Assembly (NCBI RefSeq): GCF_025717005.1
Contig: NZ_JAOVZU010000004.1
Span: forward strand, 1 to 64,000
DNA: 64,000 nt
Origin: Actinotalea endophytica
GTDB lineage: Bacteria > Actinomycetota > Actinomycetes > Actinomycetales > Cellulomonadaceae
Direction of reading: 5' to 3'
Shown: one piece after another, positions 1-64,000 of the stretch
Layout of the letters: each line of letters begins with the position of its first letter
How positions within the stretch are numbered: the first letter of the stretch is position 1
Made by a program: the position numbers and the translations under genes
The notes under the pieces: generated by a model
What the model was told of the DNA's origin: nothing
What the model saw: only the letters and a program-made list of their open reading frames with translations
Database searches by the model: none

Positions 1-116
1 CCACCCGCCGACGAAGACTCCTCCCCGCCACCACCCGACGAGCACGCAGCCAAACCCAACGACAGCGCCACCACAGCACCCGCCGCCACCACAGACCTAC
101 GACGAAGCAACCTCAT
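1..116 (-). CDS. Sugar ABC transporter binding lipoprotein, N-terminus (RhaS-like), cut by window edge
   Basis: Only the first 38 codons are inside the window. The start at 116 follows a strong GAGGAGG ribosome binding site 7 bases upstream. The peptide begins MRLLRRRSVVAAGAVVALSL and ends in a lipobox-like GLAACSS followed by a Gly/Ser/Glu-rich linker, so it is a type II signal peptide of an extracytoplasmic binding lipoprotein. It is the fourth gene of the ATPase-permease-permease unit to its right, with a 46-base gap, which matches the RhaT-P-Q-S order. Codon third positions are unusually rich in T (CTT, CGT, TCT, GGT, GCT) compared with its neighbours. The substrate, probably L-rhamnose, is inferred from gene order and nearby rhamnosidases only. 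Confidence 0.85.
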   Translation of the reverse strand, partial: MRLLRRRSVVAAGAVVALSLGLAACSSGGGGEESSSAG

Positions 117-162
117 TGTTCTTCCTCCTCGTTAGGACCCTCGTCCAGTACCAGCCGGGACC

Positions 163-1191
163 TCACGAACCCCGGTGTGTGACGCGTCCGAGCCACGCCA
201 GGAAGCTCGGCACGATGACGGTGACGACCAGCAGGAGCCCGGTCGCCACGTTGATGGCGTCGGACGACACGTCGGCGAGGCGCAGCGCGCTGCGCAGGGT
301 GCCGATCAGCAGCGCTCCGGCGATCACGCCGGGAAGCCCGCCCTTGCCACCGAAGATGGACACGCCGCCGACGAGCACGGCCGCCACCACGGACAGCTCG
401 AGGCCGGTCGCGTTGTCGCCCCGCGCGGTCGAGTAGTACAGCGTGAACCACACGCCCGCGAGCGCGGCGACGGTGCCGGTCGCGACGAACATCAGCATCT
501 TGACCCGGCCGGCGTCGATGCCCGAGAAGCGAGCCGCCTCGTCGTTCAGGCCGATCGCGTACACGGCGCGGCCCGTCGACGTGAAGTGCAGCAGCACGAT
601 GAAGAAGGCCGCGAGCAGCAGGAAGAGCCAGATGATCGTCGGCAGCGCCGTGCCCGCTCCGAACAGACGGTTCTGGACCAGGTCCTTCCAGGACTGCGGG
701 AAGCCGGTCACCGACTTGTCGCCGAGCGTCGCGACCGCGAGCCCGCGGTAGAGCGCGAGGGTACCGATCGTCACCGCGAGGGACGGCAGACCCACTCGCG
801 TCACGAGCACGCCGTTGAACAGCCCGCCCACGGCGCCGACCAGGACGGCGACGAGCGCAGCCACCCCGAACGGCAGCCCGGCGTCGAACAGCGACCCGAC
901 CACGACCGTGGACAGGCCGACCATGCTGCCGACCGACAGGTCGATCTCACCGGTGATGATCACGAGCGTCATCGGCAGCGCGATGAGCAGCACCGGGAAG
1001 ATGTCCTCGAGCAGGAAGTAGACGGTGTTCGCGGTGCCGAAGTTCGGCACGGCCACGGTCGCGATCAGCCAGGTCGCCGCGAGCAGGGCGACGATCGCGG
1101 CGTCGCGGCCGAGCAGGACCCGACGCAGGCGCGTCGCGGTGGGCGGTGCGGTGGGTGTGGTGCGGACGTCGGCGTCGACCGTGGTGCTCAT
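163..1191 (-). CDS. Sugar ABC transporter permease (RbsC/LsrD/RhaQ family)
   Basis: This 342-residue integral membrane protein has many hydrophobic helices. It carries the EIDLSVGS motif (about residues 80-90) conserved in the BPD_transp_2 family of ribose, rhamnose and AI-2 type importers, and the glycine-rich GGVSIFGGKGG loop near residue 280. It would form one half of a heterodimeric inner-membrane channel with the permease encoded immediately upstream; its start overlaps that gene's stop by one base (TGATG), so the two are translationally coupled. The unit has the gene order of both RhaTPQS and LsrACDB. Rhamnose is preferred because two alpha-L-rhamnosidases lie nearby, but AI-2 or another sugar is not excluded. 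Confidence 0.9.
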   Translation of the reverse strand: MSTTVDADVRTTPTAPPTATRLRRVLLGRDAAIVALLAATWLIATVAVPNFGTANTVYFLLEDIFPVLLIALPMTLVIITGEIDLSVGSMVGLSTVVVGSLFDAGLPFGVAALVAVLVGAVGGLFNGVLVTRVGLPSLAVTIGTLALYRGLAVATLGDKSVTGFPQSWKDLVQNRLFGAGTALPTIIWLFLLLAAFFIVLLHFTSTGRAVYAIGLNDEAARFSGIDAGRVKMLMFVATGTVAALAGVWFTLYYSTARGDNATGLELSVVAAVLVGGVSIFGGKGGLPGVIAGALLIGTLRSALRLADVSSDAINVATGLLLVVTVIVPSFLAWLGRVTHRGS

Positions 1192-2237
1192 CAGGCCACC
1201 CCCTCCAGCTGGCGCTCGCGTTCGGCGGCGAGGCGTCGGACGTTGCGGATCGCCAGGACCTTGTCGAGCACGATCGCCGCGATGATCAGCACGCCGACCA
1301 CGGCCTGCTGCCAGAAGTCCGGCACGCCCACGATCGGCAGCGCGCGAGCGATCGTGGTCAGCAGCACAGCACCGAGCGCGGCGCCCAGGACGGTGCCGCT
1401 GCCGCCGGCGATGGCGACACCACCGACCACGGCGCCGGCGACGGCCTGGAGCTCGAGCCCGGCACCGGCCTGCGAGTCGACCATGACGTAGCGCGCGGCG
1501 TACATCACACCGGCCAGCCCGGCGAGCGTGCCGGAGGACAGGAACGCGAAGAACACCCGGCGACGCACCCGCAGGCCGTAGAGGTCGGCCGCATCCTCGT
1601 CGGAGCCGATCGCGTAGAGCTCACGCCCGGAGCGGGTGGAGCCCATCACGTACGCGACCACGATCACGACGGCCAGCGCCACGAGCGTGAGGATCGGGAT
1701 GCCGAAGACGCTCGCCACGCCGAGCCGTTCGAACGAGTTCGGCACGTCGCTCGGGTTGATGTGTCCCGAGCCGACCCACGCGATGCCCATGCCCCGGTAG
1801 ATGTAGAGCGTGCCGAGCGTGATGACCAGGGCCGGGACCCGGGCGACGCTGACCAGCAGGCCGTTGATCGCGCCGAGCACGGACCCGAACGCGATCGCCA
1901 GCACGACGACCACCGGGATCGGCAGCGAGGGCCACAGCGTGAACATGTCGCCGGTGGCGTAGGCGGTGAGGCCGAGCACGGCGCTGACCGACAGGTCGAC
2001 GTTCTTCGAGATCAGGACGATGGCCTGGGCCACCGAGAGCACCACGAGCAGCGACGGGGTGAGCAGCAGGTTCCGGAAGCCGTCCGACCCGAAGGCGAAG
2101 CTGCGGTTGACGCTGGTCGCGAGCGCGACCACGACGACGATCGCGATCACGACGCTGGTCTCGCGGCGCTTGAGCAGGTCGGCCACGCGCGTGCCGAACG
2201 ACCTGCTCGGCACCCGGGTGGCCGTCGCGGCGCTCAT
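1191..2237 (-). CDS. Sugar ABC transporter permease (RbsC/LsrC/RhaP family)
   Basis: The protein has 348 residues with about ten predicted membrane segments and the family motif KNVDLSVSAVLGL. The start at 2237 was chosen over a longer reading because it overlaps the upstream ATPase stop by four bases (ATGA) and starts the recognisable protein (MSAATATRVP). It pairs with the following permease to form the translocation pore. The glycine-rich GGVAIAGGSGTVLG stretch near the C-terminus is typical of the family. It is the second gene of the putative rhamnose import operon, so expression should follow the promoter upstream of the ATPase gene. Confidence 0.9.
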   Translation of the reverse strand: MSAATATRVPSRSFGTRVADLLKRRETSVVIAIVVVVALATSVNRSFAFGSDGFRNLLLTPSLLVVLSVAQAIVLISKNVDLSVSAVLGLTAYATGDMFTLWPSLPIPVVVVLAIAFGSVLGAINGLLVSVARVPALVITLGTLYIYRGMGIAWVGSGHINPSDVPNSFERLGVASVFGIPILTLVALAVVIVVAYVMGSTRSGRELYAIGSDEDAADLYGLRVRRRVFFAFLSSGTLAGLAGVMYAARYVMVDSQAGAGLELQAVAGAVVGGVAIAGGSGTVLGAALGAVLLTTIARALPIVGVPDFWQQAVVGVLIIAAIVLDKVLAIRNVRRLAAERERQLEGVA

Positions 2238-3751
2238 GCCACCGCCTCGTGGCGGGTGGCAGCCATCATCACGGCCTCCTGGGTCGCCTCGGCGCGGTCC
2301 AGCCGCGCGGTGATCTCGCCCTCGCGCATCACCAGGACGCGGTCGCTCATGCCGAGCACCTCGGGCAGCTCCGAGCTGATCATCAGCACCGCGATGCCGC
2401 GTCCGGCGAGCTCGTCGAGCAGGCGGTGGACCTCGGACTTGGTGCCGACGTCGATCCCGCGGGTGGGCTCGTCGATGATCAGCAGGGTGGGGTCGGTGGC
2501 CAGCCACTTCGCGATGACGCTCTTCTGCTGGTTACCGCCCGACATCGTGCCGGCCTTGGAGTCCAGGTCGCCGGACTTCACCTGCAGGCGCTTGGCCCAC
2601 TCGGTCGCGGTCGTGTACTCGCGGGTCGTGGTGATCAGGCCGAACCGCTCCAGCGTGCGCCGCAGCACCAGCGTGAGGTTGCGGGCGAGCCCCATCTCGA
2701 CGATCAGGCCCTGACGCCGTCGGTCCTCGGGGACGAAGGCCATCCCGGCCGCGATGGACGCCGAGGTGTCGCCGACCGGCATCGTCTCGCCGCGGAAGCG
2801 CACCGTCCCGGCCGAGTACCGGTCCACGCCGAACACGGCCCGCGCGACCTCGCTGCGGCCAGCCCCGACCAGTCCGGCGAGCCCGACGATCTCCCCCGCG
2901 CGGACCTGGAACGACACGTCGTGGAAGCTGCCGGGGAGCGTGAGGCCCTCGACCTCGAGCATCACGTCGCCGACCGGGAGGCCCTCGGTCTTGGGGAACA
3001 GCTCGGAGATCTCGCGGCCGACCATGAGCCGCACGACCTCGGCCGGCGTGAGGTCCGCCGTGCGCCCGGTCGAGATGTACTCGCCGTCGCGCATCACGGT
3101 GATCGTGTCGCACAGGCTGAAGACCTCGTCGAGCCGGTGCGAGATGAACACCAGGGCGCGGCCCTCGTCGCGCAGCTGGCGGGCGATGGTGAACAGCCGC
3201 TCGACCTCGTGCCCGGACAGCGCCGCGGTGGGCTCGTCCATGATCAGCACCTTCGCGTCCAGCGAGATGGCCTTGGCGATCTCGATGACCTGCTGGTCCG
3301 CGATCGACAGGCCCATCGCCAGGCGGTCCGGGTCGATCGGCACGCCGAGCCGGTCGAAGAGCGCGACGGCCTCGGCCCGCATCCGCGCGTGGTCGACTCG
3401 CCGCAGCGAGGTCAGCGGCTGGCGCCCCATGAAGAGGTTCTCGGTGACCGAGAGGTCGGGGAACAGCGTCGGCTCCTGGTAGATGACCGCGATGCCTGCG
3501 TCCTTGGACTCCGCGGTGCTGCGGAAGTCGACGACGTCGCCGTCCAGCAGGACCTCGCCGGCGTCGCGGTGGTAGACGCCCGCCACGATCTTCACGAGCG
3601 TCGACTTGCCCGCCCCGTTCTCACCCAGCAGCGCGTGGATCGAGCCGGTCTCCAGCGTCAGGCTGCCATGGGCGAGCGCGACGACCGGTCCGAACACCTT
3701 GCGCACGTCGCGCAGCTGGAGCACGACCGAAGGGTCGTCGATCTCCGCCAT
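2234..3751 (-). CDS. Sugar ABC transporter ATP-binding protein (RbsA/RhaT family)
   Basis: The protein has 505 residues with two tandem nucleotide-binding domains, as in RbsA, AraG and RhaT. Domain 1 has Walker A GENGAGKST (residues 43-51) and Walker B VLIMDEPTAAL. Domain 2 has a degenerate P-loop (GLVGAGRSE), an intact signature SGGNQQK and Walker B LLIIDEPTRGID. It would energise import by the two downstream permeases. It is the first gene of the operon: a promoter-like TTGACC-N18-TACGGT and a LacI-type operator lie just upstream, and GAGGAGG precedes the start. Rhamnose specificity is inferred from operon order and neighbouring GH78 genes, not from this sequence. Confidence 0.93.
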   Translation of the reverse strand: MAEIDDPSVVLQLRDVRKVFGPVVALAHGSLTLETGSIHALLGENGAGKSTLVKIVAGVYHRDAGEVLLDGDVVDFRSTAESKDAGIAVIYQEPTLFPDLSVTENLFMGRQPLTSLRRVDHARMRAEAVALFDRLGVPIDPDRLAMGLSIADQQVIEIAKAISLDAKVLIMDEPTAALSGHEVERLFTIARQLRDEGRALVFISHRLDEVFSLCDTITVMRDGEYISTGRTADLTPAEVVRLMVGREISELFPKTEGLPVGDVMLEVEGLTLPGSFHDVSFQVRAGEIVGLAGLVGAGRSEVARAVFGVDRYSAGTVRFRGETMPVGDTSASIAAGMAFVPEDRRRQGLIVEMGLARNLTLVLRRTLERFGLITTTREYTTATEWAKRLQVKSGDLDSKAGTMSGGNQQKSVIAKWLATDPTLLIIDEPTRGIDVGTKSEVHRLLDELAGRGIAVLMISSELPEVLGMSDRVLVMREGEITARLDRAEATQEAVMMAATRHEAVA

Positions 3752-3774
3752 CCGTCCTCCTCGTCGAGGGCGAT

Positions 3775-3825
3775 GAATCGTTCCAAACTTCGATCACCGT
3801 AGGCCACCGGAGAACTCCGGGTCAA
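3775..3825 (-). promoter_or_regulatory. Promoter and LacI-type operator of the rhamnose-type ABC operon
   Basis: Read on the minus strand, TTGACC (3820-3825) and TACGGT (3796-3801) are separated by 18 bases. GAACGATTC (3775-3783) follows about 12 bases after the -10 element, where a repressor would block initiation. The core fits the GAA-N-CG-N-TTC pattern seen at four other places in this window. This is pattern reading without experimental support. Confidence 0.5.
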
Positions 3826-3990
3826 GGCCCACGGCAGCACGTCAGGACAACGAAATGGTCACGATGTGAGCGTTCCCATCGCGACGCACGACACGGCGCC
3901 GGGCGCCCCGTCCGGGGTCCGGGCCGACCGGTCGACGGGCACGCCGACCGCCGGGGAGCTGGGGTACGCCGACCGCCGGGGAGCACGGGC

Positions 3991-4024
3991 CTCCCGGCCG
4001 GGGCGTCACGCGCCCGGCCGGGAG
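3991..4024 (-). terminator. Hairpin downstream of the E1 gene
   Basis: A perfect 12-bp inverted repeat (CTCCCGGCCGGG, loop of 10, CCCGGCCGGGAG) sits 7 bases past the E1 stop codon. There is no T-tract, which is common for actinobacterial terminators. Confidence 0.6.
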
Positions 4025-4031
4025 CCGTCGA

Positions 4032-6485
4032 TCAGACGCCCAGCCGGTTCCGGCGGGCCAGCTCGGCCGCGTTCGCCGCACCGGTCGGCGTGTACCCGGC
4101 CAACGGCAGGATCTGCTGGTGGACGGCGTCCAGCAGCCAGTCGACCTGCGGGAAGAACATCGCCTCGAGCTCGGGCGCCGGCGTGATCCAGTTCCGCGAG
4201 CCCACCACCACCGGCGGTGCGTCCAGGTCGTCGAAGCACAGCTGGGTGAGCGTGGACGCCACGGTCTGCATGAGGTTGCCGCGCTCCACCGCCTCCGAGA
4301 CCAGGAGCACCTTGCCGGTCTTCGCGACCGACGCGGCCAGCGGCGCGTAGTCCAGCGGCGTGGCCGAGCGCAGGTCGATCACCTCGGCGGACAGGCCGTG
4401 CTTCTCGGCCAGCACGTCGGCCGCGGACAGCGCCGTGTAGAGCGACGGGCCCAGGGTGACGATGGTCAGGTCGGTCCCGGACCGCTTGACCGAGGGCTGG
4501 CCGATCTCGACCTCGTAGTAGCCCTCGGGCACGCCGCCCTCGGCGAACATCTCCCCCATGTCGTAGAGCTTCTGGCTCTCGAAGAAGATCACCGGGTCCG
4601 TGCCGGCCAGGGCCGCGTTCATCAGACCCTTGGCGTCGTACGGCGTGACCGGGTACACGACCTTGAGTCCCGGGATGTGCGCCGCGAGCGCGGTGAGGTC
4701 CTGGGAGTGCTGGGCACCGTACTTCGAACCCACCGAGATCCGCAGCACCACCGGCATCGTGATCGCGCCGGCCGACATCGCCTGCCACTTGCTGAGCTGG
4801 TTCAGGATCTCGTCGCCCGCACGCCCCATGAAGTCCGCGTACATCAGCTCGACGACCGCGCGGCCACCCTCCATGCCGTAGCCCACCGCGGCACCCACGA
4901 TCGCTGCCTCGGCGATCGGCGAGTTGAACAGCCGGTGGTACGGCAGGGCCTCGGTCAGACCGCGGTACACGGCGAACGCGCCGCCCCAGTCCCGGTTCTC
5001 CTCACCGAACGCGACCATGGTCGGGTCGATCGAGTACCGGTGCAGCATCGCCTCGAAGATGCCGTCCCGGATGTTGTACGCCTTCATCTTCGGGACGGGC
5101 TTGCCGTCCTTGACACCGACCCGCTCCTTGCCCGCGATCTGCTTGACCCGCGGGTTGTCGGCGAGGTCGATCTCCGGCTCGCGGTCGTCGAGCTTCTCGG
5201 CCTTGGTGTTGGAGAACATCACCTGCTCGACCAGCGGGGAGTCGATGCCGATCCGCGGGCTCTTCTCCAGGTCGGTCGCGAGCGCGAAGGCGTCGAACAC
5301 CTGGTCCTGGATCTGCTCGCGCACCTGGTCCAGCTGCTCCTGGGTGGCGATGCCACCCTTGACCAGGCGGGCGCCGAAGGCCGGGATCGCGTCGGCCTCG
5401 CGCCACTCGTCCAGCTCTTCGGAGGTGCGGTAGCTGGACGCGTCCGACGGGGAGTGGCCGGAGAACCGGTACGTGATGGTGTCCAGCAGCACCGGGCCGC
5501 GGCCCTCGGCGAGCACCTGCTTCTTGCGCGTGAAGGCGTCGATGACCGCCAGCGGGTCGTAGCCGTTGACCCGCTCGGAGTGCATCTGCTCGGGGTTCAC
5601 CCCGGCGCCGATCCGGGCGATGAGCTCCTGGCCCATCGTCTCGCCGCGCGGCTGGCCACCCATCCCGTAGAAGTTGTTCATCACGTTGACGATCAGCGGC
5701 AGACCGCCGCCGAGCGCCTGGTCCCACAGCGTGCGGTACTGGTCCATCGCGGCGAAGTTGATGCCCTCCCACACCGGGCCACAGGCCATCGACGCGTCGC
5801 CGATGTTCGCCACCACGACACCCGGCTTGCGGTTGACCCGCTTGAACAGCGCGGCGCCGGGCGCGACCGAGCCGGAGCCGCCCACGATCGCGTTGTTCGG
5901 GTAGATGCCGAACGGCGTGAAGAACGCGTGCATCGAGCCGCCGAGGCCCCGGTTGAAACCGGTGTCCCGCGCGAAGATCTCCGCGTAGGCGCCGTAGAGG
6001 AAGAACCGCTCGGCGAGCTCACGCACCGAGCCGGAGAACTCCTCGGCGACCGGAGCCAGCACGGCGCCGCCGGCGTAGCCGGTCATGATCTGCTCGAGCG
6101 TCGCGTCGTCCAGCGCGCGGATCGCGGAGAACGCCTTGGCCAGGATCTCGCCGTGGCTACGGTGCGAACCGAAGATGTGGTCGTCCGGGGTGAGGGCGTG
6201 CGCCATGCCGACCGCCGAGGACTCCTGCCCCATCGACAGGTGGGCGGGGCCGGCGTGGTTGTACGCGAGGTCGCGGTAGGAGCCCTTGACCTTGATCTCG
6301 TTGAGGATGGTCTCGAACTCGCGGACCGCCCACATGTCCCGCCAGATGCCGAGGAGGGTCTCCGCGGAGAAGTCCTCCAGCGACCTCGTCGCACCCTTCG
6401 GGAAGGCGTTGACCGGGATGTCGGTGAACGTGATCCGGTCGGTGTGCAGCACGTCCGCCGGGTGGATCTGCAATGACTTGGGCAT
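4032..6485 (-). CDS. 2-oxoacid dehydrogenase E1 component, fused alpha and beta subunits
   Basis: The protein has 817 residues. The N-terminal half (about 40-400) is an E1-alpha thiamine diphosphate domain with a GDAS...N type cofactor motif near residue 225 and HRSHGE. The C-terminal half (about 470-800) is a transketolase-like E1-beta domain, including [10 protein letters not shown] and the [10 protein letters not shown] region. It would decarboxylate a 2-oxoacid and reductively acylate the lipoyl group of E2. E1-alpha and E1-beta are normally separate proteins, so this is a fusion. It is the last gene of E2-E3-E1, 29 bases after the E3 gene. The substrate (pyruvate, a branched-chain oxoacid, or acetoin by an acetoin-cleaving enzyme) cannot be read from the sequence; SorC-type control of the operon suggests a carbohydrate-derived oxoacid. 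Confidence 0.88.
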
Positions 6486-6514
6486 CGTCGGCTCTCTCGG
6501 TTGCTCTCTCGCTG

Positions 6515-7873
6515 TCAGACGTGCGCGACCCGGACGAGGGCCTCACGCAGGACTTCGGACACGGTCGGGTGCGGGAAGACGACCTCCATCGCCGCCTCGG
6601 CGGTGAGCTCGGTCTCGATCATCGCGGCGGCCGCCACGATGAACTCGCTGGACACGTCGCCCAGCACGTGCGCGCCGAGCAGCCGCCCGTACCGCGCGTC
6701 GACGAGCACCTTGGCGAACCCGCTGCCGTGCTCGTTCTCGATCAGGAAGCGGCCCGACACCCCGGCGGGGACCTGCGCCTTGCGGTACGCGACCCCGGCC
6801 TGCTTGAGCTGGGCCTCGGTCGGGCCGACCCAGGACGCCTCGGGCGAGGTGTAGATCACCCCGGGCATCGCGTCGTAGCGCATCCGGTCGGGGCGACCGG
6901 CGATCGTGTTGACCGCGACGATGCCCTCGCGCGTGGCGACGTGCGCGAGCATCATCCGGCCGTTGGCGTCGCCGATCGCCCAGATGCCCGGCACGTTGGT
7001 GCGGCCCTCGGGCGTCGTCACGACGCCCCGCCGAACCTCGACGCCGAGCTCCTCGAGGCCGAGGCCCGCCACCGCCGGCACGCGGCCGGCGGCGTTCATC
7101 ACGCGCTCCGCCACGACGACCTGCTCGGTGCCCTTGGCGTCGGTGAACCGCACGCCGTCCGGCCCGACCTCGGTGACCTTGGCACTGAGGTGGAACGTGA
7201 TCCCTGCGCTCTGCAGGGCCTTGAGCAGCCGGCGCGACACGTCGTCGTCGGCACCGGCGCCGATGCTCGGGAGCATCTCCAGGACGGTGACCTGGACACC
7301 GACGTCGTTGAAGAACGAGGCGAACTCCAGGCCGATCACCCCGCCGCCGATGATCGCGACGCTGGCCGGCAGCTCGGGCAGGTCGAAGACCGAGTCCGAG
7401 TCGAGCACGGCGGGCGAGTCGAGACCGGGGATCGGCGGCTTGGCGACCTTCGAGCCCGTGGCGATCATGACGTTCGCCGCCTGGAGCCGCTCGGTACCCT
7501 CGCCGGTGCGCACCTCGACGGTGTCCCGGGCGACGAGCCGGCCCTCGCCCTGGACCACCTGGACCTTGTTGGCGTCCATCAGCTGACCGACGCCGTTCAC
7601 CAGGGTGTCGACGATCCGGTTCTTGCGGGCCACGAGCGTGGGCTGGTCCACCGTGGGCGTGCCGACCTGCACACCGTAGGCCGCGCCCTCGCGCGCGTCC
7701 CGGACCAGCTTGGCCGTGTGCAGGAACGTCTTCGCGGGGATGCAGCCCACGTTGAGGCACGTCCCGCCGAGCCGCTTCTTCTCCACCAGCGCGACGCTCA
7801 TGCCGAGCTTGCCGGCGTGCGCGGCGGCCTCGTACCCGCCCGGGCCGCCGCCCACCACGATCAGATCGAACAC
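6515..7873 (-). CDS. lpdA: Dihydrolipoyl dehydrogenase (E3)
   Basis: The protein has 452 residues and is a flavoprotein disulfide reductase. It has the FAD motif [12 protein letters not shown] at the N-terminus, the redox pair Cys39/Cys44 in [13 protein letters not shown], an NAD-binding [13 protein letters not shown] segment in the middle and the C-terminal catalytic HPTVSEV (His about 435). It re-oxidises the dihydrolipoyl group of E2 and makes NADH. The GTG start at 7873 overlaps the E2 gene end by 13 bases, so the two are coupled. The motifs are all intact and the length is normal for the family. Confidence 0.95.
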
Positions 7874-9264
7874 GACGTCTCCGCACTCTCGAGGATCCGG
7901 GTGAGCACCTGCAGGAACCGGGCGCCGGGCGCGCCGTCGATCAGCTGGTGGTCGAGCGTGAGCGACAGCGAGATCCGGTCGGCGAACTCGACGTTGCCGT
8001 CGGCGTTGCGCACCGCGCGGAGCGTGATCGCGCCCACGCCGAGGATCCCGACCTGTGGCGGGTTGAGCACGGGCGTGAACCCCTCGATCCCCAGGTTGCC
8101 GAGGTTCGAGATCGTGAACGTGCCGCCCGTCATGTCGTCGGGGTTCAGCGTGCCTGCCTGGGCCTGGGCGGCGAGCTCCTTGCCGCGCGCCGACAGGCCG
8201 ATCAGCGAGAGGTTCTGCGCCCCGCGGATCACCGGCACGACCAGCCCCCGGTCGGTGTCGGCGGCGAAGCCCAGGTCGATCTCGGCGTGGGTCTGCACCT
8301 CACCGTCGAGCAACCAGGAGTTCACCACCGGCATCTCGCGCAGCGCCTTGACCGTGCACGCGCCGACGATGTCGTTGATCGTGATGCCCGCCGTGCTCGG
8401 GTCCTTCTTGAGCGTCCGGCGCAGGGCGAGGATGCTGCGCGCGTCCGCCGACGCGTGCAGGGTGTACTGCGCGGTGCTCGCCAGCGAGTCGCGCAGGTTC
8501 GCGGCGATCCGCTTGCGCATCGTCGACATCCTCTGGACCGAGGCGCCGGGCGCGGCCGGGGCCGGGACAGCGCCGCCGGTCGGCGCAGCCGTCGCGGGGG
8601 CCGCGCCGGGCGCCACCAGGTCGCCGGCCCGCACTGCTCCGCCCACGCCGGTGCCGGTGGCCGGAGCCACCAGACCCTCGGCGGCAGCCTGCGCCTGAGC
8701 GGCCGACGTCAGCTTGGGACCGGACTCCCACCGGTCACGTGCGTCGGCCTCGAGCACCCGCCCCTCGGGGCCGCTGCCCGGGGCTCCGGCGGTCTCCATG
8801 CCGTGCTCGCGGGCGAAGCGTCGGGCGCGCGGGCTCCACGGGGCGCCGGAGTCCTCGACCGGGACCGCGGCGGGCGCCGGCGCCCCGGCCGGGGCCGCTG
8901 CGGGCGCCGCAGCCGCCGGAGCCGCGGCCGGAGCCGCCACGGGCGCAGCGGGGCTCGACTCGGCGGGCGCGCTCGGCGCCGCCGCTCCACCCTCGCCGCC
9001 GGGCCGGTACGGCTCCGGGTCCTCCCCCGGGTCGCCCAGCACGCACAGCGTGGTGAAGACGGGCACCAGGTCACCCTCGGTGAAGAACGTCGCCAGCAGC
9101 GTGCCGGCCTGGGGCGCGGTCACCTCGAACGTCGCCTTGTCGGTCTCGACCTCGGCGAGCACGTCGCCCTCGGCGACCGCGTCACCTGGGCTCTTGAACC
9201 ACGCCGAGATGATGCACTCCTCGACCGTGTTGCCGAGCTTCGGCAGCTCCACGGGTACGGCCAT
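7861..9264 (-). CDS. 2-oxoacid dehydrogenase dihydrolipoyl acyltransferase (E2)
   Basis: The protein has 467 residues. An N-terminal lipoyl domain (residues 1-80) has the ETDKA motif with the lipoylated lysine near 43. A long Ala/Pro-rich hinge follows (about 85-135), then a peripheral-subunit-binding domain (about 138-175, WSPRARRFAREHG) and a C-terminal acyltransferase domain with the active-site DHQLIDG (about 438-444). A second Ala/Pro linker lies near 185-240. It is the core of the complex and passes the acyl group from E1 to CoA. It is the first gene of the operon, preceded by GGAGGG, with its promoter and an inverted-repeat operator about 130-190 bases upstream. There is a single lipoyl domain; acyl specificity is not determinable. 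Confidence 0.93.
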   Translation of the reverse strand: MAVPVELPKLGNTVEECIISAWFKSPGDAVAEGDVLAEVETDKATFEVTAPQAGTLLATFFTEGDLVPVFTTLCVLGDPGEDPEPYRPGGEGGAAAPSAPAESSPAAPVAAPAAAPAAAAPAAAPAGAPAPAAVPVEDSGAPWSPRARRFAREHGMETAGAPGSGPEGRVLEADARDRWESGPKLTSAAQAQAAAEGLVAPATGTGVGGAVRAGDLVAPGAAPATAAPTGGAVPAPAAPGASVQRMSTMRKRIAANLRDSLASTAQYTLHASADARSILALRRTLKKDPSTAGITINDIVGACTVKALREMPVVNSWLLDGEVQTHAEIDLGFAADTDRGLVVPVIRGAQNLSLIGLSARGKELAAQAQAGTLNPDDMTGGTFTISNLGNLGIEGFTPVLNPPQVGILGVGAITLRAVRNADGNVEFADRISLSLTLDHQLIDGAPGARFLQVLTRILESAETSCSI

Positions 9265-9390
9265 CGGTCAGCATCCCTCCGCCTCGTCGCCGAGCAGCGC
9301 CTGCTCGGCGTCCACGTTTCCGGATCTCGCTGCGCCCACCTCGGCCACCTCGCCGAGAGGACTGGAGCAGGCACTCCGCGATCCATTGTC

Positions 9391-9453
9391 GCTCGGATGA
9401 GCGCTATGCCCTCATCTGAGCAAAAGTCTGCTGTGCCGGTTCCGACGTGTCAA
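9391..9453 (-). promoter_or_regulatory. E2-E3-E1 promoter with 11-bp inverted-repeat operator
   Basis: Read on the minus strand, TTGACA (9448-9453) and CAGACT (9425-9430) are 17 bases apart. Immediately downstream lies an inverted repeat with arms of 11 (9391-9401 and 9411-9421), matching at 10 of 11 positions and separated by 9 bases, covering the likely transcription start. It is a good candidate site for the SorC regulator encoded just upstream. Confidence 0.55.
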
Positions 9454-9534
9454 GGGACGACACGAGCAGAACGGCTGGTCACTCGTCAGGTGCACCGGGT
9501 GCGTGCCGCCCGGCCGGTGCGATGGTCGGTGCGC

Positions 9535-10500
9535 TCAGCGCTCCGCCATCGTCAGCAGCTGACGCGCGCTGATCTCGTCGGTGACGAGGCGGTGGACGAC
9601 GCCGCTGCGCAGCGCCGCCGCGATGGCCTCCGCCTTGCCTGCCCCGCCGGCGACGGCGATGACGTCCGGCACTCGGCGCAGGCACTCGAGGTCGATGGCG
9701 ATGATGCGGCTCCCGAGCTCCGGCAGGTCCACCACGGCGCCGTCCTGGTCCAGGAGGGTCATGCAGACGTCTGCCACGGCACCGGCGGCCCCCGCACGCT
9801 CGATGACGTCTCGCGGCAGCGCGGGGTGCAGAGCGAAGCTCCCGGCCCGCCACGCACCGATGCCGACGACCGCATGGGTGAGCTTGTCGAACATCGCGAA
9901 GGTCTTCCGCACGTGCCGCTCCTTGCGCAGCGCCTCCGCGGCGACCGGGCTGTCGAGCAGCATCGGCACGTGCAACGGGTAGGCACGCCCCCCGCCACGT
10001 TCCGCGACCTGCCGCACCAGCTCCAACGCACTGATCGTGAGGTCGGCCGGGACGCCGCCGACGATCTGGACCACGTCGCAGCGCGGGAGGTCGTCGATGG
10101 CTCCGATCATCGCGTGCAGGGTGCGCCCCCAGCTGACGCCGACGATGTCACCTGCCTCCAGCGAGCCGGCGAGCAGCGCGGCGGCGGCTCGGCCCAGCTG
10201 GATGCGGACGAAGTCCTCGGTGTCCTCGGCGATGCGGACGACCAGGGCCTGGCGGATGCCGAACGCGGTCGTGAGCTGAGCCGACAGCTCGAGGTCGATC
10301 TCGCTCGGGGCCGCGATGGTGATCCTGACGATGCCCGTGCGGAGGGCGGTCTCGAGCATGCGAGAGACCTTGAAGCGTGACAGGCCCAGCTCGGCGGCGA
10401 TGTCGCTCTTGCTCACGCCGTCGACGTAGAAGCGTCGGGCCGCGAGCACGGTCGACACGGTGTCGAGACTCGGACCATGAGCCCTGGCTGGGGCAGACAC
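9535..10500 (-). CDS. SorC/DeoR-family sugar-binding transcriptional regulator
   Basis: The protein has 321 residues. An N-terminal helix-turn-helix (about 20-60, SKSDIAAELGLSRFKVSRML) is followed by the SorC sugar-binding domain (about 70-315), with the conserved GVSWGRTL and VVQIVGG segments that bind phosphorylated sugars. The GTG start at 10500 was preferred over an upstream in-frame start because GGAGG lies 6 bases before it and the extra 36 residues look non-coding. It lies directly upstream of the E2-E3-E1 operon in the same direction, and an inverted-repeat operator sits between them, so it probably controls that operon. It could also serve the aldolase/dehydrogenase genes upstream. 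Confidence 0.85.
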   Translation of the reverse strand: MSAPARAHGPSLDTVSTVLAARRFYVDGVSKSDIAAELGLSRFKVSRMLETALRTGIVRITIAAPSEIDLELSAQLTTAFGIRQALVVRIAEDTEDFVRIQLGRAAAALLAGSLEAGDIVGVSWGRTLHAMIGAIDDLPRCDVVQIVGGVPADLTISALELVRQVAERGGGRAYPLHVPMLLDSPVAAEALRKERHVRKTFAMFDKLTHAVVGIGAWRAGSFALHPALPRDVIERAGAAGAVADVCMTLLDQDGAVVDLPELGSRIIAIDLECLRRVPDVIAVAGGAGKAEAIAAALRSGVVHRLVTDEISARQLLTMAER

Positions 10501-10640
10501 GTCGCCTCCGATCGCGAGAACGGCTGTGCGCCCAGGGTAGGGCTCCCCGGCGTGCACCGGTCGGACCACACCTCGAGCGCCCGGACGGCTGGGGCCGAAC
10601 CAGCTCACCCCGGGGGCGCGCGAGCGCTCGACGCAGCACC

Positions 10641-10665
10641 GGGGCCGTCCACCGCCGTCGGCCCC
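10641..10665 (-). terminator. Hairpin after the long alcohol dehydrogenase gene
   Basis: GGGGCCG (10641-10647) pairs with CGGCCCC (10659-10665), 20 bases past the dehydrogenase stop codon. There is no T-tract, so it is a weak terminator candidate. Confidence 0.4.
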
Positions 10666-10684
10666 ACCGGAACGACCATCGCGG

Positions 10685-12355
10685 TCAGCGCCCCTCCGCC
10701 TGGTCGCCGAGCAGCGCGTGCTCGGCGGTCGCGTTCCAGATCCCGCCGACCTTCGCGGCGACGTCTCCCGGCAGGTCGGACAGGCGGGTCATGCCCATCT
10801 CCGACAGCGAGGGGTAGATGATCACCTTGCCGTTCAGCGCCTGGGTCTCGACGGCGCCGAGGCCGTCGATGGCGCCGGCCATGCCGCTGACCGCGTCGAC
10901 CGACACGTTGGTGTCCAGCCGGCCGTCGGACACCATCGCGAGGACGTTCTTCATGTCCTCGATGTTGGAGCCCGAGGTACCGAACATGTAGCAGTGCTTG
11001 GCCACGTAGCCGTCCAGGTCGAACGCAGCCGTGCTGCCCGCCGGGATGCCCGCGAACACGTCGATGATGCAGCCGTCGGCGGCGGTCGCGATGCTCGCGG
11101 CGGCCAGGGCGGCCGACGGCACCATGATCGTCTGATAGGTGAAGGTGCCCTCGATCGGGGTGGCCTTCGTGTTGAGGTACGTCACGGGCACGCCGCGCCG
11201 GGTGGCGAACGGCTCGACCTTGGCGCGCAGCGCCGCGAGCCGCTCGTCGTCGATGTCCGTGCCGACCAGGTGGGCCGGCGGGTTGTCCGCGGCCACCGAG
11301 AAGATCATGTGCATCTGGCCCATCGGACCCGCGGCGCCGACGATCAGCACCCGCTCGCCCTCGCGCAGCCGACCGGAGACCGGCACGTGCGCCCAGGACT
11401 CCGCCGGGTCGCTGCCCGTGGTGCCGATCCAGCGAGCGCCGCCGTAGTGCACCTGGCCGACATCGAGCTGCACCGGGGCGCCGATCTGCTCGCCGCCCAG
11501 CACGAGGTTGATCACCGCGCCATGGGCGAGGAGACCCTGCAGCCGCTCGATCGTCGAGCCGTCCGAGCCGAGGTAGACGACGTCGTCGTAGGTCCCGGCC
11601 TCGAGCGCGTCGAGGTCGGCCATGCGGGCACCTAGTGCCTCGGCCGCCCCACGCTGCGCGTCGTCGGCGACCACCGCGACCAGCTCGCCGTGGTCGCCGG
11701 GCAGCACGCCGGCCACCGCGGCGAGGTCCCGCCCTGCGTCCGCGACCACCAGCGCAGCGCCGCCGGGGAGCATGCCGCGCCGGTCGGCGCTGGCGAACGC
11801 GTTCTCCACGCAGGACCACGGCTCGCACAGCGCGATCGACGAGGCGCTCAGGTGCTCCGGCGCGGGGATGAGATAGCGCTCACCGGTGGTCGGCTCGATG
11901 ACCACGCGCTCGTCGAGCAGCGTGTACTCCTGCAGACCGCCCTCGAAGGTGTAGCCGAACGCCGCGTTCGAGCCGTCCGTGGGCAGGCTGCGGTAGTCGG
12001 TCTGGACCAGGACGCGCTCCCCCACCGAGTGCCGCGTGACCTCGTCGCCCACGGCGACGATGCGACCGACGACCTCATGGCCGGGCACGCCGGGCTTGTC
12101 GCCGGGCACGTAGCTGCGGCAACCGTGCAGCACCTCGGGGTCGATGCCGGCGTGGATCTCGGACTTGCGCGGGTGCCCCGAGAACTGCTTGCGGAGCTTG
12201 ATGTCGGAGAAGCAGAGCCCGACGGCCTCGATCTTCAGCAGGATCTCGTGCGGTCCGGGGGCGTACACCGGCTTGGCCGGGTTCAGCACGGCCTCGCCCT
12301 GGGCGACCAGCTGGACGGCGTGCTGGGTCTCGGGGAGTGAGCCCTGGGTCGTCAT
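10685..12355 (-). CDS. Long zinc-type alcohol dehydrogenase family protein
   Basis: The protein has 556 residues, about 200 more than an ordinary medium-chain dehydrogenase. The N-terminal GroES-like catalytic domain shows GLCFSDIKL (zinc-ligand Cys region), GVPGHEVVGRI and CEPWSCVENA. A first Rossmann-like segment near 200-260 seems degenerate, and a second nucleotide-binding core begins near ILIVGAAGPMGQM. It probably oxidises or reduces a sugar, polyol or sugar phosphate; the layout recalls sorbose-1-phosphate reductase relatives, but I do not recognise the exact enzyme. It is the third gene after the PHP-like and aldolase/dehydrogenase genes (79-base gap), which points to a common catabolic route. 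Confidence 0.75.
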   Translation of the reverse strand: MTTQGSLPETQHAVQLVAQGEAVLNPAKPVYAPGPHEILLKIEAVGLCFSDIKLRKQFSGHPRKSEIHAGIDPEVLHGCRSYVPGDKPGVPGHEVVGRIVAVGDEVTRHSVGERVLVQTDYRSLPTDGSNAAFGYTFEGGLQEYTLLDERVVIEPTTGERYLIPAPEHLSASSIALCEPWSCVENAFASADRRGMLPGGAALVVADAGRDLAAVAGVLPGDHGELVAVVADDAQRGAAEALGARMADLDALEAGTYDDVVYLGSDGSTIERLQGLLAHGAVINLVLGGEQIGAPVQLDVGQVHYGGARWIGTTGSDPAESWAHVPVSGRLREGERVLIVGAAGPMGQMHMIFSVAADNPPAHLVGTDIDDERLAALRAKVEPFATRRGVPVTYLNTKATPIEGTFTYQTIMVPSAALAAASIATAADGCIIDVFAGIPAGSTAAFDLDGYVAKHCYMFGTSGSNIEDMKNVLAMVSDGRLDTNVSVDAVSGMAGAIDGLGAVETQALNGKVIIYPSLSEMGMTRLSDLPGDVAAKVGGIWNATAEHALLGDQAEGR

Positions 12356-12434
12356 CGCTACGCCTTTCGTGGGTTGTCGTCGGGTGTGGTTCGCGGGATG
12401 GCGGTGGACGGCCGACCGGCCGCCCGGTGGCGGG

Positions 12435-14441
12435 TCAGTGCAGCATCACCTGGCCGCCGGTCACGGGCAGCGCCTGCCCGGTCTCGTACTTCTGGTCGAC
12501 GAGGTAGTAGACGGCGGTCATCACGTCCGGCGTCGTACAGCCGCGGGACATCGGCACCTTCGCCTCGTAGAAGGCCTTGACCTCCTCGACGGTCGTCGCG
12601 CCGGGCACCTTGCCGGTGCGCAGGTACTGGACGAACAGGCCGTTCTCCGGGTCGGACCACAGCGGACCGTCGTAGAAGTTGCCCGGGCAGATCGAGTTCA
12701 CCTTGACCCCGTCGGTCACCAGCTCGAGCGCGAACGACTGGGTCAGGCCGATACCGCCGAACTTCGAGCCGGCGTAGGCGAAGTTCTTGTTCGAGCCGAC
12801 CAGCCCCGACTTGGAGTTGATCTGCACGATGTCGGTCCAGTGCTCGGGCCGCGCGGCGTGCTGGCGGGCGAGCACCGGAGCCACCCCCTGCACGCACAGG
12901 AAGTACCCCTTGTAGTTCACGTCGGTGGACAGGTCGAAGTCCCGCTCGGACTGCGTCTTGACGCTCTCGGCGCGCAGCACCCCGGCGTTCGACACGAACA
13001 GGTCCAGCCCGCCGTAGGCCCGGACCACCTGGTCCACCGCGGCGGCGACCGAGGCACCGTCGGCGACGTTCATCACGACCCCGACGGCCCGCCCGGCGCC
13101 GTGCTCCGCGACGATCCCGGCCGCGGCCGTCGCGACGCCGTCGGCGTTGAGGTCCGCGAGCACCACGTGCGCGCCCTGCGCCGCGAGGTCCTGCGCGATG
13201 CCGAGCCCGAACCCCTGGGCCGCGCCGGTCACCACGGCGACCTTGCCGGCCACCCGGCCCGCGCTCGCGCCGCCGGCCGCGACCTGGCGGCGGTAGGCCT
13301 CGACCTCCCAGTTCTCGATGAACTCGCTCGAGTCGGGGGTCATGTAGAGCACGCCGCCGACTCGCCGGGCGCCGACCATCACCGCGATCGCGTCCCGATA
13401 GACGGCGCGCGCCGTGTCGGCGTCGGCCCAGCGGGCGCCCGCCGCGAACATGCCGACGCCGGCGACGAGGACGATCGTGGGCGGGATGCCGTGCGCGGCG
13501 CGGTACGCCGCGACGGCGTCGGTCAGCCGCGCGGCGAGCGCGTCGTCGTCCTCGCCGGGCTCGGGCGCGAACCACATCGGGAACGAGCGGCAGTACACGA
13601 TCTGGTCCGGGATGAGCGGTCCACCACCGGCCACCTGCTCGCCGTCCGCGTCGGTCACCAGGTCCAGCACCACGTCGGAGTCGTCGAACAGCACGACGTT
13701 CAGGGCCGCACGGTCCGAGGTGAGCGCCCGCAGCGTCGGACCGACCACGCGCACCACCCGGTCGACCTCGTCGGGATCGGGCGCCTCGACCCGGCTCACC
13801 TCGAGCTCAGGGAAGCCGTCACGGATCTGCTCGAGCTCGCCGAGCAGCCAGGACAGGTCGGCGTCGACGGCCGCCGGGTCCGCGCCGCTGACCACGACCC
13901 CGTGGTTCTGCAGCACGACACCGCGCGGGGTCCGGCCGCCGGTCCGCGCCGCGAACCCGGCCAGGCCGTCACGGATCGCGCGGGCCAGCTCGATGCCCGG
14001 GTCCACCAGGTCGATCCAGAGCACGTCGTCGCCCAGCCGCTCGGCGACCAGGCGCTTGCCCTCGACCGCGCAGCCGAGCTGGTTCACCACGGTCGAGTGC
14101 AGGTGCACCACGTAGCGTGCGGGCATCAGGTCGTGCAGCACGGCCTCGACCGACGGGCGGGGCGCGGTGGGCCCGTCCAGGCGTGCGGCCAGCACCGCGG
14201 CCTTGAAGCCGGCCTCCCGCTCGTCGCGGGTCGCACCGAGGTCGCGGTCGAGCAGCGCGGCGAGCGCGGACCGGTCGAGCGCCACGAAACCGTCCGCGTC
14301 GATGGTGGCGAGCGTCGTGCCGCTCGCCTTGACCAGCAGCCGGTCGGCGTCCTTGACCGAGGTGTTGCCGCCGCCGCCGAGCACCAGGCTCGGGTTCGCG
14401 CCGTAGCGCCGGGACAGCTCCACCAGGGCGTCGATGCTCAT
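12435..14441 (-). CDS. Bifunctional class II aldolase / short-chain dehydrogenase (RhaEW-like)
   Basis: The protein has 668 residues. The N-terminal half (about 1-390) is a class II aldolase domain with a zinc-ligand HLHST segment near 115, GGGGNTS and VLQNHGVVV. The C-terminal half (about 420-665) is a short-chain dehydrogenase with the NAD motif TGAAQGFGLGIA and catalytic YAGSK. Such fusions act in rhamnose catabolism as rhamnulose-1-phosphate aldolase plus lactaldehyde dehydrogenase, which suits the nearby rhamnosidases and importer. Rhamnose isomerase and rhamnulose kinase are absent from this window, so the exact substrate stays inferred. It starts four bases after the PHP-like gene and ends 79 bases before the dehydrogenase gene. 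Confidence 0.85.
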   Translation of the reverse strand: MSIDALVELSRRYGANPSLVLGGGGNTSVKDADRLLVKASGTTLATIDADGFVALDRSALAALLDRDLGATRDEREAGFKAAVLAARLDGPTAPRPSVEAVLHDLMPARYVVHLHSTVVNQLGCAVEGKRLVAERLGDDVLWIDLVDPGIELARAIRDGLAGFAARTGGRTPRGVVLQNHGVVVSGADPAAVDADLSWLLGELEQIRDGFPELEVSRVEAPDPDEVDRVVRVVGPTLRALTSDRAALNVVLFDDSDVVLDLVTDADGEQVAGGGPLIPDQIVYCRSFPMWFAPEPGEDDDALAARLTDAVAAYRAAHGIPPTIVLVAGVGMFAAGARWADADTARAVYRDAIAVMVGARRVGGVLYMTPDSSEFIENWEVEAYRRQVAAGGASAGRVAGKVAVVTGAAQGFGLGIAQDLAAQGAHVVLADLNADGVATAAAGIVAEHGAGRAVGVVMNVADGASVAAAVDQVVRAYGGLDLFVSNAGVLRAESVKTQSERDFDLSTDVNYKGYFLCVQGVAPVLARQHAARPEHWTDIVQINSKSGLVGSNKNFAYAGSKFGGIGLTQSFALELVTDGVKVNSICPGNFYDGPLWSDPENGLFVQYLRTGKVPGATTVEEVKAFYEAKVPMSRGCTTPDVMTAVYYLVDQKYETGQALPVTGGQVMLH

Positions 14442-14445
14442 CGGG

Positions 14446-15690
14446 TCACCTCTCCGCGGCCGCGGCCGCGTGGTCGCTGAGGACGGCCTGGATCAGCCGT
14501 TCGCCGGTCCGCGCCCACGCACGGATCCGGGCGTCGGCGTCGGGGTACGCCGGGTCGGGCGTGCCGTCCGGGCCGACGAAGCCTTGCTCGCCGCGAGCGA
14601 CGGCGTCCTGGTGCGCGGCCACCACGCAGGCGCCCTCCCAGACCGTGGCCGCCACGTCGTCCGGGAGCGGCACGCCGCCGAGGCACTCCGGCAGCATCGG
14701 CACCATGTCCAGCGTGTTGTGCTCGGTGCCGGCGAGCACCACGAGCCCGGCCGCCCGCAGCCCGGTGACGTACCGGCTGAGCACCACGGGGTCGTTGCGG
14801 TTCGGGATCAGCTCCACCGCCGGCACGCCGTGCGCGAGCAGCCAGGCCGCCAGGTCGTCGACCGACTCCTCGAAGCCGCAGACCGGCGAGGCGCCGTCGG
14901 CCAGGATCGGGTAGCACGGGATCCCGCCGAGGGAGACCACGAGACCGAGCACGAGGTCGAGGCTCACGGCGTCGTCCTCGGGCACGTACCCGGGCTTGCC
15001 CGCCTTCATCAGCGACGACCGCAGGTGGTTCTGCACCGAGACCGCGTCGAGGGCTGCCGGAGCGGAGCCGGTCAGGCGCTCGAGGGCCTCGCCGAGGTCG
15101 TCCCCCACCTGTGCGGCCAGCGCCTCGGCGAACGCCTGGGCGACGTGACGCTCCTGCAGGTGGACCGTCGGGATCGGTACGCCGGCGCGTCCGGCGACGG
15201 CCGCGACGACGGACTCGACCGTGACGTCGACCGGGACGCCACCCTCGGCGAACAGCGCGTTCAGCCGTGCGACCTGGGCGCCGATCCGGGCCTCGTCGGT
15301 GGCCCGGATCACGGCGAGGCGCTCGGCGGCGTCGGCCGGGAGCGGGTCGAGGTGCACCAGTCCCTTGCCGCAGACGTACATCTTCCCCGGGTTGCCGGGG
15401 TCGTTGATCTTCACCCCGGCGTCGCGTAGCTCGGGCAGGTAGCAGATCGCCTCGAGGCCGAACAGGGGCACCAACCCGGCTCCCTGTGCGAGCACCGCGA
15501 GGTCGTCGTAGACCGAGAAGTCGTAGTAGTTGCTGCCGCCGAGCACGGCGAGGCCCTCGGCTGCCGCCCGTTCGACCGCCTCGGCCGTGGTCCGGAACGC
15601 GGAGAAGTTCGGTGGCAGGTGGACGTGCGCGTTGACGCCCGTCCGCCTCTCGATCGGGGACGCTCCGTCGACGTTGGCCGGACCGCTCAC
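14446..15690 (-). CDS. PHP-superfamily-like metal-dependent protein, function unknown
   Basis: The protein has 414 residues. It opens with a metal-binding-like NAHVHLPPNF (HxH) and later has FGLEAICYLPE and GTEHNTLDM, resembling metal ligands of PHP or amidohydrolase-type TIM barrels. There is no signal peptide. The GTG start at 15690 was chosen because GGGAGG precedes it at good spacing; longer readings run through the promoter and operator. It is the first gene of the PHP-aldolase/dehydrogenase-alcohol dehydrogenase unit, and a LacI-type operator overlaps its promoter. It may hydrolyse or isomerise an intermediate of the same pathway, but I do not recognise a named function. Confidence 0.7.
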   Translation of the reverse strand: MSGPANVDGASPIERRTGVNAHVHLPPNFSAFRTTAEAVERAAAEGLAVLGGSNYYDFSVYDDLAVLAQGAGLVPLFGLEAICYLPELRDAGVKINDPGNPGKMYVCGKGLVHLDPLPADAAERLAVIRATDEARIGAQVARLNALFAEGGVPVDVTVESVVAAVAGRAGVPIPTVHLQERHVAQAFAEALAAQVGDDLGEALERLTGSAPAALDAVSVQNHLRSSLMKAGKPGYVPEDDAVSLDLVLGLVVSLGGIPCYPILADGASPVCGFEESVDDLAAWLLAHGVPAVELIPNRNDPVVLSRYVTGLRAAGLVVLAGTEHNTLDMVPMLPECLGGVPLPDDVAATVWEGACVVAAHQDAVARGEQGFVGPDGTPDPAYPDADARIRAWARTGERLIQAVLSDHAAAAAER

Positions 15691-15724
15691 GCTTCCTCCC
15701 GTGCGCCAGTGCATCGGTGTGATT

Positions 15725-15760
15725 GAAACGTTTCTATCACGCCGGCGCCGAGGCTCGCAA
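15725..15760 (-). promoter_or_regulatory. Promoter with perfect LacI-type operator
   Basis: Read on the minus strand, TTGCGA (15755-15760) and ATAGAA (15732-15737) are 17 bases apart. GAAACGTTTC (15725-15734), a perfect 10-bp palindrome of the LacI/CcpA type, overlaps the -10 element. It lies about 35 bases before the PHP-like start codon. Confidence 0.6.
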
Positions 15761-15855
15761 GTGGGCCGGCCGCCGTCGTGGCAAATGCATGGTAGCGCTA
15801 TCTCGGTTGGATTGCTATTCCGCATTCTTTGTCATGTCATTGACATTTCTGGATC

Positions 15856-15905
15856 ACGCCGGCGCCCGGTCGCCGCCGCAGCGACGGCGGTGCCGGACGC
15901 CGGCG
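15856..15905 (-). terminator. Long hairpin after GH78 gene 1
   Basis: Arms CGCCGGCGCCCGG and CCGGACGCCGGCG pair over 13 bp with one mismatch, just past the rhamnosidase stop. A relatively AT-rich stretch (about 15782-15855) lies between this hairpin and the next promoter. Confidence 0.5.
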
Positions 15906-15909
15906 CGAC

Positions 15910-18174
15910 TCAGAGCGCGACCGCCCAGACGTAGCGGCCCGCGCCGACGACCGACCGGTCCCCCGCGAGCTCGACCTCGAGGTGGACGCCCTCGGGGACC
16001 ACCGCCTCGGCCTGCAGGCTGTCCGCCTCCAGGCGCCACGAGACCGAGACCGTCCCGTGCCCCGTCCGCAGGCTCGCCGACGCCCAGGTCAGGCCTCCAC
16101 CCGGGATCGGGGCGAACCGCGCGCGCGCATAGCCCGGCTCCAGGGGCGAGAGCCCCGCGACCGTGCGGTGCATCCAGTCCGCGACCGAGCCGAGCGCGTA
16201 GTGGTCGAAGCTCGTCATCTCACCGGGGTTGATCGAGCCGTCCTCGAGCATCGAGTCCCAGCGCTCCCAGATCGTGGTCGCGCCCATCGTGACCGGGTAC
16301 AGCCACGAGGGGCAGCCCTGCTCGGTGAGCAGCCGGTACGCCTCGGTGACGTGACCGGTCGCGGTCAGGGCGTCGAGCACGTAGGGCGTGCCGGCGAAGC
16401 CGGTGGCGACCCGGTAGCCGTTCTGCTCCGCGAGCGCCGCGAGCCGGTCCCCGGCCGCGTCGCGCGCGGCACCGTCGACCACGTCGAACGCGATCGCCAG
16501 CGCGTAGACCGTCGGGCAGTCGCTGCGGATGGTCCCGTCGGCCGCCACGTAGTGCTCGACGAACGCCGCCCTCGTCGCCTCGTGCAGGGCCTCGAGCTCG
16601 GCGGCCTCGTCCTCCCGGCCGAGCACGCGTGCAGCGGCGGCCGCCTCCCGGAAGGTCCGCACGGCGCAGGCGGTGGCCACCACGTCGTTGTCGGCCTTCG
16701 CCTCGAACGGGGCCTCGGGCGGTGCGGTCGGGTCGAGCCAGTCACCGAACTGGAACCCGCCGGTCCACAGCCCGTCACCGTCCAGCAGCGCCTGCACCGC
16801 CCTTGAGTGCGCGAGCATCGCCGGGTAGGCGCGCTCGAGGGCCGCGGCGTCGCCGTACGCCCGCCACAGCGCCCAGGGCACCCACACCGCGGCGTCGGAC
16901 CAGATCGCCGTGGTCGCGGTCTGCGGGAACCAGTCCAGCGGCGGGTCGTACTTGATGTTGTCCGGCACCACGAACGGCACCACACCGCCGGCGGCCCGCT
17001 GCTCCAGGTCGAGGTCCACCAGCCAGTCACCCAGGAACCCGGCGACGTCGTAGAGGAAGGCCGCGGTCGGCGTGAACACCGCGATGTCACCGGTCCAACC
17101 CAGCCGCTCGTCGCGCTGCGGGCAGTCTGTCGGCAGGTCCAGGAAGTTGCCGCGCTGGCTCCACACCACGTTGTGGTGCAGCTGGTTGAGCAGCGGGTCG
17201 GAGCACTCGAAGGTGCCCGTGCGGTCCATCGCCGAGTGCACCACGACGGCCTCGATCGCGTCCGCGGTCAGCCCACCCGGGTAGCCCTCGACCTCGGCGT
17301 AGCGGAAGCCGTGGAACGTGAACGTCGGCTCGAACACGTCGTCGCCACCGGACAGCACGAACCGGTCGGTCGCCTTCGCCGTGCGCAGCGGCCGGGTGCC
17401 GAGCTCGTCGTTCTCCAGCACCTCGGCGTGCCGGACGGTCACCGTCGTCCCGGACTCGCCCCGTGCCCGCAGCCGGACCCAGCCGGTGAGGTTCTGGCCG
17501 AAGTCGACCAGCGTCCGGCCGGCGGGAGAGGTCCAGATCCGCGTCGGGCCGAGCGACTCGTGCCGCACCACCGGCGGCCCGACGTACGGCGCGAGCGTCC
17601 CGGTGTCGAACGACACCGCGTGCACCGGCCGCCCGCTCCCGCCGCCAGGTCGCAGCCAGCTGTCGTCGCGCAGGCGAGCATCGATCGTCTGGCCGTCGTA
17701 CAGGTCGTCCGCGAGGACCTCCGAGCCCGTACAGGTCCAGCTCTCGTCGGTCCCCGCGACCTGTGTGTGGCCGTCGGCGAACGTCACCTCGAGCTGCGCG
17801 AACCCGGCGACCTCGTCGCCGTAGACCGCCTGGTTGCGCATGAAGCCGAGCCGGCCGTGGAACCAGCCGTTGCCGACCACCAGACCGAGCACCACCGGCT
17901 CGCCCGCCCGTTGCGCCGCGACCACGGCCGCCGTGACGTCGTGGTCCCGATGACGCAGTCGCCACTCGTACGCCGACCAGCCGGGGGTGAGCACCTCCTC
18001 GCTCGCACGGGAGGTGCCGACGTAGGCCTCGACCACGCCGTGCGCGGTGACCAGCAGCCGCGCGGCCGCGACCTCACCGTGCCCGTCGGCGAGAGCCACC
18101 TCACCGCGCAGCCGCGGCGCGGCCCCGAGGCCGGGTACCGGGGCGATCATCGAGGCATGCCAGGTGTGCCCCAT
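15910..18174 (-). CDS. Alpha-L-rhamnosidase, GH78 (short form)
   Basis: The protein has 754 residues and no signal peptide, so it is probably intracellular and acts on imported rhamno-oligosaccharides or glycosides. The N-terminal beta domains include a DFGQNLTGW and TVRHAEVLE region. The (alpha/alpha)6 catalytic domain carries CPQRDERLGWTGD (general acid Glu region) and the WERWDSM...GEMTSFDHYALG segment that holds the catalytic base. A C-terminal beta domain follows. The start at 18174 is preceded by AAGAGGA; a start 14 codons upstream (18216) is possible. It lacks about 190 residues of N-terminal sequence present in the second GH78 at 22583-25432. It is the last gene of the binding protein-permease-permease-GH78 unit, 104 bases after the second permease. 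Confidence 0.9.
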   Translation of the reverse strand: MGHTWHASMIAPVPGLGAAPRLRGEVALADGHGEVAAARLLVTAHGVVEAYVGTSRASEEVLTPGWSAYEWRLRHRDHDVTAAVVAAQRAGEPVVLGLVVGNGWFHGRLGFMRNQAVYGDEVAGFAQLEVTFADGHTQVAGTDESWTCTGSEVLADDLYDGQTIDARLRDDSWLRPGGGSGRPVHAVSFDTGTLAPYVGPPVVRHESLGPTRIWTSPAGRTLVDFGQNLTGWVRLRARGESGTTVTVRHAEVLENDELGTRPLRTAKATDRFVLSGGDDVFEPTFTFHGFRYAEVEGYPGGLTADAIEAVVVHSAMDRTGTFECSDPLLNQLHHNVVWSQRGNFLDLPTDCPQRDERLGWTGDIAVFTPTAAFLYDVAGFLGDWLVDLDLEQRAAGGVVPFVVPDNIKYDPPLDWFPQTATTAIWSDAAVWVPWALWRAYGDAAALERAYPAMLAHSRAVQALLDGDGLWTGGFQFGDWLDPTAPPEAPFEAKADNDVVATACAVRTFREAAAAARVLGREDEAAELEALHEATRAAFVEHYVAADGTIRSDCPTVYALAIAFDVVDGAARDAAGDRLAALAEQNGYRVATGFAGTPYVLDALTATGHVTEAYRLLTEQGCPSWLYPVTMGATTIWERWDSMLEDGSINPGEMTSFDHYALGSVADWMHRTVAGLSPLEPGYARARFAPIPGGGLTWASASLRTGHGTVSVSWRLEADSLQAEAVVPEGVHLEVELAGDRSVVGAGRYVWAVAL

Positions 18175-18278
18175 GGGGGTCCTCTTCTCAGGTCCGGGCA
18201 TGCCGAGGGCTGGCATGCCGCCGTTCGTGATGCGGTGCTGGTGGTGAACCGGCACCGGTCGTGAGCCGGTGGGCTCCG

Positions 18279-19109
18279 TCAGCCCTTGATGGATCCCGCG
18301 GTCATGCCGCCGACGATCTTCTTGTTGAAGAACAGGAAGAGCAGCAACGGCGGGATCGTGATGATCAGGATGTCCATGAAGAGCAGGTTGTACTGGGTAC
18401 GGAACTGGCTCATGAAGTTGTAGAGCGTCAGCTGCACGGTCGCGTTCTCGTCGCCCGGGGTGAAGTACAGCGGGTTCACGAAGTCGTTGAAGATGAACAC
18501 CGACGTCGTGATGATCACCGTGACGATCACCGGGCGGAGCAACGGGAAGATCACCCGGAAGTACACCCCGAGAGGTCCGGCACCGTCGATGATCGCCGCC
18601 TCGTCGATCTCCCGCGGGATGGTCGCGATGAACGCCCGGAACAGCAGGATCGTGAACGGGAGCTGCAGCGCGACCTCGACCAGGATCAGACCGGTCAGGG
18701 TCTTGAACAGCCCGATCCCCTGCAGCACCCAGATCGTCGGCACGATCGCCGGCGGGATGATCAGCCCCGCGAGGATCGCGAAGTTGGCGATGCTCGCGAC
18801 CGTCCCGGTGTTCCGGCGCTGGAGCACGAAGGCGACCATCGAGCTCACGATCACCAGGATCACCACGGAGACGACTGTGAGGATGGTGGAGTTCTTGAAC
18901 GCGGTGAGCAGGATGCCGTCCCTGGCGCTGAACACGTCGACGACGTTCTGCCAGACCTGCCACTGGGTGGGCAGCGTGAACGTGAGGTCCCGCGCGTCCT
19001 CCTCCGTCTTCACGGCGGTGAGCACGATGAAGACGAACGGGATGACGAAGACCACGATGCCGATGAACACGGCGACGACATCGGCGACGACCCGCTTGGC
19101 GCCTCTCAC
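18279..19109 (-). CDS. Carbohydrate ABC transporter permease (MalG/LacG family)
   Basis: The protein has 276 residues and about six membrane helices. It carries the EAA-like cytoplasmic loop (IPREIDEAAIIDGAGPLGVY) that docks on the ATPase. It forms the import channel with the MalF-type partner just upstream; the genes overlap by four bases. No ATPase gene lies in this unit, so a shared MsiK-type ATPase, usual in actinobacteria, is the likely energiser. Its neighbours (GH78 downstream, GH78 and LacI upstream) suggest rhamnosides or rhamno-oligosaccharides as cargo. Confidence 0.92.
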   Translation of the reverse strand: MRGAKRVVADVVAVFIGIVVFVIPFVFIVLTAVKTEEDARDLTFTLPTQWQVWQNVVDVFSARDGILLTAFKNSTILTVVSVVILVIVSSMVAFVLQRRNTGTVASIANFAILAGLIIPPAIVPTIWVLQGIGLFKTLTGLILVEVALQLPFTILLFRAFIATIPREIDEAAIIDGAGPLGVYFRVIFPLLRPVIVTVIITTSVFIFNDFVNPLYFTPGDENATVQLTLYNFMSQFRTQYNLLFMDILIITIPPLLLFLFFNKKIVGGMTAGSIKG

Positions 19110-20071
19110 AGGTCCACCTCCTTGGACCGCAGGAAGCTGTTGAGCGGCAGGATGATCACCGCGACCAGGATGAACAGCACGACGTTGCCGGCGGTCGACA
19201 GACCGTAGAAGCCGGCCTGGTACTGCTTGTAGATCACCGACGCGATCGTGTCGCTCGCGAACCCGGGTCCGCCCCCGGTCATCGTCCAGATCAGGTCGAA
19301 CCGACGCAGACCGCCGATGAGCGACAGGATGATCACGGTGAACGTCGCCGGCCGGGCCAGCGGCAGCGTGATCCCCCAGAACTGCTTCCAGCCGCTCGCG
19401 CCGTCCACCTCCGCGGCCTCGTAGTACTCGCGCGGGATCGACATCAGACCGGCGATGTAGATCACCGTCGCCAGGCCGACACCGGCCCAGACGTCGGCGA
19501 TCCCCACCGAGAGCAGCGCCGTGGAGGGATTGCCGACCCAGTCCGGTCCGGTGATGCCGAACCAGGACAGGACCTCGTTCACGATGCCGGTGCGCGGGTT
19601 CAGCAACACACGCCAGGTGATGCCGACTGCCACGACGGAGACCAGCACCGGGAAGAACACGAGCGATCGCAGCAGGCCACGGCTACGGAGCGCCGAGGTG
19701 AGGACAACCGCGAAGATCATCCCGAGGACCACCTTCATGCCGCTGGTGAACGTCGCGTAGAAGAGCGTGTTCCACAGGCTCTGCCGAAGCTGCTGCTCGG
19801 AGAAGAACTGCTTGAAGTTGTCCAGCCCGATCCACTCGGACTCGAACAGCGTCCACCGGGTGAAGGCGAAGTAGAAGGAGACCACCGTCGGCACGACGAA
19901 GATGACGGTGTAGACGAGACCTGCGGGCGCGTAGAACCAGTACGAGTACGTCCGCATGGTCGTCTTGCGCAGGAACGAGGCGCGGCCGCGCGCCGGGCCG
20001 GGCCGGCCGGACCCCGTGGTGTCACGGGGGCCGGCCGACCTGGCTGTGCTCGGCCGGGAGCTGGTGCTCAC
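19106..20071 (-). CDS. Carbohydrate ABC transporter permease (MalF/UgpA family)
   Basis: The protein has 321 residues: a basic cytoplasmic N-terminus of about 45 residues, then six membrane segments. The EAA loop is IPREYYEAAEVDGASGWKQF. It is translationally coupled to the binding protein gene (four-base overlap) and to the MalG-type partner (four-base overlap), giving a tight binding protein-MalF-MalG unit. Substrate specificity is not readable from the sequence; context suggests plant rhamnosides. Confidence 0.92.
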   Translation of the reverse strand: MSTSSRPSTARSAGPRDTTGSGRPGPARGRASFLRKTTMRTYSYWFYAPAGLVYTVIFVVPTVVSFYFAFTRWTLFESEWIGLDNFKQFFSEQQLRQSLWNTLFYATFTSGMKVVLGMIFAVVLTSALRSRGLLRSLVFFPVLVSVVAVGITWRVLLNPRTGIVNEVLSWFGITGPDWVGNPSTALLSVGIADVWAGVGLATVIYIAGLMSIPREYYEAAEVDGASGWKQFWGITLPLARPATFTVIILSLIGGLRRFDLIWTMTGGGPGFASDTIASVIYKQYQAGFYGLSTAGNVVLFILVAVIILPLNSFLRSKEVDL

Positions 20072-21396
20072 CAGCCTTCGAGGCCGAGCTGCTTGGCCTG
20101 CTTGACGACGTCGGCGTCGTACTGCGCCGCACCGTCGGCCGCGGACGTCTGGCCACCCTCGACGGCAGTGGTGATCTGCTCGAGCGACGGGCCCTTGATC
20201 GGCGACAGGAACTCCAGCGCTGCGGAGTTGTTGCCGTCGATGTAGGCCTTGATGTCGTCGACGACCGGGTACGCGGAGTCCGGCGTGGTGACGCCGTTGA
20301 CCAGGGACGGCCCGGTCGGCGGGACGGCCTCGTACATCGCGGCGACGCCCTCGGGGGACGCGACGAACGCGACGAACTGCTCAGCCTCGGCGATGTGCTC
20401 GCTCGCGGCCGGGATGTACTGACCGCTCGGCATCCAGATCGTGCCGCACGCCTTGGCGGCGTCGTCACCCGGGATGCCGAAGAAGCCGATCTTCGCGCCG
20501 TCCTCGGCGCTCAGGCTGCCGACCGGGAAGGTGAGCTGCGGGTACTGCGCGGCGTCGCCGGCAGCCAGGGCAGCCATCGCCTGGTCGAAGGTCATCGAGC
20601 CGGCGTCGGAGTTCAGCCAGCCGTTCTCGTACGGCGCAGCGGTCTTCTCGAAGCCACGCAGCGCGACCGGGTCGTCGGCGTAGTTCACCTGGTTCGCGGT
20701 GTACTTCGTCGCCCAGTCCGGCTCGGCCGCGGCGACGTTGCAGAAGTCGCCGAGGACGAACAGCTGCGTGGTCCAGGTGTCGGCGAACGAACCGAGCACC
20801 GGCGTGATGCCGGCGGCCTTGATGACCTCGTTGTTCGCGGCGAACTCGTCCCAGGTCTTCGGGATCTCGAGCCCGAGGTCGGCGTAGACCTCCTTGTTGT
20901 AGAGGATGCCGCCGCCCATGGCGTCGCCCCACGGCGCGCCGTAGATCTTGCCGTCGACGGTGACCGACGGGAAGAAGGACTCGTTGGTGTTCGCGATCGC
21001 GTCGGTGCCGTCGAGCGGCACGAGCGTGTTGGCCGGGTCGAGCGCCGCGAGCAGCGAACCCGAGTTGTACCAGAACACGTCCTCCATCTCGCCGGTGGCG
21101 AGCTTGGTCTTCACGAGGTTGTCGCCGTCGCTACCACCCGGACGCGTGGTGGCCTTCACAGTGATGTTCGGGTACTTCGCCTCGAACGCCGCGATCACGG
21201 CGTCGACCTGGGGGAGGGTCGACTCGGCGTCGTCGGTGAGCAGCGTGATCTCGACCTGCTCCGCGCTCGAGCCTCCGTCGGAGCTGGACGACCCGTCCGA
21301 CCCGGAGCCGCCGCCGCTGGAGCTGCACGCCGAGACTGATGCGAGCGCGAGTGCTGCGACCGCCGCCCCCACGAATGTCAACCGGCTGGACCTCAT
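20068..21396 (-). CDS. Extracellular solute-binding lipoprotein for (rhamno-)oligosaccharides
   Basis: The protein has 442 residues. The N-terminus MRSSRLTFVGAAVAALALAS leads to a lipobox (VSACSS) and a Ser/Gly linker; the mature part is a family 1 (MalE-like) binding protein with VEITLLTDDAEST at its start. It would capture sugars outside the membrane and deliver them to the two permeases encoded next. It is the first gene of the operon, with GGAGG before the start, a TTGACG-N18-TAAGTT promoter and a palindromic TGAATCCATTCA just upstream. The LacI gene directly upstream is the likely controller. Confidence 0.92.
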   Translation of the reverse strand: MRSSRLTFVGAAVAALALASVSACSSSGGGSGSDGSSSSDGGSSAEQVEITLLTDDAESTLPQVDAVIAAFEAKYPNITVKATTRPGGSDGDNLVKTKLATGEMEDVFWYNSGSLLAALDPANTLVPLDGTDAIANTNESFFPSVTVDGKIYGAPWGDAMGGGILYNKEVYADLGLEIPKTWDEFAANNEVIKAAGITPVLGSFADTWTTQLFVLGDFCNVAAAEPDWATKYTANQVNYADDPVALRGFEKTAAPYENGWLNSDAGSMTFDQAMAALAAGDAAQYPQLTFPVGSLSAEDGAKIGFFGIPGDDAAKACGTIWMPSGQYIPAASEHIAEAEQFVAFVASPEGVAAMYEAVPPTGPSLVNGVTTPDSAYPVVDDIKAYIDGNNSAALEFLSPIKGPSLEQITTAVEGGQTSAADGAAQYDADVVKQAKQLGLEGW

Positions 21397-21433
21397 GGAT
21401 GGACCTCCTGGAACGTCGTTGTTCTCGGGACCT

Positions 21434-21489
21434 TGAATGGATTCATCGGCCCGGCTGCCAACTTAGGAGCCGGAGTTGTAGCGCGTCAA
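21434..21489 (-). promoter_or_regulatory. Promoter and palindrome upstream of the binding protein gene
   Basis: Read on the minus strand, TTGACG (21484-21489) and TAAGTT (21460-21465) are 18 bases apart. TGAAT-CC-ATTCA (21434-21445) follows, about 15 bases after the -10, a plausible repressor site. Its centre lacks the CG typical of LacI operators. Confidence 0.5.
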
Positions 21490-21557
21490 TGCCTATGGGG
21501 TAACAAACCGACAACGGGACGGACATCGGGTGGCGCCGACCCCTCGGAGGCATCCCG

Positions 21558-22586
21558 TCACGCCAGGCCGCCACGGTGCGCGACGCTCGACGCACGCACC
21601 ACGAGCTCGGGCTGGAAGACCACGTGCTCGACCGTCAGATCGGCACGGACCAGCAGGTCAGCGGCCGCCGACCCCATCTCGTGGGTGGGCTGGCGGACCG
21701 ATGTCAGCGGCACCGCGAGCTCGGACGCGATGTCGATGTCGTCGTAGCCGACCACCGCGACCCGGGTGAGCAGCTCGGCCCCGCCGACCCGCCGCAGGCA
21801 CCGCTGGACGCCCACCGCGACGAGGTCGTTGACGCAGAACACCGCCGACGGGACGCCGGTGTCGTCGAGGATGCGCTGCATCGCCTCGTCGCCACCGGCC
21901 GCGTCCAGCGAGCTGAGGAGCACCTCGACCACCACCTGCTCCGGGTCGAGGCCCGCCTCCCGCACCGCGCGGTCCACCCCGGCCCGCCGCCCGGCGCACT
22001 GCCGGATCGTGTGCGGGCCGTTCAGGAACACCAGCCGCTCGTGCCCCTGGGAGAGCAGGTGGCCCGCGGCCAGCGCGCCGCCCGCCTCGTCGTCGACCGC
22101 GACCGAGCAGAGCTCGGGCAGCGACGACGGCGCGTCCAGCACGACCATCCGGACCCCGCGGTCCTGCATCGCGAGGAGGGGTCCGAGGTCCGGACCGGTC
22201 GGCACGACGAGCATGCCGTGCACGCCGTGCTCCTCGAACAGCCGGAGGTACTTCTGCTCCCGCGCCGGGTCGTCGTCCGAGCTCGCCAGCATCAGGGTGT
22301 AGTCGTCCTGGGCGAGCCGGTCCTCGGCCCCGCGCGCGACGTCGGTGAAGAACGGGTTGCGGATGTCCAGCAGGATCGCGCCGACGGTGGAGATGCGCCC
22401 GGCGCGGAGCTCGCGAGCGCGACCGTTGCGGACGAAGTGCAGCTCCTCGATGGCCGCCATGACCTTCTCGCGGGTCGCCGGCGCCACGACCTCGGGCCGG
22501 TTGAGGACGTTCGACACCGTCCCGACCGCGACGCCGGCCAGCTTGGCGACGTCGACGACGGAGGCGCGGCGCGCTCGGGTGCTCAT
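21558..22586 (-). CDS. LacI-family transcriptional regulator 1
   Basis: The protein has 342 residues. An N-terminal LacI helix-turn-helix (VVDVAKLAGVAVGTVSNVLN, about residues 9-28) with hinge is followed by a periplasmic-binding-like sensor domain (about 62-340). The start at 22586 overlaps the stop of the upstream GH78 by four bases, so the two are co-translated. It sits between that rhamnosidase and the transport operon, and probably senses a rhamnoside or rhamnose and represses both. Longer readings upstream run antisense-like through the GH78 frame and were not used. Confidence 0.9.
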   Translation of the reverse strand: MSTRARRASVVDVAKLAGVAVGTVSNVLNRPEVVAPATREKVMAAIEELHFVRNGRARELRAGRISTVGAILLDIRNPFFTDVARGAEDRLAQDDYTLMLASSDDDPAREQKYLRLFEEHGVHGMLVVPTGPDLGPLLAMQDRGVRMVVLDAPSSLPELCSVAVDDEAGGALAAGHLLSQGHERLVFLNGPHTIRQCAGRRAGVDRAVREAGLDPEQVVVEVLLSSLDAAGGDEAMQRILDDTGVPSAVFCVNDLVAVGVQRCLRRVGGAELLTRVAVVGYDDIDIASELAVPLTSVRQPTHEMGSAAADLLVRADLTVEHVVFQPELVVRASSVAHRGGLA

Positions 22587-25432
22587 GACGTCATGCTCCC
22601 ATCCCCGGAACCACCTCCGGCGCGGCGCGCAGCGACCCCGGCGAGGGCCTCCTCGGCGGCCGCGAGCTGCCCGGGCGCGATCATCACCGCCGCCTGGCGC
22701 ACGGTGGTGTCCGAGCGCCACCGACCTCGGTCGGACCACCCGTCGGCCATCGCGTAGCCCGCGGTCCGCAACGCGTCGAGCAACGCCTCGCGGGCCTCGT
22801 CGTCGTCGATCACCTGCGACATCGGGGTGTCGAGGTCGACCGGGCGGACCGGGGCGGCGGGCTCGGGGAGGGCCTCGCTGAGGTCGTGCGTGCCCGACCC
22901 CAGCTCGGTGGACCGGCCGGAGGGCAGCACGACGTGCGCACGGCTGTTCGGCGGCACCGTGACCTGGAGGCGGAACGTCCCGTCGAGCCACCGCCAGGCC
23001 ACCTGCACCACGCCGTAGCCGGTGTCCAGGGACGCCGACGCCGCTCGCAGGCGTCCGCCCGGTCGGGGCGCGACCTCGACCGTGCGGTAGCCCGGCTCGG
23101 CGGGCGCGATGCCGCCGATCCGCCGGTGCATCCAGTCCGCGACCGCGCCGAGCGCGTAGTGGTTGAACGAGGTCATCTCGCCGGGGTTGATGGTGCCGTC
23201 CGGCAGCATCGAGTCCCAGCGCTCCCAGATCGTCGTGGCACCCATCGTCACCGGGTACAGCCAGGACGGGTTCTCGGTCTGCTGGAGCATGCGGTAGGCC
23301 TCGTCCAGGTGCCCCGTCACGGTGAGCGCGTCGAGCACGATCGGCGTTCCGACGAACCCCGTCCCGATCCGGTAGCCGTGCGAGCGCACCCACTCCGCGA
23401 GCCGCTCACCGACCCGCTCCCGCTGCTCGCCCCCGACCAGGCCGAACGCGATCGCGAGCGCGTAGCCGGTCGCGGCGTCGGACATCATCCGCCCGCCCGG
23501 GGTGACGTACGCGTCCCGGAAGGCGGCTCGCACGCGGGCTGCGAGGTCGGCGTACCGTGCGGCGCCGGCCGGGTCGCCGAGCTCGGCCATCGCGTCCGCG
23601 AGCAGCTGGGCCGAGTGCGCGAGGTACGCGGTCGCGACGATGTCGGGATCGCAGCGGGCCGCGCCGGGCGCGTCCGGCGGCGCGGCGGGGTCCAGCCAGT
23701 CGCCGAACTGCATGCCGCCGGTCCACAGCAGGTCCTCCCCCGCCGCGCGACGGATCGCCTCGACCCAGGCGACCATCGAGTCGAGCTGGCGCGCGAGGAC
23801 GTCGCGGTCGGCGTACCGGTGCCACAGCACGGTCGGCACCACGGTCGCCGCGTCGCCCCAGGCCGCGGCCGGCGGCGGTGTCGGCGACAGCACGTTGGGC
23901 ACGACGAACGGCACGACGCCGTCGACCTGGTCGGCGGCGAGGTCGCGCAGCCACGAGCCCAGGAAGGCCTGGGTGTCGTACAGGTAGCTGGCCGTCGGCG
24001 CGAAGACCTCGATGTCGCCGGTCCAGCCGAGCCGTTCGTCACGCTGCGGGCAGTCGGTCGGCACCGAGAGGAAGTTCCCGCGCATGCCCCACACCACGTT
24101 GGCGTGCAGCTGGTCGAGCAGCGCGTCGCCGGTGGCCAGGTGGCCGGTGCGCACCAGGTCGGAGTGCAGCACGACCGCCGTGACCGCGTCCGGGTCCACG
24201 TCGCCCGGCCACCCGTCGACCTGCGCGTAGCGGAACCCGTGGAACGTGAAGCCCGCCGAGAGGTGCTCGGTCTCGCCGGTGCCGGCGAGCACGAACGTGT
24301 CGGTCGCAGCGGCGTACCGCAGCGGCCGGGTGCCCAGCTCGCCGTGCTCGAGCACCTCCGCGTGCCGCACGGTCAGGGTGGTCCCGGCCGGTCCGGCGAC
24401 ACGCAGTCGCAGCCGGCCCACGAGGTTCTGGCCGAAGTCGAGGATCGTCGCGCCCGACGGGCTGGTGAGCACCTGGGCGACCGGGACCTCCTCGGTCTCG
24501 CGCACCGGCGGCGACCACGCCGGGACGAGCCGCTCCGGGTCGGCCGGGACCTCCACGACCGGCGCCGCAGCGGGCAGCGGGACGTCCGGGTCGAGCAGTG
24601 CGGCGTCGGCACGGCGGGAGTCGACCGTCTCACCCTGGTAGATGCTCGAGGAGAGCACCGGCCCCTCGACGGTCCCCTGCCAGTCGGGCCCGGTCGCCAC
24701 GACGGACACCGAGCCGTCGGCGTGCACCAGGCGCAGCTGCGCCGCGAAGGCGAGCGCGCCGGTCCAGCGCGGCCGGCCGTGGCCGGCGAAGCCGTAGCGC
24801 TCGCCGTACCACCCCTCGGCCACGGTGGCGCCGAGCACGGTCCGCGCCCCGGGTCGCAGCAGCCCGGTGACGTCGTAGGTCTGGAACGCGAGGCGCGTGT
24901 CGTAGCTGGTCCAGCCGGGTGTCATGACCTCGTCGCCGACCACCTGACCGCCGAGCGTCGCGACGTAGAGCCCGTGGGCGGTCGCCGAGAGCGTCGCGGA
25001 GACCACGTCCCCGGGCACCTCGATCACGGTGCGCAGGCGCATGGTCCCGCGCTCGCGGCGCGGCTGTGCCACACCGACGAACGGAGCCACCCAGTCCGAC
25101 GGGCCGAGCGGTCCGGTCCGGAGCTCGATCCAGGGCGACGGCTCCGAGCTCGAGCCGTCGACGCCGGTCACCGCGACCCGCACGTGCCCGGTCGCGTGGG
25201 CGTCGAGCGGGTCGAACGGCCACGGGACGCGCACCGACGCGGCGCCGTGCACGTGCTGCGTCTGCACGACCCCGGCGCGCCTGAGCTCGACGGTGGCCGA
25301 GGCCTGCTCCCAGTCCTGGATCTCGGTGCTCACCGACCAGGTCAGCGCGGGTCGTGCGGTGTGCAGGTGGCGCGGACGGCCGCGGTCTCCCGCCCAGAGC
25401 CGGTCCACGACCACGCTGAGAGCCCCGACCAT
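22583..25432 (-). CDS. Alpha-L-rhamnosidase, GH78 (long form)
   Basis: The protein has 949 residues and no signal peptide. An extra N-terminal beta-sandwich region (about 1-110, including WSVSTEIQDWEQASATVELR) precedes the rhamnosidase N domains (DFGQNLVGRLRL, TVRHAEVLEHGELG). The catalytic (alpha/alpha)6 barrel has CPQRDERLGWTGDIEVF and WERWDSMLPDGTINPGEM. A C-terminal beta domain and a tail of about 100 residues follow. The tail (VMSQVIDDDEAREALLDALR-like) resembles a small helical extension not present in the short GH78. The start at 25432 has GGGAGG in front. A LacI-type site lies 34-43 bases upstream. The LacI 1 gene overlaps its end. Confidence 0.92.
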   Translation of the reverse strand: MVGALSVVVDRLWAGDRGRPRHLHTARPALTWSVSTEIQDWEQASATVELRRAGVVQTQHVHGAASVRVPWPFDPLDAHATGHVRVAVTGVDGSSSEPSPWIELRTGPLGPSDWVAPFVGVAQPRRERGTMRLRTVIEVPGDVVSATLSATAHGLYVATLGGQVVGDEVMTPGWTSYDTRLAFQTYDVTGLLRPGARTVLGATVAEGWYGERYGFAGHGRPRWTGALAFAAQLRLVHADGSVSVVATGPDWQGTVEGPVLSSSIYQGETVDSRRADAALLDPDVPLPAAAPVVEVPADPERLVPAWSPPVRETEEVPVAQVLTSPSGATILDFGQNLVGRLRLRVAGPAGTTLTVRHAEVLEHGELGTRPLRYAAATDTFVLAGTGETEHLSAGFTFHGFRYAQVDGWPGDVDPDAVTAVVLHSDLVRTGHLATGDALLDQLHANVVWGMRGNFLSVPTDCPQRDERLGWTGDIEVFAPTASYLYDTQAFLGSWLRDLAADQVDGVVPFVVPNVLSPTPPPAAAWGDAATVVPTVLWHRYADRDVLARQLDSMVAWVEAIRRAAGEDLLWTGGMQFGDWLDPAAPPDAPGAARCDPDIVATAYLAHSAQLLADAMAELGDPAGAARYADLAARVRAAFRDAYVTPGGRMMSDAATGYALAIAFGLVGGEQRERVGERLAEWVRSHGYRIGTGFVGTPIVLDALTVTGHLDEAYRMLQQTENPSWLYPVTMGATTIWERWDSMLPDGTINPGEMTSFNHYALGAVADWMHRRIGGIAPAEPGYRTVEVAPRPGGRLRAASASLDTGYGVVQVAWRWLDGTFRLQVTVPPNSRAHVVLPSGRSTELGSGTHDLSEALPEPAAPVRPVDLDTPMSQVIDDDEAREALLDALRTAGYAMADGWSDRGRWRSDTTVRQAAVMIAPGQLAAAEEALAGVAARRAGGGSGDGSMTS

Positions 25433-25463
25433 CGATGCCTCCCTTGGAATCGCGTCGCGCGGT

Positions 25464-25481
25464 CCGAATCGTTTCATTCGG
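25464..25481. promoter_or_regulatory. LacI-type operator between GH78 2 and LacI 2
   Basis: CCGAAT-N6-ATTCGG is a perfect inverted repeat containing GAATCGTTTC (25466-25475), which fits GAA-N-CG-N-TTC. It sits in the 108-base divergent intergenic region and could control both genes. Confidence 0.55.
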
Positions 25482-25528
25482 ATCGGCGGGCCGCAAGACG
25501 TCCTGGCCGATCGGCGCCGTCCGGGGGC

Positions 25529-25534
25529 TACCCT
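25529..25534 (+). promoter_or_regulatory. -10 element of LacI 2, leaderless start
   Basis: TACCCT ends six bases before the GTG start at 25541, and no ribosome binding site is seen, so transcription probably starts at or next to the start codon. Confidence 0.4.
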
Positions 25535-25540
25535 CGCGGT

Positions 25541-26623
25541 GTGACCACGCGCCGCGCCGCTCCACCGCGCCCCAGAGGGCCGCGGCTGAGCGACGTCGCG
25601 GCCCACGCCGGGGTGTCGCCCGGCACCGTCTCGCACGTGCTCAACCACCCCCACAAGGTCCGCCCCGAGACCAAGGCCCGGGTGCTCGCCGCGATCGAGG
25701 AGCTCGGCTTCTCGCGCAACGGGATGGCGAGCGCACTGGCCCGCGGCGACACGCTCACGATCGGGCTGGTCGTGCCGTCGCTCGGCAACTCGCTGTTCGT
25801 GGACGTCGCGCGCGGCGCCCAGGCCGGCACGCGGGCGGCCGGCTACTACCTCAACCTCGCCACGGCGGACGACGACGAGGAGCTGTTCGGCGTGCACATG
25901 CGCCGGATGAACGAGGTGCGCGCCTCCGGCATGATCATCGCTCCGCTCAGCGCGCACCCCGACGGCGTCGCGCAGTCGCGCCGGGCCGGGTGCCCGGTCG
26001 TGGTGCTCAACCACGACGACGGCAACCCGAACGCCTGCCGGGTCCTGATCGACAACCGGCAGGTCGGCGTCGTCGCCGTGGAGCACATGGTCTCGCTGGG
26101 TCGTCGGCGGGTGTGGTTCGTGCACGCCGAGGACCACCGGCAACCGGTGGCCCTGCGCCTCGCCGGGGTCCGCGACGCGGCCGCCCGCCTGCCCCTCGGC
26201 GTGACGCTGGAGGAGGTGCCGGCCGAGTCGATCTGGGCCACGACCGGAACCGTGGTCGCGCGCCGGATCGCCGCCCTCCCGGCCGACGAACGGCCTGACG
26301 GCGTGATCGCCGTGACCGACGAGATCGGCATGGCGATCGTCAACGAGCTCACCGCCTCCGGCATCGACGTGCCGGGTGAGATCGCGGTGATGGGCTGCGA
26401 CCACAACTCCGCCGCCTGGGGCGCGGTCGTGCCGCTCACCTCGGTCTCGATGGAGGGCGAGGAGATGGGCCGCGAAGGCGCCCGGCTCCTGCTCGACGAG
26501 CTTCGCGCGGGGCCCGACCACGAGCACGAGACGGTTGTCCTCACCCCGCACCTGGCCCCTCGCGCGAGCACGGTCGGGCGCGCCGGCGCGGGCGTCGCGC
26601 TCGCCGGCGCCATCGACTTCTGA
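25541..26623 (+). CDS. LacI-family transcriptional regulator 2
   Basis: The protein has 360 residues. A short basic arm (TTRRAAPPRPRGPR) precedes the helix-turn-helix (LSDVAAHAGVSPGTVSHVLN) and a LacI sensor domain (about 70-345). GTG at 25541 is the first start that keeps the domain whole; the likely -10 is only six bases away, suggesting a leaderless mRNA. The gene diverges from the long GH78 and is followed by the secreted GH3 gene, whose two operators match this class of repressor. It is therefore a candidate local repressor of GH78 2 and GH3 1. Confidence 0.9.
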   Translation: MTTRRAAPPRPRGPRLSDVAAHAGVSPGTVSHVLNHPHKVRPETKARVLAAIEELGFSRNGMASALARGDTLTIGLVVPSLGNSLFVDVARGAQAGTRAAGYYLNLATADDDEELFGVHMRRMNEVRASGMIIAPLSAHPDGVAQSRRAGCPVVVLNHDDGNPNACRVLIDNRQVGVVAVEHMVSLGRRRVWFVHAEDHRQPVALRLAGVRDAAARLPLGVTLEEVPAESIWATTGTVVARRIAALPADERPDGVIAVTDEIGMAIVNELTASGIDVPGEIAVMGCDHNSAAWGAVVPLTSVSMEGEEMGREGARLLLDELRAGPDHEHETVVLTPHLAPRASTVGRAGAGVALAGAIDF

Positions 26624-26641
26624 TCGAAACACCCCCCTTGT

Positions 26642-26672
26642 CCGGCTCGGCGAGCCGGGACTAGGGTTTGTT
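26642..26672 (+). terminator. Intrinsic terminator after LacI 2
   Basis: CCGGCTCG-G-CGAGCCGG (26642-26658) forms a tight hairpin followed within ten bases by GGGTTTGTTT. It separates LacI 2 from the GH3 promoter. Confidence 0.6.
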
Positions 26673-26680
26673 TCACCCCA

Positions 26681-26723
26681 TTGAAACGCTTCATTTCGCG
26701 TCCGGTACGAATGAAGCGCTTCA
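26681..26723 (+). promoter_or_regulatory. GH3 1 promoter with twin LacI-type operators
   Basis: TTGAAA (26681-26686) is a possible -35 and TACGAA (26706-26711) a weak -10. TGAAACGCTTCA (26682-26693) overlaps the -35, and the perfect palindrome TGAAGCGCTTCA (26712-26723) follows the -10. The operator centres are 30 bases apart, about three helical turns, suggesting repressor binding to the same DNA face. Confidence 0.6.
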
Positions 26724-26757
26724 TGACGGCGATGTGGACTCAACGGAGAGGAACATC

Positions 26758-28989
26758 ATGCGAACAAACACCCGTTCCCTGAGGCGCGCGGCTCTCGTCG
26801 GCGCCGCGATCGGGCTCGTGGCACCCGGCATCGTGGTGGCCGGGTCGGCGACGGCCGACGAGCCGCTCGACTGCTCGACCGTCGCCTGGATGGACACCAG
26901 CAAGACACCGGCCGAGCGGGCAGCCGCGCTGCTCGAGGTGAGCAGCCAGTACCAGACCTACCGCTGGCTGGTCGAGCAGCCCGCGACACAGCCGACCACG
27001 ACGTCGTTCCGGGGTGTGGAGTACCCGGTCCAGGTGGAGTGCACGCCGGAGATCACGTACACCGACGGCCCGGACGGTGTTCGGACGTCCGGAACGACGG
27101 CGTGGCCGGCCCCGCTCGCGATCGCAGCGACCTGGGACACCGACCTGGCCTACGACAAGGGCGACGCCATGGGCGAGGAGTCGTTCCTCAAGGGCCGAAA
27201 CATGATCCTGGCACCGGGGGTCGCGAGTGGCCGCACCCCGCTGTCCGGCCGCACGCCGGAGTACCTGGGCGAGGACTCGCTGCTCTCCGGCCTCATGGCC
27301 GCCGCCGGGGTCAACGGCATCCAGGCCGACGGCACCGTGCTCGGCGAGCTGAAGCACTACGTCGCCAACGAGCAGGAGACCGCCCGGACGACGAGCTCGT
27401 CCAACATCGACGAGCGCACCCTCCGCGAGGTCTACGAGCTGCCGTTCGAGATCGCGCTCCAGCGCAGCGACCCGGGCAGCATCATGTGCTCCTACAACCA
27501 GATCAACGGCACCTACGCCTGCGAGAACGCCGAGACGCTCGGTGCGCTCAAGGACGACCTGGGCCTGGACGCCGGGTTCGTGGTCAGCGACTTCGGCGCC
27601 GTGCACACCACCGCCGCGTCCCTGAACGCCGGGATGGACCAGGAGCTCAACCGCCCGCGGTACTTCACGCCCGCGCTGCTGGACGAGGCGCTCGCCGCAG
27701 GTGAGATCACCCAGGAGCGGATCGACGAGGCCGCGATGCGCGTGATCAGCGCGTACATCGCCGGCGGCCTGTTCGACAACCCCAAGCCGGTCGCCACCAC
27801 CGACAGCGTCTCGACCGAGGCGCACAAGGCGCTGGCCTACCAGGCCGGCCTGGAGAGCTCGGTGCTGCTCAAGAACGACGGCATCCTTCCGCTCGACACC
27901 TCCGGTGTCGGCTCGATCGCGCTGATCGGTCCGACCGCCTCCAGCACCGTCACCGACGGGATCAGCGCAAGCTCCGTGTGCTCGATGTCCGGGTTCCGCG
28001 GGGGGAGCCTCACGTGCGAGGACCTCGTCTCGGCCGAGACGGCGATGACCGCACGGGCGGCCCAGGACGGCATCTCGGTGGCATGGAACGACGGCGCCGA
28101 CCTCACCGCAGCCGCAGATGCGGCCGCTGCGGCAGACGTCGCGGTCGTGTTCGGCTACCAGCGGATGGGCGAGTTCTCCGACATCCCCGACCTGCACCTG
28201 CAGGGTGGCGGCGACGCGCTGGTCGAGGCCGTCGCAGCGGCCAACCCCAACACCGTCGTGGTCCTGCAGACCGGTTCCGCGGTCGAGATGCCGTGGATCG
28301 ACGGCGTCGACGCCGTGCTGGAGAACTGGTACGGCGGCGAGGTCCAGGGGCCGGTCATCGCGTCCCTGCTGTTCGGCGACGAGTCACCGTCCGGCAAGCT
28401 GCCGATGACGTTCCCGGTCTCCTTGGCCGACACGCCCACCGCGGGTTCGGTCGAGCAGTTCCCCGGCGTCGCCGACGCGTCCGGCATCCTCCAGGTCGAC
28501 TACAGCGAGGGCCTCGAGGTCGGCTACCACTGGTACGAGGCGCAGGGCATCGAGCCGCTGTTCCCGTTCGGCTACGGCCTGACCTACAGCACGTTCAGGT
28601 ACAGCCACCTCCAGGTCACCCCGACCAGCACCGACGGCGACCACGCGGTCCGGATCAGCTTCCGGCTGACCAACACCGGTGACGTGACCGCGACCGAGGT
28701 GGCCCAGGCGTACGTCGAGCTCCCGGCCGCGGCCGACGAGCCCTCGAAGCGCCTGGTCGGCTGGGAACGGGTCACGCTGCGTCCGCACCAGCACAAGAAC
28801 GTGACGATCACGCTCACCCGCGACGACCTGCGCGACCTGCACCTGCTGCAGTACTACGACACCGAGGACGGCGCCTGGACCACCGCGAACGGCGTCTACA
28901 CGGTGACCGTGGGTGGCTCGATCGACACCACGTTGACCGACACCTTCCGGATCCACCACGCGAGCCGGCACCACCACACCGCTCGCTGA
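26758..28989 (+). CDS. Secreted beta-glucosidase-like glycoside hydrolase, GH3
   Basis: The protein has 743 residues. The basic N-terminus and hydrophobic segment (RRAALVGAAIGLVAPGIVVA) form a signal peptide cleaved near residue 34. The GH3 N-domain carries ELKHYVANEQE and the nucleophile Asp in VVSDFGAV (about residue 277). The C-domain follows (about 390-580), and a fibronectin III-like domain closes the protein (about 630-715). GGAGAGG precedes the start. It would remove terminal beta-linked glucose or related sugars outside the cell, feeding the rhamnoside system. Control is probably by the twin operators upstream. Aryl-glycosidase or xylosidase activity is also possible. Confidence 0.9.
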   Translation: MRTNTRSLRRAALVGAAIGLVAPGIVVAGSATADEPLDCSTVAWMDTSKTPAERAAALLEVSSQYQTYRWLVEQPATQPTTTSFRGVEYPVQVECTPEITYTDGPDGVRTSGTTAWPAPLAIAATWDTDLAYDKGDAMGEESFLKGRNMILAPGVASGRTPLSGRTPEYLGEDSLLSGLMAAAGVNGIQADGTVLGELKHYVANEQETARTTSSSNIDERTLREVYELPFEIALQRSDPGSIMCSYNQINGTYACENAETLGALKDDLGLDAGFVVSDFGAVHTTAASLNAGMDQELNRPRYFTPALLDEALAAGEITQERIDEAAMRVISAYIAGGLFDNPKPVATTDSVSTEAHKALAYQAGLESSVLLKNDGILPLDTSGVGSIALIGPTASSTVTDGISASSVCSMSGFRGGSLTCEDLVSAETAMTARAAQDGISVAWNDGADLTAAADAAAAADVAVVFGYQRMGEFSDIPDLHLQGGGDALVEAVAAANPNTVVVLQTGSAVEMPWIDGVDAVLENWYGGEVQGPVIASLLFGDESPSGKLPMTFPVSLADTPTAGSVEQFPGVADASGILQVDYSEGLEVGYHWYEAQGIEPLFPFGYGLTYSTFRYSHLQVTPTSTDGDHAVRISFRLTNTGDVTATEVAQAYVELPAAADEPSKRLVGWERVTLRPHQHKNVTITLTRDDLRDLHLLQYYDTEDGAWTTANGVYTVTVGGSIDTTLTDTFRIHHASRHHHTAR

Positions 28990-28999
28990 GGACCGGACC

Positions 29000-29081
29000 G
29001 GACGGAGCCCTCGAGGCCCGGGGGCTCCGTCCAGCTCACGCCCAGGGGTGGAGCGTCACACGCCAGCGCTCCACCCCTGGG
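29000..29081. terminator. Two strong hairpins between convergent GH3 1 and SorC 2
   Basis: An 11-bp perfect stem (29000-29010 with 29022-29032) and a 15-bp perfect stem (29041-29055 with 29067-29081) lie between the two gene ends. They could terminate transcription from both sides. Two 14-base tandem copies of GCGCGGTCGGGGCC follow at 29146-29173. Confidence 0.7.
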
Positions 29082-29177
29082 TCCCGCGGCGGTCCTGGGT
29101 CTCCCGGCGACGGCGCGCACCGGCCCGACGCGTCGGACCGGGCCCGCGCGGTCGGGGCCGCGCGGTCGGGGCCGCGC

Positions 29178-30173
29178 TCAGCCGGCGTCGGCGAGCAGAC
29201 GCTCCGCCTCGTCGAGGTCGGTGATCAGCACGTTGACCCAGCCGCCGAGCAACGCTGCCCGGACCGCGGAGTGCTTCCTGGGCCCGCCCGCCACGCCGAC
29301 CCGACGCGGGACCCGGCGCAGCGCATCGGCCGAGATGCCGACCACCCGCTCGTCGACCGCCGAGAGCACCGGCTCCCCCGCGGCGTCGAAGAACCGCTGG
29401 CAGATGTCGCCGACCGCGCCCGCGGCGCGCAGGATCCCCTGGTCGTCGTCGGGCAGGGCGTTGCCGGACTCGCGCAGCAGGGGCGACGGCTCGAGCGACC
29501 CGATGCCGACCAGGACCGTGGTCAGCCGCGCCCAGGTCGACATCACCTCGGCCAGGGTCGGGTCGGCCATGATCGTGGCCCGCGCGCGGGCGCTGCCGAG
29601 CAGGCCCGGCGCGGACATGAACACCGGCGAGGCGCCGGTCGCGGCGGCGAACTGGCCGAGCAGCCGCGTCGCCTGCATCTGCACGCGAGGCTCGCCGACG
29701 CCGCCGACCAGCTGGACGACCGTGTCGACCACCGAGGTCCGGGCCGGTCGCATCCGCTCCACCGCGGCCAGCAGCGTGGCGGACCACGACGCGATCCCGA
29801 CGGTGTCCCCGCCGGTCAGCGTGGTGTCGAGGTAGACCGCGGTGGCCGCGCCGAGCGCGGGCACCACGTCCTCGTCGTTGCCGCCGACGTCGACCACGAC
29901 CGCCTCGCCCAGGCCGTACGCGGCCTCGAGGCGTTCCTCGAGATCGGTGTGCACCTCGGTCGGCAGCGCCACCGTGGTGCGCACGATGCCGACCTCCTCG
30001 GCCCGCTTGAGCAGCCGGGAGACGCGAGGCTGCGAGACGTGCAGCTCCGCCGCGATCTGCGACTGCCGCAGCCCGCGCTCGTGGTACATCCGCGCGACCT
30101 TGACCATGAGCCGCAGCTGGTCCTCGCTGTGGCCGAACCGACCCACCATCGGGTTGGCACGTTCGACGTCCAC
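29178..30173 (-). CDS. SorC-family transcriptional regulator of the apiose-type cluster
   Basis: The protein has 331 residues. The helix-turn-helix (RQSQIAAELHVSQPRVSRLL, about 37-56) precedes a SorC sugar-binding domain with VGIASWSATLL and VVQLVGGVG. The GTG start at 30173 has GGAGGAGG in front. It is the last gene of the isomerase-split transketolase unit (46 bases after the C half). The ligand is expected to be a sugar phosphate of that pathway, and the target is probably the operon promoter near 39300. It is only a distant paralogue of the SorC protein at 9535-10500. Confidence 0.88.
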   Translation of the reverse strand: MDVERANPMVGRFGHSEDQLRLMVKVARMYHERGLRQSQIAAELHVSQPRVSRLLKRAEEVGIVRTTVALPTEVHTDLEERLEAAYGLGEAVVVDVGGNDEDVVPALGAATAVYLDTTLTGGDTVGIASWSATLLAAVERMRPARTSVVDTVVQLVGGVGEPRVQMQATRLLGQFAAATGASPVFMSAPGLLGSARARATIMADPTLAEVMSTWARLTTVLVGIGSLEPSPLLRESGNALPDDDQGILRAAGAVGDICQRFFDAAGEPVLSAVDERVVGISADALRRVPRRVGVAGGPRKHSAVRAALLGGWVNVLITDLDEAERLLADAG

Positions 30174-30219
30174 GCGGCCTCCTCCCTGCGCTGCCCGTCG
30201 CCGCGGATCGTAGCGGGAC

Positions 30220-31179
30220 TCAGCGGCCGAGGACGTCCCGAGCCGCCGTGGCGATGCCGCTCGCGCTGATCCCGAAGTGGTCCATCAGCCAGGACACCGA
30301 CCCGGTGGGCGCGAACGTGTCCGACACACCGACGAACCGCATCGGCGCCGGGTGCCGGGTGACCAGCAGCTCGGCGACCGCTCCCCCCAGGCCGGAGGTG
30401 AGCGCCTCCTCGACGGTGACGATGCCACCGGTCTCGCGCGCCGCGGCCAGCAGGGCCGCCTCGTCGAGCGGCTTGATGGTCGGCATCGACAGCACTCGTG
30501 CGGAGATGCCGTCGGCCGCGAGCAGCTCGGCCGCGTCCAGCGCGCGCACCACGGTGGTGCCGGTGGCGACCACCGTCACGTCCGAGCCGTCCCGCAGCGT
30601 GAGGGCCACGCCCGGGGCGAACTCGTACCCCTCGGGCACCACGTCGGGCACGCCCATCCGGGCCACCCGGATGAACACCGGGCCGTCGTGCGCGGCGGCC
30701 CACCGGATCGCCTGGGCGGTCTCGGTCGGGTCGGCCGGGACGATCACCGTCAGACCCGGGATCGTGCGCAGCCAGGCGAGGTCCTCGATCGAGTGGTGGG
30801 TCGGGCCGAGCTCGCCGTACGCCATGCCGGGGCTCTGCCCGACCAGCACCATGTGGTGCTGGGAGTAGGCGGCGTCGATCTTGACCTGCTCCATCGCGCG
30901 GGCGGTCAGGAAGCAGGCCGCGGCCGAGACGAACGGCACCTTGCCGCCGTTGGCCAGACCGGCACCCACCCCGACCATGTCCTGCTCGGCGATGCCGACG
31001 TTGACCAGCCGCTCGGGGAAGCGCTCGGCGAACGGCCCGAGCTTCGACGAGCCGACCGAGTCGTTGACCACGGCCACGATCCGGTCGTCGGTCTCGGCCA
31101 GCTCGACCAGGGTCGAGACCCAGGCGTCGCGGCAGTCGTGCAGCACCCGCTCGGCGGGTGTGGTCGCAGTGCTCATCAT
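30220..31179 (-). CDS. aptB: Transketolase C-terminal half (candidate apulose-4-phosphate transketolase subunit B)
   Basis: The protein has 319 residues: the pyrimidine-binding transketolase domain (NVGIAEQDMVGVGAGLA with catalytic Glu; YGELGPTHHSIEDLAW) plus the C-terminal transketolase domain. It must pair with the N half encoded just upstream; the two genes overlap by one base (TGATG). Split transketolases next to a xylose-isomerase-like protein and an FGGY kinase are the mark of the D-apiose route, where the pair converts apulose 4-phosphate plus glyceraldehyde 3-phosphate to xylulose 5-phosphate and dihydroxyacetone phosphate. An ordinary split transketolase or DXS-like enzyme remains possible. 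A second ATG lies one codon in. Confidence 0.72.
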   Translation of the reverse strand: MMSTATTPAERVLHDCRDAWVSTLVELAETDDRIVAVVNDSVGSSKLGPFAERFPERLVNVGIAEQDMVGVGAGLANGGKVPFVSAAACFLTARAMEQVKIDAAYSQHHMVLVGQSPGMAYGELGPTHHSIEDLAWLRTIPGLTVIVPADPTETAQAIRWAAAHDGPVFIRVARMGVPDVVPEGYEFAPGVALTLRDGSDVTVVATGTTVVRALDAAELLAADGISARVLSMPTIKPLDEAALLAAARETGGIVTVEEALTSGLGGAVAELLVTRHPAPMRFVGVSDTFAPTGSVSWLMDHFGISASGIATAARDVLGR

Positions 31180-32090
31180 CACTCCAGCTCGGACAGCGCC
31201 TGAGCGACCTGCTCGGCGGAGGGCACCTTGTGGTGCCAGGCGACGTTGTCGGACATGAACGAGATCGGGTGACCCTTGTCGGTGTGCGCGATCACCGCGG
31301 TCGGCTTGCCGGACGGCGCGGGCACGCCGGCGAAGACGTCCAGCAGCGCCCCGTGGTCGTGGCCGTTGACCTCGACGACCTCCATGCCGAACGCGGCGAG
31401 CTTGTCCGCGAGCGGCTCGAGGTCGTTGGTGTCGGCGACCCGGGCGCCCTGCTGCAGGCGGTTGCGGTCCACGATCACGCACAGGTGGTCCAGGCCGTGG
31501 TTGCCCGCGGTCATCAGGGCCTCCCAGTTGGAGCCCTCCTGCAGCTCACCGTCGCCGACGACCACGAAGGTGCGCCGCGACGAGCCGTCCAGCTTGCCGG
31601 CGAACGCGGTACCGACCGCGATCGGCAGACCGTGCCCCAGCGGGCCGGTCGAGGCCTCGACCGCCGCGATCTTGGTGCGCGCCGGATGGCCGTTGAGCTG
31701 TGACAGCGGCTGCATGAAGGTGGACAGCTGCTCCGGCGGGAGGAAGCCGGCCATCGCCAGCGTGGTGTACAACGCGGCGGCCGCGTGCCCCTTGGACAGG
31801 ATGAACCGGTCACGGTCCGGGTCCCCCAGCTGGTCCGGGGACATGTTCATCGCGTGCAGGTACAGGGTCACCAGGATGTCGATGACCGAGAACTCCCCAC
31901 CGATGTGCCCCAGCCCCGCCGCACGCACCATCATGATGTCGCGCCGGCGGACCAGACGGGCGGCCTCGGCCAGGTGGGCCACGGCCTCGTCGCGGCTCGC
32001 GCCGGACGGCACCCGACCGAGCACGGTCAGGGTGTCGCCGGGCACGGCCTGCGGGTCGACCTGCGGGACGAGGTCTTCCTCGACGGTCAC
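31179..32090 (-). CDS. aptA: Transketolase N-terminal half (candidate apulose-4-phosphate transketolase subunit A)
   Basis: The protein has 303 residues and is the thiamine diphosphate binding half. [13 protein letters not shown] and [10 protein letters not shown] are the substrate and cofactor loops, [11 protein letters not shown] lies in the middle, and GDGELQEG...N is the cofactor motif (about 165-200). The GTG start at 32090 has AGGAGG five bases before it and overlaps the isomerase stop by four bases. Length and partner match AptA of the D-apiose transketolase pathway. The apiose assignment rests on the whole gene set; the transketolase-half assignment itself is secure. Confidence 0.75.
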
Positions 32091-33079
32091 GAATCCTCCT
32101 GGATGGTCCCGAACAGGGCGTCCTGGACGACCTTCTGGGCACCGAGGGCGTCCTGCGCGGCCTGCGCGGCCTTGAGCGCCTCGATGTCCAGGACCTCCAG
32201 GGCCCGGTAGACGTGCTTGAGGAACCGGATGGACAGCTTCGCGGTCTCGACCGTGTCCTCCCGGAACGGGAACTGGTCGAGCTGCCAGACGCCCTCCCAG
32301 CCGTTGGCCTTGAGCGTGTAGAAGTACTCGAACAGCTCGATCGGGTGGACCGAGCCGACCATCATGTCGTCGTCCCACGAGCGCAGGTTGTCGTTGACGT
32401 CCATCGCCCAGAGCAGGCCGTGGTCGATCAGCAGCTGCGCGGCCGCTGCCGGCGACTCGCCGCCGAACAGCGCGTGGCCGAAGTCCAGCAGCACGCCGAC
32501 GTTGTCCACGCCCATCGCCTTGATGCCGAGCGCGGTCTTCGCGGAGGAGTCCCAGAACATCTTGTTCCGCGGCTCGCGCGGCTTGTACTCGATGACGATC
32601 TTGATGTCGGCGTTGGCCTGCGCGAGCTCGCGCATGCCGTCGACCGCGAGCCGCCACTGCTCGCCGTGGTCGACCTGGAACGGGTAGTCCCAGCCGTCCT
32701 GGCCCGGCCACACCTTGAGGTAGCGGGCGCCGAGCTCGCGCACCACACCGGCGGCCTCGTTGAGGAAGACCAGCACGTCGGCCCGCACGGCCGGGTCGGG
32801 GTTGGTGAACGCGCCCTTGGAGTACTTGCGCATGTAGATCTCGGGAGTGACGCCGATCGCCTGGAGGCCGTGCTCCGCGAGCGCCGCCTTGACCTGGTCG
32901 ACCGTGACGCCCTCGGTGAACGGGTACGGCACGTCGACGTACGACAGGTCCCCGACCTCTCCGGCGCGGGCGATCTGCTCCAGCGTCGTGACCGGCGGCT
33001 TGTAGCCGTCCGTGGCGTACCGGTCGAGGTAGCTCGCGAAGTGCCAGAGCCCGGCACCGAACGGGGGGTAGGTGGTCAT
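32087..33079 (-). CDS. Xylose-isomerase-like TIM barrel sugar isomerase (candidate D-apiose isomerase)
   Basis: The protein has 330 residues and is AP endonuclease 2/xylose isomerase-like. Metal-ligand-like acidic and histidine residues occur in [28 protein letters not shown] and QLDQFPFRE. There is no signal peptide. It would interconvert an aldose and ketose before phosphorylation; in D-apiose catabolism such a protein makes D-apulose. A -10-like TAGACT lies about 30 bases upstream, and a strong hairpin separates it from the binding protein gene, so it may be transcribed both from its own promoter and by read-through. Rhamnose, lyxose or erythrulose-type isomerases are alternatives. Confidence 0.75.
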
Positions 33080-33107
33080 TTCTATTCAACTCCGATCGTT
33101 CATGCAC

Positions 33108-33113
33108 AGTCTA
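33108..33113 (-). promoter_or_regulatory. Possible internal -10 element before the isomerase gene
   Basis: Read on the minus strand, TAGACT lies 29 bases upstream of the isomerase start. No clear -35 is visible, so this is tentative. Confidence 0.3.
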
Positions 33114-33229
33114 GCAGATCCCGCGGCGCGGGGTCGGAGGGGCCGTCGCCGCCCGGGCCGCCCCGCGCCGGCGCGAGGAGGTCGTCCCGCGGGACGGCGC
33201 CGGGGCGGGGCGGAACCGGGTGGGGGCGT

Positions 33230-33258
33230 CCCTGCGGGCCGGGGCCCGGCCCGCAGGG
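33230..33258 (-). terminator. 12-bp hairpin after the RbsB-like gene
   Basis: CCCTGCGGGCCG, loop GGGCC, CGGCCCGCAGGG is a perfect stem 7 bases past the binding protein stop. It may be a terminator or an mRNA-stabilising element that sets a high level of binding protein. Confidence 0.6.
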
Positions 33259-33265
33259 ATCCGCC

Positions 33266-35436
<2,171 letters not shown>

Positions 35437-35437
35437 C

Positions 35438-37024
35438 TCACTCGTCCTCGGTGGTGGTGGGCGGGTTGGGGTTGGAGGTGGTCGCGAGGTCGGGGACCGA
35501 CACGTCCGACGCGGCCATCAGCTGCTCGCGGTCGACCTCGCGCGGGTCGAGCACCGCCGAGACGCGCCCGCGGGCCATCACGACGATCCGGTCGCACGCG
35601 TGCAGGACCTCGCCGACCTCGCTGGTCGCGAACAGAACGCCGATCCCGTTGCGGGCCTCGGCGGCCATCAGCGCGAAGATGTCGGCCTTCGCGCCCACGT
35701 CGATGCCGCGGGTGGGCTCGTCGAGCACCAGCACGCGGGGCTGGGTCAGCAGCGCCCGGCCGATCACGACCTTCTGCTGGTTGCCGCCGGACAGCGAGCC
35801 GATCGGTGCGTCCTGGCTGGCCGCCTTGACCCGCACCACGCGCGACGCCTCGTCGACCGCACCACGCTCGTCCTTGGCCCGCACGAACATGCCGCGGACG
35901 AACCGGGACACCGCGGCGAGCGCCATGTTGCGTCCCACCGACAGGGCCGGCACCAGGCCGTCGCGCTGCCGGTCCTCGGGGACCAGGATCAGCCCCGCGT
36001 CGATCCGCTCGGACACCGAGGCGTGGGTCAGGTCCCGTCCCTCGAGGACGATCCGGCCACCCAGCACGGGGTTGCGCCCCGCGACGGCCTCGAGCAGCTC
36101 GGTGCGCCCGGCGCCCATCAGGCCGTAGACCCCGACGACCTCGCCGGCGTGCACCGTGACCGACACGCCCCGCACCGCGAGACGCTCGGGGCTGTCCGGG
36201 TCGGCCACGATCAGGTCGGAGATCTCCAGCAGCGGCTCACCGGGGTCGTGCGCCATCGGCGCGAACAGCGCGCCCTCCTCGCGCCCGACCATCTGGGTGA
36301 TGATCCAGCCCATGTCGACCTCGGACATCGGGGCCTGCGCCACGACGTTGCCGTCGCGCAGGATCACCGCGTGGTCCGCGATCTCGAGGCACTCGTCCAG
36401 GTGGTGCGAGATGTAGATGATCGACACGCCGCGGGCGGTGAGCTCCCGGATCACCCGGAAGAGCACGTGCACCTCGGTCGCGGAGAGCGCGGAGGTCGGC
36501 TCGTCCATGATCAGGACGCGGGCCTCCTCGCTCAGCGCCCGGGCGATCTCGATCAGCTGCTGCTGGCCGAGGCGGAGGTCGCCGACCAGGGTCCGCGGGT
36601 CGATCGGCTCCTCGAGGTGCTCCAGCAGCTCGGTCGCAGCGTCGCGCTGCACCTTGTCGTCCACGAAGGCGCCGCGGGTGCGCTCCCGCCCGACGAAGAT
36701 GTTGTCGGCGATCGACAGGTTCGGGCAGAGGTTGAGCTCCTGGTGGATGATCGCCACGCCGTGCGCCACGGCCTCGGTCGGCGAGGCGAAGGTCACCGGC
36801 TCGCCGTCGAGCTCGATCGTGCCCGCGGTGGGCTGCTCGACGCCGGCCAGGATCTTCATCAGGGTCGACTTGCCGGCCCCGTTCTCGCCGATCAGGGCGG
36901 TGACGTGGCCGCGCCGGACCTCGAAGTCGACGCCGCGCAGGGCGTGCGTGCCGCCGTAGACCTTGGCGACCTCACGCGCCCGCATCACCACGTCGGTCGC
37001 GGCACCCGTGGCGGTCGCGGTCAC
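35438..37024 (-). CDS. Sugar ABC transporter ATP-binding protein (RbsA family)
   Basis: The protein has 528 residues and two ABC domains. Domain 1 has Walker A GENGAGKST, signature LRLGQQQLIEIARAL and Walker B VLIMDEPTSALS. Domain 2 has GVYGLMGAGRTELL in place of a canonical P-loop, an intact LSGGNQQKVVIG and VLDEPTRGIDVG. It overlaps the DUF2291 gene by four bases and drives the RbsC-type permease. It is closely similar in layout to the ATPase at 2234-3751 but belongs to a separate transporter. Confidence 0.94.
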   Translation of the reverse strand: MTATATGAATDVVMRAREVAKVYGGTHALRGVDFEVRRGHVTALIGENGAGKSTLMKILAGVEQPTAGTIELDGEPVTFASPTEAVAHGVAIIHQELNLCPNLSIADNIFVGRERTRGAFVDDKVQRDAATELLEHLEEPIDPRTLVGDLRLGQQQLIEIARALSEEARVLIMDEPTSALSATEVHVLFRVIRELTARGVSIIYISHHLDECLEIADHAVILRDGNVVAQAPMSEVDMGWIITQMVGREEGALFAPMAHDPGEPLLEISDLIVADPDSPERLAVRGVSVTVHAGEVVGVYGLMGAGRTELLEAVAGRNPVLGGRIVLEGRDLTHASVSERIDAGLILVPEDRQRDGLVPALSVGRNMALAAVSRFVRGMFVRAKDERGAVDEASRVVRVKAASQDAPIGSLSGGNQQKVVIGRALLTQPRVLVLDEPTRGIDVGAKADIFALMAAEARNGIGVLFATSEVGEVLHACDRIVVMARGRVSAVLDPREVDREQLMAASDVSVPDLATTSNPNPPTTTEDE

Positions 37025-37704
37025 GGACCGACCTCGATCTGCACCGGGACGATGGTGACGTGGTCGATCTCGCCACCGGTCTTGGACACCCAGGTGAAGG
37101 CTCCGATCACGTGCACCTGCTGACCCATCAGGCTCTCCGGGTCCAGGTCGCCGTAGACGGCGTCGGCCGCGCGGGTGTTGAGCTCGATCGCGACCGTCTG
37201 GTACTCGGTCTGGTTCACGAAGTCACCGAAGGTGAGGTCGGTGCCGGCGTCCCGGATCGCGGTGTTGGAGCCCAGCGGCGGGACCGCGACACCGACCGTG
37301 ATGCCGTCCGGCAGACCGTCGACCTCGAGGCCGAACTCGCCGAAGTTGCCCTCGACGACCGTGCCGGTCGCCTCGGCCGCGAAGCTCCACGGCTTGGTGG
37401 CGTCCTCACGGTTGCCGTACTTCTCCCCCGCGGCGTCCGGGTTCGCCACGACCTCCGCGAGCAGCGTGTCGAGCGGCTGCGCGCCGTCGACGATCGTCGG
37501 GACCACCACGGTGTCGTAGTTGAGGTCCGCGTACTCCTTGGCGGTGTCGGCCGGCTGCGCGAGCGACGACGTCGACACGAACGTGGTGTCGGCGATCGCG
37601 AGTCCGACCACCACGAGCGTCACGGCGGTGCCGATCACCGCGGGGCGGCGCCACCACGGCACCGCGCGGCCGGTCGCAACTCGGGGAGCTGCTTCGGTTC
37701 CCAT
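37021..37704 (-). CDS. DUF2291-family periplasmic-side accessory protein
   Basis: The protein has 227 residues: a cytoplasmic arm, one membrane segment (about 23-43, AVIGTAVTLVVVGLAIADTT), then an extracytoplasmic domain. The pattern of DTVVVPTIVDGAQPLDTLL and an OB-like C-terminal part (GQQVHVIGAFTWVS, HVTIVPVQIEV) match DUF2291 proteins that regularly accompany RbsABC-type importers. Its biochemical role is not known; it may assist binding protein or permease assembly. It lies between the kinase (41-base gap) and the ATPase (four-base overlap). Confidence 0.85.
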   Translation of the reverse strand: MGTEAAPRVATGRAVPWWRRPAVIGTAVTLVVVGLAIADTTFVSTSSLAQPADTAKEYADLNYDTVVVPTIVDGAQPLDTLLAEVVANPDAAGEKYGNREDATKPWSFAAEATGTVVEGNFGEFGLEVDGLPDGITVGVAVPPLGSNTAIRDAGTDLTFGDFVNQTEYQTVAIELNTRAADAVYGDLDPESLMGQQVHVIGAFTWVSKTGGEIDHVTIVPVQIEVGP

Positions 37705-37745
37705 GTGTCTCCTTCGACGAGGTTCCGGCCTGGGCCGGTCGTGCT

Positions 37746-39251
37746 TCAGTCGGTTGCCGGTACGGCGAGCCCGCGCGAGCGGGCGACGGCTGCGGCCCAG
37801 GCCGCACGGGCCGGTCCGCGGGTCGTGACGGCGTCGGGGGTCGGCACCACGCGCCGCCCGGGCGCAGGGTGCGCGGTGGGCAGGCCGAGCGTCCGGGCGG
37901 CGAGCAGCGCGGCTCCGAGAGCCGACGCCTCCGCGACGTCGGACACCTCGACCGGCCGGTCGAGCAGGTCCGCCTGGGTCTGCATGAGCAGGCCCGAGGC
38001 CGTCGCACCGCCGTCGGCATTGAGCACGGCGAGCCGCACCCGACCGTCGGACTCGATCGCCTCGACGACGTCGGCGACCTGGTGCGCCACCGACTCGAGT
38101 GCGGCCCGGGCGAGGTGCTCGCGTCGCGTGCCGCCGGTCACGCCGGTGAGCACACCGCTCGCGTCGCGGTCCCAGTACGGCGCGCCGAGCCCCGAGAACG
38201 CGGGTACGAAGGCCACCCCGCCGGCGTCCGGCACGTCGGCCGCGAGCGCGGTCAGGAACGCTCCGCCGGACAGCCCGGGCGGGACGCCGAGCGTGGTCGC
38301 CATCCAGTCCAGTGCCGACCCGGTCGCGACGATGTTGCCCTCGCGTGCGTAGGTCACCGCGCCGCCCGCCTGCCAGGCGACGGTCGTCGCGATCCCCTCG
38401 GGCGCGCGCTCGAGGCCGGCGAGCGGCGTCATCACCGACGACCCCGTGCCGAAGGTGGCCTTACCGGTGCCCGGCTCGGTGCAGCCGTGGTGGTACAGCG
38501 CGGAGTGCGAGTCGGCCAGCACCGCCGCGACGGGCACGCCGGCCGGCAGCCGCCCCTCGCCGAGGGTGACGCCGAACCCCGCGTCCGACGCCCGCACCTC
38601 GGGCAGCGCGGCGGCCGGGACGCCGAACAGGTCGAGCAGCTCGGGGTGCCAGTCGAGCGTCTCCAGGTCGAGCAGCAGGGTGCGCGAGGCGTTGCCCGCG
38701 TCGGTGGCCGCCACGCCGGTGAGCCGGCGCACGAGCCACGCGTCGACCGTGCCGAGCGCGACGTCGTCGGGGTCGGCGCCCGCGGCGACGGCCGCGTCGA
38801 GCGCAGCGCGCATCTTGGGCGCGGAGAACATCGGGTCGAGCGACAGCCCGGTGCGACGGCGGACCAGCTCGGCGGCGTCCGGCCGCGCGGCAGCGAGCCC
38901 GACGCACCAGGCGGCGGTTCGCGCGTCCTGCCAGCCGAGCACCGGGCCGAGCGGCTCGCCGGTCGAGCGGCTCCAGCAGACCACCGACTCGCGCTGGTTC
39001 GAGATCGAGACGGCGGCCGGCGTGGCGTCGACGGCGGCCAGGCACTCCTGCGCGGCCTCGAGCGTCGCCGACCAGAGCTGCTCGGCGTCCTGCTCGACCC
39101 AGCCGGGGCGCGGGAACGCGATCCCGACCGGGCGAGACGCCGAGGCGAGGACCTGACCCGTGGCAGGGTCGAGGAAGATCGCCTTGGTGTTGGTCGTGCC
39201 CTGGTCGAGCGCGAGGATTCCCGCGGCGGCCGTCCGGTTCGTGTCGATCAT
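37746..39251 (-). CDS. FGGY-family carbohydrate kinase (candidate apulose kinase)
   Basis: The protein has 501 residues. The N-terminal FGGY domain has GILALDQGTTNTKAIF with the phosphate-binding DQGTTNTK. The catalytic Asp region is LADSHSALY, with GKATFGTGSSVMTPL and the C-terminal FGGY signature region LNADGGATASGLLMQ. Sequence style is glycerol kinase/xylulokinase-like. The start at 39251 has AAGGA seven bases before it. It is the first gene of the long minus-strand operon (kinase, DUF2291, RbsA, RbsC, RbsB, isomerase, split transketolase, SorC). In the apiose model it phosphorylates D-apulose; xylulose, erythrulose or glycerol are possible substrates. Confidence 0.85.
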   Translation of the reverse strand: MIDTNRTAAAGILALDQGTTNTKAIFLDPATGQVLASASRPVGIAFPRPGWVEQDAEQLWSATLEAAQECLAAVDATPAAVSISNQRESVVCWSRSTGEPLGPVLGWQDARTAAWCVGLAAARPDAAELVRRRTGLSLDPMFSAPKMRAALDAAVAAGADPDDVALGTVDAWLVRRLTGVAATDAGNASRTLLLDLETLDWHPELLDLFGVPAAALPEVRASDAGFGVTLGEGRLPAGVPVAAVLADSHSALYHHGCTEPGTGKATFGTGSSVMTPLAGLERAPEGIATTVAWQAGGAVTYAREGNIVATGSALDWMATTLGVPPGLSGGAFLTALAADVPDAGGVAFVPAFSGLGAPYWDRDASGVLTGVTGGTRREHLARAALESVAHQVADVVEAIESDGRVRLAVLNADGGATASGLLMQTQADLLDRPVEVSDVAEASALGAALLAARTLGLPTAHPAPGRRVVPTPDAVTTRGPARAAWAAAVARSRGLAVPATD

Positions 39252-39326
39252 CACAGTCCTTGTGAATATCCATTCCGCATCGAATGAAGTACGCTCACCG
39301 TAGGGATTGCCGCTCGGGACTGTCAA
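39252..39326 (-). promoter_or_regulatory. Promoter and inverted repeat of the apiose-type operon
   Basis: Read on the minus strand, consensus TTGACA (39321-39326) and TACGGT (39297-39302) are 18 bases apart, the same spacing and -10 as the promoter at 3796-3825. CATTC-N6-GAATG (39271-39286) lies downstream of the expected start and may be the SorC operator. The region also holds the divergent rbsK promoter. Confidence 0.5.
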
Positions 39327-39362
39327 CCGCCGTTGCCGAGCCGTGATGAACGAAGGAGTCAC

Positions 39363-40265
39363 ATGGATCACGACGTCGTGGTCGTCGGGTCGGTCAACGC
39401 CGACCTGGTGCTCGAGGTACCCCGCCACCTCCACCCCGGCGAGACCCTGCTCGGCCGGGACGCGAGCGTGCTACCTGGCGGGAAGGGCGCGAACCAGGCC
39501 GTCGCGGCCGCCCGGCTCGGAGCGGACGTCGCGATGGTCGGCGCCGTCGGGACCGACCCGAACGCCGACGTCGCGCTCGCCGAGCTCCGGCGAGCGGGCG
39601 TGGACCTGGCCGCCGTGCGCCGGGTCGAGGGGCCGACCGGGCTGGCGGTCGTCACGCTCGCCGACGACGGCGAGAACTCGATCATCGTCATCCCGGGTGC
39701 GAACTCGACCACCGACGTCGCGGCCGTCGAGGCCGCCGCGTCGACGATCGCCGGCGCCGCGGTGTGCGTCCTGCAGGCCGAGATCCCGCTCGACGCGGTC
39801 GGCCGCGCAGCGCACCTCGCGCACGAGGCCGGACGCCGCGTCGTGCTCAACGTCGCCCCGGCCTGCCGGCTGCCCCTCGACGTGCTCCGACTCGCCGACC
39901 CGCTCGTGGTCAACGAGCACGAGGCCGCCATCCTGCTCGGTGCCGACCCGGGTACCGCGGTCCCCGCGGAGCAGACGGTGCGCGAGCTCGCCGAGCTCGG
40001 TGTCGGTTCGGTGGTGCTCACCCTCGGCGCGGCCGGCGTGGTCGGCCTGGACGCGACCGGAACCTGGTCGCTGCCCGCCCGCCCGGTCACCCCCCGGGAC
40101 ACCACCGGCGCCGGCGACGCGTTCGTCGGCGCGCTCGCGGTCGGGCTGGCGCAGGGCGACCCCGCCCGGGACGCCGCGCTGCTCGCCACCCGGGTCGCGG
40201 CCGCCTCGGTCCAGCGCCTCGGCGCCCAGCTCTCCTACCCCTGGAAGGACGACCCCCTGCCATGA
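39363..40265 (+). CDS. rbsK: Ribokinase (PfkB family)
   Basis: The protein has 300 residues. GSVNADLVLEV (N-terminal substrate motif), LPGGKGANQAVAAARLGA (PfkB signature 1) and DTTGAGDAFVGAL (signature 2 with catalytic Asp) are all present. It phosphorylates ribose or a similar pentose. The start at 39363 has GAAGGAG in front; an upstream in-frame ATG has no binding site. It is transcribed divergently from the FGGY kinase operon and is coupled to rbsD by a four-base overlap. Confidence 0.93.
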   Translation: MDHDVVVVGSVNADLVLEVPRHLHPGETLLGRDASVLPGGKGANQAVAAARLGADVAMVGAVGTDPNADVALAELRRAGVDLAAVRRVEGPTGLAVVTLADDGENSIIVIPGANSTTDVAAVEAAASTIAGAAVCVLQAEIPLDAVGRAAHLAHEAGRRVVLNVAPACRLPLDVLRLADPLVVNEHEAAILLGADPGTAVPAEQTVRELAELGVGSVVLTLGAAGVVGLDATGTWSLPARPVTPRDTTGAGDAFVGALAVGLAQGDPARDAALLATRVAAASVQRLGAQLSYPWKDDPLP

Positions 40266-40654
40266 AGCGTCACGGCATCATCAACGCCCCGCTGTCCGGT
40301 CATCTCGCACGGCTCGGCCACACCGACCTGGTCGTGGTCGCCGACGCCGGCCTGCCGGTGCCGGCCCATCTGCCGGTGGTCGACCTCGCGCTGGTCTACG
40401 GCGAGCCGCGGTTCACCACGGTCCTGGACGCCTTGCTCGCGGAGATCGTGGTCGAGCACGCCTGGGTGAGCGAACCGGTGGACGACTGGCCCGCGGCCGG
40501 CTGGATCGACGAGCGGCTGGACTCCCCTGCCGAGCGCCTCCCGCACGACGAGCTCAAGGCGATGGTCGGCCGCGCGCAGCTGGTGATCCGCACCGGCGAG
40601 GACACCGCGTACTCGAACGTCGTGCTGCGCTGCGGCGTGCCGTTCGCGGTCTGA
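40262..40654 (+). CDS. rbsD: D-ribose pyranase
   Basis: The protein has 130 residues. GHTDLVVVADAGLPVP holds the catalytic His near residue 20, and the C-terminus RTGEDTAYSNVVLRCGV is the family signature. It speeds pyranose to furanose conversion of ribose so that ribokinase can use it. It overlaps rbsK by four bases. It has no transporter of its own here, so the adjacent RbsABC-like importer may also carry ribose. Confidence 0.93.
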   Translation: MKRHGIINAPLSGHLARLGHTDLVVVADAGLPVPAHLPVVDLALVYGEPRFTTVLDALLAEIVVEHAWVSEPVDDWPAAGWIDERLDSPAERLPHDELKAMVGRAQLVIRTGEDTAYSNVVLRCGVPFAV

Positions 40655-40681
40655 CCGCGGCGCGACCCCGGCGCAAGCGAA

Positions 40682-40710
40682 CGCAAGTTCTTGCGAACAT
40701 TTGCTAGCCT
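40682..40710 (+). promoter_or_regulatory. LacI 3 autoregulatory palindrome and -10
   Basis: CGCAAG-TT-CTTGCG (40682-40695) is a perfect palindrome resembling actinobacterial MalR-type operators. TAGCCT (40705-40710) ends seven bases before the ATG, and no ribosome binding site is visible, which fits a leaderless transcript. Confidence 0.5.
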
Positions 40711-40717
40711 GAGCGCC

Positions 40718-41731
40718 ATGTCGCGCAGACTGGCGGATGTCGCCCGCAAGGTGGGCGTGAGCGAGGCCACGGTCTCGCGCGTGCTGAACAACAAGCCCGG
40801 CGTCTCCGAGGCGACCCGCCAGGCCGTGCTCACCGCGTGCGACGTGCTCGGCTACGAGCGGCCCACGAAGCTGCGCGGCGAGCGGGCCCGGCTGGTCGGC
40901 CTGGTGCTGCCCGAGCTGGCGAACCCGATCTTCCCGGCGTTCGCCGAGGTGGTCGGCGGCGCGCTGGCACAGCGCGGATTCACCCCGGTGCTGTGCACCC
41001 GGACCGCCGGCGGGATCAGCGAGGCCGAGTACGTCGACCTGCTGCTGTCGCAGCACGTGTCGGGCATCGTCTTCGCAGGCGGGCTGTACGCCGAGCGCTC
41101 GGCCTCGCACGCGCACTACCGCGAGCTCGTGGAGCGCCGGCTGCCGGTGGTGCTGATCAACGCCTCGATCGAGGACCTCCCCTTCCCACGCGTCGCGTGC
41201 GACGACGCGGTCGCGGTCGAGCAGGCGCTCGGGCACCTCGTCGCCCTCGGGCACGAGCGCATCGGCCTGCTGCTCGGCCCGGGCGACCACGTCCCGTCCG
41301 AGCGCAAGCTGGCGGCCGCCGAACGCATGCTCACCACGCTCGGGCGCCCGTTGCCGCCCGAGCGCGTGGCCCGCAGCTCCTACTCCCTGGAGAGCGGGCA
41401 GGCCGCGGCCACCCGGCTGCTGGCCACCGGCGTCACCGCCATGGTCTGCGCGAGCGACGTGCTCGCCCTCGGCGCGATCCGTGCGGCTCGCCGCGCCGGG
41501 CTCCAGGTGCCCACGGACGTCTCGGTCGTCGGGTACGACGACTCGGCCCTGATGAACGCGACCGACCCGCCGCTGACCACGGTGCGCCAGCCGATCGAGC
41601 CGATGGGCCGGGCGGCCATCGAGATCCTGGTCGCCGCGATCGACGGCGCCGCGGCCGGCTCCGACGAGCTGCTCTTCGAGCCCGAGCTCGTGGTCCGCGG
41701 GTCCACCGGCGCGGCACCCGCGCCGCGCTGA
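40718..41731 (+). CDS. LacI-family regulator 3 (MalR-like, alpha-glucoside operon)
   Basis: The protein has 337 residues. Helix-turn-helix RLADVARKVGVSEATVSRVL is at residues 4-23, with hinge and sensor domain beyond 60. The start at 40718 matches the family N-terminus; a start 9 codons upstream would include the -10. The GH13 gene follows in the same direction, and a copy of its operator half (GAGTTCTTGCG) precedes GH13, so it probably represses itself and the alpha-glucoside genes. Confidence 0.9.
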   Translation: MSRRLADVARKVGVSEATVSRVLNNKPGVSEATRQAVLTACDVLGYERPTKLRGERARLVGLVLPELANPIFPAFAEVVGGALAQRGFTPVLCTRTAGGISEAEYVDLLLSQHVSGIVFAGGLYAERSASHAHYRELVERRLPVVLINASIEDLPFPRVACDDAVAVEQALGHLVALGHERIGLLLGPGDHVPSERKLAAAERMLTTLGRPLPPERVARSSYSLESGQAAATRLLATGVTAMVCASDVLALGAIRAARRAGLQVPTDVSVVGYDDSALMNATDPPLTTVRQPIEPMGRAAIEILVAAIDGAAAGSDELLFEPELVVRGSTGAAPAPR

Positions 41732-42054
41732 GCCGCACCGGCACCCGAGCGCTCGGCCACCCGCCGCACCGTCTCGCCGGGTGCTCCTGACCCGCTGTCG
41801 AGCTCGCGCTCACGCCGTGCGTCGCCGCGCCGGGACCACCGGTGCGTCCCCTCCGCGCCGAGGACCGCCGGCGCCACCTCACCGGCCGTCGTCGACCGGA
41901 CCCCTCGCCCGCCCTGCCATGTGAGCGATCACGCTTCGCGCGCCGCCAGATCACGTTTCCATCTCGCTGTTGTCGAGTTCTTGCGTGAAAGTCCGCGATT
42001 CCTTTAGTGTCATCGCCGTGCCCGAGGACGGGTGCCGGACGAGGGGAGCCGCTG
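41732..42054. other. 323-base region upstream of GH13: promoter and operator
   Basis: No gene is visible. GAGTTCTTGCG (41975-41985) repeats the LacI 3 palindrome half. TTGCGT (41981-41986) and TTTAGT (42003-42008) are 16 bases apart and make a plausible promoter under the operator. ATCACGTTTCC (41950-41960) is a partial second repressor-like motif. The first 200 bases hold nothing recognisable. Confidence 0.6.
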
Positions 42055-43692
42055 GTGGCCGAGCAGGAGTGGTGGCGCTCGGCGGTGATCTACGAGGTCT
42101 ACCCGCGCAGCTTCTCCGACGGTTCCGGCGACGGCGTGGGCGACCTGGCCGGCGTCCGTGAGCGCCTCGGATACCTGGCGGACCTCGGCGTCGACGCGCT
42201 CTGGTTCACGCCCTGGTACCGCTCGCCGATGGCCGACGGCGGCTACGACGTCCAGGACTACCGGACCATCGACCCCGCCTTCGGAACTCTCGCCGACGCC
42301 GAGGCCCTCGTCCGTGAGGCGCTCGAGCACGGCATCCGCACGATCGTCGACGTCGTGCCCAACCACGTGTCGAGCGAGCACCCGTGGTTCCGCGACGCGC
42401 TCGCCGCCGGACCCGGCTCGCCCGAACGGCAGCGCTTCTGGTTCCGGCCCGGGCGCGGCGAGCACGGCGAGGTCCTGCCCACCACGTGGGTCTCCAACTT
42501 CGCCGGGACCACCTGGACCCGCACGGCCGACGAGCACGGCAGGCCCGGCGAGTGGTACCTGCACCTCTTCTCCCCCGAGCAGCCGGACCTCAACTGGGAG
42601 CACCCGGACGTGCGGGCCGAGCACGAGGACGTGTTGCGCTTCTGGTTCGACCGCGGCGTGGCCGGCGTGCGGATCGACTCGGCCGCGCTGCTGGTCAAGG
42701 ACCCCACGCTGCCCGAGGTCCCGCCGAGCCCCGGACCCGGTGAGCACCCGCACGAGGACCGCGACGACCTGCACGACGTCTACCGCGCCTGGCGGCGACT
42801 CGCCGACACCTACTCGCCGCCACGCGTGCTGGTCGGCGAGGTGTGGCTCGCCGACTCCTCCCGGTTCGCGCGCTACCTGCGCCCCGACGAGCTGCACACC
42901 GCGTTCAACTTCGACCTGATGGCCCGGCCGTGGGCCGCCGGCCCGCTGCGTGAGTCGATCGACCTCACACTCGCTGCGCACCGTGACGTCGGGGCGCCCG
43001 CGACCTGGGTGCTGTCCAACCACGACGTGACGCGCCCGGTCACGCGGTACGGGCGGGTCGACACGGGATTCTCGTTCGCCGCCAAACGGTTCGGCACGCC
43101 GACCGACCTCGACCTCGGTCTGCGCCGCGCGCGGGCGGCGTCGCTGCTGGTCGCGGCCCTACCCGGCAGCCTGTACATCTACCAGGGCGACGAGCTCGGT
43201 CTTCCCGAGGTCGAGGACCTGCCCGACGAGCTGCGCAGCGACCCGATGCACGCCCGCTCGGGCGGCGTCGACCCCGGCCGGGACGGCTGCCGGGTCCCGC
43301 TCCCGTGGTCGGGCGACGCCGCGCCGTTCGGCTTCTCACCGGACGGGGTGCAGCCGTGGCTGCCCCAGCCCGAGGACTGGAAGGCTCTCACCGTCGAGCG
43401 CCAGCTCGCCGACCCGGACTCGACCCTCGTCCTGTACCGCAGGACCCTGCGGACCAGGCGCGCCGAGCCGGACCTGCACAGCGCCGACCTCCGCTGGCTC
43501 GACGCCGGCCCCGACGTCCTCGCGTTCGCCCGGGGCGGCATCGCCTGCGTGGTCAACCTCGGGTCCGCCGCCGTGCCGCTGCCCGCGCACGACGGGGTCC
43601 TGCTGGCCAGCGCCGCGTTCGACGGCAGCGCCCTCCCACCCGACACCGCCGCCTGGCTGCGCCTGCCCGAGGGGGTGCGCATCGACACGTGA
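42055..43692 (+). CDS. Alpha-glucosidase, GH13 family
   Basis: The protein has 545 residues. The (beta/alpha)8 barrel starts at once with WWRSAVIYEVYPRSF. Conserved regions are DVVPNH (about 98-103), GVRIDSAALL with the nucleophile Asp near 206, LVGEVWL with the acid Glu near 261, and LSNHDVTR near 320. The C-terminal beta domain is short. There is no signal peptide. GTG at 42055 with GGGGAG before it was chosen because it directly precedes the barrel. It would split imported maltose, isomaltose or other alpha-glucosides, fed by the binding protein and permeases downstream. The 120-base gap to the next gene holds a small hairpin (43712-43733). Confidence 0.9.
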   Translation: MAEQEWWRSAVIYEVYPRSFSDGSGDGVGDLAGVRERLGYLADLGVDALWFTPWYRSPMADGGYDVQDYRTIDPAFGTLADAEALVREALEHGIRTIVDVVPNHVSSEHPWFRDALAAGPGSPERQRFWFRPGRGEHGEVLPTTWVSNFAGTTWTRTADEHGRPGEWYLHLFSPEQPDLNWEHPDVRAEHEDVLRFWFDRGVAGVRIDSAALLVKDPTLPEVPPSPGPGEHPHEDRDDLHDVYRAWRRLADTYSPPRVLVGEVWLADSSRFARYLRPDELHTAFNFDLMARPWAAGPLRESIDLTLAAHRDVGAPATWVLSNHDVTRPVTRYGRVDTGFSFAAKRFGTPTDLDLGLRRARAASLLVAALPGSLYIYQGDELGLPEVEDLPDELRSDPMHARSGGVDPGRDGCRVPLPWSGDAAPFGFSPDGVQPWLPQPEDWKALTVERQLADPDSTLVLYRRTLRTRRAEPDLHSADLRWLDAGPDVLAFARGGIACVVNLGSAAVPLPAHDGVLLASAAFDGSALPPDTAAWLRLPEGVRIDT

Positions 43693-43711
43693 GCCCACCC
43701 GACCGCCGGAT

Positions 43712-43733
43712 CGTGCCGGCCCTCCCCGGCACG
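43712..43733 (+). terminator. Small hairpin between GH13 and the binding protein gene
   Basis: CGTGCCGG, loop CCCTCC, CCGGCACG forms an 8-bp stem about 20 bases after the GH13 stop. It could be an attenuator or mRNA processing site rather than a full stop. Confidence 0.35.
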
Positions 43734-43811
43734 TCCCCCGCCGGTCCCACCGACCCGAACCGACCCGGTCCCGCCCGGACGACCCGATCCACGATTGAAG
43801 GAGCGACAACG

Positions 43812-45242
43812 ATGTCCCGATCGATCCCACGAGCGGTCAAGGCACCGCGACCTGCCCTGGCGGCGCTCTCCGCCGTCACCGCCCTGACCCTGCTCTCTGC
43901 CTGCTCCGGCGCCGCCGCGAGCTCCGACGGCGACGACACCTCGTCCGGTGACGCGACCTCGGCCGACGAGCAGGTCACGCTGAGCGTGGTCAGCCTCATC
44001 CCCGGCTCCGAGCAGGCGGCCTTCGACGCCTTCGACGAGCGGGTCGCGCAGTTCGAGGAGGCGTACCCGAACATCACGGTCGAGCCGCAGGAGTACGAGT
44101 GGAAGGCGACCACGTTCGCCGCCCAGCTCGCCGGCGGCACGCTGCCCGACGTGTTCGAGATCCCGCTCACCGACGCCAAGACCCTGATCGAGAACGGCCA
44201 GCTCGCCGACATCGACGCCCAGTTCCAGCAGCTGCCCTACGCCGGCGACTTCAACCAGACGCTGCTCGAGGCCGGCATGGGCCCGGACGGCAAGGTCTAC
44301 GCGATCCCGGCGAAGTCCATCTACGGCGTCGCGCTGCACTACAACCGCGACCTGTTCACCCAGGCCGGGCTCGACCCCGACGAGCCACCCACGACCTGGG
44401 ACGAGGTCCGCGCGGACGCCAAGGCGATCAAGGACGCGACCGGCGTGGCCGGCTACGCCGAGATGGCCGCCAACAACACCGGTGGCTGGCAGCTGACCGC
44501 CGCGACCTACGCCCGTGGCGGTCGCGTGCAGGAGGTCAACGCCGACGGCAGCTACACCGCGACGCTGGACAACCCCGGCACGCGTGACGCGCTCGAGTTC
44601 CTGCACGCGCTGCGCTGGGAGGACGACTCGCTGCTCGCCGACTCCACGCTCGACTGGGGCACGATCAACCAGGCGTTCGCAGCCGGCCAGCTCGGCATGT
44701 ACACCTCCGGCTCGGACGTCTACACCTCGCTGGTCGAGACCAACGGCGTGCCGGCCGACATGTACGGCCTCACCGGGATCCCGCTCGAGGGCGCGGACTC
44801 CGGCGTCCTGGTCGGCGGCACGCTCGCGGCCGTCAACGTCAAGGCCGACGACGCGGTCAAGGACGCGGCCGTGAAGTGGATCGACTTCTACTACCTGTCC
44901 AAGCTGCGCGACCAGGACCAGGCCGTCGCCGACGCCCAGGTCCGCGCCGAGAACGACCAGCCGGTCGGCACGCCGGTGCTGCCGATCTTCAGCCAGGCCG
45001 AGTACGAGACCGCGCTCGGCTGGGTCCAGGACTACGTCAACGTGCCGCTCGACCAGATGACCGGCTACACCGACGTGATGTTCGACCAGCCGGTGGTCGG
45101 TGAGCCGAGCCGGTCGACGCAGGAGACCTACGCGGCCATGGACGCGCTCGTGCAGGCCGTCGTCACGGACCAGAACGCGGACCTCGACGCCCTCATCGCG
45201 GCGGCGAACAGCCAGGTCCAGTCCCTGCTCGACGCCGGGTGA
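43812..45242 (+). CDS. Extracellular binding lipoprotein for alpha-glucosides (MalE-like)
   Basis: The protein has 476 residues. The signal peptide ends in a lipobox (TLLSACSG), followed by a Ser/Asp/Thr-rich linker and a family 1 binding protein body (LSVVSLIPGSEQAAFDAFDE onward). GAAGGAG precedes the start at 43812. It would collect malto- or isomalto-oligosaccharides for the two permeases that follow. A homopolymer-rich spacer separates it from the first permease. As in other such units here, no ATPase gene is present. Confidence 0.92.
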   Translation: MSRSIPRAVKAPRPALAALSAVTALTLLSACSGAAASSDGDDTSSGDATSADEQVTLSVVSLIPGSEQAAFDAFDERVAQFEEAYPNITVEPQEYEWKATTFAAQLAGGTLPDVFEIPLTDAKTLIENGQLADIDAQFQQLPYAGDFNQTLLEAGMGPDGKVYAIPAKSIYGVALHYNRDLFTQAGLDPDEPPTTWDEVRADAKAIKDATGVAGYAEMAANNTGGWQLTAATYARGGRVQEVNADGSYTATLDNPGTRDALEFLHALRWEDDSLLADSTLDWGTINQAFAAGQLGMYTSGSDVYTSLVETNGVPADMYGLTGIPLEGADSGVLVGGTLAAVNVKADDAVKDAAVKWIDFYYLSKLRDQDQAVADAQVRAENDQPVGTPVLPIFSQAEYETALGWVQDYVNVPLDQMTGYTDVMFDQPVVGEPSRSTQETYAAMDALVQAVVTDQNADLDALIAAANSQVQSLLDAG

Positions 45243-45251
45243 CCCCGTGCC

Positions 45252-45332
45252 GGGGGGGGGCGGGGGGGCGGCCGGCCCCCCCCCCCCGCGCCCCCCGGGG
45301 CGCCGCCCCCCCCCCCCCCCCCCCCCCCCCCC
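45252..45332. repeat. Extreme G/C homopolymer tract with a run of 27 C
   Basis: The spacer between the binding protein and permease genes holds long G runs (from 45252), C runs, and finally about 27 consecutive C (45306-45332). Nothing like it occurs elsewhere in the window. It may be real slippage-prone DNA or a hairpin, but base-calling or assembly error is likely. Confidence 0.8.
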
Positions 45333-45395
45333 ACGACCGTCCCCGACGTCTCGGCCCGCGCCTCGTGCCGAGACCCCACCGACCGGAGGAGCACC

Positions 45396-46316
45396 ATGGC
45401 CGTCACCACCCGCCCGCCGTCCCGCGCCCGAGCGCGGACCGGCCGGCTCGGTGCGTCGCTGAGCACAGCCGTGTTCGCCGTGCCCCTCGTGGTCATCTTC
45501 GGCGTCTTCTCCTGGTGGCCCATCGTGCGGGCCGGGGTGATGAGCTTCCAGGAGACGAACCTCATCACGACCACCTGGGTCGGGCTGGACAACGTCCGCG
45601 CGGTGCTCGCCGACCCGCTGCTGCCGGTCGCGATCCGCAACACCGCGTGGTTCGCCCTGCTCGCGCTGATCTTCGGCTACCCGATCCCGTTGCTGGCCGC
45701 CGTGCTGATGAGCGAGGTGCGGCGGCGCAAGGGGCTCTACTCGGCGCTGGCGTACCTGCCGGTGGTCGTCCCGCCGGTCGTCGCGGTGCTGCTCTGGAAG
45801 TTCTTCTTCGACCCGCGGCCGGAGGGCGTGTTCAACGAGATCCTCGGCTGGGTCGGCCTCGGCCCGTTCCCGTGGCTCCAGTCGATGACGTGGGCGATGC
45901 CGTCGCTCGTGCTCGAGGCGACCTGGGCCGCGGCGGGCGGGACCGTGATCATCTACCTTGCGGCGCTCACCTCGGTCCCGGCCGAGCTGTACGACGCGGC
46001 CGAGGTCGACGGCGCGTCGATCTGGCGCAAGGTGTGGCACGTCACGCTCCCCCACCTGCGCGGCGTGCTGCTCATCACGCTGATCCTGCAGGTCATCGGG
46101 ACCGCTCAGGTGTTCGTCGAGCCGTACCTGTTCACCGGCGGCGGACCGGCCAACGCGACCCTGACGATCCTGCTGCTGATCTACCGCTACGCGTTCGGCC
46201 AGAGCCTGGGGGCCGACTACGGGCAGGCCACGGCACTGAGCCTGATGCTCGCGATCGTCCTCGGCGTCCTGTCCCTCGTGTACTTCCGCCTCACCCGCAG
46301 CTGGAGCACCTCGTGA
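45396..46316 (+). CDS. Carbohydrate ABC transporter permease (MalF family)
   Basis: The protein has 306 residues and six membrane segments. The EAA loop is VPAELYDAAEVDGASIWRKV. GGAGG before the start at 45396 survives next to the homopolymer tract. It pairs with the MalG-type protein encoded next, with a four-base GTGA overlap. Together with the binding protein upstream it imports the sugar cleaved by the GH13 enzyme. Confidence 0.92.
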   Translation: MAVTTRPPSRARARTGRLGASLSTAVFAVPLVVIFGVFSWWPIVRAGVMSFQETNLITTTWVGLDNVRAVLADPLLPVAIRNTAWFALLALIFGYPIPLLAAVLMSEVRRRKGLYSALAYLPVVVPPVVAVLLWKFFFDPRPEGVFNEILGWVGLGPFPWLQSMTWAMPSLVLEATWAAAGGTVIIYLAALTSVPAELYDAAEVDGASIWRKVWHVTLPHLRGVLLITLILQVIGTAQVFVEPYLFTGGGPANATLTILLLIYRYAFGQSLGADYGQATALSLMLAIVLGVLSLVYFRLTRSWSTS

Positions 46317-47287
46317 CGACCATGCTCACCCGCCGCACCGACACCGACTCGACCCCCGACGCCGCCCCGGCGCCACGCCGCCGTCGGCGGGACCACCTGC
46401 CGGCTGCGGCGAGCGACGAGCGGTCGGTGCTGTCCAGCGCGGACTGGCGCAGACCGGTCGTCCGCCGCAGCATGCGGCTGGTGCACGGCGTGCTGCTCGG
46501 GCTCCTGCTGCTCGCCGGCGTGGGGCCGATCCTGCTGCTGGCCAAGTTCGCGATCACCCCCACCCAGGACATCCTGCGCACGCCCTTGGCGGTGTTCCCG
46601 AACGGGATCGCCTGGGGCAACCTCGCCGAGGCGTGGAACGACGTCCAGGTGAGCCGCTACTTCCTCAACACCGTGGTGGTGGCAGCCGGGTCGTGGGTGT
46701 GCCAGGTGCTCGTCGCCACCACCGGCGGCTACCTGCTGTCCGTGCTGCGCCCGAGGTACGCGACGGTGCTGCAGTGGGCGGTGCTGAGCACGCTGTTCGT
46801 GCCGGCGGTCGTGCTGCTGGTCCCGCTCTACCTGACGATCCTGCACCCGCCGGTCGGCCCGTCGATGCTGAACACCTTCTGGGCGGTGTGGCTGCCGGCC
46901 GGTGCGAGCGCGTTCAACGTGCTCCTGGTGCAGCGCTTCTTCGACTCGCTGCCGCGCGAGGTCTTCGAGGCGGCCCGGATGGACGGGGCCGGGCCGTTCC
47001 GCCTCTTCTGGTCCGTGGTGCTGCCGATGAGCAAGCCCATCCTCGGCGTGGTCAGCGTGTTCGCGGTGATCGCGTCCTGGAAGGACTTCCTGTGGCCGCT
47101 GCTGGTGCTGCCGAACCCGGACCTGCAGCCGCTGTCGGTGCGGCTTCCGTCGCTTCAGGGCTCGACCGACATGGGCGTGCTGATGGCGGCGCTCGCGATC
47201 TCCACGGTCATCCCGGTCGTGGTGTTCCTGGCGTTCCAGAAGCTGTTCCTGAACGGCGCCGGGCTCGGCGGGGCGGTCAAGGGCTGA
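46313..47287 (+). CDS. Carbohydrate ABC transporter permease (MalG family)
   Basis: The protein has 324 residues with an unusually long, Arg/Pro/Ala-rich cytoplasmic N-terminus of about 60 residues before six membrane segments. The EAA loop is LPREVFEAARMDGAGPFRLF. The GTG start at 46313 overlaps the upstream stop (GTGA) with GGAG before it; an ATG three codons later (46322) is the alternative. It ends four bases from the convergent LacI 4 gene. Confidence 0.9.
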   Translation: MTTMLTRRTDTDSTPDAAPAPRRRRRDHLPAAASDERSVLSSADWRRPVVRRSMRLVHGVLLGLLLLAGVGPILLLAKFAITPTQDILRTPLAVFPNGIAWGNLAEAWNDVQVSRYFLNTVVVAAGSWVCQVLVATTGGYLLSVLRPRYATVLQWAVLSTLFVPAVVLLVPLYLTILHPPVGPSMLNTFWAVWLPAGASAFNVLLVQRFFDSLPREVFEAARMDGAGPFRLFWSVVLPMSKPILGVVSVFAVIASWKDFLWPLLVLPNPDLQPLSVRLPSLQGSTDMGVLMAALAISTVIPVVVFLAFQKLFLNGAGLGGAVKG

Positions 47288-47291
47288 CCGG

Positions 47292-48263
47292 TCAGGTCGA
47301 CTCGCGCACCACGAGGGTCGCGACGTCCCAGTCGAACGCCGGCGGCTGCGGCGCACCGTGCGCGCGGTGCAGGACGAGCGCCGCAAGGTGCTCGGCCAGG
47401 AGGTCGACCCGCTGGTCGATCGTGGTCAGCGGTGGGCTGGCGAGGGCTGCCAGAGCGATGTCGTCGAGCCCGATGACCGCGAGGTCGTCCGGGGCGGACA
47501 TGCCGAGGCGGTGCATGCCGGCGAGCACCGCGAAGGCGGCCTCGTCGTTGTAGGCGGCGATCGCGGTCACGCCCGCGTAGAGCCAGCGCGCCACGGCCTC
47601 CTCGGCGGACGCCACGTCGAGCCGGACCGGCACCACGACCGGTTCGGGCATGCCTCGTTCGCGGCACGCCCCGCGAACGCCGGCCAGGCGACCGTCCAGG
47701 AACAGTGCGAACCGCGGGTCCTCCGGTGCGGCGTACCCGATCGCGGTGTGCCCCCTGCTCGTGAGGTGCTCGACCTGCATCCGGCCGAGGTGCTGCTGCG
47801 GGATCTCCTGCCCGTCGTCGCCCGACGCAGGGCCGAGCACGTCGACGACCGGCACGCCGGCGTCGCGCAGCTCCTGCCGACCCGAGGGCCCGAGCGGTCC
47901 GACCACGACCACCGCGGCGGGTCGCAACCCGGCCCAGGTCTGTCGCAGCGTGCCGGCCGCCGCGCGGCGCGTGGCCGCCGACAGACCGGCGGCGTCCAGG
48001 ACGTCGGTGAGCGTGTCGATGAGCTCCGCCATCACCTCACCGATCGTGACGTCCGGGATCAGCAGCAGCACCGTCTGGCTCGTGCCACGCCGCAGCGCGC
48101 GCGCCGCCTCCGACGGTTGGTACCCGAGCTGCTCGGCGGCCTCGAGGACCCGCTTGCGCGTCGCGTCGGTGATCTTCTGACCCGGGTGATCGTTGATGAC
48201 GTAGCTGACGGTCGCGGCCGAGACCCCCGCCGCACGGGCGACGTCCTTCGCGGTGACAGCCAT
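47292..48263 (-). CDS. LacI-family transcriptional regulator 4
   Basis: The protein has 323 residues. Helix-turn-helix TAKDVARAAGVSAATVSYVI lies at residues 4-23, followed by DHPGQKITDATRKRVLEAA and a sensor domain. It diverges from the cytoplasmic GH3 gene, with 185 bases between the starts, and converges on the MalG gene with only four bases between. Control of GH3 2 is the simplest reading. No convincing operator of the GAA-N-CG-N-TTC class was seen in the intergenic region. Confidence 0.9.
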   Translation of the reverse strand: MAVTAKDVARAAGVSAATVSYVINDHPGQKITDATRKRVLEAAEQLGYQPSEAARALRRGTSQTVLLLIPDVTIGEVMAELIDTLTDVLDAAGLSAATRRAAAGTLRQTWAGLRPAAVVVVGPLGPSGRQELRDAGVPVVDVLGPASGDDGQEIPQQHLGRMQVEHLTSRGHTAIGYAAPEDPRFALFLDGRLAGVRGACRERGMPEPVVVPVRLDVASAEEAVARWLYAGVTAIAAYNDEAAFAVLAGMHRLGMSAPDDLAVIGLDDIALAALASPPLTTIDQRVDLLAEHLAALVLHRAHGAPQPPAFDWDVATLVVREST

Positions 48264-48448
48264 GCGCACCCCCGGCTCCCCGGCGCGCGGCGCGCCGTGA
48301 CTTATGCGATTCAAGCACAGTGCACCAGCAGCACGCGAGATTCCCTGACGCTGCACGTGGCAAGCGGTGCCGGAACCTGGCGCGCGGCCACTTAATCGTG
48401 TCATCATTGACGCTCAACGGCCGCAGCCGCCCGAACGAAGGGACTCCC

Positions 48449-50704
48449 GTGACCACCGACCCGCACTACGACGTCGCCGCGCTCACCCTCGAGGAGAAGG
48501 CGTCGCTGGTCACCGGCCGCGACGTCTGGCGCACCGCCGAGGTCGAGCGCCTCGGGATCGGCTCGGTCATGGTCACCGACGGTCCGCACGGCCTGCGCAA
48601 GCAGGAGGCATCGCCGGACGAGCTCGGACTGGGCGCCTCGGTCCCGGCGACCTGCTTCCCGACCGCTGCCGCCCTGGGGTCGTCCTGGGACGACGAGCTC
48701 GTGCGCCGGGTCGGGGTCGCACTCGGCGACGAGACCCGCGCGAACGACGTCGCCGTCCTGCTCGGCCCGGGCATCAACATCAAGCGGTCACCGCTGTGCG
48801 GACGGAACTTCGAGTACGTCTCGGAGGACCCGCTGGTGTCCGGCCGGATCGGCGCCGCGCTCGTCCAGGGCATCCAGTCCCGCGGCGTCGGCACGTCGCT
48901 CAAGCACTACGCGGCGAACAACCAGGAGACCGACCGGATGCGGGTCTCCGCCGAGGTGGACGAGCGCACCCTGCGGGAGATCTACCTCGCCGGGTTCGAG
49001 CACGTGGTCCGCACCGCGCAGCCCTGGACGATCATGTGCTCGTACAACCGGGTCAACGGTGTGCGCGTCTCGGAGAACCCGTGGCTGCTGACCCAGGTCC
49101 TGCGGGACGAGTGGGGCTACGAGGGCCTGGTGATGTCCGACTGGGGCGCCGTGTGGGACCTGCCGGCCGCGGTCGACGCCGGCCTGGACCTCGAGATGCC
49201 GGGCACCGGTGGCCGCACCGCGGCGGACGTCGTCGCCGCCGTGCGGTCCGGCCGGCTCGACGAGGCCGCGCTGGACCGGGCCGCGGCCCGCGTGCTCGCG
49301 CTCGTCGAGCGCGTCCAGCCCGCGCTCGCCGACCCCGGTACGGCCGATCTCGAGGCCCACCACGCCCTTGCCCGCGAGGCGGCGGCCGCCGGCGCGGTGC
49401 TGCTGAGCAACGACGAGGTCGAGGGCGCTCCCCTGCTCCCGCTCGACCGTGCTGCGCGGATCGCGGTGATCGGCGAGCTCGCACGCTCACCGCGCTACCA
49501 GGGCGCCGGCTCGTCCCAGGTCAACCCGACGAGGCTGGACGACCTGCTCGGCGCGCTCGAGGCCGAGCTCGGCGCACCGGTGCCGTTCGCACCCGGCTTC
49601 ACCGTGGCGGGCGTGCCCGTCGAGCAGGCGGACGACGCCGCGCTGCGCGCCGAGGCCGTCGAGGTGGCCACGGAGGCGGACGTCGTCGTGCTGTTCCTCG
49701 GCCTGCCCGCCCCCGAGGAGTCCGAGGGCTTCGACCGCACCACGCTCGAGCTGCCGGCCAACCAGGTCGCCACGCTCGACGCGGTCGCGGCCGCCAACCC
49801 GCACGTGGTCGTCGTGCTCGCGAACGGCGGCGCCGTGACCATGCCGTGGCGGCAGCACGCGCCGGCCCTGCTCGAGACCTGGCTCGGCGGTCAGGCCGCC
49901 GGCTCGGCGATCGCCGACGTCCTGCTCGGCCTGCGCGAGCCCGGGGGCCGGCTGACCGAGACCGTTCCCCTGCGTCTCGAGGACACCCCGGCGTTCGGCA
50001 ACTTCCCCGGCGAGGCGCGCACCGTGCGGTACGGCGAGGGCGTCCTGGTCGGCTACCGCTGGTACGACACGCGCGACCTGGCCGTGGCGTTCCCGTTCGG
50101 GCACGGGCTGGGCTACACGACGTTCGGCTACGGCCCGCTCACCGCTGCCGTCCGGGGCACCGGTGCCGAGACGACGATCCGCGCCGAGGTCACCGTGACC
50201 AACACCGGCGCCCGCCGCGGCAAGGAGGTCGTCCAGCTGTACGTCGCCGACCCCGAGTCGGCGGTGGTCCGCCCGGTCCACGAGCTCAAGGACTACGCGA
50301 CCGTCGTGCTCGAGCCCGGTGAGTCGACGGCCGTCGTGTTCGAGCTGCCGGCCCGCGCGTTGTCCTACTGGCACCCCGAGCTGTCCCGGTGGGTGGTCGA
50401 GGGCGGCGCGTTCGTGCTCGAGGCGGGTGCCAGCTCGCGCGACGTGCGAGCGCGGACCGAGATCGAGGTCGTCGGTGAGCAGTTGTGGGGCGAGCTCACC
50501 GCCGAGTCCCGGGTCGGCGAGTGGCGCGCCCACCCGGTCGGCGCGCCACTGCTCGCCGACGCGATGGCCAGCGCTCCGGAGCTGGACGAGACGATGCAGG
50601 CGATGGTCGACGAGATGCCGGCGCGGGTGATCGCGGCCCTCGGCCTCGCCGGCTTCGACCTCGACGGCCTCGACGAGCTCGTGGCGCGCGCGCGGCGCGG
50701 CTGA
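48449..50704 (+). CDS. Cytoplasmic beta-glucosidase-like glycoside hydrolase, GH3
   Basis: The protein has 751 residues and no signal peptide. The GH3 N-domain has TDGPHGLRKQ, SLKHYAANNQE and the nucleophile Asp in VMSDWGAV (about residue 230). The C-domain (about 310-555) has a substrate loop EESEGFDRTTLELP with acid/base candidate Glu. A fibronectin III-like domain (about 595-670) and a short helical tail follow. The GTG start at 48449 has AAGGGA before it. It would split imported beta-glucosides, complementing the secreted GH3 at 26758-28989. Divergent LacI 4 is the likely repressor. Confidence 0.9.
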   Translation: MTTDPHYDVAALTLEEKASLVTGRDVWRTAEVERLGIGSVMVTDGPHGLRKQEASPDELGLGASVPATCFPTAAALGSSWDDELVRRVGVALGDETRANDVAVLLGPGINIKRSPLCGRNFEYVSEDPLVSGRIGAALVQGIQSRGVGTSLKHYAANNQETDRMRVSAEVDERTLREIYLAGFEHVVRTAQPWTIMCSYNRVNGVRVSENPWLLTQVLRDEWGYEGLVMSDWGAVWDLPAAVDAGLDLEMPGTGGRTAADVVAAVRSGRLDEAALDRAAARVLALVERVQPALADPGTADLEAHHALAREAAAAGAVLLSNDEVEGAPLLPLDRAARIAVIGELARSPRYQGAGSSQVNPTRLDDLLGALEAELGAPVPFAPGFTVAGVPVEQADDAALRAEAVEVATEADVVVLFLGLPAPEESEGFDRTTLELPANQVATLDAVAAANPHVVVVLANGGAVTMPWRQHAPALLETWLGGQAAGSAIADVLLGLREPGGRLTETVPLRLEDTPAFGNFPGEARTVRYGEGVLVGYRWYDTRDLAVAFPFGHGLGYTTFGYGPLTAAVRGTGAETTIRAEVTVTNTGARRGKEVVQLYVADPESAVVRPVHELKDYATVVLEPGESTAVVFELPARALSYWHPELSRWVVEGGAFVLEAGASSRDVRARTEIEVVGEQLWGELTAESRVGEWRAHPVGAPLLADAMASAPELDETMQAMVDEMPARVIAALGLAGFDLDGLDELVARARRG

Positions 50705-50745
50705 CAGGGCCACAGCGCTCCCTGCCCGGCCACCTGCCACCCCGC

Positions 50746-50887
50746 CGAGACAGGGGTTCTGCGCCGAGGCAGGGGTGTCCTCGCCCCGATCTCGGTCGGA
50801 AGCCCCTGTCTCGCGCCGTGCCGAGCCGACCGCCACTCCTGGCCACAACGCCGGCGGGCCGCCCCGCGTTCGTTCGCGGGGCGGCCC
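50746..50887. terminator. Bidirectional terminator between GH3 2 and the redox operon
   Basis: A 13-bp perfect stem (50856-50868 with 50875-50887, loop TTCGTT) is preceded by a long-range 11-bp stem (50746-50756 with 50803-50813). They lie between convergent genes and should insulate the sugar genes from the redox operon. Confidence 0.7.
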
Positions 50888-50910
50888 GGGCGTTCGGGGG
50901 ATGACGCTCG

Positions 50911-52092
50911 TCAGGCGCCGGCGGTCGACCTCTCGCGGGCCAGTGCGTAGAAGAACAGCGCGACCGGCCGGTACATGGCGTGCGCGAACTTGGTGAACGG
51001 CAGCATGAGCATCAGCTCCATCGCCACCGCGACGTGCACCAGGAAGACCCAGTAGCCCCACGCCGGCGGCGCCGACATGTAGAGCGCGACCTCGATCACG
51101 AACCCGGTGAACCCGGTGATCCACAGCAGGCTCAGGAACAGCCAGTCGGACCCCTTCGAGTCGGCCTGCGCGGTGGACCACTTCTTCCACCGGCCGATCA
51201 TGAACACCGTCACGCCGTACATCAACGACAGGCCCGCGACCGTGCCGAGCGCGCGCGACGGGTACCACAGCGGGATCGGCGTCCCGGTCTCCTTGATGCC
51301 CAGCAGCTCGAGCCCGTAGTCGATCAACGTCGCGCCGAACAGGCCGAGGAAGCCCCAGATGGTCAGCGCGTGGACCAGCCAGCGCCGCCGCCACAGCGGC
51401 TCGACCTCCTGGTCGTCGTGGCAGTCATCCCGGAACCGCTTCTGGCCGAGCGACTCGATGCCGAGCGAGTCCCACACTGCGCCGAGCGTGCGCTTCCACG
51501 CGGCGCCCGAGCCGACGGTGTCCTTGAGCGTCACGCCGTCGCGCTTGCCGATCGCGCGGACCATCCGGACCACGCCCCAGGCACCGGCCAGGAACATCGC
51601 CGCCATGACCACGATGCCGAGCCAGTGGACGACGTCGTTCGGCACGAAGTCGAACAGCGCGAGCTCCGGCGCGTCGATCCCGCCGAGGTCGGCCTGGGTC
51701 AGCATGAAGGTCGCGAAGAACGCCGCGACGAGCACCGCGATCACGGTGCCGATCACCGGCTTGGTGTAGAGCACGCGGGCCAGGCCGGTCGGCTCGTAGG
51801 ACGCGATCGCGTACCGGCGGGCCGCGGCCATGAACTCACCGGGGTCGGCCTGCGTCGGGCAGGAGTCCGAGCACAGCCCGCAGTGGTAGCAGGTCCACAG
51901 CTCCTTGGAGCCGAGCAGCTCGTCGGTGAGCCCGACCTGCGCGTACCGGATCACGCGGCGCGGGAAGGTCGCGTCGTTGTCCGACAGCGGGCAGATCGCG
52001 GTGCAGTTGCCGCAGGAGAAGCACGCGTTGACGTCGGCGGCCCCGAACTTCTGCAGGTCACCCATCAGGTCGATGTTGACGACCGTGGCCAT
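50911..52092 (-). CDS. QmoC-like membrane protein: HdrC-type ferredoxin fused to HdrE/NarI-type cytochrome b
   Basis: The protein has 393 residues. The N-terminal part carries two [4Fe-4S] motifs, CFSCGNCTAICP (about 24-35) and CYHCGLCSDSCP (about 68-79). The C-terminal part has about five to six membrane helices with histidines suited to b-type haem binding (VVHWLGIVVM, LVHALTIWGF, FLVHVAVAMEL, KFAHAM). This HdrC-HdrE fusion is the architecture of QmoC, which passes electrons between a soluble Hdr-like complex and menaquinone. It is the last gene of the seven-gene operon. The start at 52092 follows AAGGGAG, just downstream of the small upstream gene. Confidence 0.88.
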   Translation of the reverse strand: MATVVNIDLMGDLQKFGAADVNACFSCGNCTAICPLSDNDATFPRRVIRYAQVGLTDELLGSKELWTCYHCGLCSDSCPTQADPGEFMAAARRYAIASYEPTGLARVLYTKPVIGTVIAVLVAAFFATFMLTQADLGGIDAPELALFDFVPNDVVHWLGIVVMAAMFLAGAWGVVRMVRAIGKRDGVTLKDTVGSGAAWKRTLGAVWDSLGIESLGQKRFRDDCHDDQEVEPLWRRRWLVHALTIWGFLGLFGATLIDYGLELLGIKETGTPIPLWYPSRALGTVAGLSLMYGVTVFMIGRWKKWSTAQADSKGSDWLFLSLLWITGFTGFVIEVALYMSAPPAWGYWVFLVHVAVAMELMLMLPFTKFAHAMYRPVALFFYALARERSTAGA

Positions 52093-52093
52093 G

Positions 52094-52360
52094 TCACGCT
52101 CCCTTTCCTGGCAGGCCGTACGGGAAGTAGCCCTCGTCGTCGTCATCGGGGAACTCGACCAGGTGGCCGTAGCGACGCATCCCCATCACCCAGTACAGGA
52201 CCTCCTCGGCCGGGTGGCCGATCGCCTGCGCGAGGTCGGGCACGGTGAGCGGACCGTCGGCCAGGGCGGCCTTGATCACCCCGTGCATCGTCATCTCCTC
52301 GCGGATGACCTCGCGCGGGTCACGCAGCGCGTGGCCCGTCGGGCTCGTCGTGGTGCTCAT
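52094..52360 (-). CDS. Small winged-helix-like protein of the Hdr operon
   Basis: The protein has 88 residues. TMHGVIKAALADGPLTVPDL and AIGHPAEEVLYWVMGMRRYG resemble a winged-helix fold without obvious DNA-binding basic patches, and the tail is acidic and aromatic (DDDDEGYFPYGLPGK). It overlaps the HdrA-like gene upstream by four bases and ends one base before the QmoC-like start, so it is translated with the complex. It may be an accessory subunit rather than a regulator. No known name is recognised. Confidence 0.75.
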   Translation of the reverse strand: MSTTTSPTGHALRDPREVIREEMTMHGVIKAALADGPLTVPDLAQAIGHPAEEVLYWVMGMRRYGHLVEFPDDDDEGYFPYGLPGKGA

Positions 52361-54111
52361 GCCACCGGCTCCTTCTCGGGGGCGACGACCAGGCCGTCGA
52401 TCGCCGCCATCATCTGCGCGTGGGTGTAGCCGAGCAGGTCGATCGCGTCCTCGGGGCAGACCGGCGCACAGCCGCCGCAGCCCTTGCAGCTCGCCGCGCT
52501 GATCGTGGCCTTCTCGCCCTCGTCGCACACGTACGACGTGATCGCGTCGTACGGGCAGGTCGTCAGGCACTCGCCGCACCCCGTGCACATGCTCTCCGTG
52601 ACGGTGGCCACCAGTGGGTCGAGCTCGGCGAAACCCTTCTTCAGGATGCCCGCGGACTGCGTGACGGCCGCCAGGCCGCCGCTGATCGCCTCGGTCGCCG
52701 GCTTCGGCCCCTGGCAGGCGCCCGCGATCAGCACGCCGTCCACCACGGTCTCCACCGGCCGCAGCTTGGGGTGGATCTCGTTGTAGAAGCCGTCGTCGCC
52801 GGTCGGCAGCTTGAGCAGGGTGGTCAGGTCGTCGTTGTCGCGCGGGACCATCCCGGTGACCAGGACGACCAGGTCCACCGGCAGGGTGAGCGGTTCCGGC
52901 GACGTCAGCGCGTCGGTCACGGTCACGGCGAGCCGCTTGTCCGGCAGCTGCTCGATCGACGGCGGGGCGTCGTCCGGGTACCGCATGTAGACCGAGCCGC
53001 GCTCGCGGGACTCGGTGTACATCAGCTCGTACTTGCCGTAGGCCCGCACGTCGCGGTGCAGGTGGAACTGCCGGATCGACGGGTCGAGGTCGGAGACCTT
53101 GATCGACGCGTGCACCGTGGCCGCGCAGCAGAACTTCGAGCAGTACTCGTTGCCGCCGAGCTGCCGGTTGCCCACGCAGTACACGTACGCGACCGAACGG
53201 ACCTTGCGGCCCTGCCAGGCGAGCGTCCCGCTGCCCTTGGCCGCGTCGACCAGCGTGCCGAACTCGTGGATCGTCACGACGCCGTCGATGCCGTAGCCGA
53301 GCTCGCCGGCCTCGGGCGCATAGACGTCCGCACCGGTCGCGATGACGAACGTGCCGACCTGGTACTGCCGGAGCTCCTCGGTCTGCTCGGTGCGCAGCCG
53401 GACCTTGGCGGTGTAGTTGCCGAACGACCCGGCCTTGCCGACCAGCTCGGCGTTGGTGAGCACCGTGATGGTCGGGCGCGCGGCGACCTGGGCCAGCAGC
53501 TCGGCGATCTGCTCACGGCCCGGCTTGTCGCGGGGGAACATCGGGCCGAGCTTGCCGACCCAGCCGCCCAGCTCGGCCTCACGCTCGACGATCGTCACCG
53601 CGACGCCGATGTCGGCCAGGCCGATCGCGGTGCGCAGCCCGGTGATCCCGCCGCCGACCACCATCGTGGCGGGCACGGTCTCGACGCGCAGCGGCTCGAG
53701 CGGCAGGGACAGCCGGGTCTTCGCGATGCCCGCCTGGACCAGCGCGATGGCCTTCTGGGTCGCACCGTCGTGGTCGTCGGTGTGCGCCCACGAGTCCTGC
53801 TCGCGGATGTTCACCTGCGTGTAGGCGTACGGGTTCAGGTCGGCCCGCGCCGACACGCCCCGGAACGTCGTGGTGTGCAGCTTGGGCGAGCAGGACGCGA
53901 CGACCAGGCCGTCCAGGTGCTCGCCCTGGATGTCGTCGATCATCTCGTGCTGCGTGCCGTCGGCGCAGGCGAAGAGCGTGGTCTTGCCGACCACGACGTC
54001 CGGGTCGGCCGAGATGGCCTCGCGGACCTTCTCGACGTCCACGTAGTCGGAGATGTTGCCGCCGCAGTGGCAGATGTACACCCCGATGCGGCGCTTCGAG
54101 CTCTCGCTCAT
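52357..54111 (-). CDS. HdrA-like iron-sulfur flavoprotein (QmoA/HdrA family)
   Basis: The protein has 584 residues. It starts with the HdrA N-terminal cysteine motif VYICHCGGNISDYVDV, and CSPKLHTTTF near residue 79. FAD binding is shown by VVGGGITGLRTAIGLADIG (about 150-170). Central YCVGNRQLGG...CSKFCC is the HdrA-type cluster or flavin site. The C-terminal ferredoxin domain has CTGCGECLTTCP and CKGCGGCAPVCP. It would be a core electron-transfer subunit of a soluble Hdr/Qmo-like complex. The start at 54111 overlaps the 912-residue flavoprotein gene by four bases. Confidence 0.9.
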   Translation of the reverse strand: MSESSKRRIGVYICHCGGNISDYVDVEKVREAISADPDVVVGKTTLFACADGTQHEMIDDIQGEHLDGLVVASCSPKLHTTTFRGVSARADLNPYAYTQVNIREQDSWAHTDDHDGATQKAIALVQAGIAKTRLSLPLEPLRVETVPATMVVGGGITGLRTAIGLADIGVAVTIVEREAELGGWVGKLGPMFPRDKPGREQIAELLAQVAARPTITVLTNAELVGKAGSFGNYTAKVRLRTEQTEELRQYQVGTFVIATGADVYAPEAGELGYGIDGVVTIHEFGTLVDAAKGSGTLAWQGRKVRSVAYVYCVGNRQLGGNEYCSKFCCAATVHASIKVSDLDPSIRQFHLHRDVRAYGKYELMYTESRERGSVYMRYPDDAPPSIEQLPDKRLAVTVTDALTSPEPLTLPVDLVVLVTGMVPRDNDDLTTLLKLPTGDDGFYNEIHPKLRPVETVVDGVLIAGACQGPKPATEAISGGLAAVTQSAGILKKGFAELDPLVATVTESMCTGCGECLTTCPYDAITSYVCDEGEKATISAASCKGCGGCAPVCPEDAIDLLGYTHAQMMAAIDGLVVAPEKEPVA

Positions 54112-56846
54112 GCCAGCACCTCCGCTTCCTGCGTGACCGCCGCGCGCTCGAGGTGAGCGGCGACCTGGGCGACCGCGGCACCGGCGTGCACGATCGTGTC
54201 GACGATGTCCTTGGCGCCGGAGGCCGTCCCGGCGACGAACACGCCGGGGATGTCGGTGACGCCGGGGTCGACGTCCTCGCTCGGTTCGGCGACGTAGAAG
54301 TACTCGTCGAGTCCGAGCTGCTCGTCGGTGAAGAGCCGTTCGACGTCCCGGTTGGGCTGGATGCCCACCGCGAGGACCACGAGGTCGTACTCCGCCTCGA
54401 CGATCTCGCCGGTCCCCTCGGTGTCCTCGTAGCGCAGCACGAGGTCGCCGTTCTCCTTCTCGGTGACCTTCGAGACCCGGCCGCGGATGTACTGCGCGCC
54501 CATGTCCTTGGCCTGCTCGTAGAACTCGTCGTAGCGCTTCCCGGCGGCCCGCATGTCCATGTAGTGCATGGTCACGTCGGCCAGCGGCAGGGCTCCCATG
54601 ATCAGCTGGTTCTGCTTGATCGAGTACATGCAGCAGACCTTCGAGCACAGCGGGTTGCCCACCTGCGCGTCGCGCGATCCCGTGCAGGAGATGTACGCGA
54701 TCCGCTCGGGCACCTTGCCGTCACCGGGCCGCAGCACCGTGTTGAACGGTCGGGTCGGCGCCAGCAGCCGGTCCATCTGCATACCCGTGATGACGTTGGC
54801 GTACCTGCCCCAGCCGTACTCGGGCTTGTTGTCCGCCGCGAACAGCTTGTAGCCCGTGGAGACGACCACCGCGCCCACCTCGACCTCGGTCTCGACGTCG
54901 CGCTTGTCCATCCGGATCGCGTCCGCCGGGCAGGCGTGCACACACTCCTGGCACTCCGAGCAGACCCCGCAGTCCAGGCAGCTGCCCGCCCCGGAGCGGG
55001 CCTCGGCCTCGCTCAGCGGCGACTCGATCTCGTGGAAGTCCCGCGGGAGCGCGGCCAGGTCGACCGCACCCTTGATCGGGTTCCGGTGACCGAACGCGGT
55101 CTGCCGGGACAGCACCTGGTCGTGCGTGACCGTGTCGATCCGGTCGTCCAGCGCGGTGAAGCCGGTCATCGGCTGGTCGTTGACCCAGCGGTCGACCATG
55201 TGGGCGGCGCGCCGCCCGGCGCCGATCGCCCGCGTGATGTCGGTCGCGCCGGTCGCGACGTCCCCGGCGGCGAACAGGTACGGGACCTCGGTCTGCAGGG
55301 TGTGCGGGTCGACCGTGATCCGCTGCCCGCGGCCGACCGTCACGACGTTCTCGTACAGGGTCGCGTCCGGGCTCATCCCGATGGTGGAGATCACCAGGTC
55401 GCAGTCGACGGTGGTCTCGGCTCCCGGGACCGGCTCGGGGCTGCGGCGGCCGGAGGCGTCCGGCGCGCCGAGCTGCATCTTCTGCAGGCGGACGCCGGTG
55501 ACCGTGCCGTCGGCCGCGAGCACCTCGAGCGGGGTGACCAGGAACTCGAACTGTGCGCCCTCGGCCTCGGCGTCGTCGGCCTCGACGTGGTGCGCCGGCA
55601 TCTCGGCGCGCGTGCGGCGGTAGACGACCTTGACGTCGGCCGCGCCGAGGCGCAGCGAGACGCGCGCGGCGTCCATCGCGACGTTGCCGCCGCCGACCAC
55701 GACGACCCGCTTGCCGGTCAGGTCCGGTGCCTTGTCGTTCGCCACGTCGGCGAGGAAGTCCAGACCGTTGACCGACCCGGCGGCGTCCTCGTTCGGCACG
55801 TCCATCGGCGTCGCGTTCTGGGTGCCGGTGGCCACCACGACGGCGTCGTAGCCCTCGGCCTTGAGCGCCGCGAGGTCGTCGATCTTCGCGTCGCACTCGA
55901 TCTGGACGCCGATCGAGGTGAGGTTCGCGATGTCCGCGTCCACGACCTCGTGCGGCAGGCGGTAGGACGGGATCGCGTGGCGCAGGAACCCGCCGGGCTG
56001 CGAGCGCTTCTCGAAGACCTTGACCTGGTAGCCCTGGCGCGCGAGCTGCCACGCCGCGGTCAGGCCCGCGGGGCCGGAACCGACCACGGCGACCTTCTTG
56101 CCGTTCGGCGCGGCCACCTCGACGGCCGGCCCGGACGGGGTGGCGCCGTTCGCCGCGTAGTGCTGGTCGGCGGCGAACCGCTTGATCAGCCGGATCGGCA
56201 CCGGGCCCTCGAGCTTGGTGCGGGTGCACTCGGACTCGCAGGGCGCGTAGCAGGCCCGCCCGAGGGTGCCGACCAGCGGGGTGGCGTCCAGGACCAGCTG
56301 GAAGGCCTCCTCGTCCTTGCCGGACCGGACGAGCGAGACGTAGCCGTGCGCCTTGATGCCGGCCGGGCAGGCGCCGATGCACGGCGACGTGCCCTCGCGG
56401 TCGAGCACGGCCTTCTTGGGCACGGCCTGCGGGAAGGCGATGTACGCGGCCCGGCGCGCGGCGAGGTCGGAGTTGAACTCGTCGGGGACCGCAACGGTGC
56501 ACGCCATCTGGCAGTCGCTGCACCCGGTGCACGCGGCCCAGTCGACGAACGTCGACTTCTCCTTGACGGTCGCGGTGAAGCGTCCGTCCGCACCGCGCTT
56601 GATCCCCGTCACCTCGGAGTACGTCTTCGTGGTGATGTTCGGGTGGTTGATCGTCGAGGACATCTTCGGGCCGGAGATGCAGCTCGCGCAGTCGAGGGTC
56701 GGGAAGACCTTGGACAGCAGGATCATCCGCCCGCCGACACTCGCCTCCTTCTCGACCAGCAGCACCTTGTAGCCCATGTCGCCGAGCTTGATCGACGACT
56801 CCATGCCGCCGATCCCGCTCCCGATCACGAGGACGTCGTAGTCCAT
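54108..56846 (-). CDS. Large HdrA-like flavoprotein with inserted GltD/NfnB-type NAD(P)H module
   Basis: The protein has 912 residues. The N-terminal HdrA FAD fold (VIGSGIGGMESSIKLGDMG, then FPTLDCASCISGPKM) leads to a CTGCSDCQMAC cluster. A module of about 430 residues like the glutamate synthase small subunit follows: CIGACPAGIKAH and CYAPCESECTR clusters, KVAVVGSGPAGLTAAWQLA (FAD) and KRVVVVGGGNVAMDAARVSL (NAD(P)H). Then comes a ferredoxin segment CLDCGVCSECQECVHACP and the returning HdrA half (ISCTGSRDAQVGNPLCSKVC). It could join NAD(P)H chemistry to the Hdr/Qmo-like core, perhaps by flavin-based bifurcation or confurcation. It is 54 bases from the DsrE2-like gene. Confidence 0.9.
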   Translation of the reverse strand: MDYDVLVIGSGIGGMESSIKLGDMGYKVLLVEKEASVGGRMILLSKVFPTLDCASCISGPKMSSTINHPNITTKTYSEVTGIKRGADGRFTATVKEKSTFVDWAACTGCSDCQMACTVAVPDEFNSDLAARRAAYIAFPQAVPKKAVLDREGTSPCIGACPAGIKAHGYVSLVRSGKDEEAFQLVLDATPLVGTLGRACYAPCESECTRTKLEGPVPIRLIKRFAADQHYAANGATPSGPAVEVAAPNGKKVAVVGSGPAGLTAAWQLARQGYQVKVFEKRSQPGGFLRHAIPSYRLPHEVVDADIANLTSIGVQIECDAKIDDLAALKAEGYDAVVVATGTQNATPMDVPNEDAAGSVNGLDFLADVANDKAPDLTGKRVVVVGGGNVAMDAARVSLRLGAADVKVVYRRTRAEMPAHHVEADDAEAEGAQFEFLVTPLEVLAADGTVTGVRLQKMQLGAPDASGRRSPEPVPGAETTVDCDLVISTIGMSPDATLYENVVTVGRGQRITVDPHTLQTEVPYLFAAGDVATGATDITRAIGAGRRAAHMVDRWVNDQPMTGFTALDDRIDTVTHDQVLSRQTAFGHRNPIKGAVDLAALPRDFHEIESPLSEAEARSGAGSCLDCGVCSECQECVHACPADAIRMDKRDVETEVEVGAVVVSTGYKLFAADNKPEYGWGRYANVITGMQMDRLLAPTRPFNTVLRPGDGKVPERIAYISCTGSRDAQVGNPLCSKVCCMYSIKQNQLIMGALPLADVTMHYMDMRAAGKRYDEFYEQAKDMGAQYIRGRVSKVTEKENGDLVLRYEDTEGTGEIVEAEYDLVVLAVGIQPNRDVERLFTDEQLGLDEYFYVAEPSEDVDPGVTDIPGVFVAGTASGAKDIVDTIVHAGAAVAQVAAHLERAAVTQEAEVLA

Positions 56847-56901
56847 CAGTGACTCCTGCTCCTTCTGGTCGCGCCGCCAGGGCGTGCCGGATGACGTGCG
56901 T

Positions 56902-57381
56902 CTAGATGAAGAGGTTGACGTTCGACTCGTCGGCCTCGCCGAGGTACGAGGCGACGCCCGCGTACTCGATGTCGTCGAGGAGCTCTTCCTTGGTCAGGCC
57001 CATGACGTCCATCGACATCGTGCACGCGATGAACTTCACGCCCTGCTCGCGCGCGGTCTCGATGAGCTCGGGCAGCGACATGACGTTCTGCGCCTTCATC
57101 TCGCGCTGCATGAGCTTGGGACCCATGCCGGCGAAGTTCATCTTCGACATCGCGAGCTTCTTCGGGCCGCGCGGCATCATCGCGCCGAACATCTTCTGCA
57201 CGAACGTCTTGTCCGGCGCCGCCACGGGCGAGTCCTTGCGGATCGCGTTCAGGCCCCAGAACGTGAAGAACATGACGACCTCGTCGTCCATCGCCGCCGC
57301 GCCGTTGGCGATGATGAACGCGGCCATCACCTTGTCGAAATCACCGCTGAACACGATGATCGTCTTCTTGGTCGACTCCAC
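56902..57381 (-). CDS. DsrE2-like sulfur-transfer protein
   Basis: The protein has 159 residues. KTIIVFSGDFDKVMAAFIIA at the start and FFTFWGLNAIRKD resemble the DsrE/DsrE2 (DrsE-F-H) superfamily, and VKFIACTMSMDVMG carries the single conserved cysteine expected to bear a persulfide. It has a hydrophobic first strand-helix region but no clear membrane anchor. The GTG start at 57381 was chosen because the fold starts there and GAAGGGA precedes it. In sulfur oxidisers, DsrE2 accepts sulfur for or from TusA; here both are in one operon with Hdr-like flavoproteins. Confidence 0.85.
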   Translation of the reverse strand: MESTKKTIIVFSGDFDKVMAAFIIANGAAAMDDEVVMFFTFWGLNAIRKDSPVAAPDKTFVQKMFGAMMPRGPKKLAMSKMNFAGMGPKLMQREMKAQNVMSLPELIETAREQGVKFIACTMSMDVMGLTKEELLDDIEYAGVASYLGEADESNVNLFI

Positions 57382-57416
57382 CTCGAGTGTCCCTTCCCAG
57401 TCGGTCGTGGTGCGGT

Positions 57417-57848
57417 TCAGCCGACCGGCACGGGCTTGGGCCCGAGCTGGACGAGGGCGGCCGAGAACTCCCGCATGTAGTTGGCGAACGGCTCCGCGCA
57501 GACCGAGCAGACGGCGGCCATCTTGAGCCGCTGCGGCTCCAGGCCCTTCTCGGCCATCAGCTCCTGCGCACGCGTGACGATGTGCGCGGTGCGCTCGGCG
57601 CAGTCCGGCAGGTAGGCGCACTCCTCGCCGTCGGAGGCGATGAACACACCGTCCTGGCCGTTCTCGAGAGCCCGCACGATCCAGGCCGGCTTGATGCCGC
57701 TCGAGCAGGGCACGGCGAGCACGGAGACCGTCGCCGGGTAGTGCAGGTGCCGGCTCCCGGCGAGGTCGATGCCCGGGTCGGAGATGTTGTTCGTGGAGAA
57801 CACCAGGATCCGGGGCATCGGCTCGCCGGAGCCGTCGTGGTCGCTCAT
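57417..57848 (-). CDS. MvhD-type iron-sulfur electron carrier (hydrogenase delta subunit family)
   Basis: The protein has 143 residues. VLAVPCSSGIKPAWIVRALE, the GQDGVFIASDGEECAYLPDC segment and AAVCSVCAEPFANYM follow the MvhD/FrhD pattern with cysteines for a [2Fe-2S] cluster. In methanogens MvhD links hydrogenase to HdrA. No hydrogenase genes are in this window, so here it probably links the Hdr-like flavoproteins to another donor. The start at 57848 lies 7 bases after the TusA gene. It ends 35 bases before the DsrE2-like start. Confidence 0.85.
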   Translation of the reverse strand: MSDHDGSGEPMPRILVFSTNNISDPGIDLAGSRHLHYPATVSVLAVPCSSGIKPAWIVRALENGQDGVFIASDGEECAYLPDCAERTAHIVTRAQELMAEKGLEPQRLKMAAVCSVCAEPFANYMREFSAALVQLGPKPVPVG

Positions 57849-57855
57849 CCGCAGG

Positions 57856-58113
57856 TCACTTCATCTTCATGAAGAGGCGCAGGTAGCCGGCGTCCTCGTA
57901 GTGGCCCAGGTACTCGTGACCCATCTTCTTGGCCCAGGCCGGCAGGTCCTTGAGGGTGCCGGAGTCGGTCGCGAGGACCTCCATGACGGCGCCGGAGGCC
58001 ACGCCCCGGACGGCCTTCTTCGCGGCCAGGATCGGGCCGGGGCACGAGGTGCCACGGGCGTCGACGACGACGGTGTTCGTGAGGGCCTTGAGCTCCTCGG
58101 CTGCGGCGGTCAT
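57856..58113 (-). CDS. TusA-family sulfur carrier protein
   Basis: The protein has 85 residues. VVDARGTSCPGPILAAKKAV holds the active-site CPGP motif (Cys near 24), and EVLATDSGTLKDLPAWAKK is the typical second half. It carries sulfur as a persulfide on the cysteine. It is the first gene of the operon TusA-MvhD-DsrE2-HdrA/GltD-HdrA-small protein-QmoC, with GGGAGGGG before the start. The regulatory region upstream has CstR-like and Crp-like sites. Confidence 0.92.
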   Translation of the reverse strand: MTAAAEELKALTNTVVVDARGTSCPGPILAAKKAVRGVASGAVMEVLATDSGTLKDLPAWAKKMGHEYLGHYEDAGYLRLFMKMK

Positions 58114-58311
58114 GAGTCCCCTCCCAGGGTGCTGTGGTGGTGCAGGAGAGCCGTCGCCCCGGTGGACGACGGACGCAGGTGGGGGGCGCGCACGACAGCA
58201 CGGGAGGCAGCCTCGACACGGCTGCTCCGGGGACCCGTCATCGGGCCTGGTGTGATCGCCACGGCCTCAGCGTCGAACCGCGGGCGCACGGGACCGGGGG
58301 TCCTACGTCCC

Positions 58312-58325
58312 TACCCCCGGGGGTA
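58312..58325. promoter_or_regulatory. CstR/CsoR-like operator 1
   Basis: TACCCCCGGGGGTA is a perfect 14-bp palindrome matching the A-T-A-C-C-C-(C)...G-G-G-T-A-T style of sites bound by CsoR-family persulfide or copper sensors. No CsoR/CstR gene lies in the window. Confidence 0.55.
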
Positions 58326-58328
58326 TTT

Positions 58329-58344
58329 TGTGAAGCGAATCACA
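58329..58344. promoter_or_regulatory. Crp/Fnr-family binding site
   Basis: TGTGA-N6-TCACA matches the Crp consensus exactly and extends to TTTGTGA-N6-TCACAAA (58327-58346). It lies between the two CstR-like palindromes upstream of the TusA-Hdr operon. Confidence 0.65.
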
Positions 58345-58376
58345 AAGTCCGGACGCGCTGGGTCAAGGGTCCCGCT

Positions 58377-58392
58377 ATACCCCCGCCGGTAT
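58377..58392. promoter_or_regulatory. CstR/CsoR-like operator 2
   Basis: ATACCCCCGCCGGTAT is an imperfect palindrome sharing ATACC/GGTAT ends with operator 1. The centres of the two sites are about 66 bases apart. Confidence 0.45.
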
Positions 58393-58450
58393 CCGTGACA
58401 TTGGTCCGAGAGGGTGGCTCGGGAGGCCGCGCGGACGGCGGCGTCTCCAG

Positions 58451-58545
58451 GCGTCAGCACGGCACACGCGAGGCGTCAGGACGGCACACGCGAGGCGTCA
58501 GGACGGCACACGCGAGGCGTCAGGATTGCCTGCGAGGCGTCAGGA
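58451..58545. repeat. 22-base tandem repeat reaching the end of the second TusA gene
   Basis: Three 22-base units start at 58451, 58473 and 58495 (unit GCGTCAGGACGGCACACGCGAG; the first differs at one base). A shortened 20-base variant follows (58517-58536), then a partial unit (58537-58545) containing the stop codon of the cysteine-less TusA gene. A partial unit may also precede at 58441. Confidence 0.85.
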
Positions 58546-58800
58546 GAGCCGGCGCACGAACAGGTGCAGGTCGCCGCCGTCCTCGTAGGCGCCGAGGTAC
58601 TCGTGCCCCACCTTCGCGCTCCACGACGGCACCTCGGCGAGGGTCGTCGGGTCGGTCGCGAGCAGCTGCAGGACGCCGCCCACCTTCGCCTCGCCGATCG
58701 ACTTCTTCACCGCGAGCACCGGACCCGGCCGGCGCCGCCCTCTGGCGTCCACCACGAGGTCACAGGTCAAGGACTTCAGCGTTGTCACGCCACCGGACAT
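58540..58800 (-). CDS. TusA-like protein lacking the active-site cysteine
   Basis: The protein has 86 residues, clearly homologous to the TusA protein at 57856-58113 (shared DARG...PGP, ATD, GHEYLG, YED and LF positions). In the catalytic motif the cysteine is replaced: VVDARGRRRPGPVLAVKKSI has Arg-Pro-Gly-Pro instead of Cys-Pro-Gly-Pro, and its only other Cys is near residue 13. It cannot carry sulfur in the usual way and may be a decoy, a binding partner or a decaying duplicate. GGGGAGG precedes the start. Its stop codon lies in the tandem repeats. Confidence 0.85.
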   Translation of the reverse strand: MSGGVTTLKSLTCDLVVDARGRRRPGPVLAVKKSIGEAKVGGVLQLLATDPTTLAEVPSWSAKVGHEYLGAYEDGGDLHLFVRRLS

Positions 58801-59013
58801 GAGCGCCTCCCCGTCGAGGTGCAGCCCGCCGACCCGTCGTCGGCTGGCTCCACGATGCCTCGCGGGCCGGGATTTGTCAGGGGCCTAGGTCCCTCGACCG
58901 GCCGGGCCGCCCGGGCTCGCCCAGCGCGGAGCCCGCCCACGTCCAAGGCTCGTGACGTCGTCCGGAGCGGCCCGCGAGCCCGAATTGCGACGTTTGCCCC
59001 TTTCCGGGCCAAC

Positions 59014-59027
59014 GTGACGTGCGTCAC
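59014..59027. promoter_or_regulatory. Palindrome upstream of the metallophosphoesterase gene
   Basis: GTGACG-TG-CGTCAC is a perfect 14-bp palindrome, and with flanking bases reads CGTGA-N6-TCACA, one base off the Crp consensus. It lies 27 bases before the start codon, in the divergent region 58801-59054 shared with the second TusA-like gene. Confidence 0.45.
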
Positions 59028-59054
59028 AATCGAGCGTCGACCCCGGGAGCCCCC

Positions 59055-62000
59055 ATGGACCGTCGGATCCTCGCAGCAGCCCTCCTCGCGGTGGCGACGA
59101 TCGCACCCGCGGCCCTCGCAGGTCCGGTGGCCACCGCCGTCGGCGACGAACCCGAGGTGCACTTCACGGCGGCCGGCGACTACGCCGCCGGGAGCAACGC
59201 GCAGGCCGTGTTCGCCACGATCGGCGGCCTCGCACCCGACTTCAACCTCGCCCTGGGCGACCTCTCGTACGGCACCACGGGCGCCGAGCAGGCCTGGTGC
59301 GACCTGGTCACCGCCGGGGTCGGTGCCGGCTTCCCGTTCGAGCTCATCGCGGGCAACCACGAGTCGAACGGCCTGAACGGCAACATCAACGACTTCTCCG
59401 CATGCCTGCCGAACCAGCTCCCCGGGCTGATCGGCACCTACGGCCGTCAGTGGTACGTCGACGTGCCGGCCGGCGACCCGCTGGTCCGGGTGGTCGCGAT
59501 CTCGCCCGCCCTGACGTTCCCGGACGGGACCTGGCAGTACACCGCCGGGAGCCCCCGGTACGAGTGGACCGCCGCGGCGATCGACGGAGCCCGCAGCTCC
59601 GGCATCCCGTGGGTCGTCGTGGCGCTGCACAAGCCGTGCCTCTCGCTCGGCGAGTACGCCTGCGACCCGGGCCCCGACCTGAACCAGCTCCTGCTCACCA
59701 AGCGCGTCGACCTCGTGCTCACCGGGCACGAGCACCTCTACCAGCGCACCGCGCAGCTCGCGCTCGGCACCGGGTGCACGACGCTGACCCCGGGCGTCGA
59801 GGCCGACCCCGACTGCATCGCCGACGCCGACGACGACCTGGTCAAGGGCGCCGGAACGGTGTTCGCCACGGTCGGGACCGGCGGCCAGGTCCAGCGGGCG
59901 GTGCACACCGACGACCCGGAGATCGGGTACTTCGTCGCAGCGTCCGGCTCGGCCGACCCCACCTGGGGCGCCCTCGACGTCCGGGCGACCGCGACCAGCC
60001 TCACCGCGTCCTTCGCCCGCGCGTCCGGCAGCTCGTTCACCGACGGCTTCACGATCACCGCGGGCGGGCCCGCGACCAACCAGCCACCCCTCGCCGCCTT
60101 CTCGACGGCGACGTCCGGGCTCACCGCGACGCTCGACGCGACCGCGTCGTCGGACCTCGACGGCACCGTCGTGGCCTGGGACTGGGACTTCGGCGACGGG
60201 ACCACCGGCACCGGCGAGACCACCACCCACGAGTACGCGACCGGCGGCACCTACACCGTCCAGCTCACCGTCACCGACGACGACGACGCGACCGCCACCA
60301 CCAGCCACGACGTCACGGTCGTCGACCCCGGCACCGCGCTCGCCCTGGACACCTTCACCCGCACCGTGACCGACGGCTGGGGCACCGCCGACCTCGGCGG
60401 ACCCTGGTCGACCTCCGGCACGTCGTCCCGCTTCGCCGTGACCGGCTCGACCGGCACGTGGTCGATGGCACCGGGCGCGTCCGTCGCGTCCTGGCAGACC
60501 GGTGTGTCGTCCGCCTCGACCGAGGTGCAGCTCACCCTCGCCACCGACCTGGTCCCGGCAGGCAGTGGCGCCTGGGTCCACGTGCAGGGCCGCCGTGTCT
60601 CGGCAGCCGAGTTCTACGGGGCCCGGCTGCGGTACTACCCCGACGGCACCGTGGCGCTGCAGATGACCCGCGGCAACGGCACCGTGGTCGCCGGGGGCTT
60701 CGTGCCCGGCCTGACCGTGGCCGCCGGCGACCGGCTGCGGATCCGGCTCCAGGTGGAGGGCACCGGTCCGACGGTGGAGCGCGCCAAGGTGTGGAAGCTC
60801 GGCGAGAGCGAGCCCGCCGGGTGGTTCAGCGAGTTCAGCGACGCCACGGCCGGGCTGCAGGTCCCCGGCGGGGTGGGCCTGTCCGCGTACGCGACCAGCA
60901 GCGCCGGCCCGGCGTTCACCCTCTCCGTGGACGACTGGTGGGCCGGCCCGGTCGGCGCCGTCCCCGGCGGCAACCTGGCGCCGGTCGCGGCGTTCACCGC
61001 GACGCCGGACGGTCTGTCCGTGGGCCTGGACGGCACCGCCTCCGCCGATCCCGACGGCACCGTCGTGGCCTGGGACTGGGACTTCGGCGACGGGACCACC
61101 GGCACCGGCGAGACCACCACCCACGAGTACGCAACCGGCGGCACCTACACCGTCCAGCTCACCGTCACCGACGACGGTGGTGCCACCGGCTCGACGGCCG
61201 TCGACGTCACGGTGTTCGACCCGACGGTGAACCAGCCGCCGGCCGCCGCCTTCACCGCGTCGGTCACCGGCCTGGGCGTGTCCCTCGACGGCACGACGTC
61301 GACCGACCCGGACGGCACGGTCGTGGCCTGGGACTGGGACTTCGGCGACGGGACCACCGGCACCGGCGAGACCACCACCCACGAGTACGCCGCCGGCGGC
61401 ACCTACACCGTCGAGCTCACCGTCACCGACGACGACGACGCGACCGCCACCACCAGCCAGGACGTCACGGTCGTCGACCCCGGCGCCGCGCTCGCCCTGG
61501 ACACCTTCACCCGCACCGTGACCGACGGCTGGGGCACCGCCGACCTCGGCGGACCCTGGTCGACCTCCGGGGCGGCAAGCGTCTACTCGGTGTCGGGCGG
61601 CGAGGGCCGGATCCTGCTGCCGAGCGGTGGCTCGGGGCCGGACGTGTCCCTGCCCGGGTCGGCGACGGCGAGCACGGACCTGGTCGTCACGCTGGGTTCC
61701 GACAAGGTCCCCGGCGGCTCGGGGCTCTACACCGCGATCGCGCCCCGGCGGACCGCGGCCGGCGAGTACCGGGTGCGCCTGCAGATCCGCAGCAACGGTG
61801 CGGTCCAGCTCGGCCTCGCCCGCGTCGAGGGCTCGGAGACGGCGATCGTGCCGGTGGCGACCGTGCCGGGGCTGACCTTCACGGCCGGCGACCGGCTCGT
61901 CGTCCGGGTGCAGGCCTCGGGCACCAACCCGACGCTCCTGCGGGCGAAGGTCTGGTCGGCCGCGAGCGCCGAGCCGGCGGCGTGGCTGGCGTCCGCGACT

Positions 62001-62120
62001 GACACGACCGCGGCGCTGCAGACGTCCGGCTACGTCGGCATCAACAACTACCTGTCGAGCAGCGCGACGAACACGCCGATCGTGCTCAGCGTCGACGACC
62101 TCGCCGTCCGGCTGCCCTGA
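59055..62120 (+). CDS. Secreted metallophosphoesterase with three PKD domains
   Basis: The protein has 1021 residues. The signal peptide (RILAAALLAVATIAPAALA) is cleaved near residue 20. The metallophosphatase domain (about 28-320) has all motifs: AAGDYAAG, ALGDLSYG, AGNHESNG, VALHKPC and LTGHEHLYQR, as in purple acid phosphatase relatives. Then follow PKD 1 (about 338-425), a beta-sandwich (427-635), PKD 2 (638-720), PKD 3 (723-808) and a second beta-sandwich (812-1021) beginning like the first (ALALDTFTRTVTDGWG). It probably releases phosphate from organic phosphates outside the cell, with PKD domains as spacers or binders. There is no cell-wall sorting signal at the C-terminus. GGGAG precedes the start. 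Confidence 0.9.
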   Translation: MDRRILAAALLAVATIAPAALAGPVATAVGDEPEVHFTAAGDYAAGSNAQAVFATIGGLAPDFNLALGDLSYGTTGAEQAWCDLVTAGVGAGFPFELIAGNHESNGLNGNINDFSACLPNQLPGLIGTYGRQWYVDVPAGDPLVRVVAISPALTFPDGTWQYTAGSPRYEWTAAAIDGARSSGIPWVVVALHKPCLSLGEYACDPGPDLNQLLLTKRVDLVLTGHEHLYQRTAQLALGTGCTTLTPGVEADPDCIADADDDLVKGAGTVFATVGTGGQVQRAVHTDDPEIGYFVAASGSADPTWGALDVRATATSLTASFARASGSSFTDGFTITAGGPATNQPPLAAFSTATSGLTATLDATASSDLDGTVVAWDWDFGDGTTGTGETTTHEYATGGTYTVQLTVTDDDDATATTSHDVTVVDPGTALALDTFTRTVTDGWGTADLGGPWSTSGTSSRFAVTGSTGTWSMAPGASVASWQTGVSSASTEVQLTLATDLVPAGSGAWVHVQGRRVSAAEFYGARLRYYPDGTVALQMTRGNGTVVAGGFVPGLTVAAGDRLRIRLQVEGTGPTVERAKVWKLGESEPAGWFSEFSDATAGLQVPGGVGLSAYATSSAGPAFTLSVDDWWAGPVGAVPGGNLAPVAAFTATPDGLSVGLDGTASADPDGTVVAWDWDFGDGTTGTGETTTHEYATGGTYTVQLTVTDDGGATGSTAVDVTVFDPTVNQPPAAAFTASVTGLGVSLDGTTSTDPDGTVVAWDWDFGDGTTGTGETTTHEYAAGGTYTVELTVTDDDDATATTSQDVTVVDPGAALALDTFTRTVTDGWGTADLGGPWSTSGAASVYSVSGGEGRILLPSGGSGPDVSLPGSATASTDLVVTLGSDKVPGGSGLYTAIAPRRTAAGEYRVRLQIRSNGAVQLGLARVEGSETAIVPVATVPGLTFTAGDRLVVRVQASGTNPTLLRAKVWSAASAEPAAWLASATDTTAALQTSGYVGINNYLSSSATNTPIVLSVDDLAVRLP
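60159..61571 (+). repeat. Near-identical PKD-encoding direct repeats
   Basis: A segment of about 120 bases recurs at about 60159, 61053 and 61311. From 60159 to 60419 and from 61311 to 61571 the identity runs on through the start of the following beta-sandwich, giving a direct repeat of about 261 bases offset by 1152 bases (384 codons, in frame). The synonymous sites are also nearly identical, indicating recent duplication or gene conversion. Confidence 0.85.
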
Positions 62121-62164
62121 TCGCGCACGCCGACGGGAGCGCGTCCCGGCGACCCCGACCGGCG

Positions 62165-64000
62165 TCAGGCAGCCCGTTCCCGGACCACCTGCGCCACGTC
62201 GAGGCGCCGGATCGCGCGAGCCGCCGGGATCTGCGACGCCGCCGCGGCGAGGAGCACGCCGAGCGCAGCCAGTCCGAGGACCCACCAGCCGAGGTCGAGC
62301 TCGATGATGAACATGTCGCTGTTGAACAGCCCGAGCATGCCCCGCGCGGCGAAGAACCCCGCGACGAGGCCGAACGGCAGGCCCGCGATGATCGCGACGA
62401 TGTTCTCCGTGGCGAGCACGCCGGCGGCCCGTCGCACGGTCACCCCGGCGGCGCGCAGCGTCGCCAGCTCGATCGTGCGCTCGACGAGGTTCACCGCCAT
62501 GGTGACCTCGATCACCGCGAGCGCCAGCACGCCACCGAGGACCACCACGACGCCGACGAACGCCCAGAACAGGCCCAGGTAGCTCTCGATCATGGTGAGC
62601 AGCGCCCGCGTGTCGCTGTAGGCGAGCACGTCGTCCATGGTCGTGATCGTCGAGCGCAGCGCGCTGCGGTCCGCGCCCTCGTCGAACTGGACGAGCAGCA
62701 CCTCGGCGGGGTCGGCGACCAACGAGGAGACGGTCTGCCTCGTGCCGTAGACGAGCGTGCCTAGCGGCTCGTCCACGAAGCCCGCGAGGGTGGCGGTCGA
62801 CGTCGCGCCTGCCGCGTCCGTGAAGGTCAGGGTGCTGCCGACGGAGACGTCCAGCAGGTCGGCGAGCCTGGCTCCGGCGAGCACGCCGTCGGTCGGCAGC
62901 GGCACGTCGGACCCGCCGTCGACGAACCCGTGCATCGCCGTGCCGGGCTCGAAGCCCTGGAGGTCGGTGGCGTAGCTCTTGTCGCCGGAGCTGACTGTGA
63001 CCCGCGCGACGAGCGACGGCTCGACCGTCGTGACGCCGTCGGTCGCGTCCAGCGACGCGGAGACCTGGTCCGTGGTGCCCGGCACCACGACGACCTGCGC
63101 GTCCTCCCGCTGGATCGTGCCGTACTGCGCGTCCAGCGCCGTGATCATCGACGTCATCAGTCCGACCGACGCGAGGACGAGCACGAGCGCGATGACCGAT
63201 CCGAGCATCGTCGCCAGGGTGCGGCGCGGGTTACGCACCACGTCTCGCAGCGCCATCCGGGTGGTGGCCGGCAGCACGCGCAGCCGCGAGACGGCCGCGC
63301 CCCACCAGCCTTGCCCGGCGAGCACCACCTGGTTGCGCATGGCCTCGGCCGGCACGGTCCGCGCGGCGACGAACGCCGGCACGGCCGCGCCGATCGCGCC
63401 GACCACGACGCCCAGCGCGAGCCCGATCACCACGAGGTCGGGGTGCCCGGCCACGACCGTGTCCGGGATGCCGAGCTCGGTCGTGTACTCCTTGGTGATC
63501 AGGACGGTCAACGGCGCACCCAGGGCCGCACCGGTGGCCGATCCGGCCAGCCCGATGAGCAGGCCCTGGAGCACGTAGTGCCAGATCAGGTGTCCGCGTC
63601 TGGCGCCGGCCGCCATCAGCGTGCCGATCACCGGGCGCTCGGAGAGCACCCGCCGGGCGAGCAGCACGTACGCCGCGACGGTGGCTGCGGTGAGGAACAG
63701 CAGCGGGAAGGCGACGGACATCTTGTCGAAGCCGTCGAGGTCGAGGTGCAGGGCCGCGTCCGACGGGTTGTCCTCGCGGGTGAGCACGTCGGTCGCGCCG
63801 GCGGCGCGCACCGCCTCGATCACCGTGGTCCGGTCGGTCCCGTCGAGCAGCGCCAACGCCTCCGTGGGGCCCTGCCCCGACCACGCCCGGACCTGGTCCT
63901 CGGCGGCGAAGACGACCGCGAAGCCGTACGGGTCACCGAGCACCTGCTGCCGGCTCGGCGCCGGCCAGAGGTACTCGGGCGAGATGACGACGCCACGGAC
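62165..64000 (-). CDS. FtsX/MacB-type ABC transporter permease, 5' end beyond window
   Basis: The frame is open to the right edge (611 visible residues before the stop), so the start lies outside. Two FtsX-like domains are seen. The first starts near FPLLFLTAATVAAYVLLARR with helices around IGTLMAAGARRGHLIWHYVL. The second follows TRMALRDVVRNPRRTLATML, with helices at the C-terminus and an extracellular domain between them (about 300-460). It probably works with a MacB/LolD-type ATPase, not in this window, to export or release a lipid, peptide or lipoprotein-linked substrate. It converges with the metallophosphoesterase gene, with a 44-base gap holding a weak hairpin. Confidence 0.85.
   Translation of the reverse strand, partial: VRGVVISPEYLWPAPSRQQVLGDPYGFAVVFAAEDQVRAWSGQGPTEALALLDGTDRTTVIEAVRAAGATDVLTREDNPSDAALHLDLDGFDKMSVAFPLLFLTAATVAAYVLLARRVLSERPVIGTLMAAGARRGHLIWHYVLQGLLIGLAGSATGAALGAPLTVLITKEYTTELGIPDTVVAGHPDLVVIGLALGVVVGAIGAAVPAFVAARTVPAEAMRNQVVLAGQGWWGAAVSRLRVLPATTRMALRDVVRNPRRTLATMLGSVIALVLVLASVGLMTSMITALDAQYGTIQREDAQVVVVPGTTDQVSASLDATDGVTTVEPSLVARVTVSSGDKSYATDLQGFEPGTAMHGFVDGGSDVPLPTDGVLAGARLADLLDVSVGSTLTFTDAAGATSTATLAGFVDEPLGTLVYGTRQTVSSLVADPAEVLLVQFDEGADRSALRSTITTMDDVLAYSDTRALLTMIESYLGLFWAFVGVVVVLGGVLALAVIEVTMAVNLVERTIELATLRAAGVTVRRAAGVLATENIVAIIAGLPFGLVAGFFAARGMLGLFNSDMFIIELDLGWWVLGLAALGVLLAAAASQIPAARAIRRLDVAQVVRERAA

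Follow-up and report, generated by a model that had tools for sequence, protein, structure and literature searches.

Seven tightly packed genes of Actinotalea endophytica (Cellulomonadaceae) encode what we lean, with slightly better than even confidence, toward reading as one of a widespread class of TusA-coupled Qmo/Hdr systems not described before, in which electrons would pass among protein-bound persulfide, NAD(P)H, and quinone. Type A systems would be membrane-bound through a QmoC-like subunit and type B systems would contain HdrC and HdrB; both would let bacteria of several phyla process sulfane sulfur in a regulated way, for dissimilation or homeostasis, in many cases without dsrA or aprA and possibly with flavin-based bifurcation. 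A search of open-access papers returned no description of the seven-gene set. If the reading is correct, it extends the Qmo/Hdr enzymes by a branch specific for persulfide, brings sugar-degrading actinobacteria, Chloroflexota, and others into sulfur-intermediate cycling, and offers a testable role for Qmo-like complexes lacking Apr or Dsr, a role left open in PMC10504309. The genes lie in the window, by which we mean the whole 64,000-nt stretch that was analyzed (positions 1–64,000, forward strand, contig NZ_JAOVZU010000004.1, assembly GCF_025717005.1).

Table 1. Genes and operator-like sites of the A. endophytica locus, in positions of the window.
Feature	Coordinates	Strand	Basis
TusA-like sulfur carrier, 85 aa, CPGP motif, Cys24	57856..58113	-	PF01206, 76.7 bits
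MvhD/FlpD-type iron-sulfur subunit, 143 aa	57417..57848	-	PF02662, 102 bits
DsrE2-like sulfurtransferase, 159 aa, GTG start, single kept Cys (C120)	56902..57381	-	PF13686 (DrsE_2), 215 bits
QmoA/HdrA-like flavoprotein, 912 aa, GltD (NAD(P)H/FAD) module inserted at ~146-620	54108..56846	-	Family matches
HdrA-like flavoprotein, 584 aa, counterpart of QmoB front part	52357..54111	-	NF040770, 458 bits (cut-off 1100)
Winged-helix protein, 88 aa, no Cys, signature WVMGMRRYG	52094..52360	-	AlphaFold2 fold
QmoC-like HdrC-HdrE fusion, 393 aa, two [4Fe-4S] motifs and a hydrophobic, His-containing domain	50911..52092	-	
Second TusA paralogue, active-site Cys replaced (RRRPGP)	58540..58800	-	Retained in two relatives
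Presumed CsoR/CstR-type operator-like palindrome, ATACCGGCGGGGGTAT	58377..58392	-	
Presumed CsoR/CstR-type operator-like palindrome, ATACCCCCGGGGGTAG	58311..58326	-	

All seven open reading frames are read from the minus strand, running from 58113 down to 50911. The TusA and MvhD genes are separated by 7 nt, the MvhD and DsrE2 genes by 35 nt, and the DsrE2 and hybrid genes by 55 nt; the hybrid and HdrA genes overlap by 4 nt, as do the HdrA gene and the 88-residue gene, which is followed after 1 nt by the QmoC-like gene. The reading frames, their junctions, and the family matches bear out the seven tightly packed genes of the original prediction. A promoter and terminator scan contributed nothing useful (one promoter-like site, which is intragenic, with 0.3 expected, and four terminator-like sites with 2.1 expected). 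For comparison, 82 other loci were chosen solely by similarity to the 912-residue protein, and each gene was scored where the contig extends far enough. The hybrid gene is linked in the scorable loci to those for TusA (79/79), MvhD (79/79), HdrA (75/75), and the winged-helix protein (73/73); because these core five genes occur in every scorable locus, chance is excluded. Scattering of the genes in relatives, the outcome that the original prediction had named as counting against it, was not found in the loci examined.

A DsrE-family gene of some type is present in 49 of 54 scorable loci. The operon ends in a QmoC-like fusion in 37 of 62 loci (type A) and in HdrC with an HdrB-like protein in the other 25 (type B, in the order HdrA, small protein, HdrC, HdrB, DsrE), the two endings never occurring together. 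Seven more distant HdrA-GltD loci (37–47% identity, on contigs of 8–20 kb) contain no TusA or DsrE2 match. Relatives of the gene set occur in several bacterial phyla, and the TusA-MvhD-hybrid-HdrA-winged-helix signature makes an easy handle for annotation.

Cys24 of TusA is kept in 81 of 81 aligned rows, five cysteines of MvhD in 82 of 82, C120 of the DsrE2-like protein in 45 of 45, and 21 cysteines of the hybrid in 84 of 84. The operon TusA matches the TusA domain with its Cys-Pro motif and scores 46.9 bits against the NF001423 equivalog (cut-off 78). The DsrE2-like protein, whose best sequence match among solved structures is 3pnx, belongs to the wider PF13686 family; we rejected the equivalog assignment at 87.7 bits against NF047629 (cut-off 210). 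In the hybrid, GltD-type models match residues 141–657 and HdrA models residues 622–908, and the two Rossmann motifs of the insertion are mostly kept. The QmoC-like protein reaches 198.9 bits against NF038018 (cut-off 300); among its 43 full-length homologues, eight cysteines are kept in all and four histidines in 38 to 43, which supports its reading as an HdrC-HdrE fusion.

The 88-residue protein has no convincing family match. Its AlphaFold2 model is a winged helix (mean pLDDT 87.5), for which Foldseek returned SmtB, MarR, and SqrR-like folds with a best E value of 1.6e-3 and none below 1e-3; a profile search of PDB sequences gave one match with E below 0.001, a designed repeat protein (CAP REPEAT), and weak matches to regulators. 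A strong copy is encoded in all 31 carrier genomes searched; the probable role of the protein is that of a subunit with a structural or allosteric function. We suppose that DsrD, or the product of "hyp" in sHdr clusters, may be its homologue; a literature search on this homology found nothing.

The genes, their order, the domain architecture, the kept residues, and the palindromes shared with other genes together suggest a TusA/DsrE2-fed, Qmo-type persulfide oxidoreductase that is controlled by a CstR-like sensor, links NAD(P)H with menaquinone, and acts in net persulfide reduction, a function that we propose with even confidence. A membrane-anchored flavin/iron-sulfur complex would then serve the sulfane sulfur of TusA persulfide in place of AprAB, with DsrE2 as its sulfurtransferase. 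Electrons would travel between the sulfur site and the cofactors (flavins and clusters) carried by MvhD and by the QmoA-like and HdrA-like subunits; the QmoC-like subunit would form the haem b/menaquinone end of the path, and NAD(P)H would connect through the GltD module within the QmoA-like subunit. In the most likely net reaction, TusA/DsrE2 persulfide would be reduced to sulfide by NAD(P)H, menaquinone being the other redox partner. The Qmo/Hdr-type electron exchange of the original prediction thus appears strengthened by the linkage, the kept cysteines, and operator-like sites shared with sulfur genes. Against the reductive reading, type A lacks an HdrB-type cluster to which the sulfur-reactive site could be assigned, none of our results fixes the direction, and the TusA/DsrE carriers of published Hdr-like systems serve oxidation according to excerpts of PMC6067878.

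The same complex could run in reverse, oxidizing TusA/DsrE2 sulfane sulfur to sulfite or thiosulfonate with electrons passing to menaquinone and in part, by flavin-based bifurcation, to NAD(P)+, as an LbpA-independent cousin of sHdr; we regard this as possible and rather unlikely. In keeping with it are a quinone-type subunit in the membrane, an SQR cluster that bears the palindrome, the roles of TusA and DsrE in feeding oxidation in sHdr, and the type B gene order, which recalls the hdrC1B1A-hyp-hdrC2B2 arrangement, with lbpA, described in excerpts of PMC6067878. There, HdrA, HdrC, a small protein, DsrE, and TusA are likewise encoded together; in contrast, our gene set has no linked LbpA, HdrB in type B only, a QmoC-like subunit in type A, and the GltD hybrid. 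We rejected assignment of the operon to sHdr because LbpA, essential there, is not linked to it and HdrB is missing from it. A GCV_H search of 31 carriers found no LbpA candidate near the operon (positions compared by eye, many contigs being short), the sole match on an operon contig lying 400 kb away, and the single GCV_H match of A. endophytica, an LbpA-like fold, is on a different contig. The A. endophytica operon has no HdrB (CCG) subunit, the CCG matches of the genome being two open reading frames elsewhere, and the whole genome contains no match over the cut-off for DsrA, AprA (TIGR02061), or Sat. For AprA and Sat, the absence that the original prediction noted in the window thus extends genome-wide at these cut-offs. 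As corrections to that prediction, SQR and an MBL-rhodanese are encoded in the genome outside the window, and an HdrB-like partner occurs in the type B relatives. Counting against the main, reductive reading, type III SQR was found in 20 of 50 carriers (8 over the cut-off), with none in A. lenta or Cellulomonas sp. 73-92.

TusA and DsrE-type proteins function in tRNA thiolation in other bacteria, and the genes could accordingly encode a biosynthetic sulfur relay (for thio-tRNA or cofactors) with its own electron donor. We consider this improbable: the operon is patchy (4 of 59 genomes, A. endophytica among them), and a quinone-type subunit and stress-type operators are ill-suited to housekeeping.

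The palindromes in Table 1, which we take to be of the CsoR/CstR operator type, occur upstream of the operon in A. endophytica and in 19 of 80 further loci. The 81 upstream regions together span 32.4 kb and contain 25 such sites, spread over 20 of the regions, compared with 18 sites in the 1,441 kb elsewhere. None of 1000 mononucleotide shuffles reaches 25; the other 61 regions have none, and three of the 20 positives (L101, L103, and L105) are close kin. Five control palindromes have no upstream match and 125 elsewhere, a weak control because only ~2.8 upstream matches in all are expected. Genome-wide, the loose pattern TACCN6GGTA is weak (41 sites, where the reversed control has 29), so only the 15 TACCCN4GGGTA sites were tallied: nine, including that of the operon, lie beside sulfur or thiol genes, and six have no obvious sulfur gene nearby. 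Strong sites adjoin rhodanese, CoADR, thioredoxin, and sulfhydrogenase-type genes.

In Cellulomonas sp. 73-92, a CsoR-family protein with a C-x28-C pattern and no His is encoded directly after the QmoC-like gene, and its A. endophytica homologue adjoins the palindrome-bearing rhodanese and CoADR-rhodanese genes. The genome has two features expected of a CstR regulon, operator-like palindromes and a His-less CsoR paralogue with C-x28-C, and the operon is probably controlled by a CstR-like reactive-sulfur sensor. The CstR-like protein of this genome is encoded at 168466–168678 of contig C17. This sensor would repress the operon until persulfide builds up and then allow its expression along with the rhodaneses, CoADR-rhodanese, and SQR cluster. 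Excerpts of PMC5480029 describe Staphylococcus aureus CstR as a CsoR paralogue that senses persulfide and controls cstA, cstB, and sqr; the control proposed here is the likeness to our operon, and no Qmo/Hdr complex is among the genes named there. The paralogy of CsoR and CstR also allows a copper (CsoR) regulon in which the sulfur link is incidental, an explanation that we think marginally less probable even than the biosynthetic one. Some flanking CsoR-type proteins do keep His, and among NCBIfam models the CstR-like proteins come nearest to RicR (copper) and FrmR (formaldehyde), both far below cut-off; however, the genome encodes a separate C-H-C CsoR beside a gene resembling, by eye, a copper ATPase, the strong sites adjoin the sulfur genes above, and the TusA and DsrE2 cysteines are invariant. 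CsoR-type proteins flanking five Bacillota loci lack the C-x28-C pattern, and an ArsR-family gene lies within 1.2 kb, either instead or additionally, in at least 15 loci.

The canonical QmoABC found in sulfate reducers resembles the operon in its pair of HdrA-like flavoproteins, its MvhD module, and its QmoC (or HdrC), with identities mostly of 24–39% over segments. The HdrA-like protein aligns with QmoB over most of its length (25–29%) and MvhD with the segment directly after the HdrA-like part of QmoB (26–31%), each in 7 of 7 AprA-linked loci; on this alignment, MvhD corresponds to the C-terminal part of canonical QmoB. The operon differs in its GltD insertion, separate MvhD gene, TusA/DsrE2 linkage, and lack of AprA in the genome. 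In our tree, 15 hybrids and 15 HdrA partners each form one group with 100/100 support, apart from seven QmoA and seven QmoB sequences that group together, which places both proteins in clades outside canonical QmoA/QmoB. The label "Qmo operon" is accordingly wrong by descent, and we rejected canonical Qmo on these clades, the QmoC score, and the missing AprA. Service to APS reductase, suggested by the Qmo-like subunit set and by AprA over cut-off in 12 of 50 carriers, is very improbable, since AprA is not over cut-off in the other 38, A. endophytica included, and a separate QmoAB lies beside AprA in all seven AprA-linked stretches examined.

Closer parallels are the "type II" QmoABC and QmoAB-HdrBC described in excerpts of PMC10504309, which likewise combine HdrA-like QmoA/QmoB with either QmoC or HdrBC; that text does not tie TusA, DsrE2, a winged-helix gene, a GltD insertion, or a persulfide operator to them, and the two sets may overlap. 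HdrL of Desulfobacterium autotrophicum resembles the hybrid as an HdrA-type protein with extra NADH/FAD-binding domains, with no TusA/DsrE2 operon reported alongside in excerpts of PMC12142623. Excerpts of studies of YTD sulfur disproportionation, type II DsrEFH, and Sulfobacillus Hdr clusters describe different gene sets. Beside the operon, the Cys-less TusA paralogue has a dN/dS of ~0.22–0.26.

The seven genes of the operon, all on the minus strand, are joined by 4-nt overlaps or separated by gaps of 1–55 nt, and Pfam and NCBIfam support the assignments of TusA, MvhD/FlpD, a DsrE2-type protein, a 912-residue hybrid of GltD and HdrA types, HdrA, and a QmoC-like protein. The 88-residue protein gave no convincing match in family searches and is predicted by structure modeling to be a winged helix. 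Alignment with seven QmoA proteins, each adjoining AprA in other carriers (operon-bearing genomes), reveals that the hybrid is a QmoA-length core with ~470 GltD-type residues inserted between positions ~146 and ~620. The front part of QmoB matches HdrA (25–29%; 7/7) and its following part matches the separate MvhD gene (26–31%; 7/7). Given the QmoA-like core and these QmoB matches, the subunits correspond to those of Qmo, except that MvhD is a separate protein and an NAD(P)H-type module has been integrated. A 49-row tree places the 15 hybrids in one group and their 15 HdrA partners in another (both 100/100); the seven QmoA and seven QmoB proteins cluster jointly and separately from both, and the five distant HdrA-GltD proteins are not united in a single group. 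Based on these sequence comparisons, the gene set is Qmo-like in composition and by descent not canonical Qmo. A search of open-access papers, which leaves out most subscription papers, brought up none describing this gene set; the nearest published statement among them concerns type II Qmo (PMC10504309).

The core of the gene set is conserved. A contig scan with an eight-hybrid alignment, in which neighboring genes played no part in selection, supplied the top 80 among at least 553 related loci; these and loci L064 and L065 were scored (82 in total), each only where the contig extends far enough. TusA and MvhD are each present in 79/79 scorable loci, HdrA in 75/75, the winged helix in 73/73, and a DsrE-family gene of any type in 49/54. 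The operon ends either in the QmoC-like HdrC-HdrE fusion (type A, 37/62) or in HdrC and a CCG-domain HdrB-like protein (type B, 25/62), with both or neither in 0/62; PF02754 was found in both type B HdrB-like proteins tested. Record titles of the best 80 include Actinomycetota, Chloroflexi, Acidobacteria, Deltaproteobacteria, Armatimonadetes, Aminicenantes, LCP-89, Zixibacteria, Dormibacterota, and Bacillota (including Desulfotruncus, Desulfofundulus, and Desulfallas). No TusA or DsrE2 match came from seven HdrA-GltD loci of lower similarity (37–47% identity); thus, within the loci covered, TusA linkage distinguishes this clade. Of 31 carriers, 30 contain a single strong match to the winged-helix profile and one (G461) contains two; six weak matches (E between 8e-5 and 6e-4) are spread over five genomes. 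The closest records to the window's 4.25-Mb genome by hybrid protein are an Actinomycetales MAG (95%), Actinotalea lenta (94%), and Cellulomonas sp. 73-92 (86%). Distribution among the window's relatives is patchy, with a full-length hybrid in 4/59 genomes; among 396 evenly drawn Actinomycetota, 20 match at E <= 1e-120, six of them at >= 58% identity (own genome counted in both surveys). Second HdrA-GltD hybrids occur in the L056 genome (L056/L069; distant type) and within L132, and the reading frame of the L040 hybrid (L040/L064) contains a single TGA.

TusA and DsrE2 are sulfane sulfur carriers, and persulfide reduction by NAD(P)H is expected from redox potentials to be favorable. Cys24 of TusA is conserved in 81/81 rows, C120 of DsrE2 in 45/45 (rows of >= 55% identity), five MvhD cysteines in 82/82, 21 hybrid cysteines in 84/84, and eight QmoC-like cysteines in 43/43; QmoC-like His156, 241, 353, and 371 are kept in 38, 43, 42, and 42 of 43. 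Both Rossmann motifs of the GltD module are mostly kept, and the stretch that is YRR in the window, NADPH-type in GltD, reads YRR in 14/31 rows assigned to type B and 47/53 of the others. The complex would link sulfane sulfur on TusA/DsrE2 with NAD(P)H through this module, and we give about an even chance to a model in which NAD(P)H reduces the persulfide, a route that would need neither LbpA nor a sulfite-forming site. The sole GCV_H match of the own genome lies on a different contig from the operon, and among 31 carriers one match falls on the operon contig, 400 kb away; LbpA therefore does not look like part of the operon. The dsrA and aprA genes exceed cut-off in 13/50 and 12/50 carriers, respectively; in the own genome neither does, nor does Sat, and its CCG domains are in two ORFs outside the operon. 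The complex would also link sulfane sulfur with menaquinone through the QmoC-like subunit, and oxidation with menaquinone as electron acceptor is a possible rival model that we consider less likely. In type B, HdrC and HdrB would replace the membrane part, as HdrBC does in the QmoAB-HdrBC of some sulfate reducers (PMC10504309).

Two TACC-N6-GGTA palindromes, resembling CsoR/CstR-type operators, lie 278 and 212 bp upstream of TusA. Across 81 loci, including the window, 25 such palindromes occur in 32.4 kb upstream of TusA (20 loci) versus 18 in 1,441 kb elsewhere (24 versus 19 with 600 bp). When the upstream regions are shuffled by mononucleotide, the mean is 0.33 sites and 0/1000 shuffles reach 25; five control palindromes occur 0 times upstream and 125 times elsewhere, a weak control given that only ~2.8 upstream matches are expected. 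Across the own genome, this loose pattern gives 41 sites versus 29 for the reversed control. The strong pattern TACCCN4GGGTA gives 15, with neighbors assigned by eye from ORF tables: nine adjoin sulfur/thiol genes (this operon; rhodanese and the CstR-like gene; CoADR-rhodanese; rhodanese of an SQR-DsrC-DsrE cluster; MBL-rhodanese, whose likely start is ~360 bp away; a sulfhydrogenase-type beta subunit scoring under the NCBIfam cut-off; two thioredoxins; a glutaredoxin) and six adjoin other genes (CMD-family protein, glutaminase, flavodoxin, a weakly SQR-like flavoprotein, and, by eye, SDR and truA-like genes). Looser sites lie ~100 bp before SQR itself and before a CoADR-rhodanese-TusA-DsrE fusion; CoADR is the name used for Pyr_redox-rhodanese proteins.

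Of two CsoR-family proteins in the own genome, one adjoins a gene resembling, by eye, a copper ATPase and shows the C-H-C pattern typical of copper CsoR. The other, CstR-like and a candidate persulfide sensor, has C-x28-C without His, the spacing of C31/C60 in CstR (PMC5480029). In Cellulomonas sp. 73-92 the QmoC-like gene is followed by one for a near-identical protein, two C-x28-C genes flank the operon at L078, and L117 has one; CsoR-type genes adjoining five Bacillota loci do not have this pattern. At least 15 loci carry an ArsR-family gene no more than 1.2 kb from TusA (11 from a count keeping one ORF per locus, four seen separately), and one ArsR protein scored BigR-like, below cut-off. 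The single ArsR-TusA ORF of L112 points to a possible fusion of regulator and sulfur carrier at that locus.

The TusA paralog upstream of the operon has counterparts in L073 and L107 that have also lost the Cys; it is kept in three related genomes (dN/dS ~0.22–0.26) and is possibly a decoy or regulatory partner.

Coordinates of features in the window and in comparison loci (L numbers; C numbers are contigs of the window's own genome)
Feature	Location	Strand	Remarks
Seven-gene operon	window 58113-50911	-	
Second TusA paralog	window 58800-58540	-	upstream of operon; catalytic Cys lost
22-bp tandem repeat	window 58449-58545		~4.5 copies; at and just past end of Cys-less TusA gene
Long ORF	window 59019-62120	+	by eye, resembles metallophosphatase with PKD-type repeats
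ArsR-TusA ORF	L112 8812-9543	+	runs from ArsR-family protein directly into TusA
823-residue fusion	L154 (C16) 4840-7311	+	Pyr_redox, rhodanese, TusA, DsrE; operator-like palindrome in front
SQR cluster	L162 (C5) 387-3063	+	Type III SQR, DsrC/TusE-like (penultimate Cys), DsrE-like, rhodanese in row; loose palindrome before SQR, strong before rhodanese
Sulfhydrogenase-type beta subunit	L160 (C2) 1-2455	-	behind CstR-type palindrome; hydrogenase delta-like gene further on
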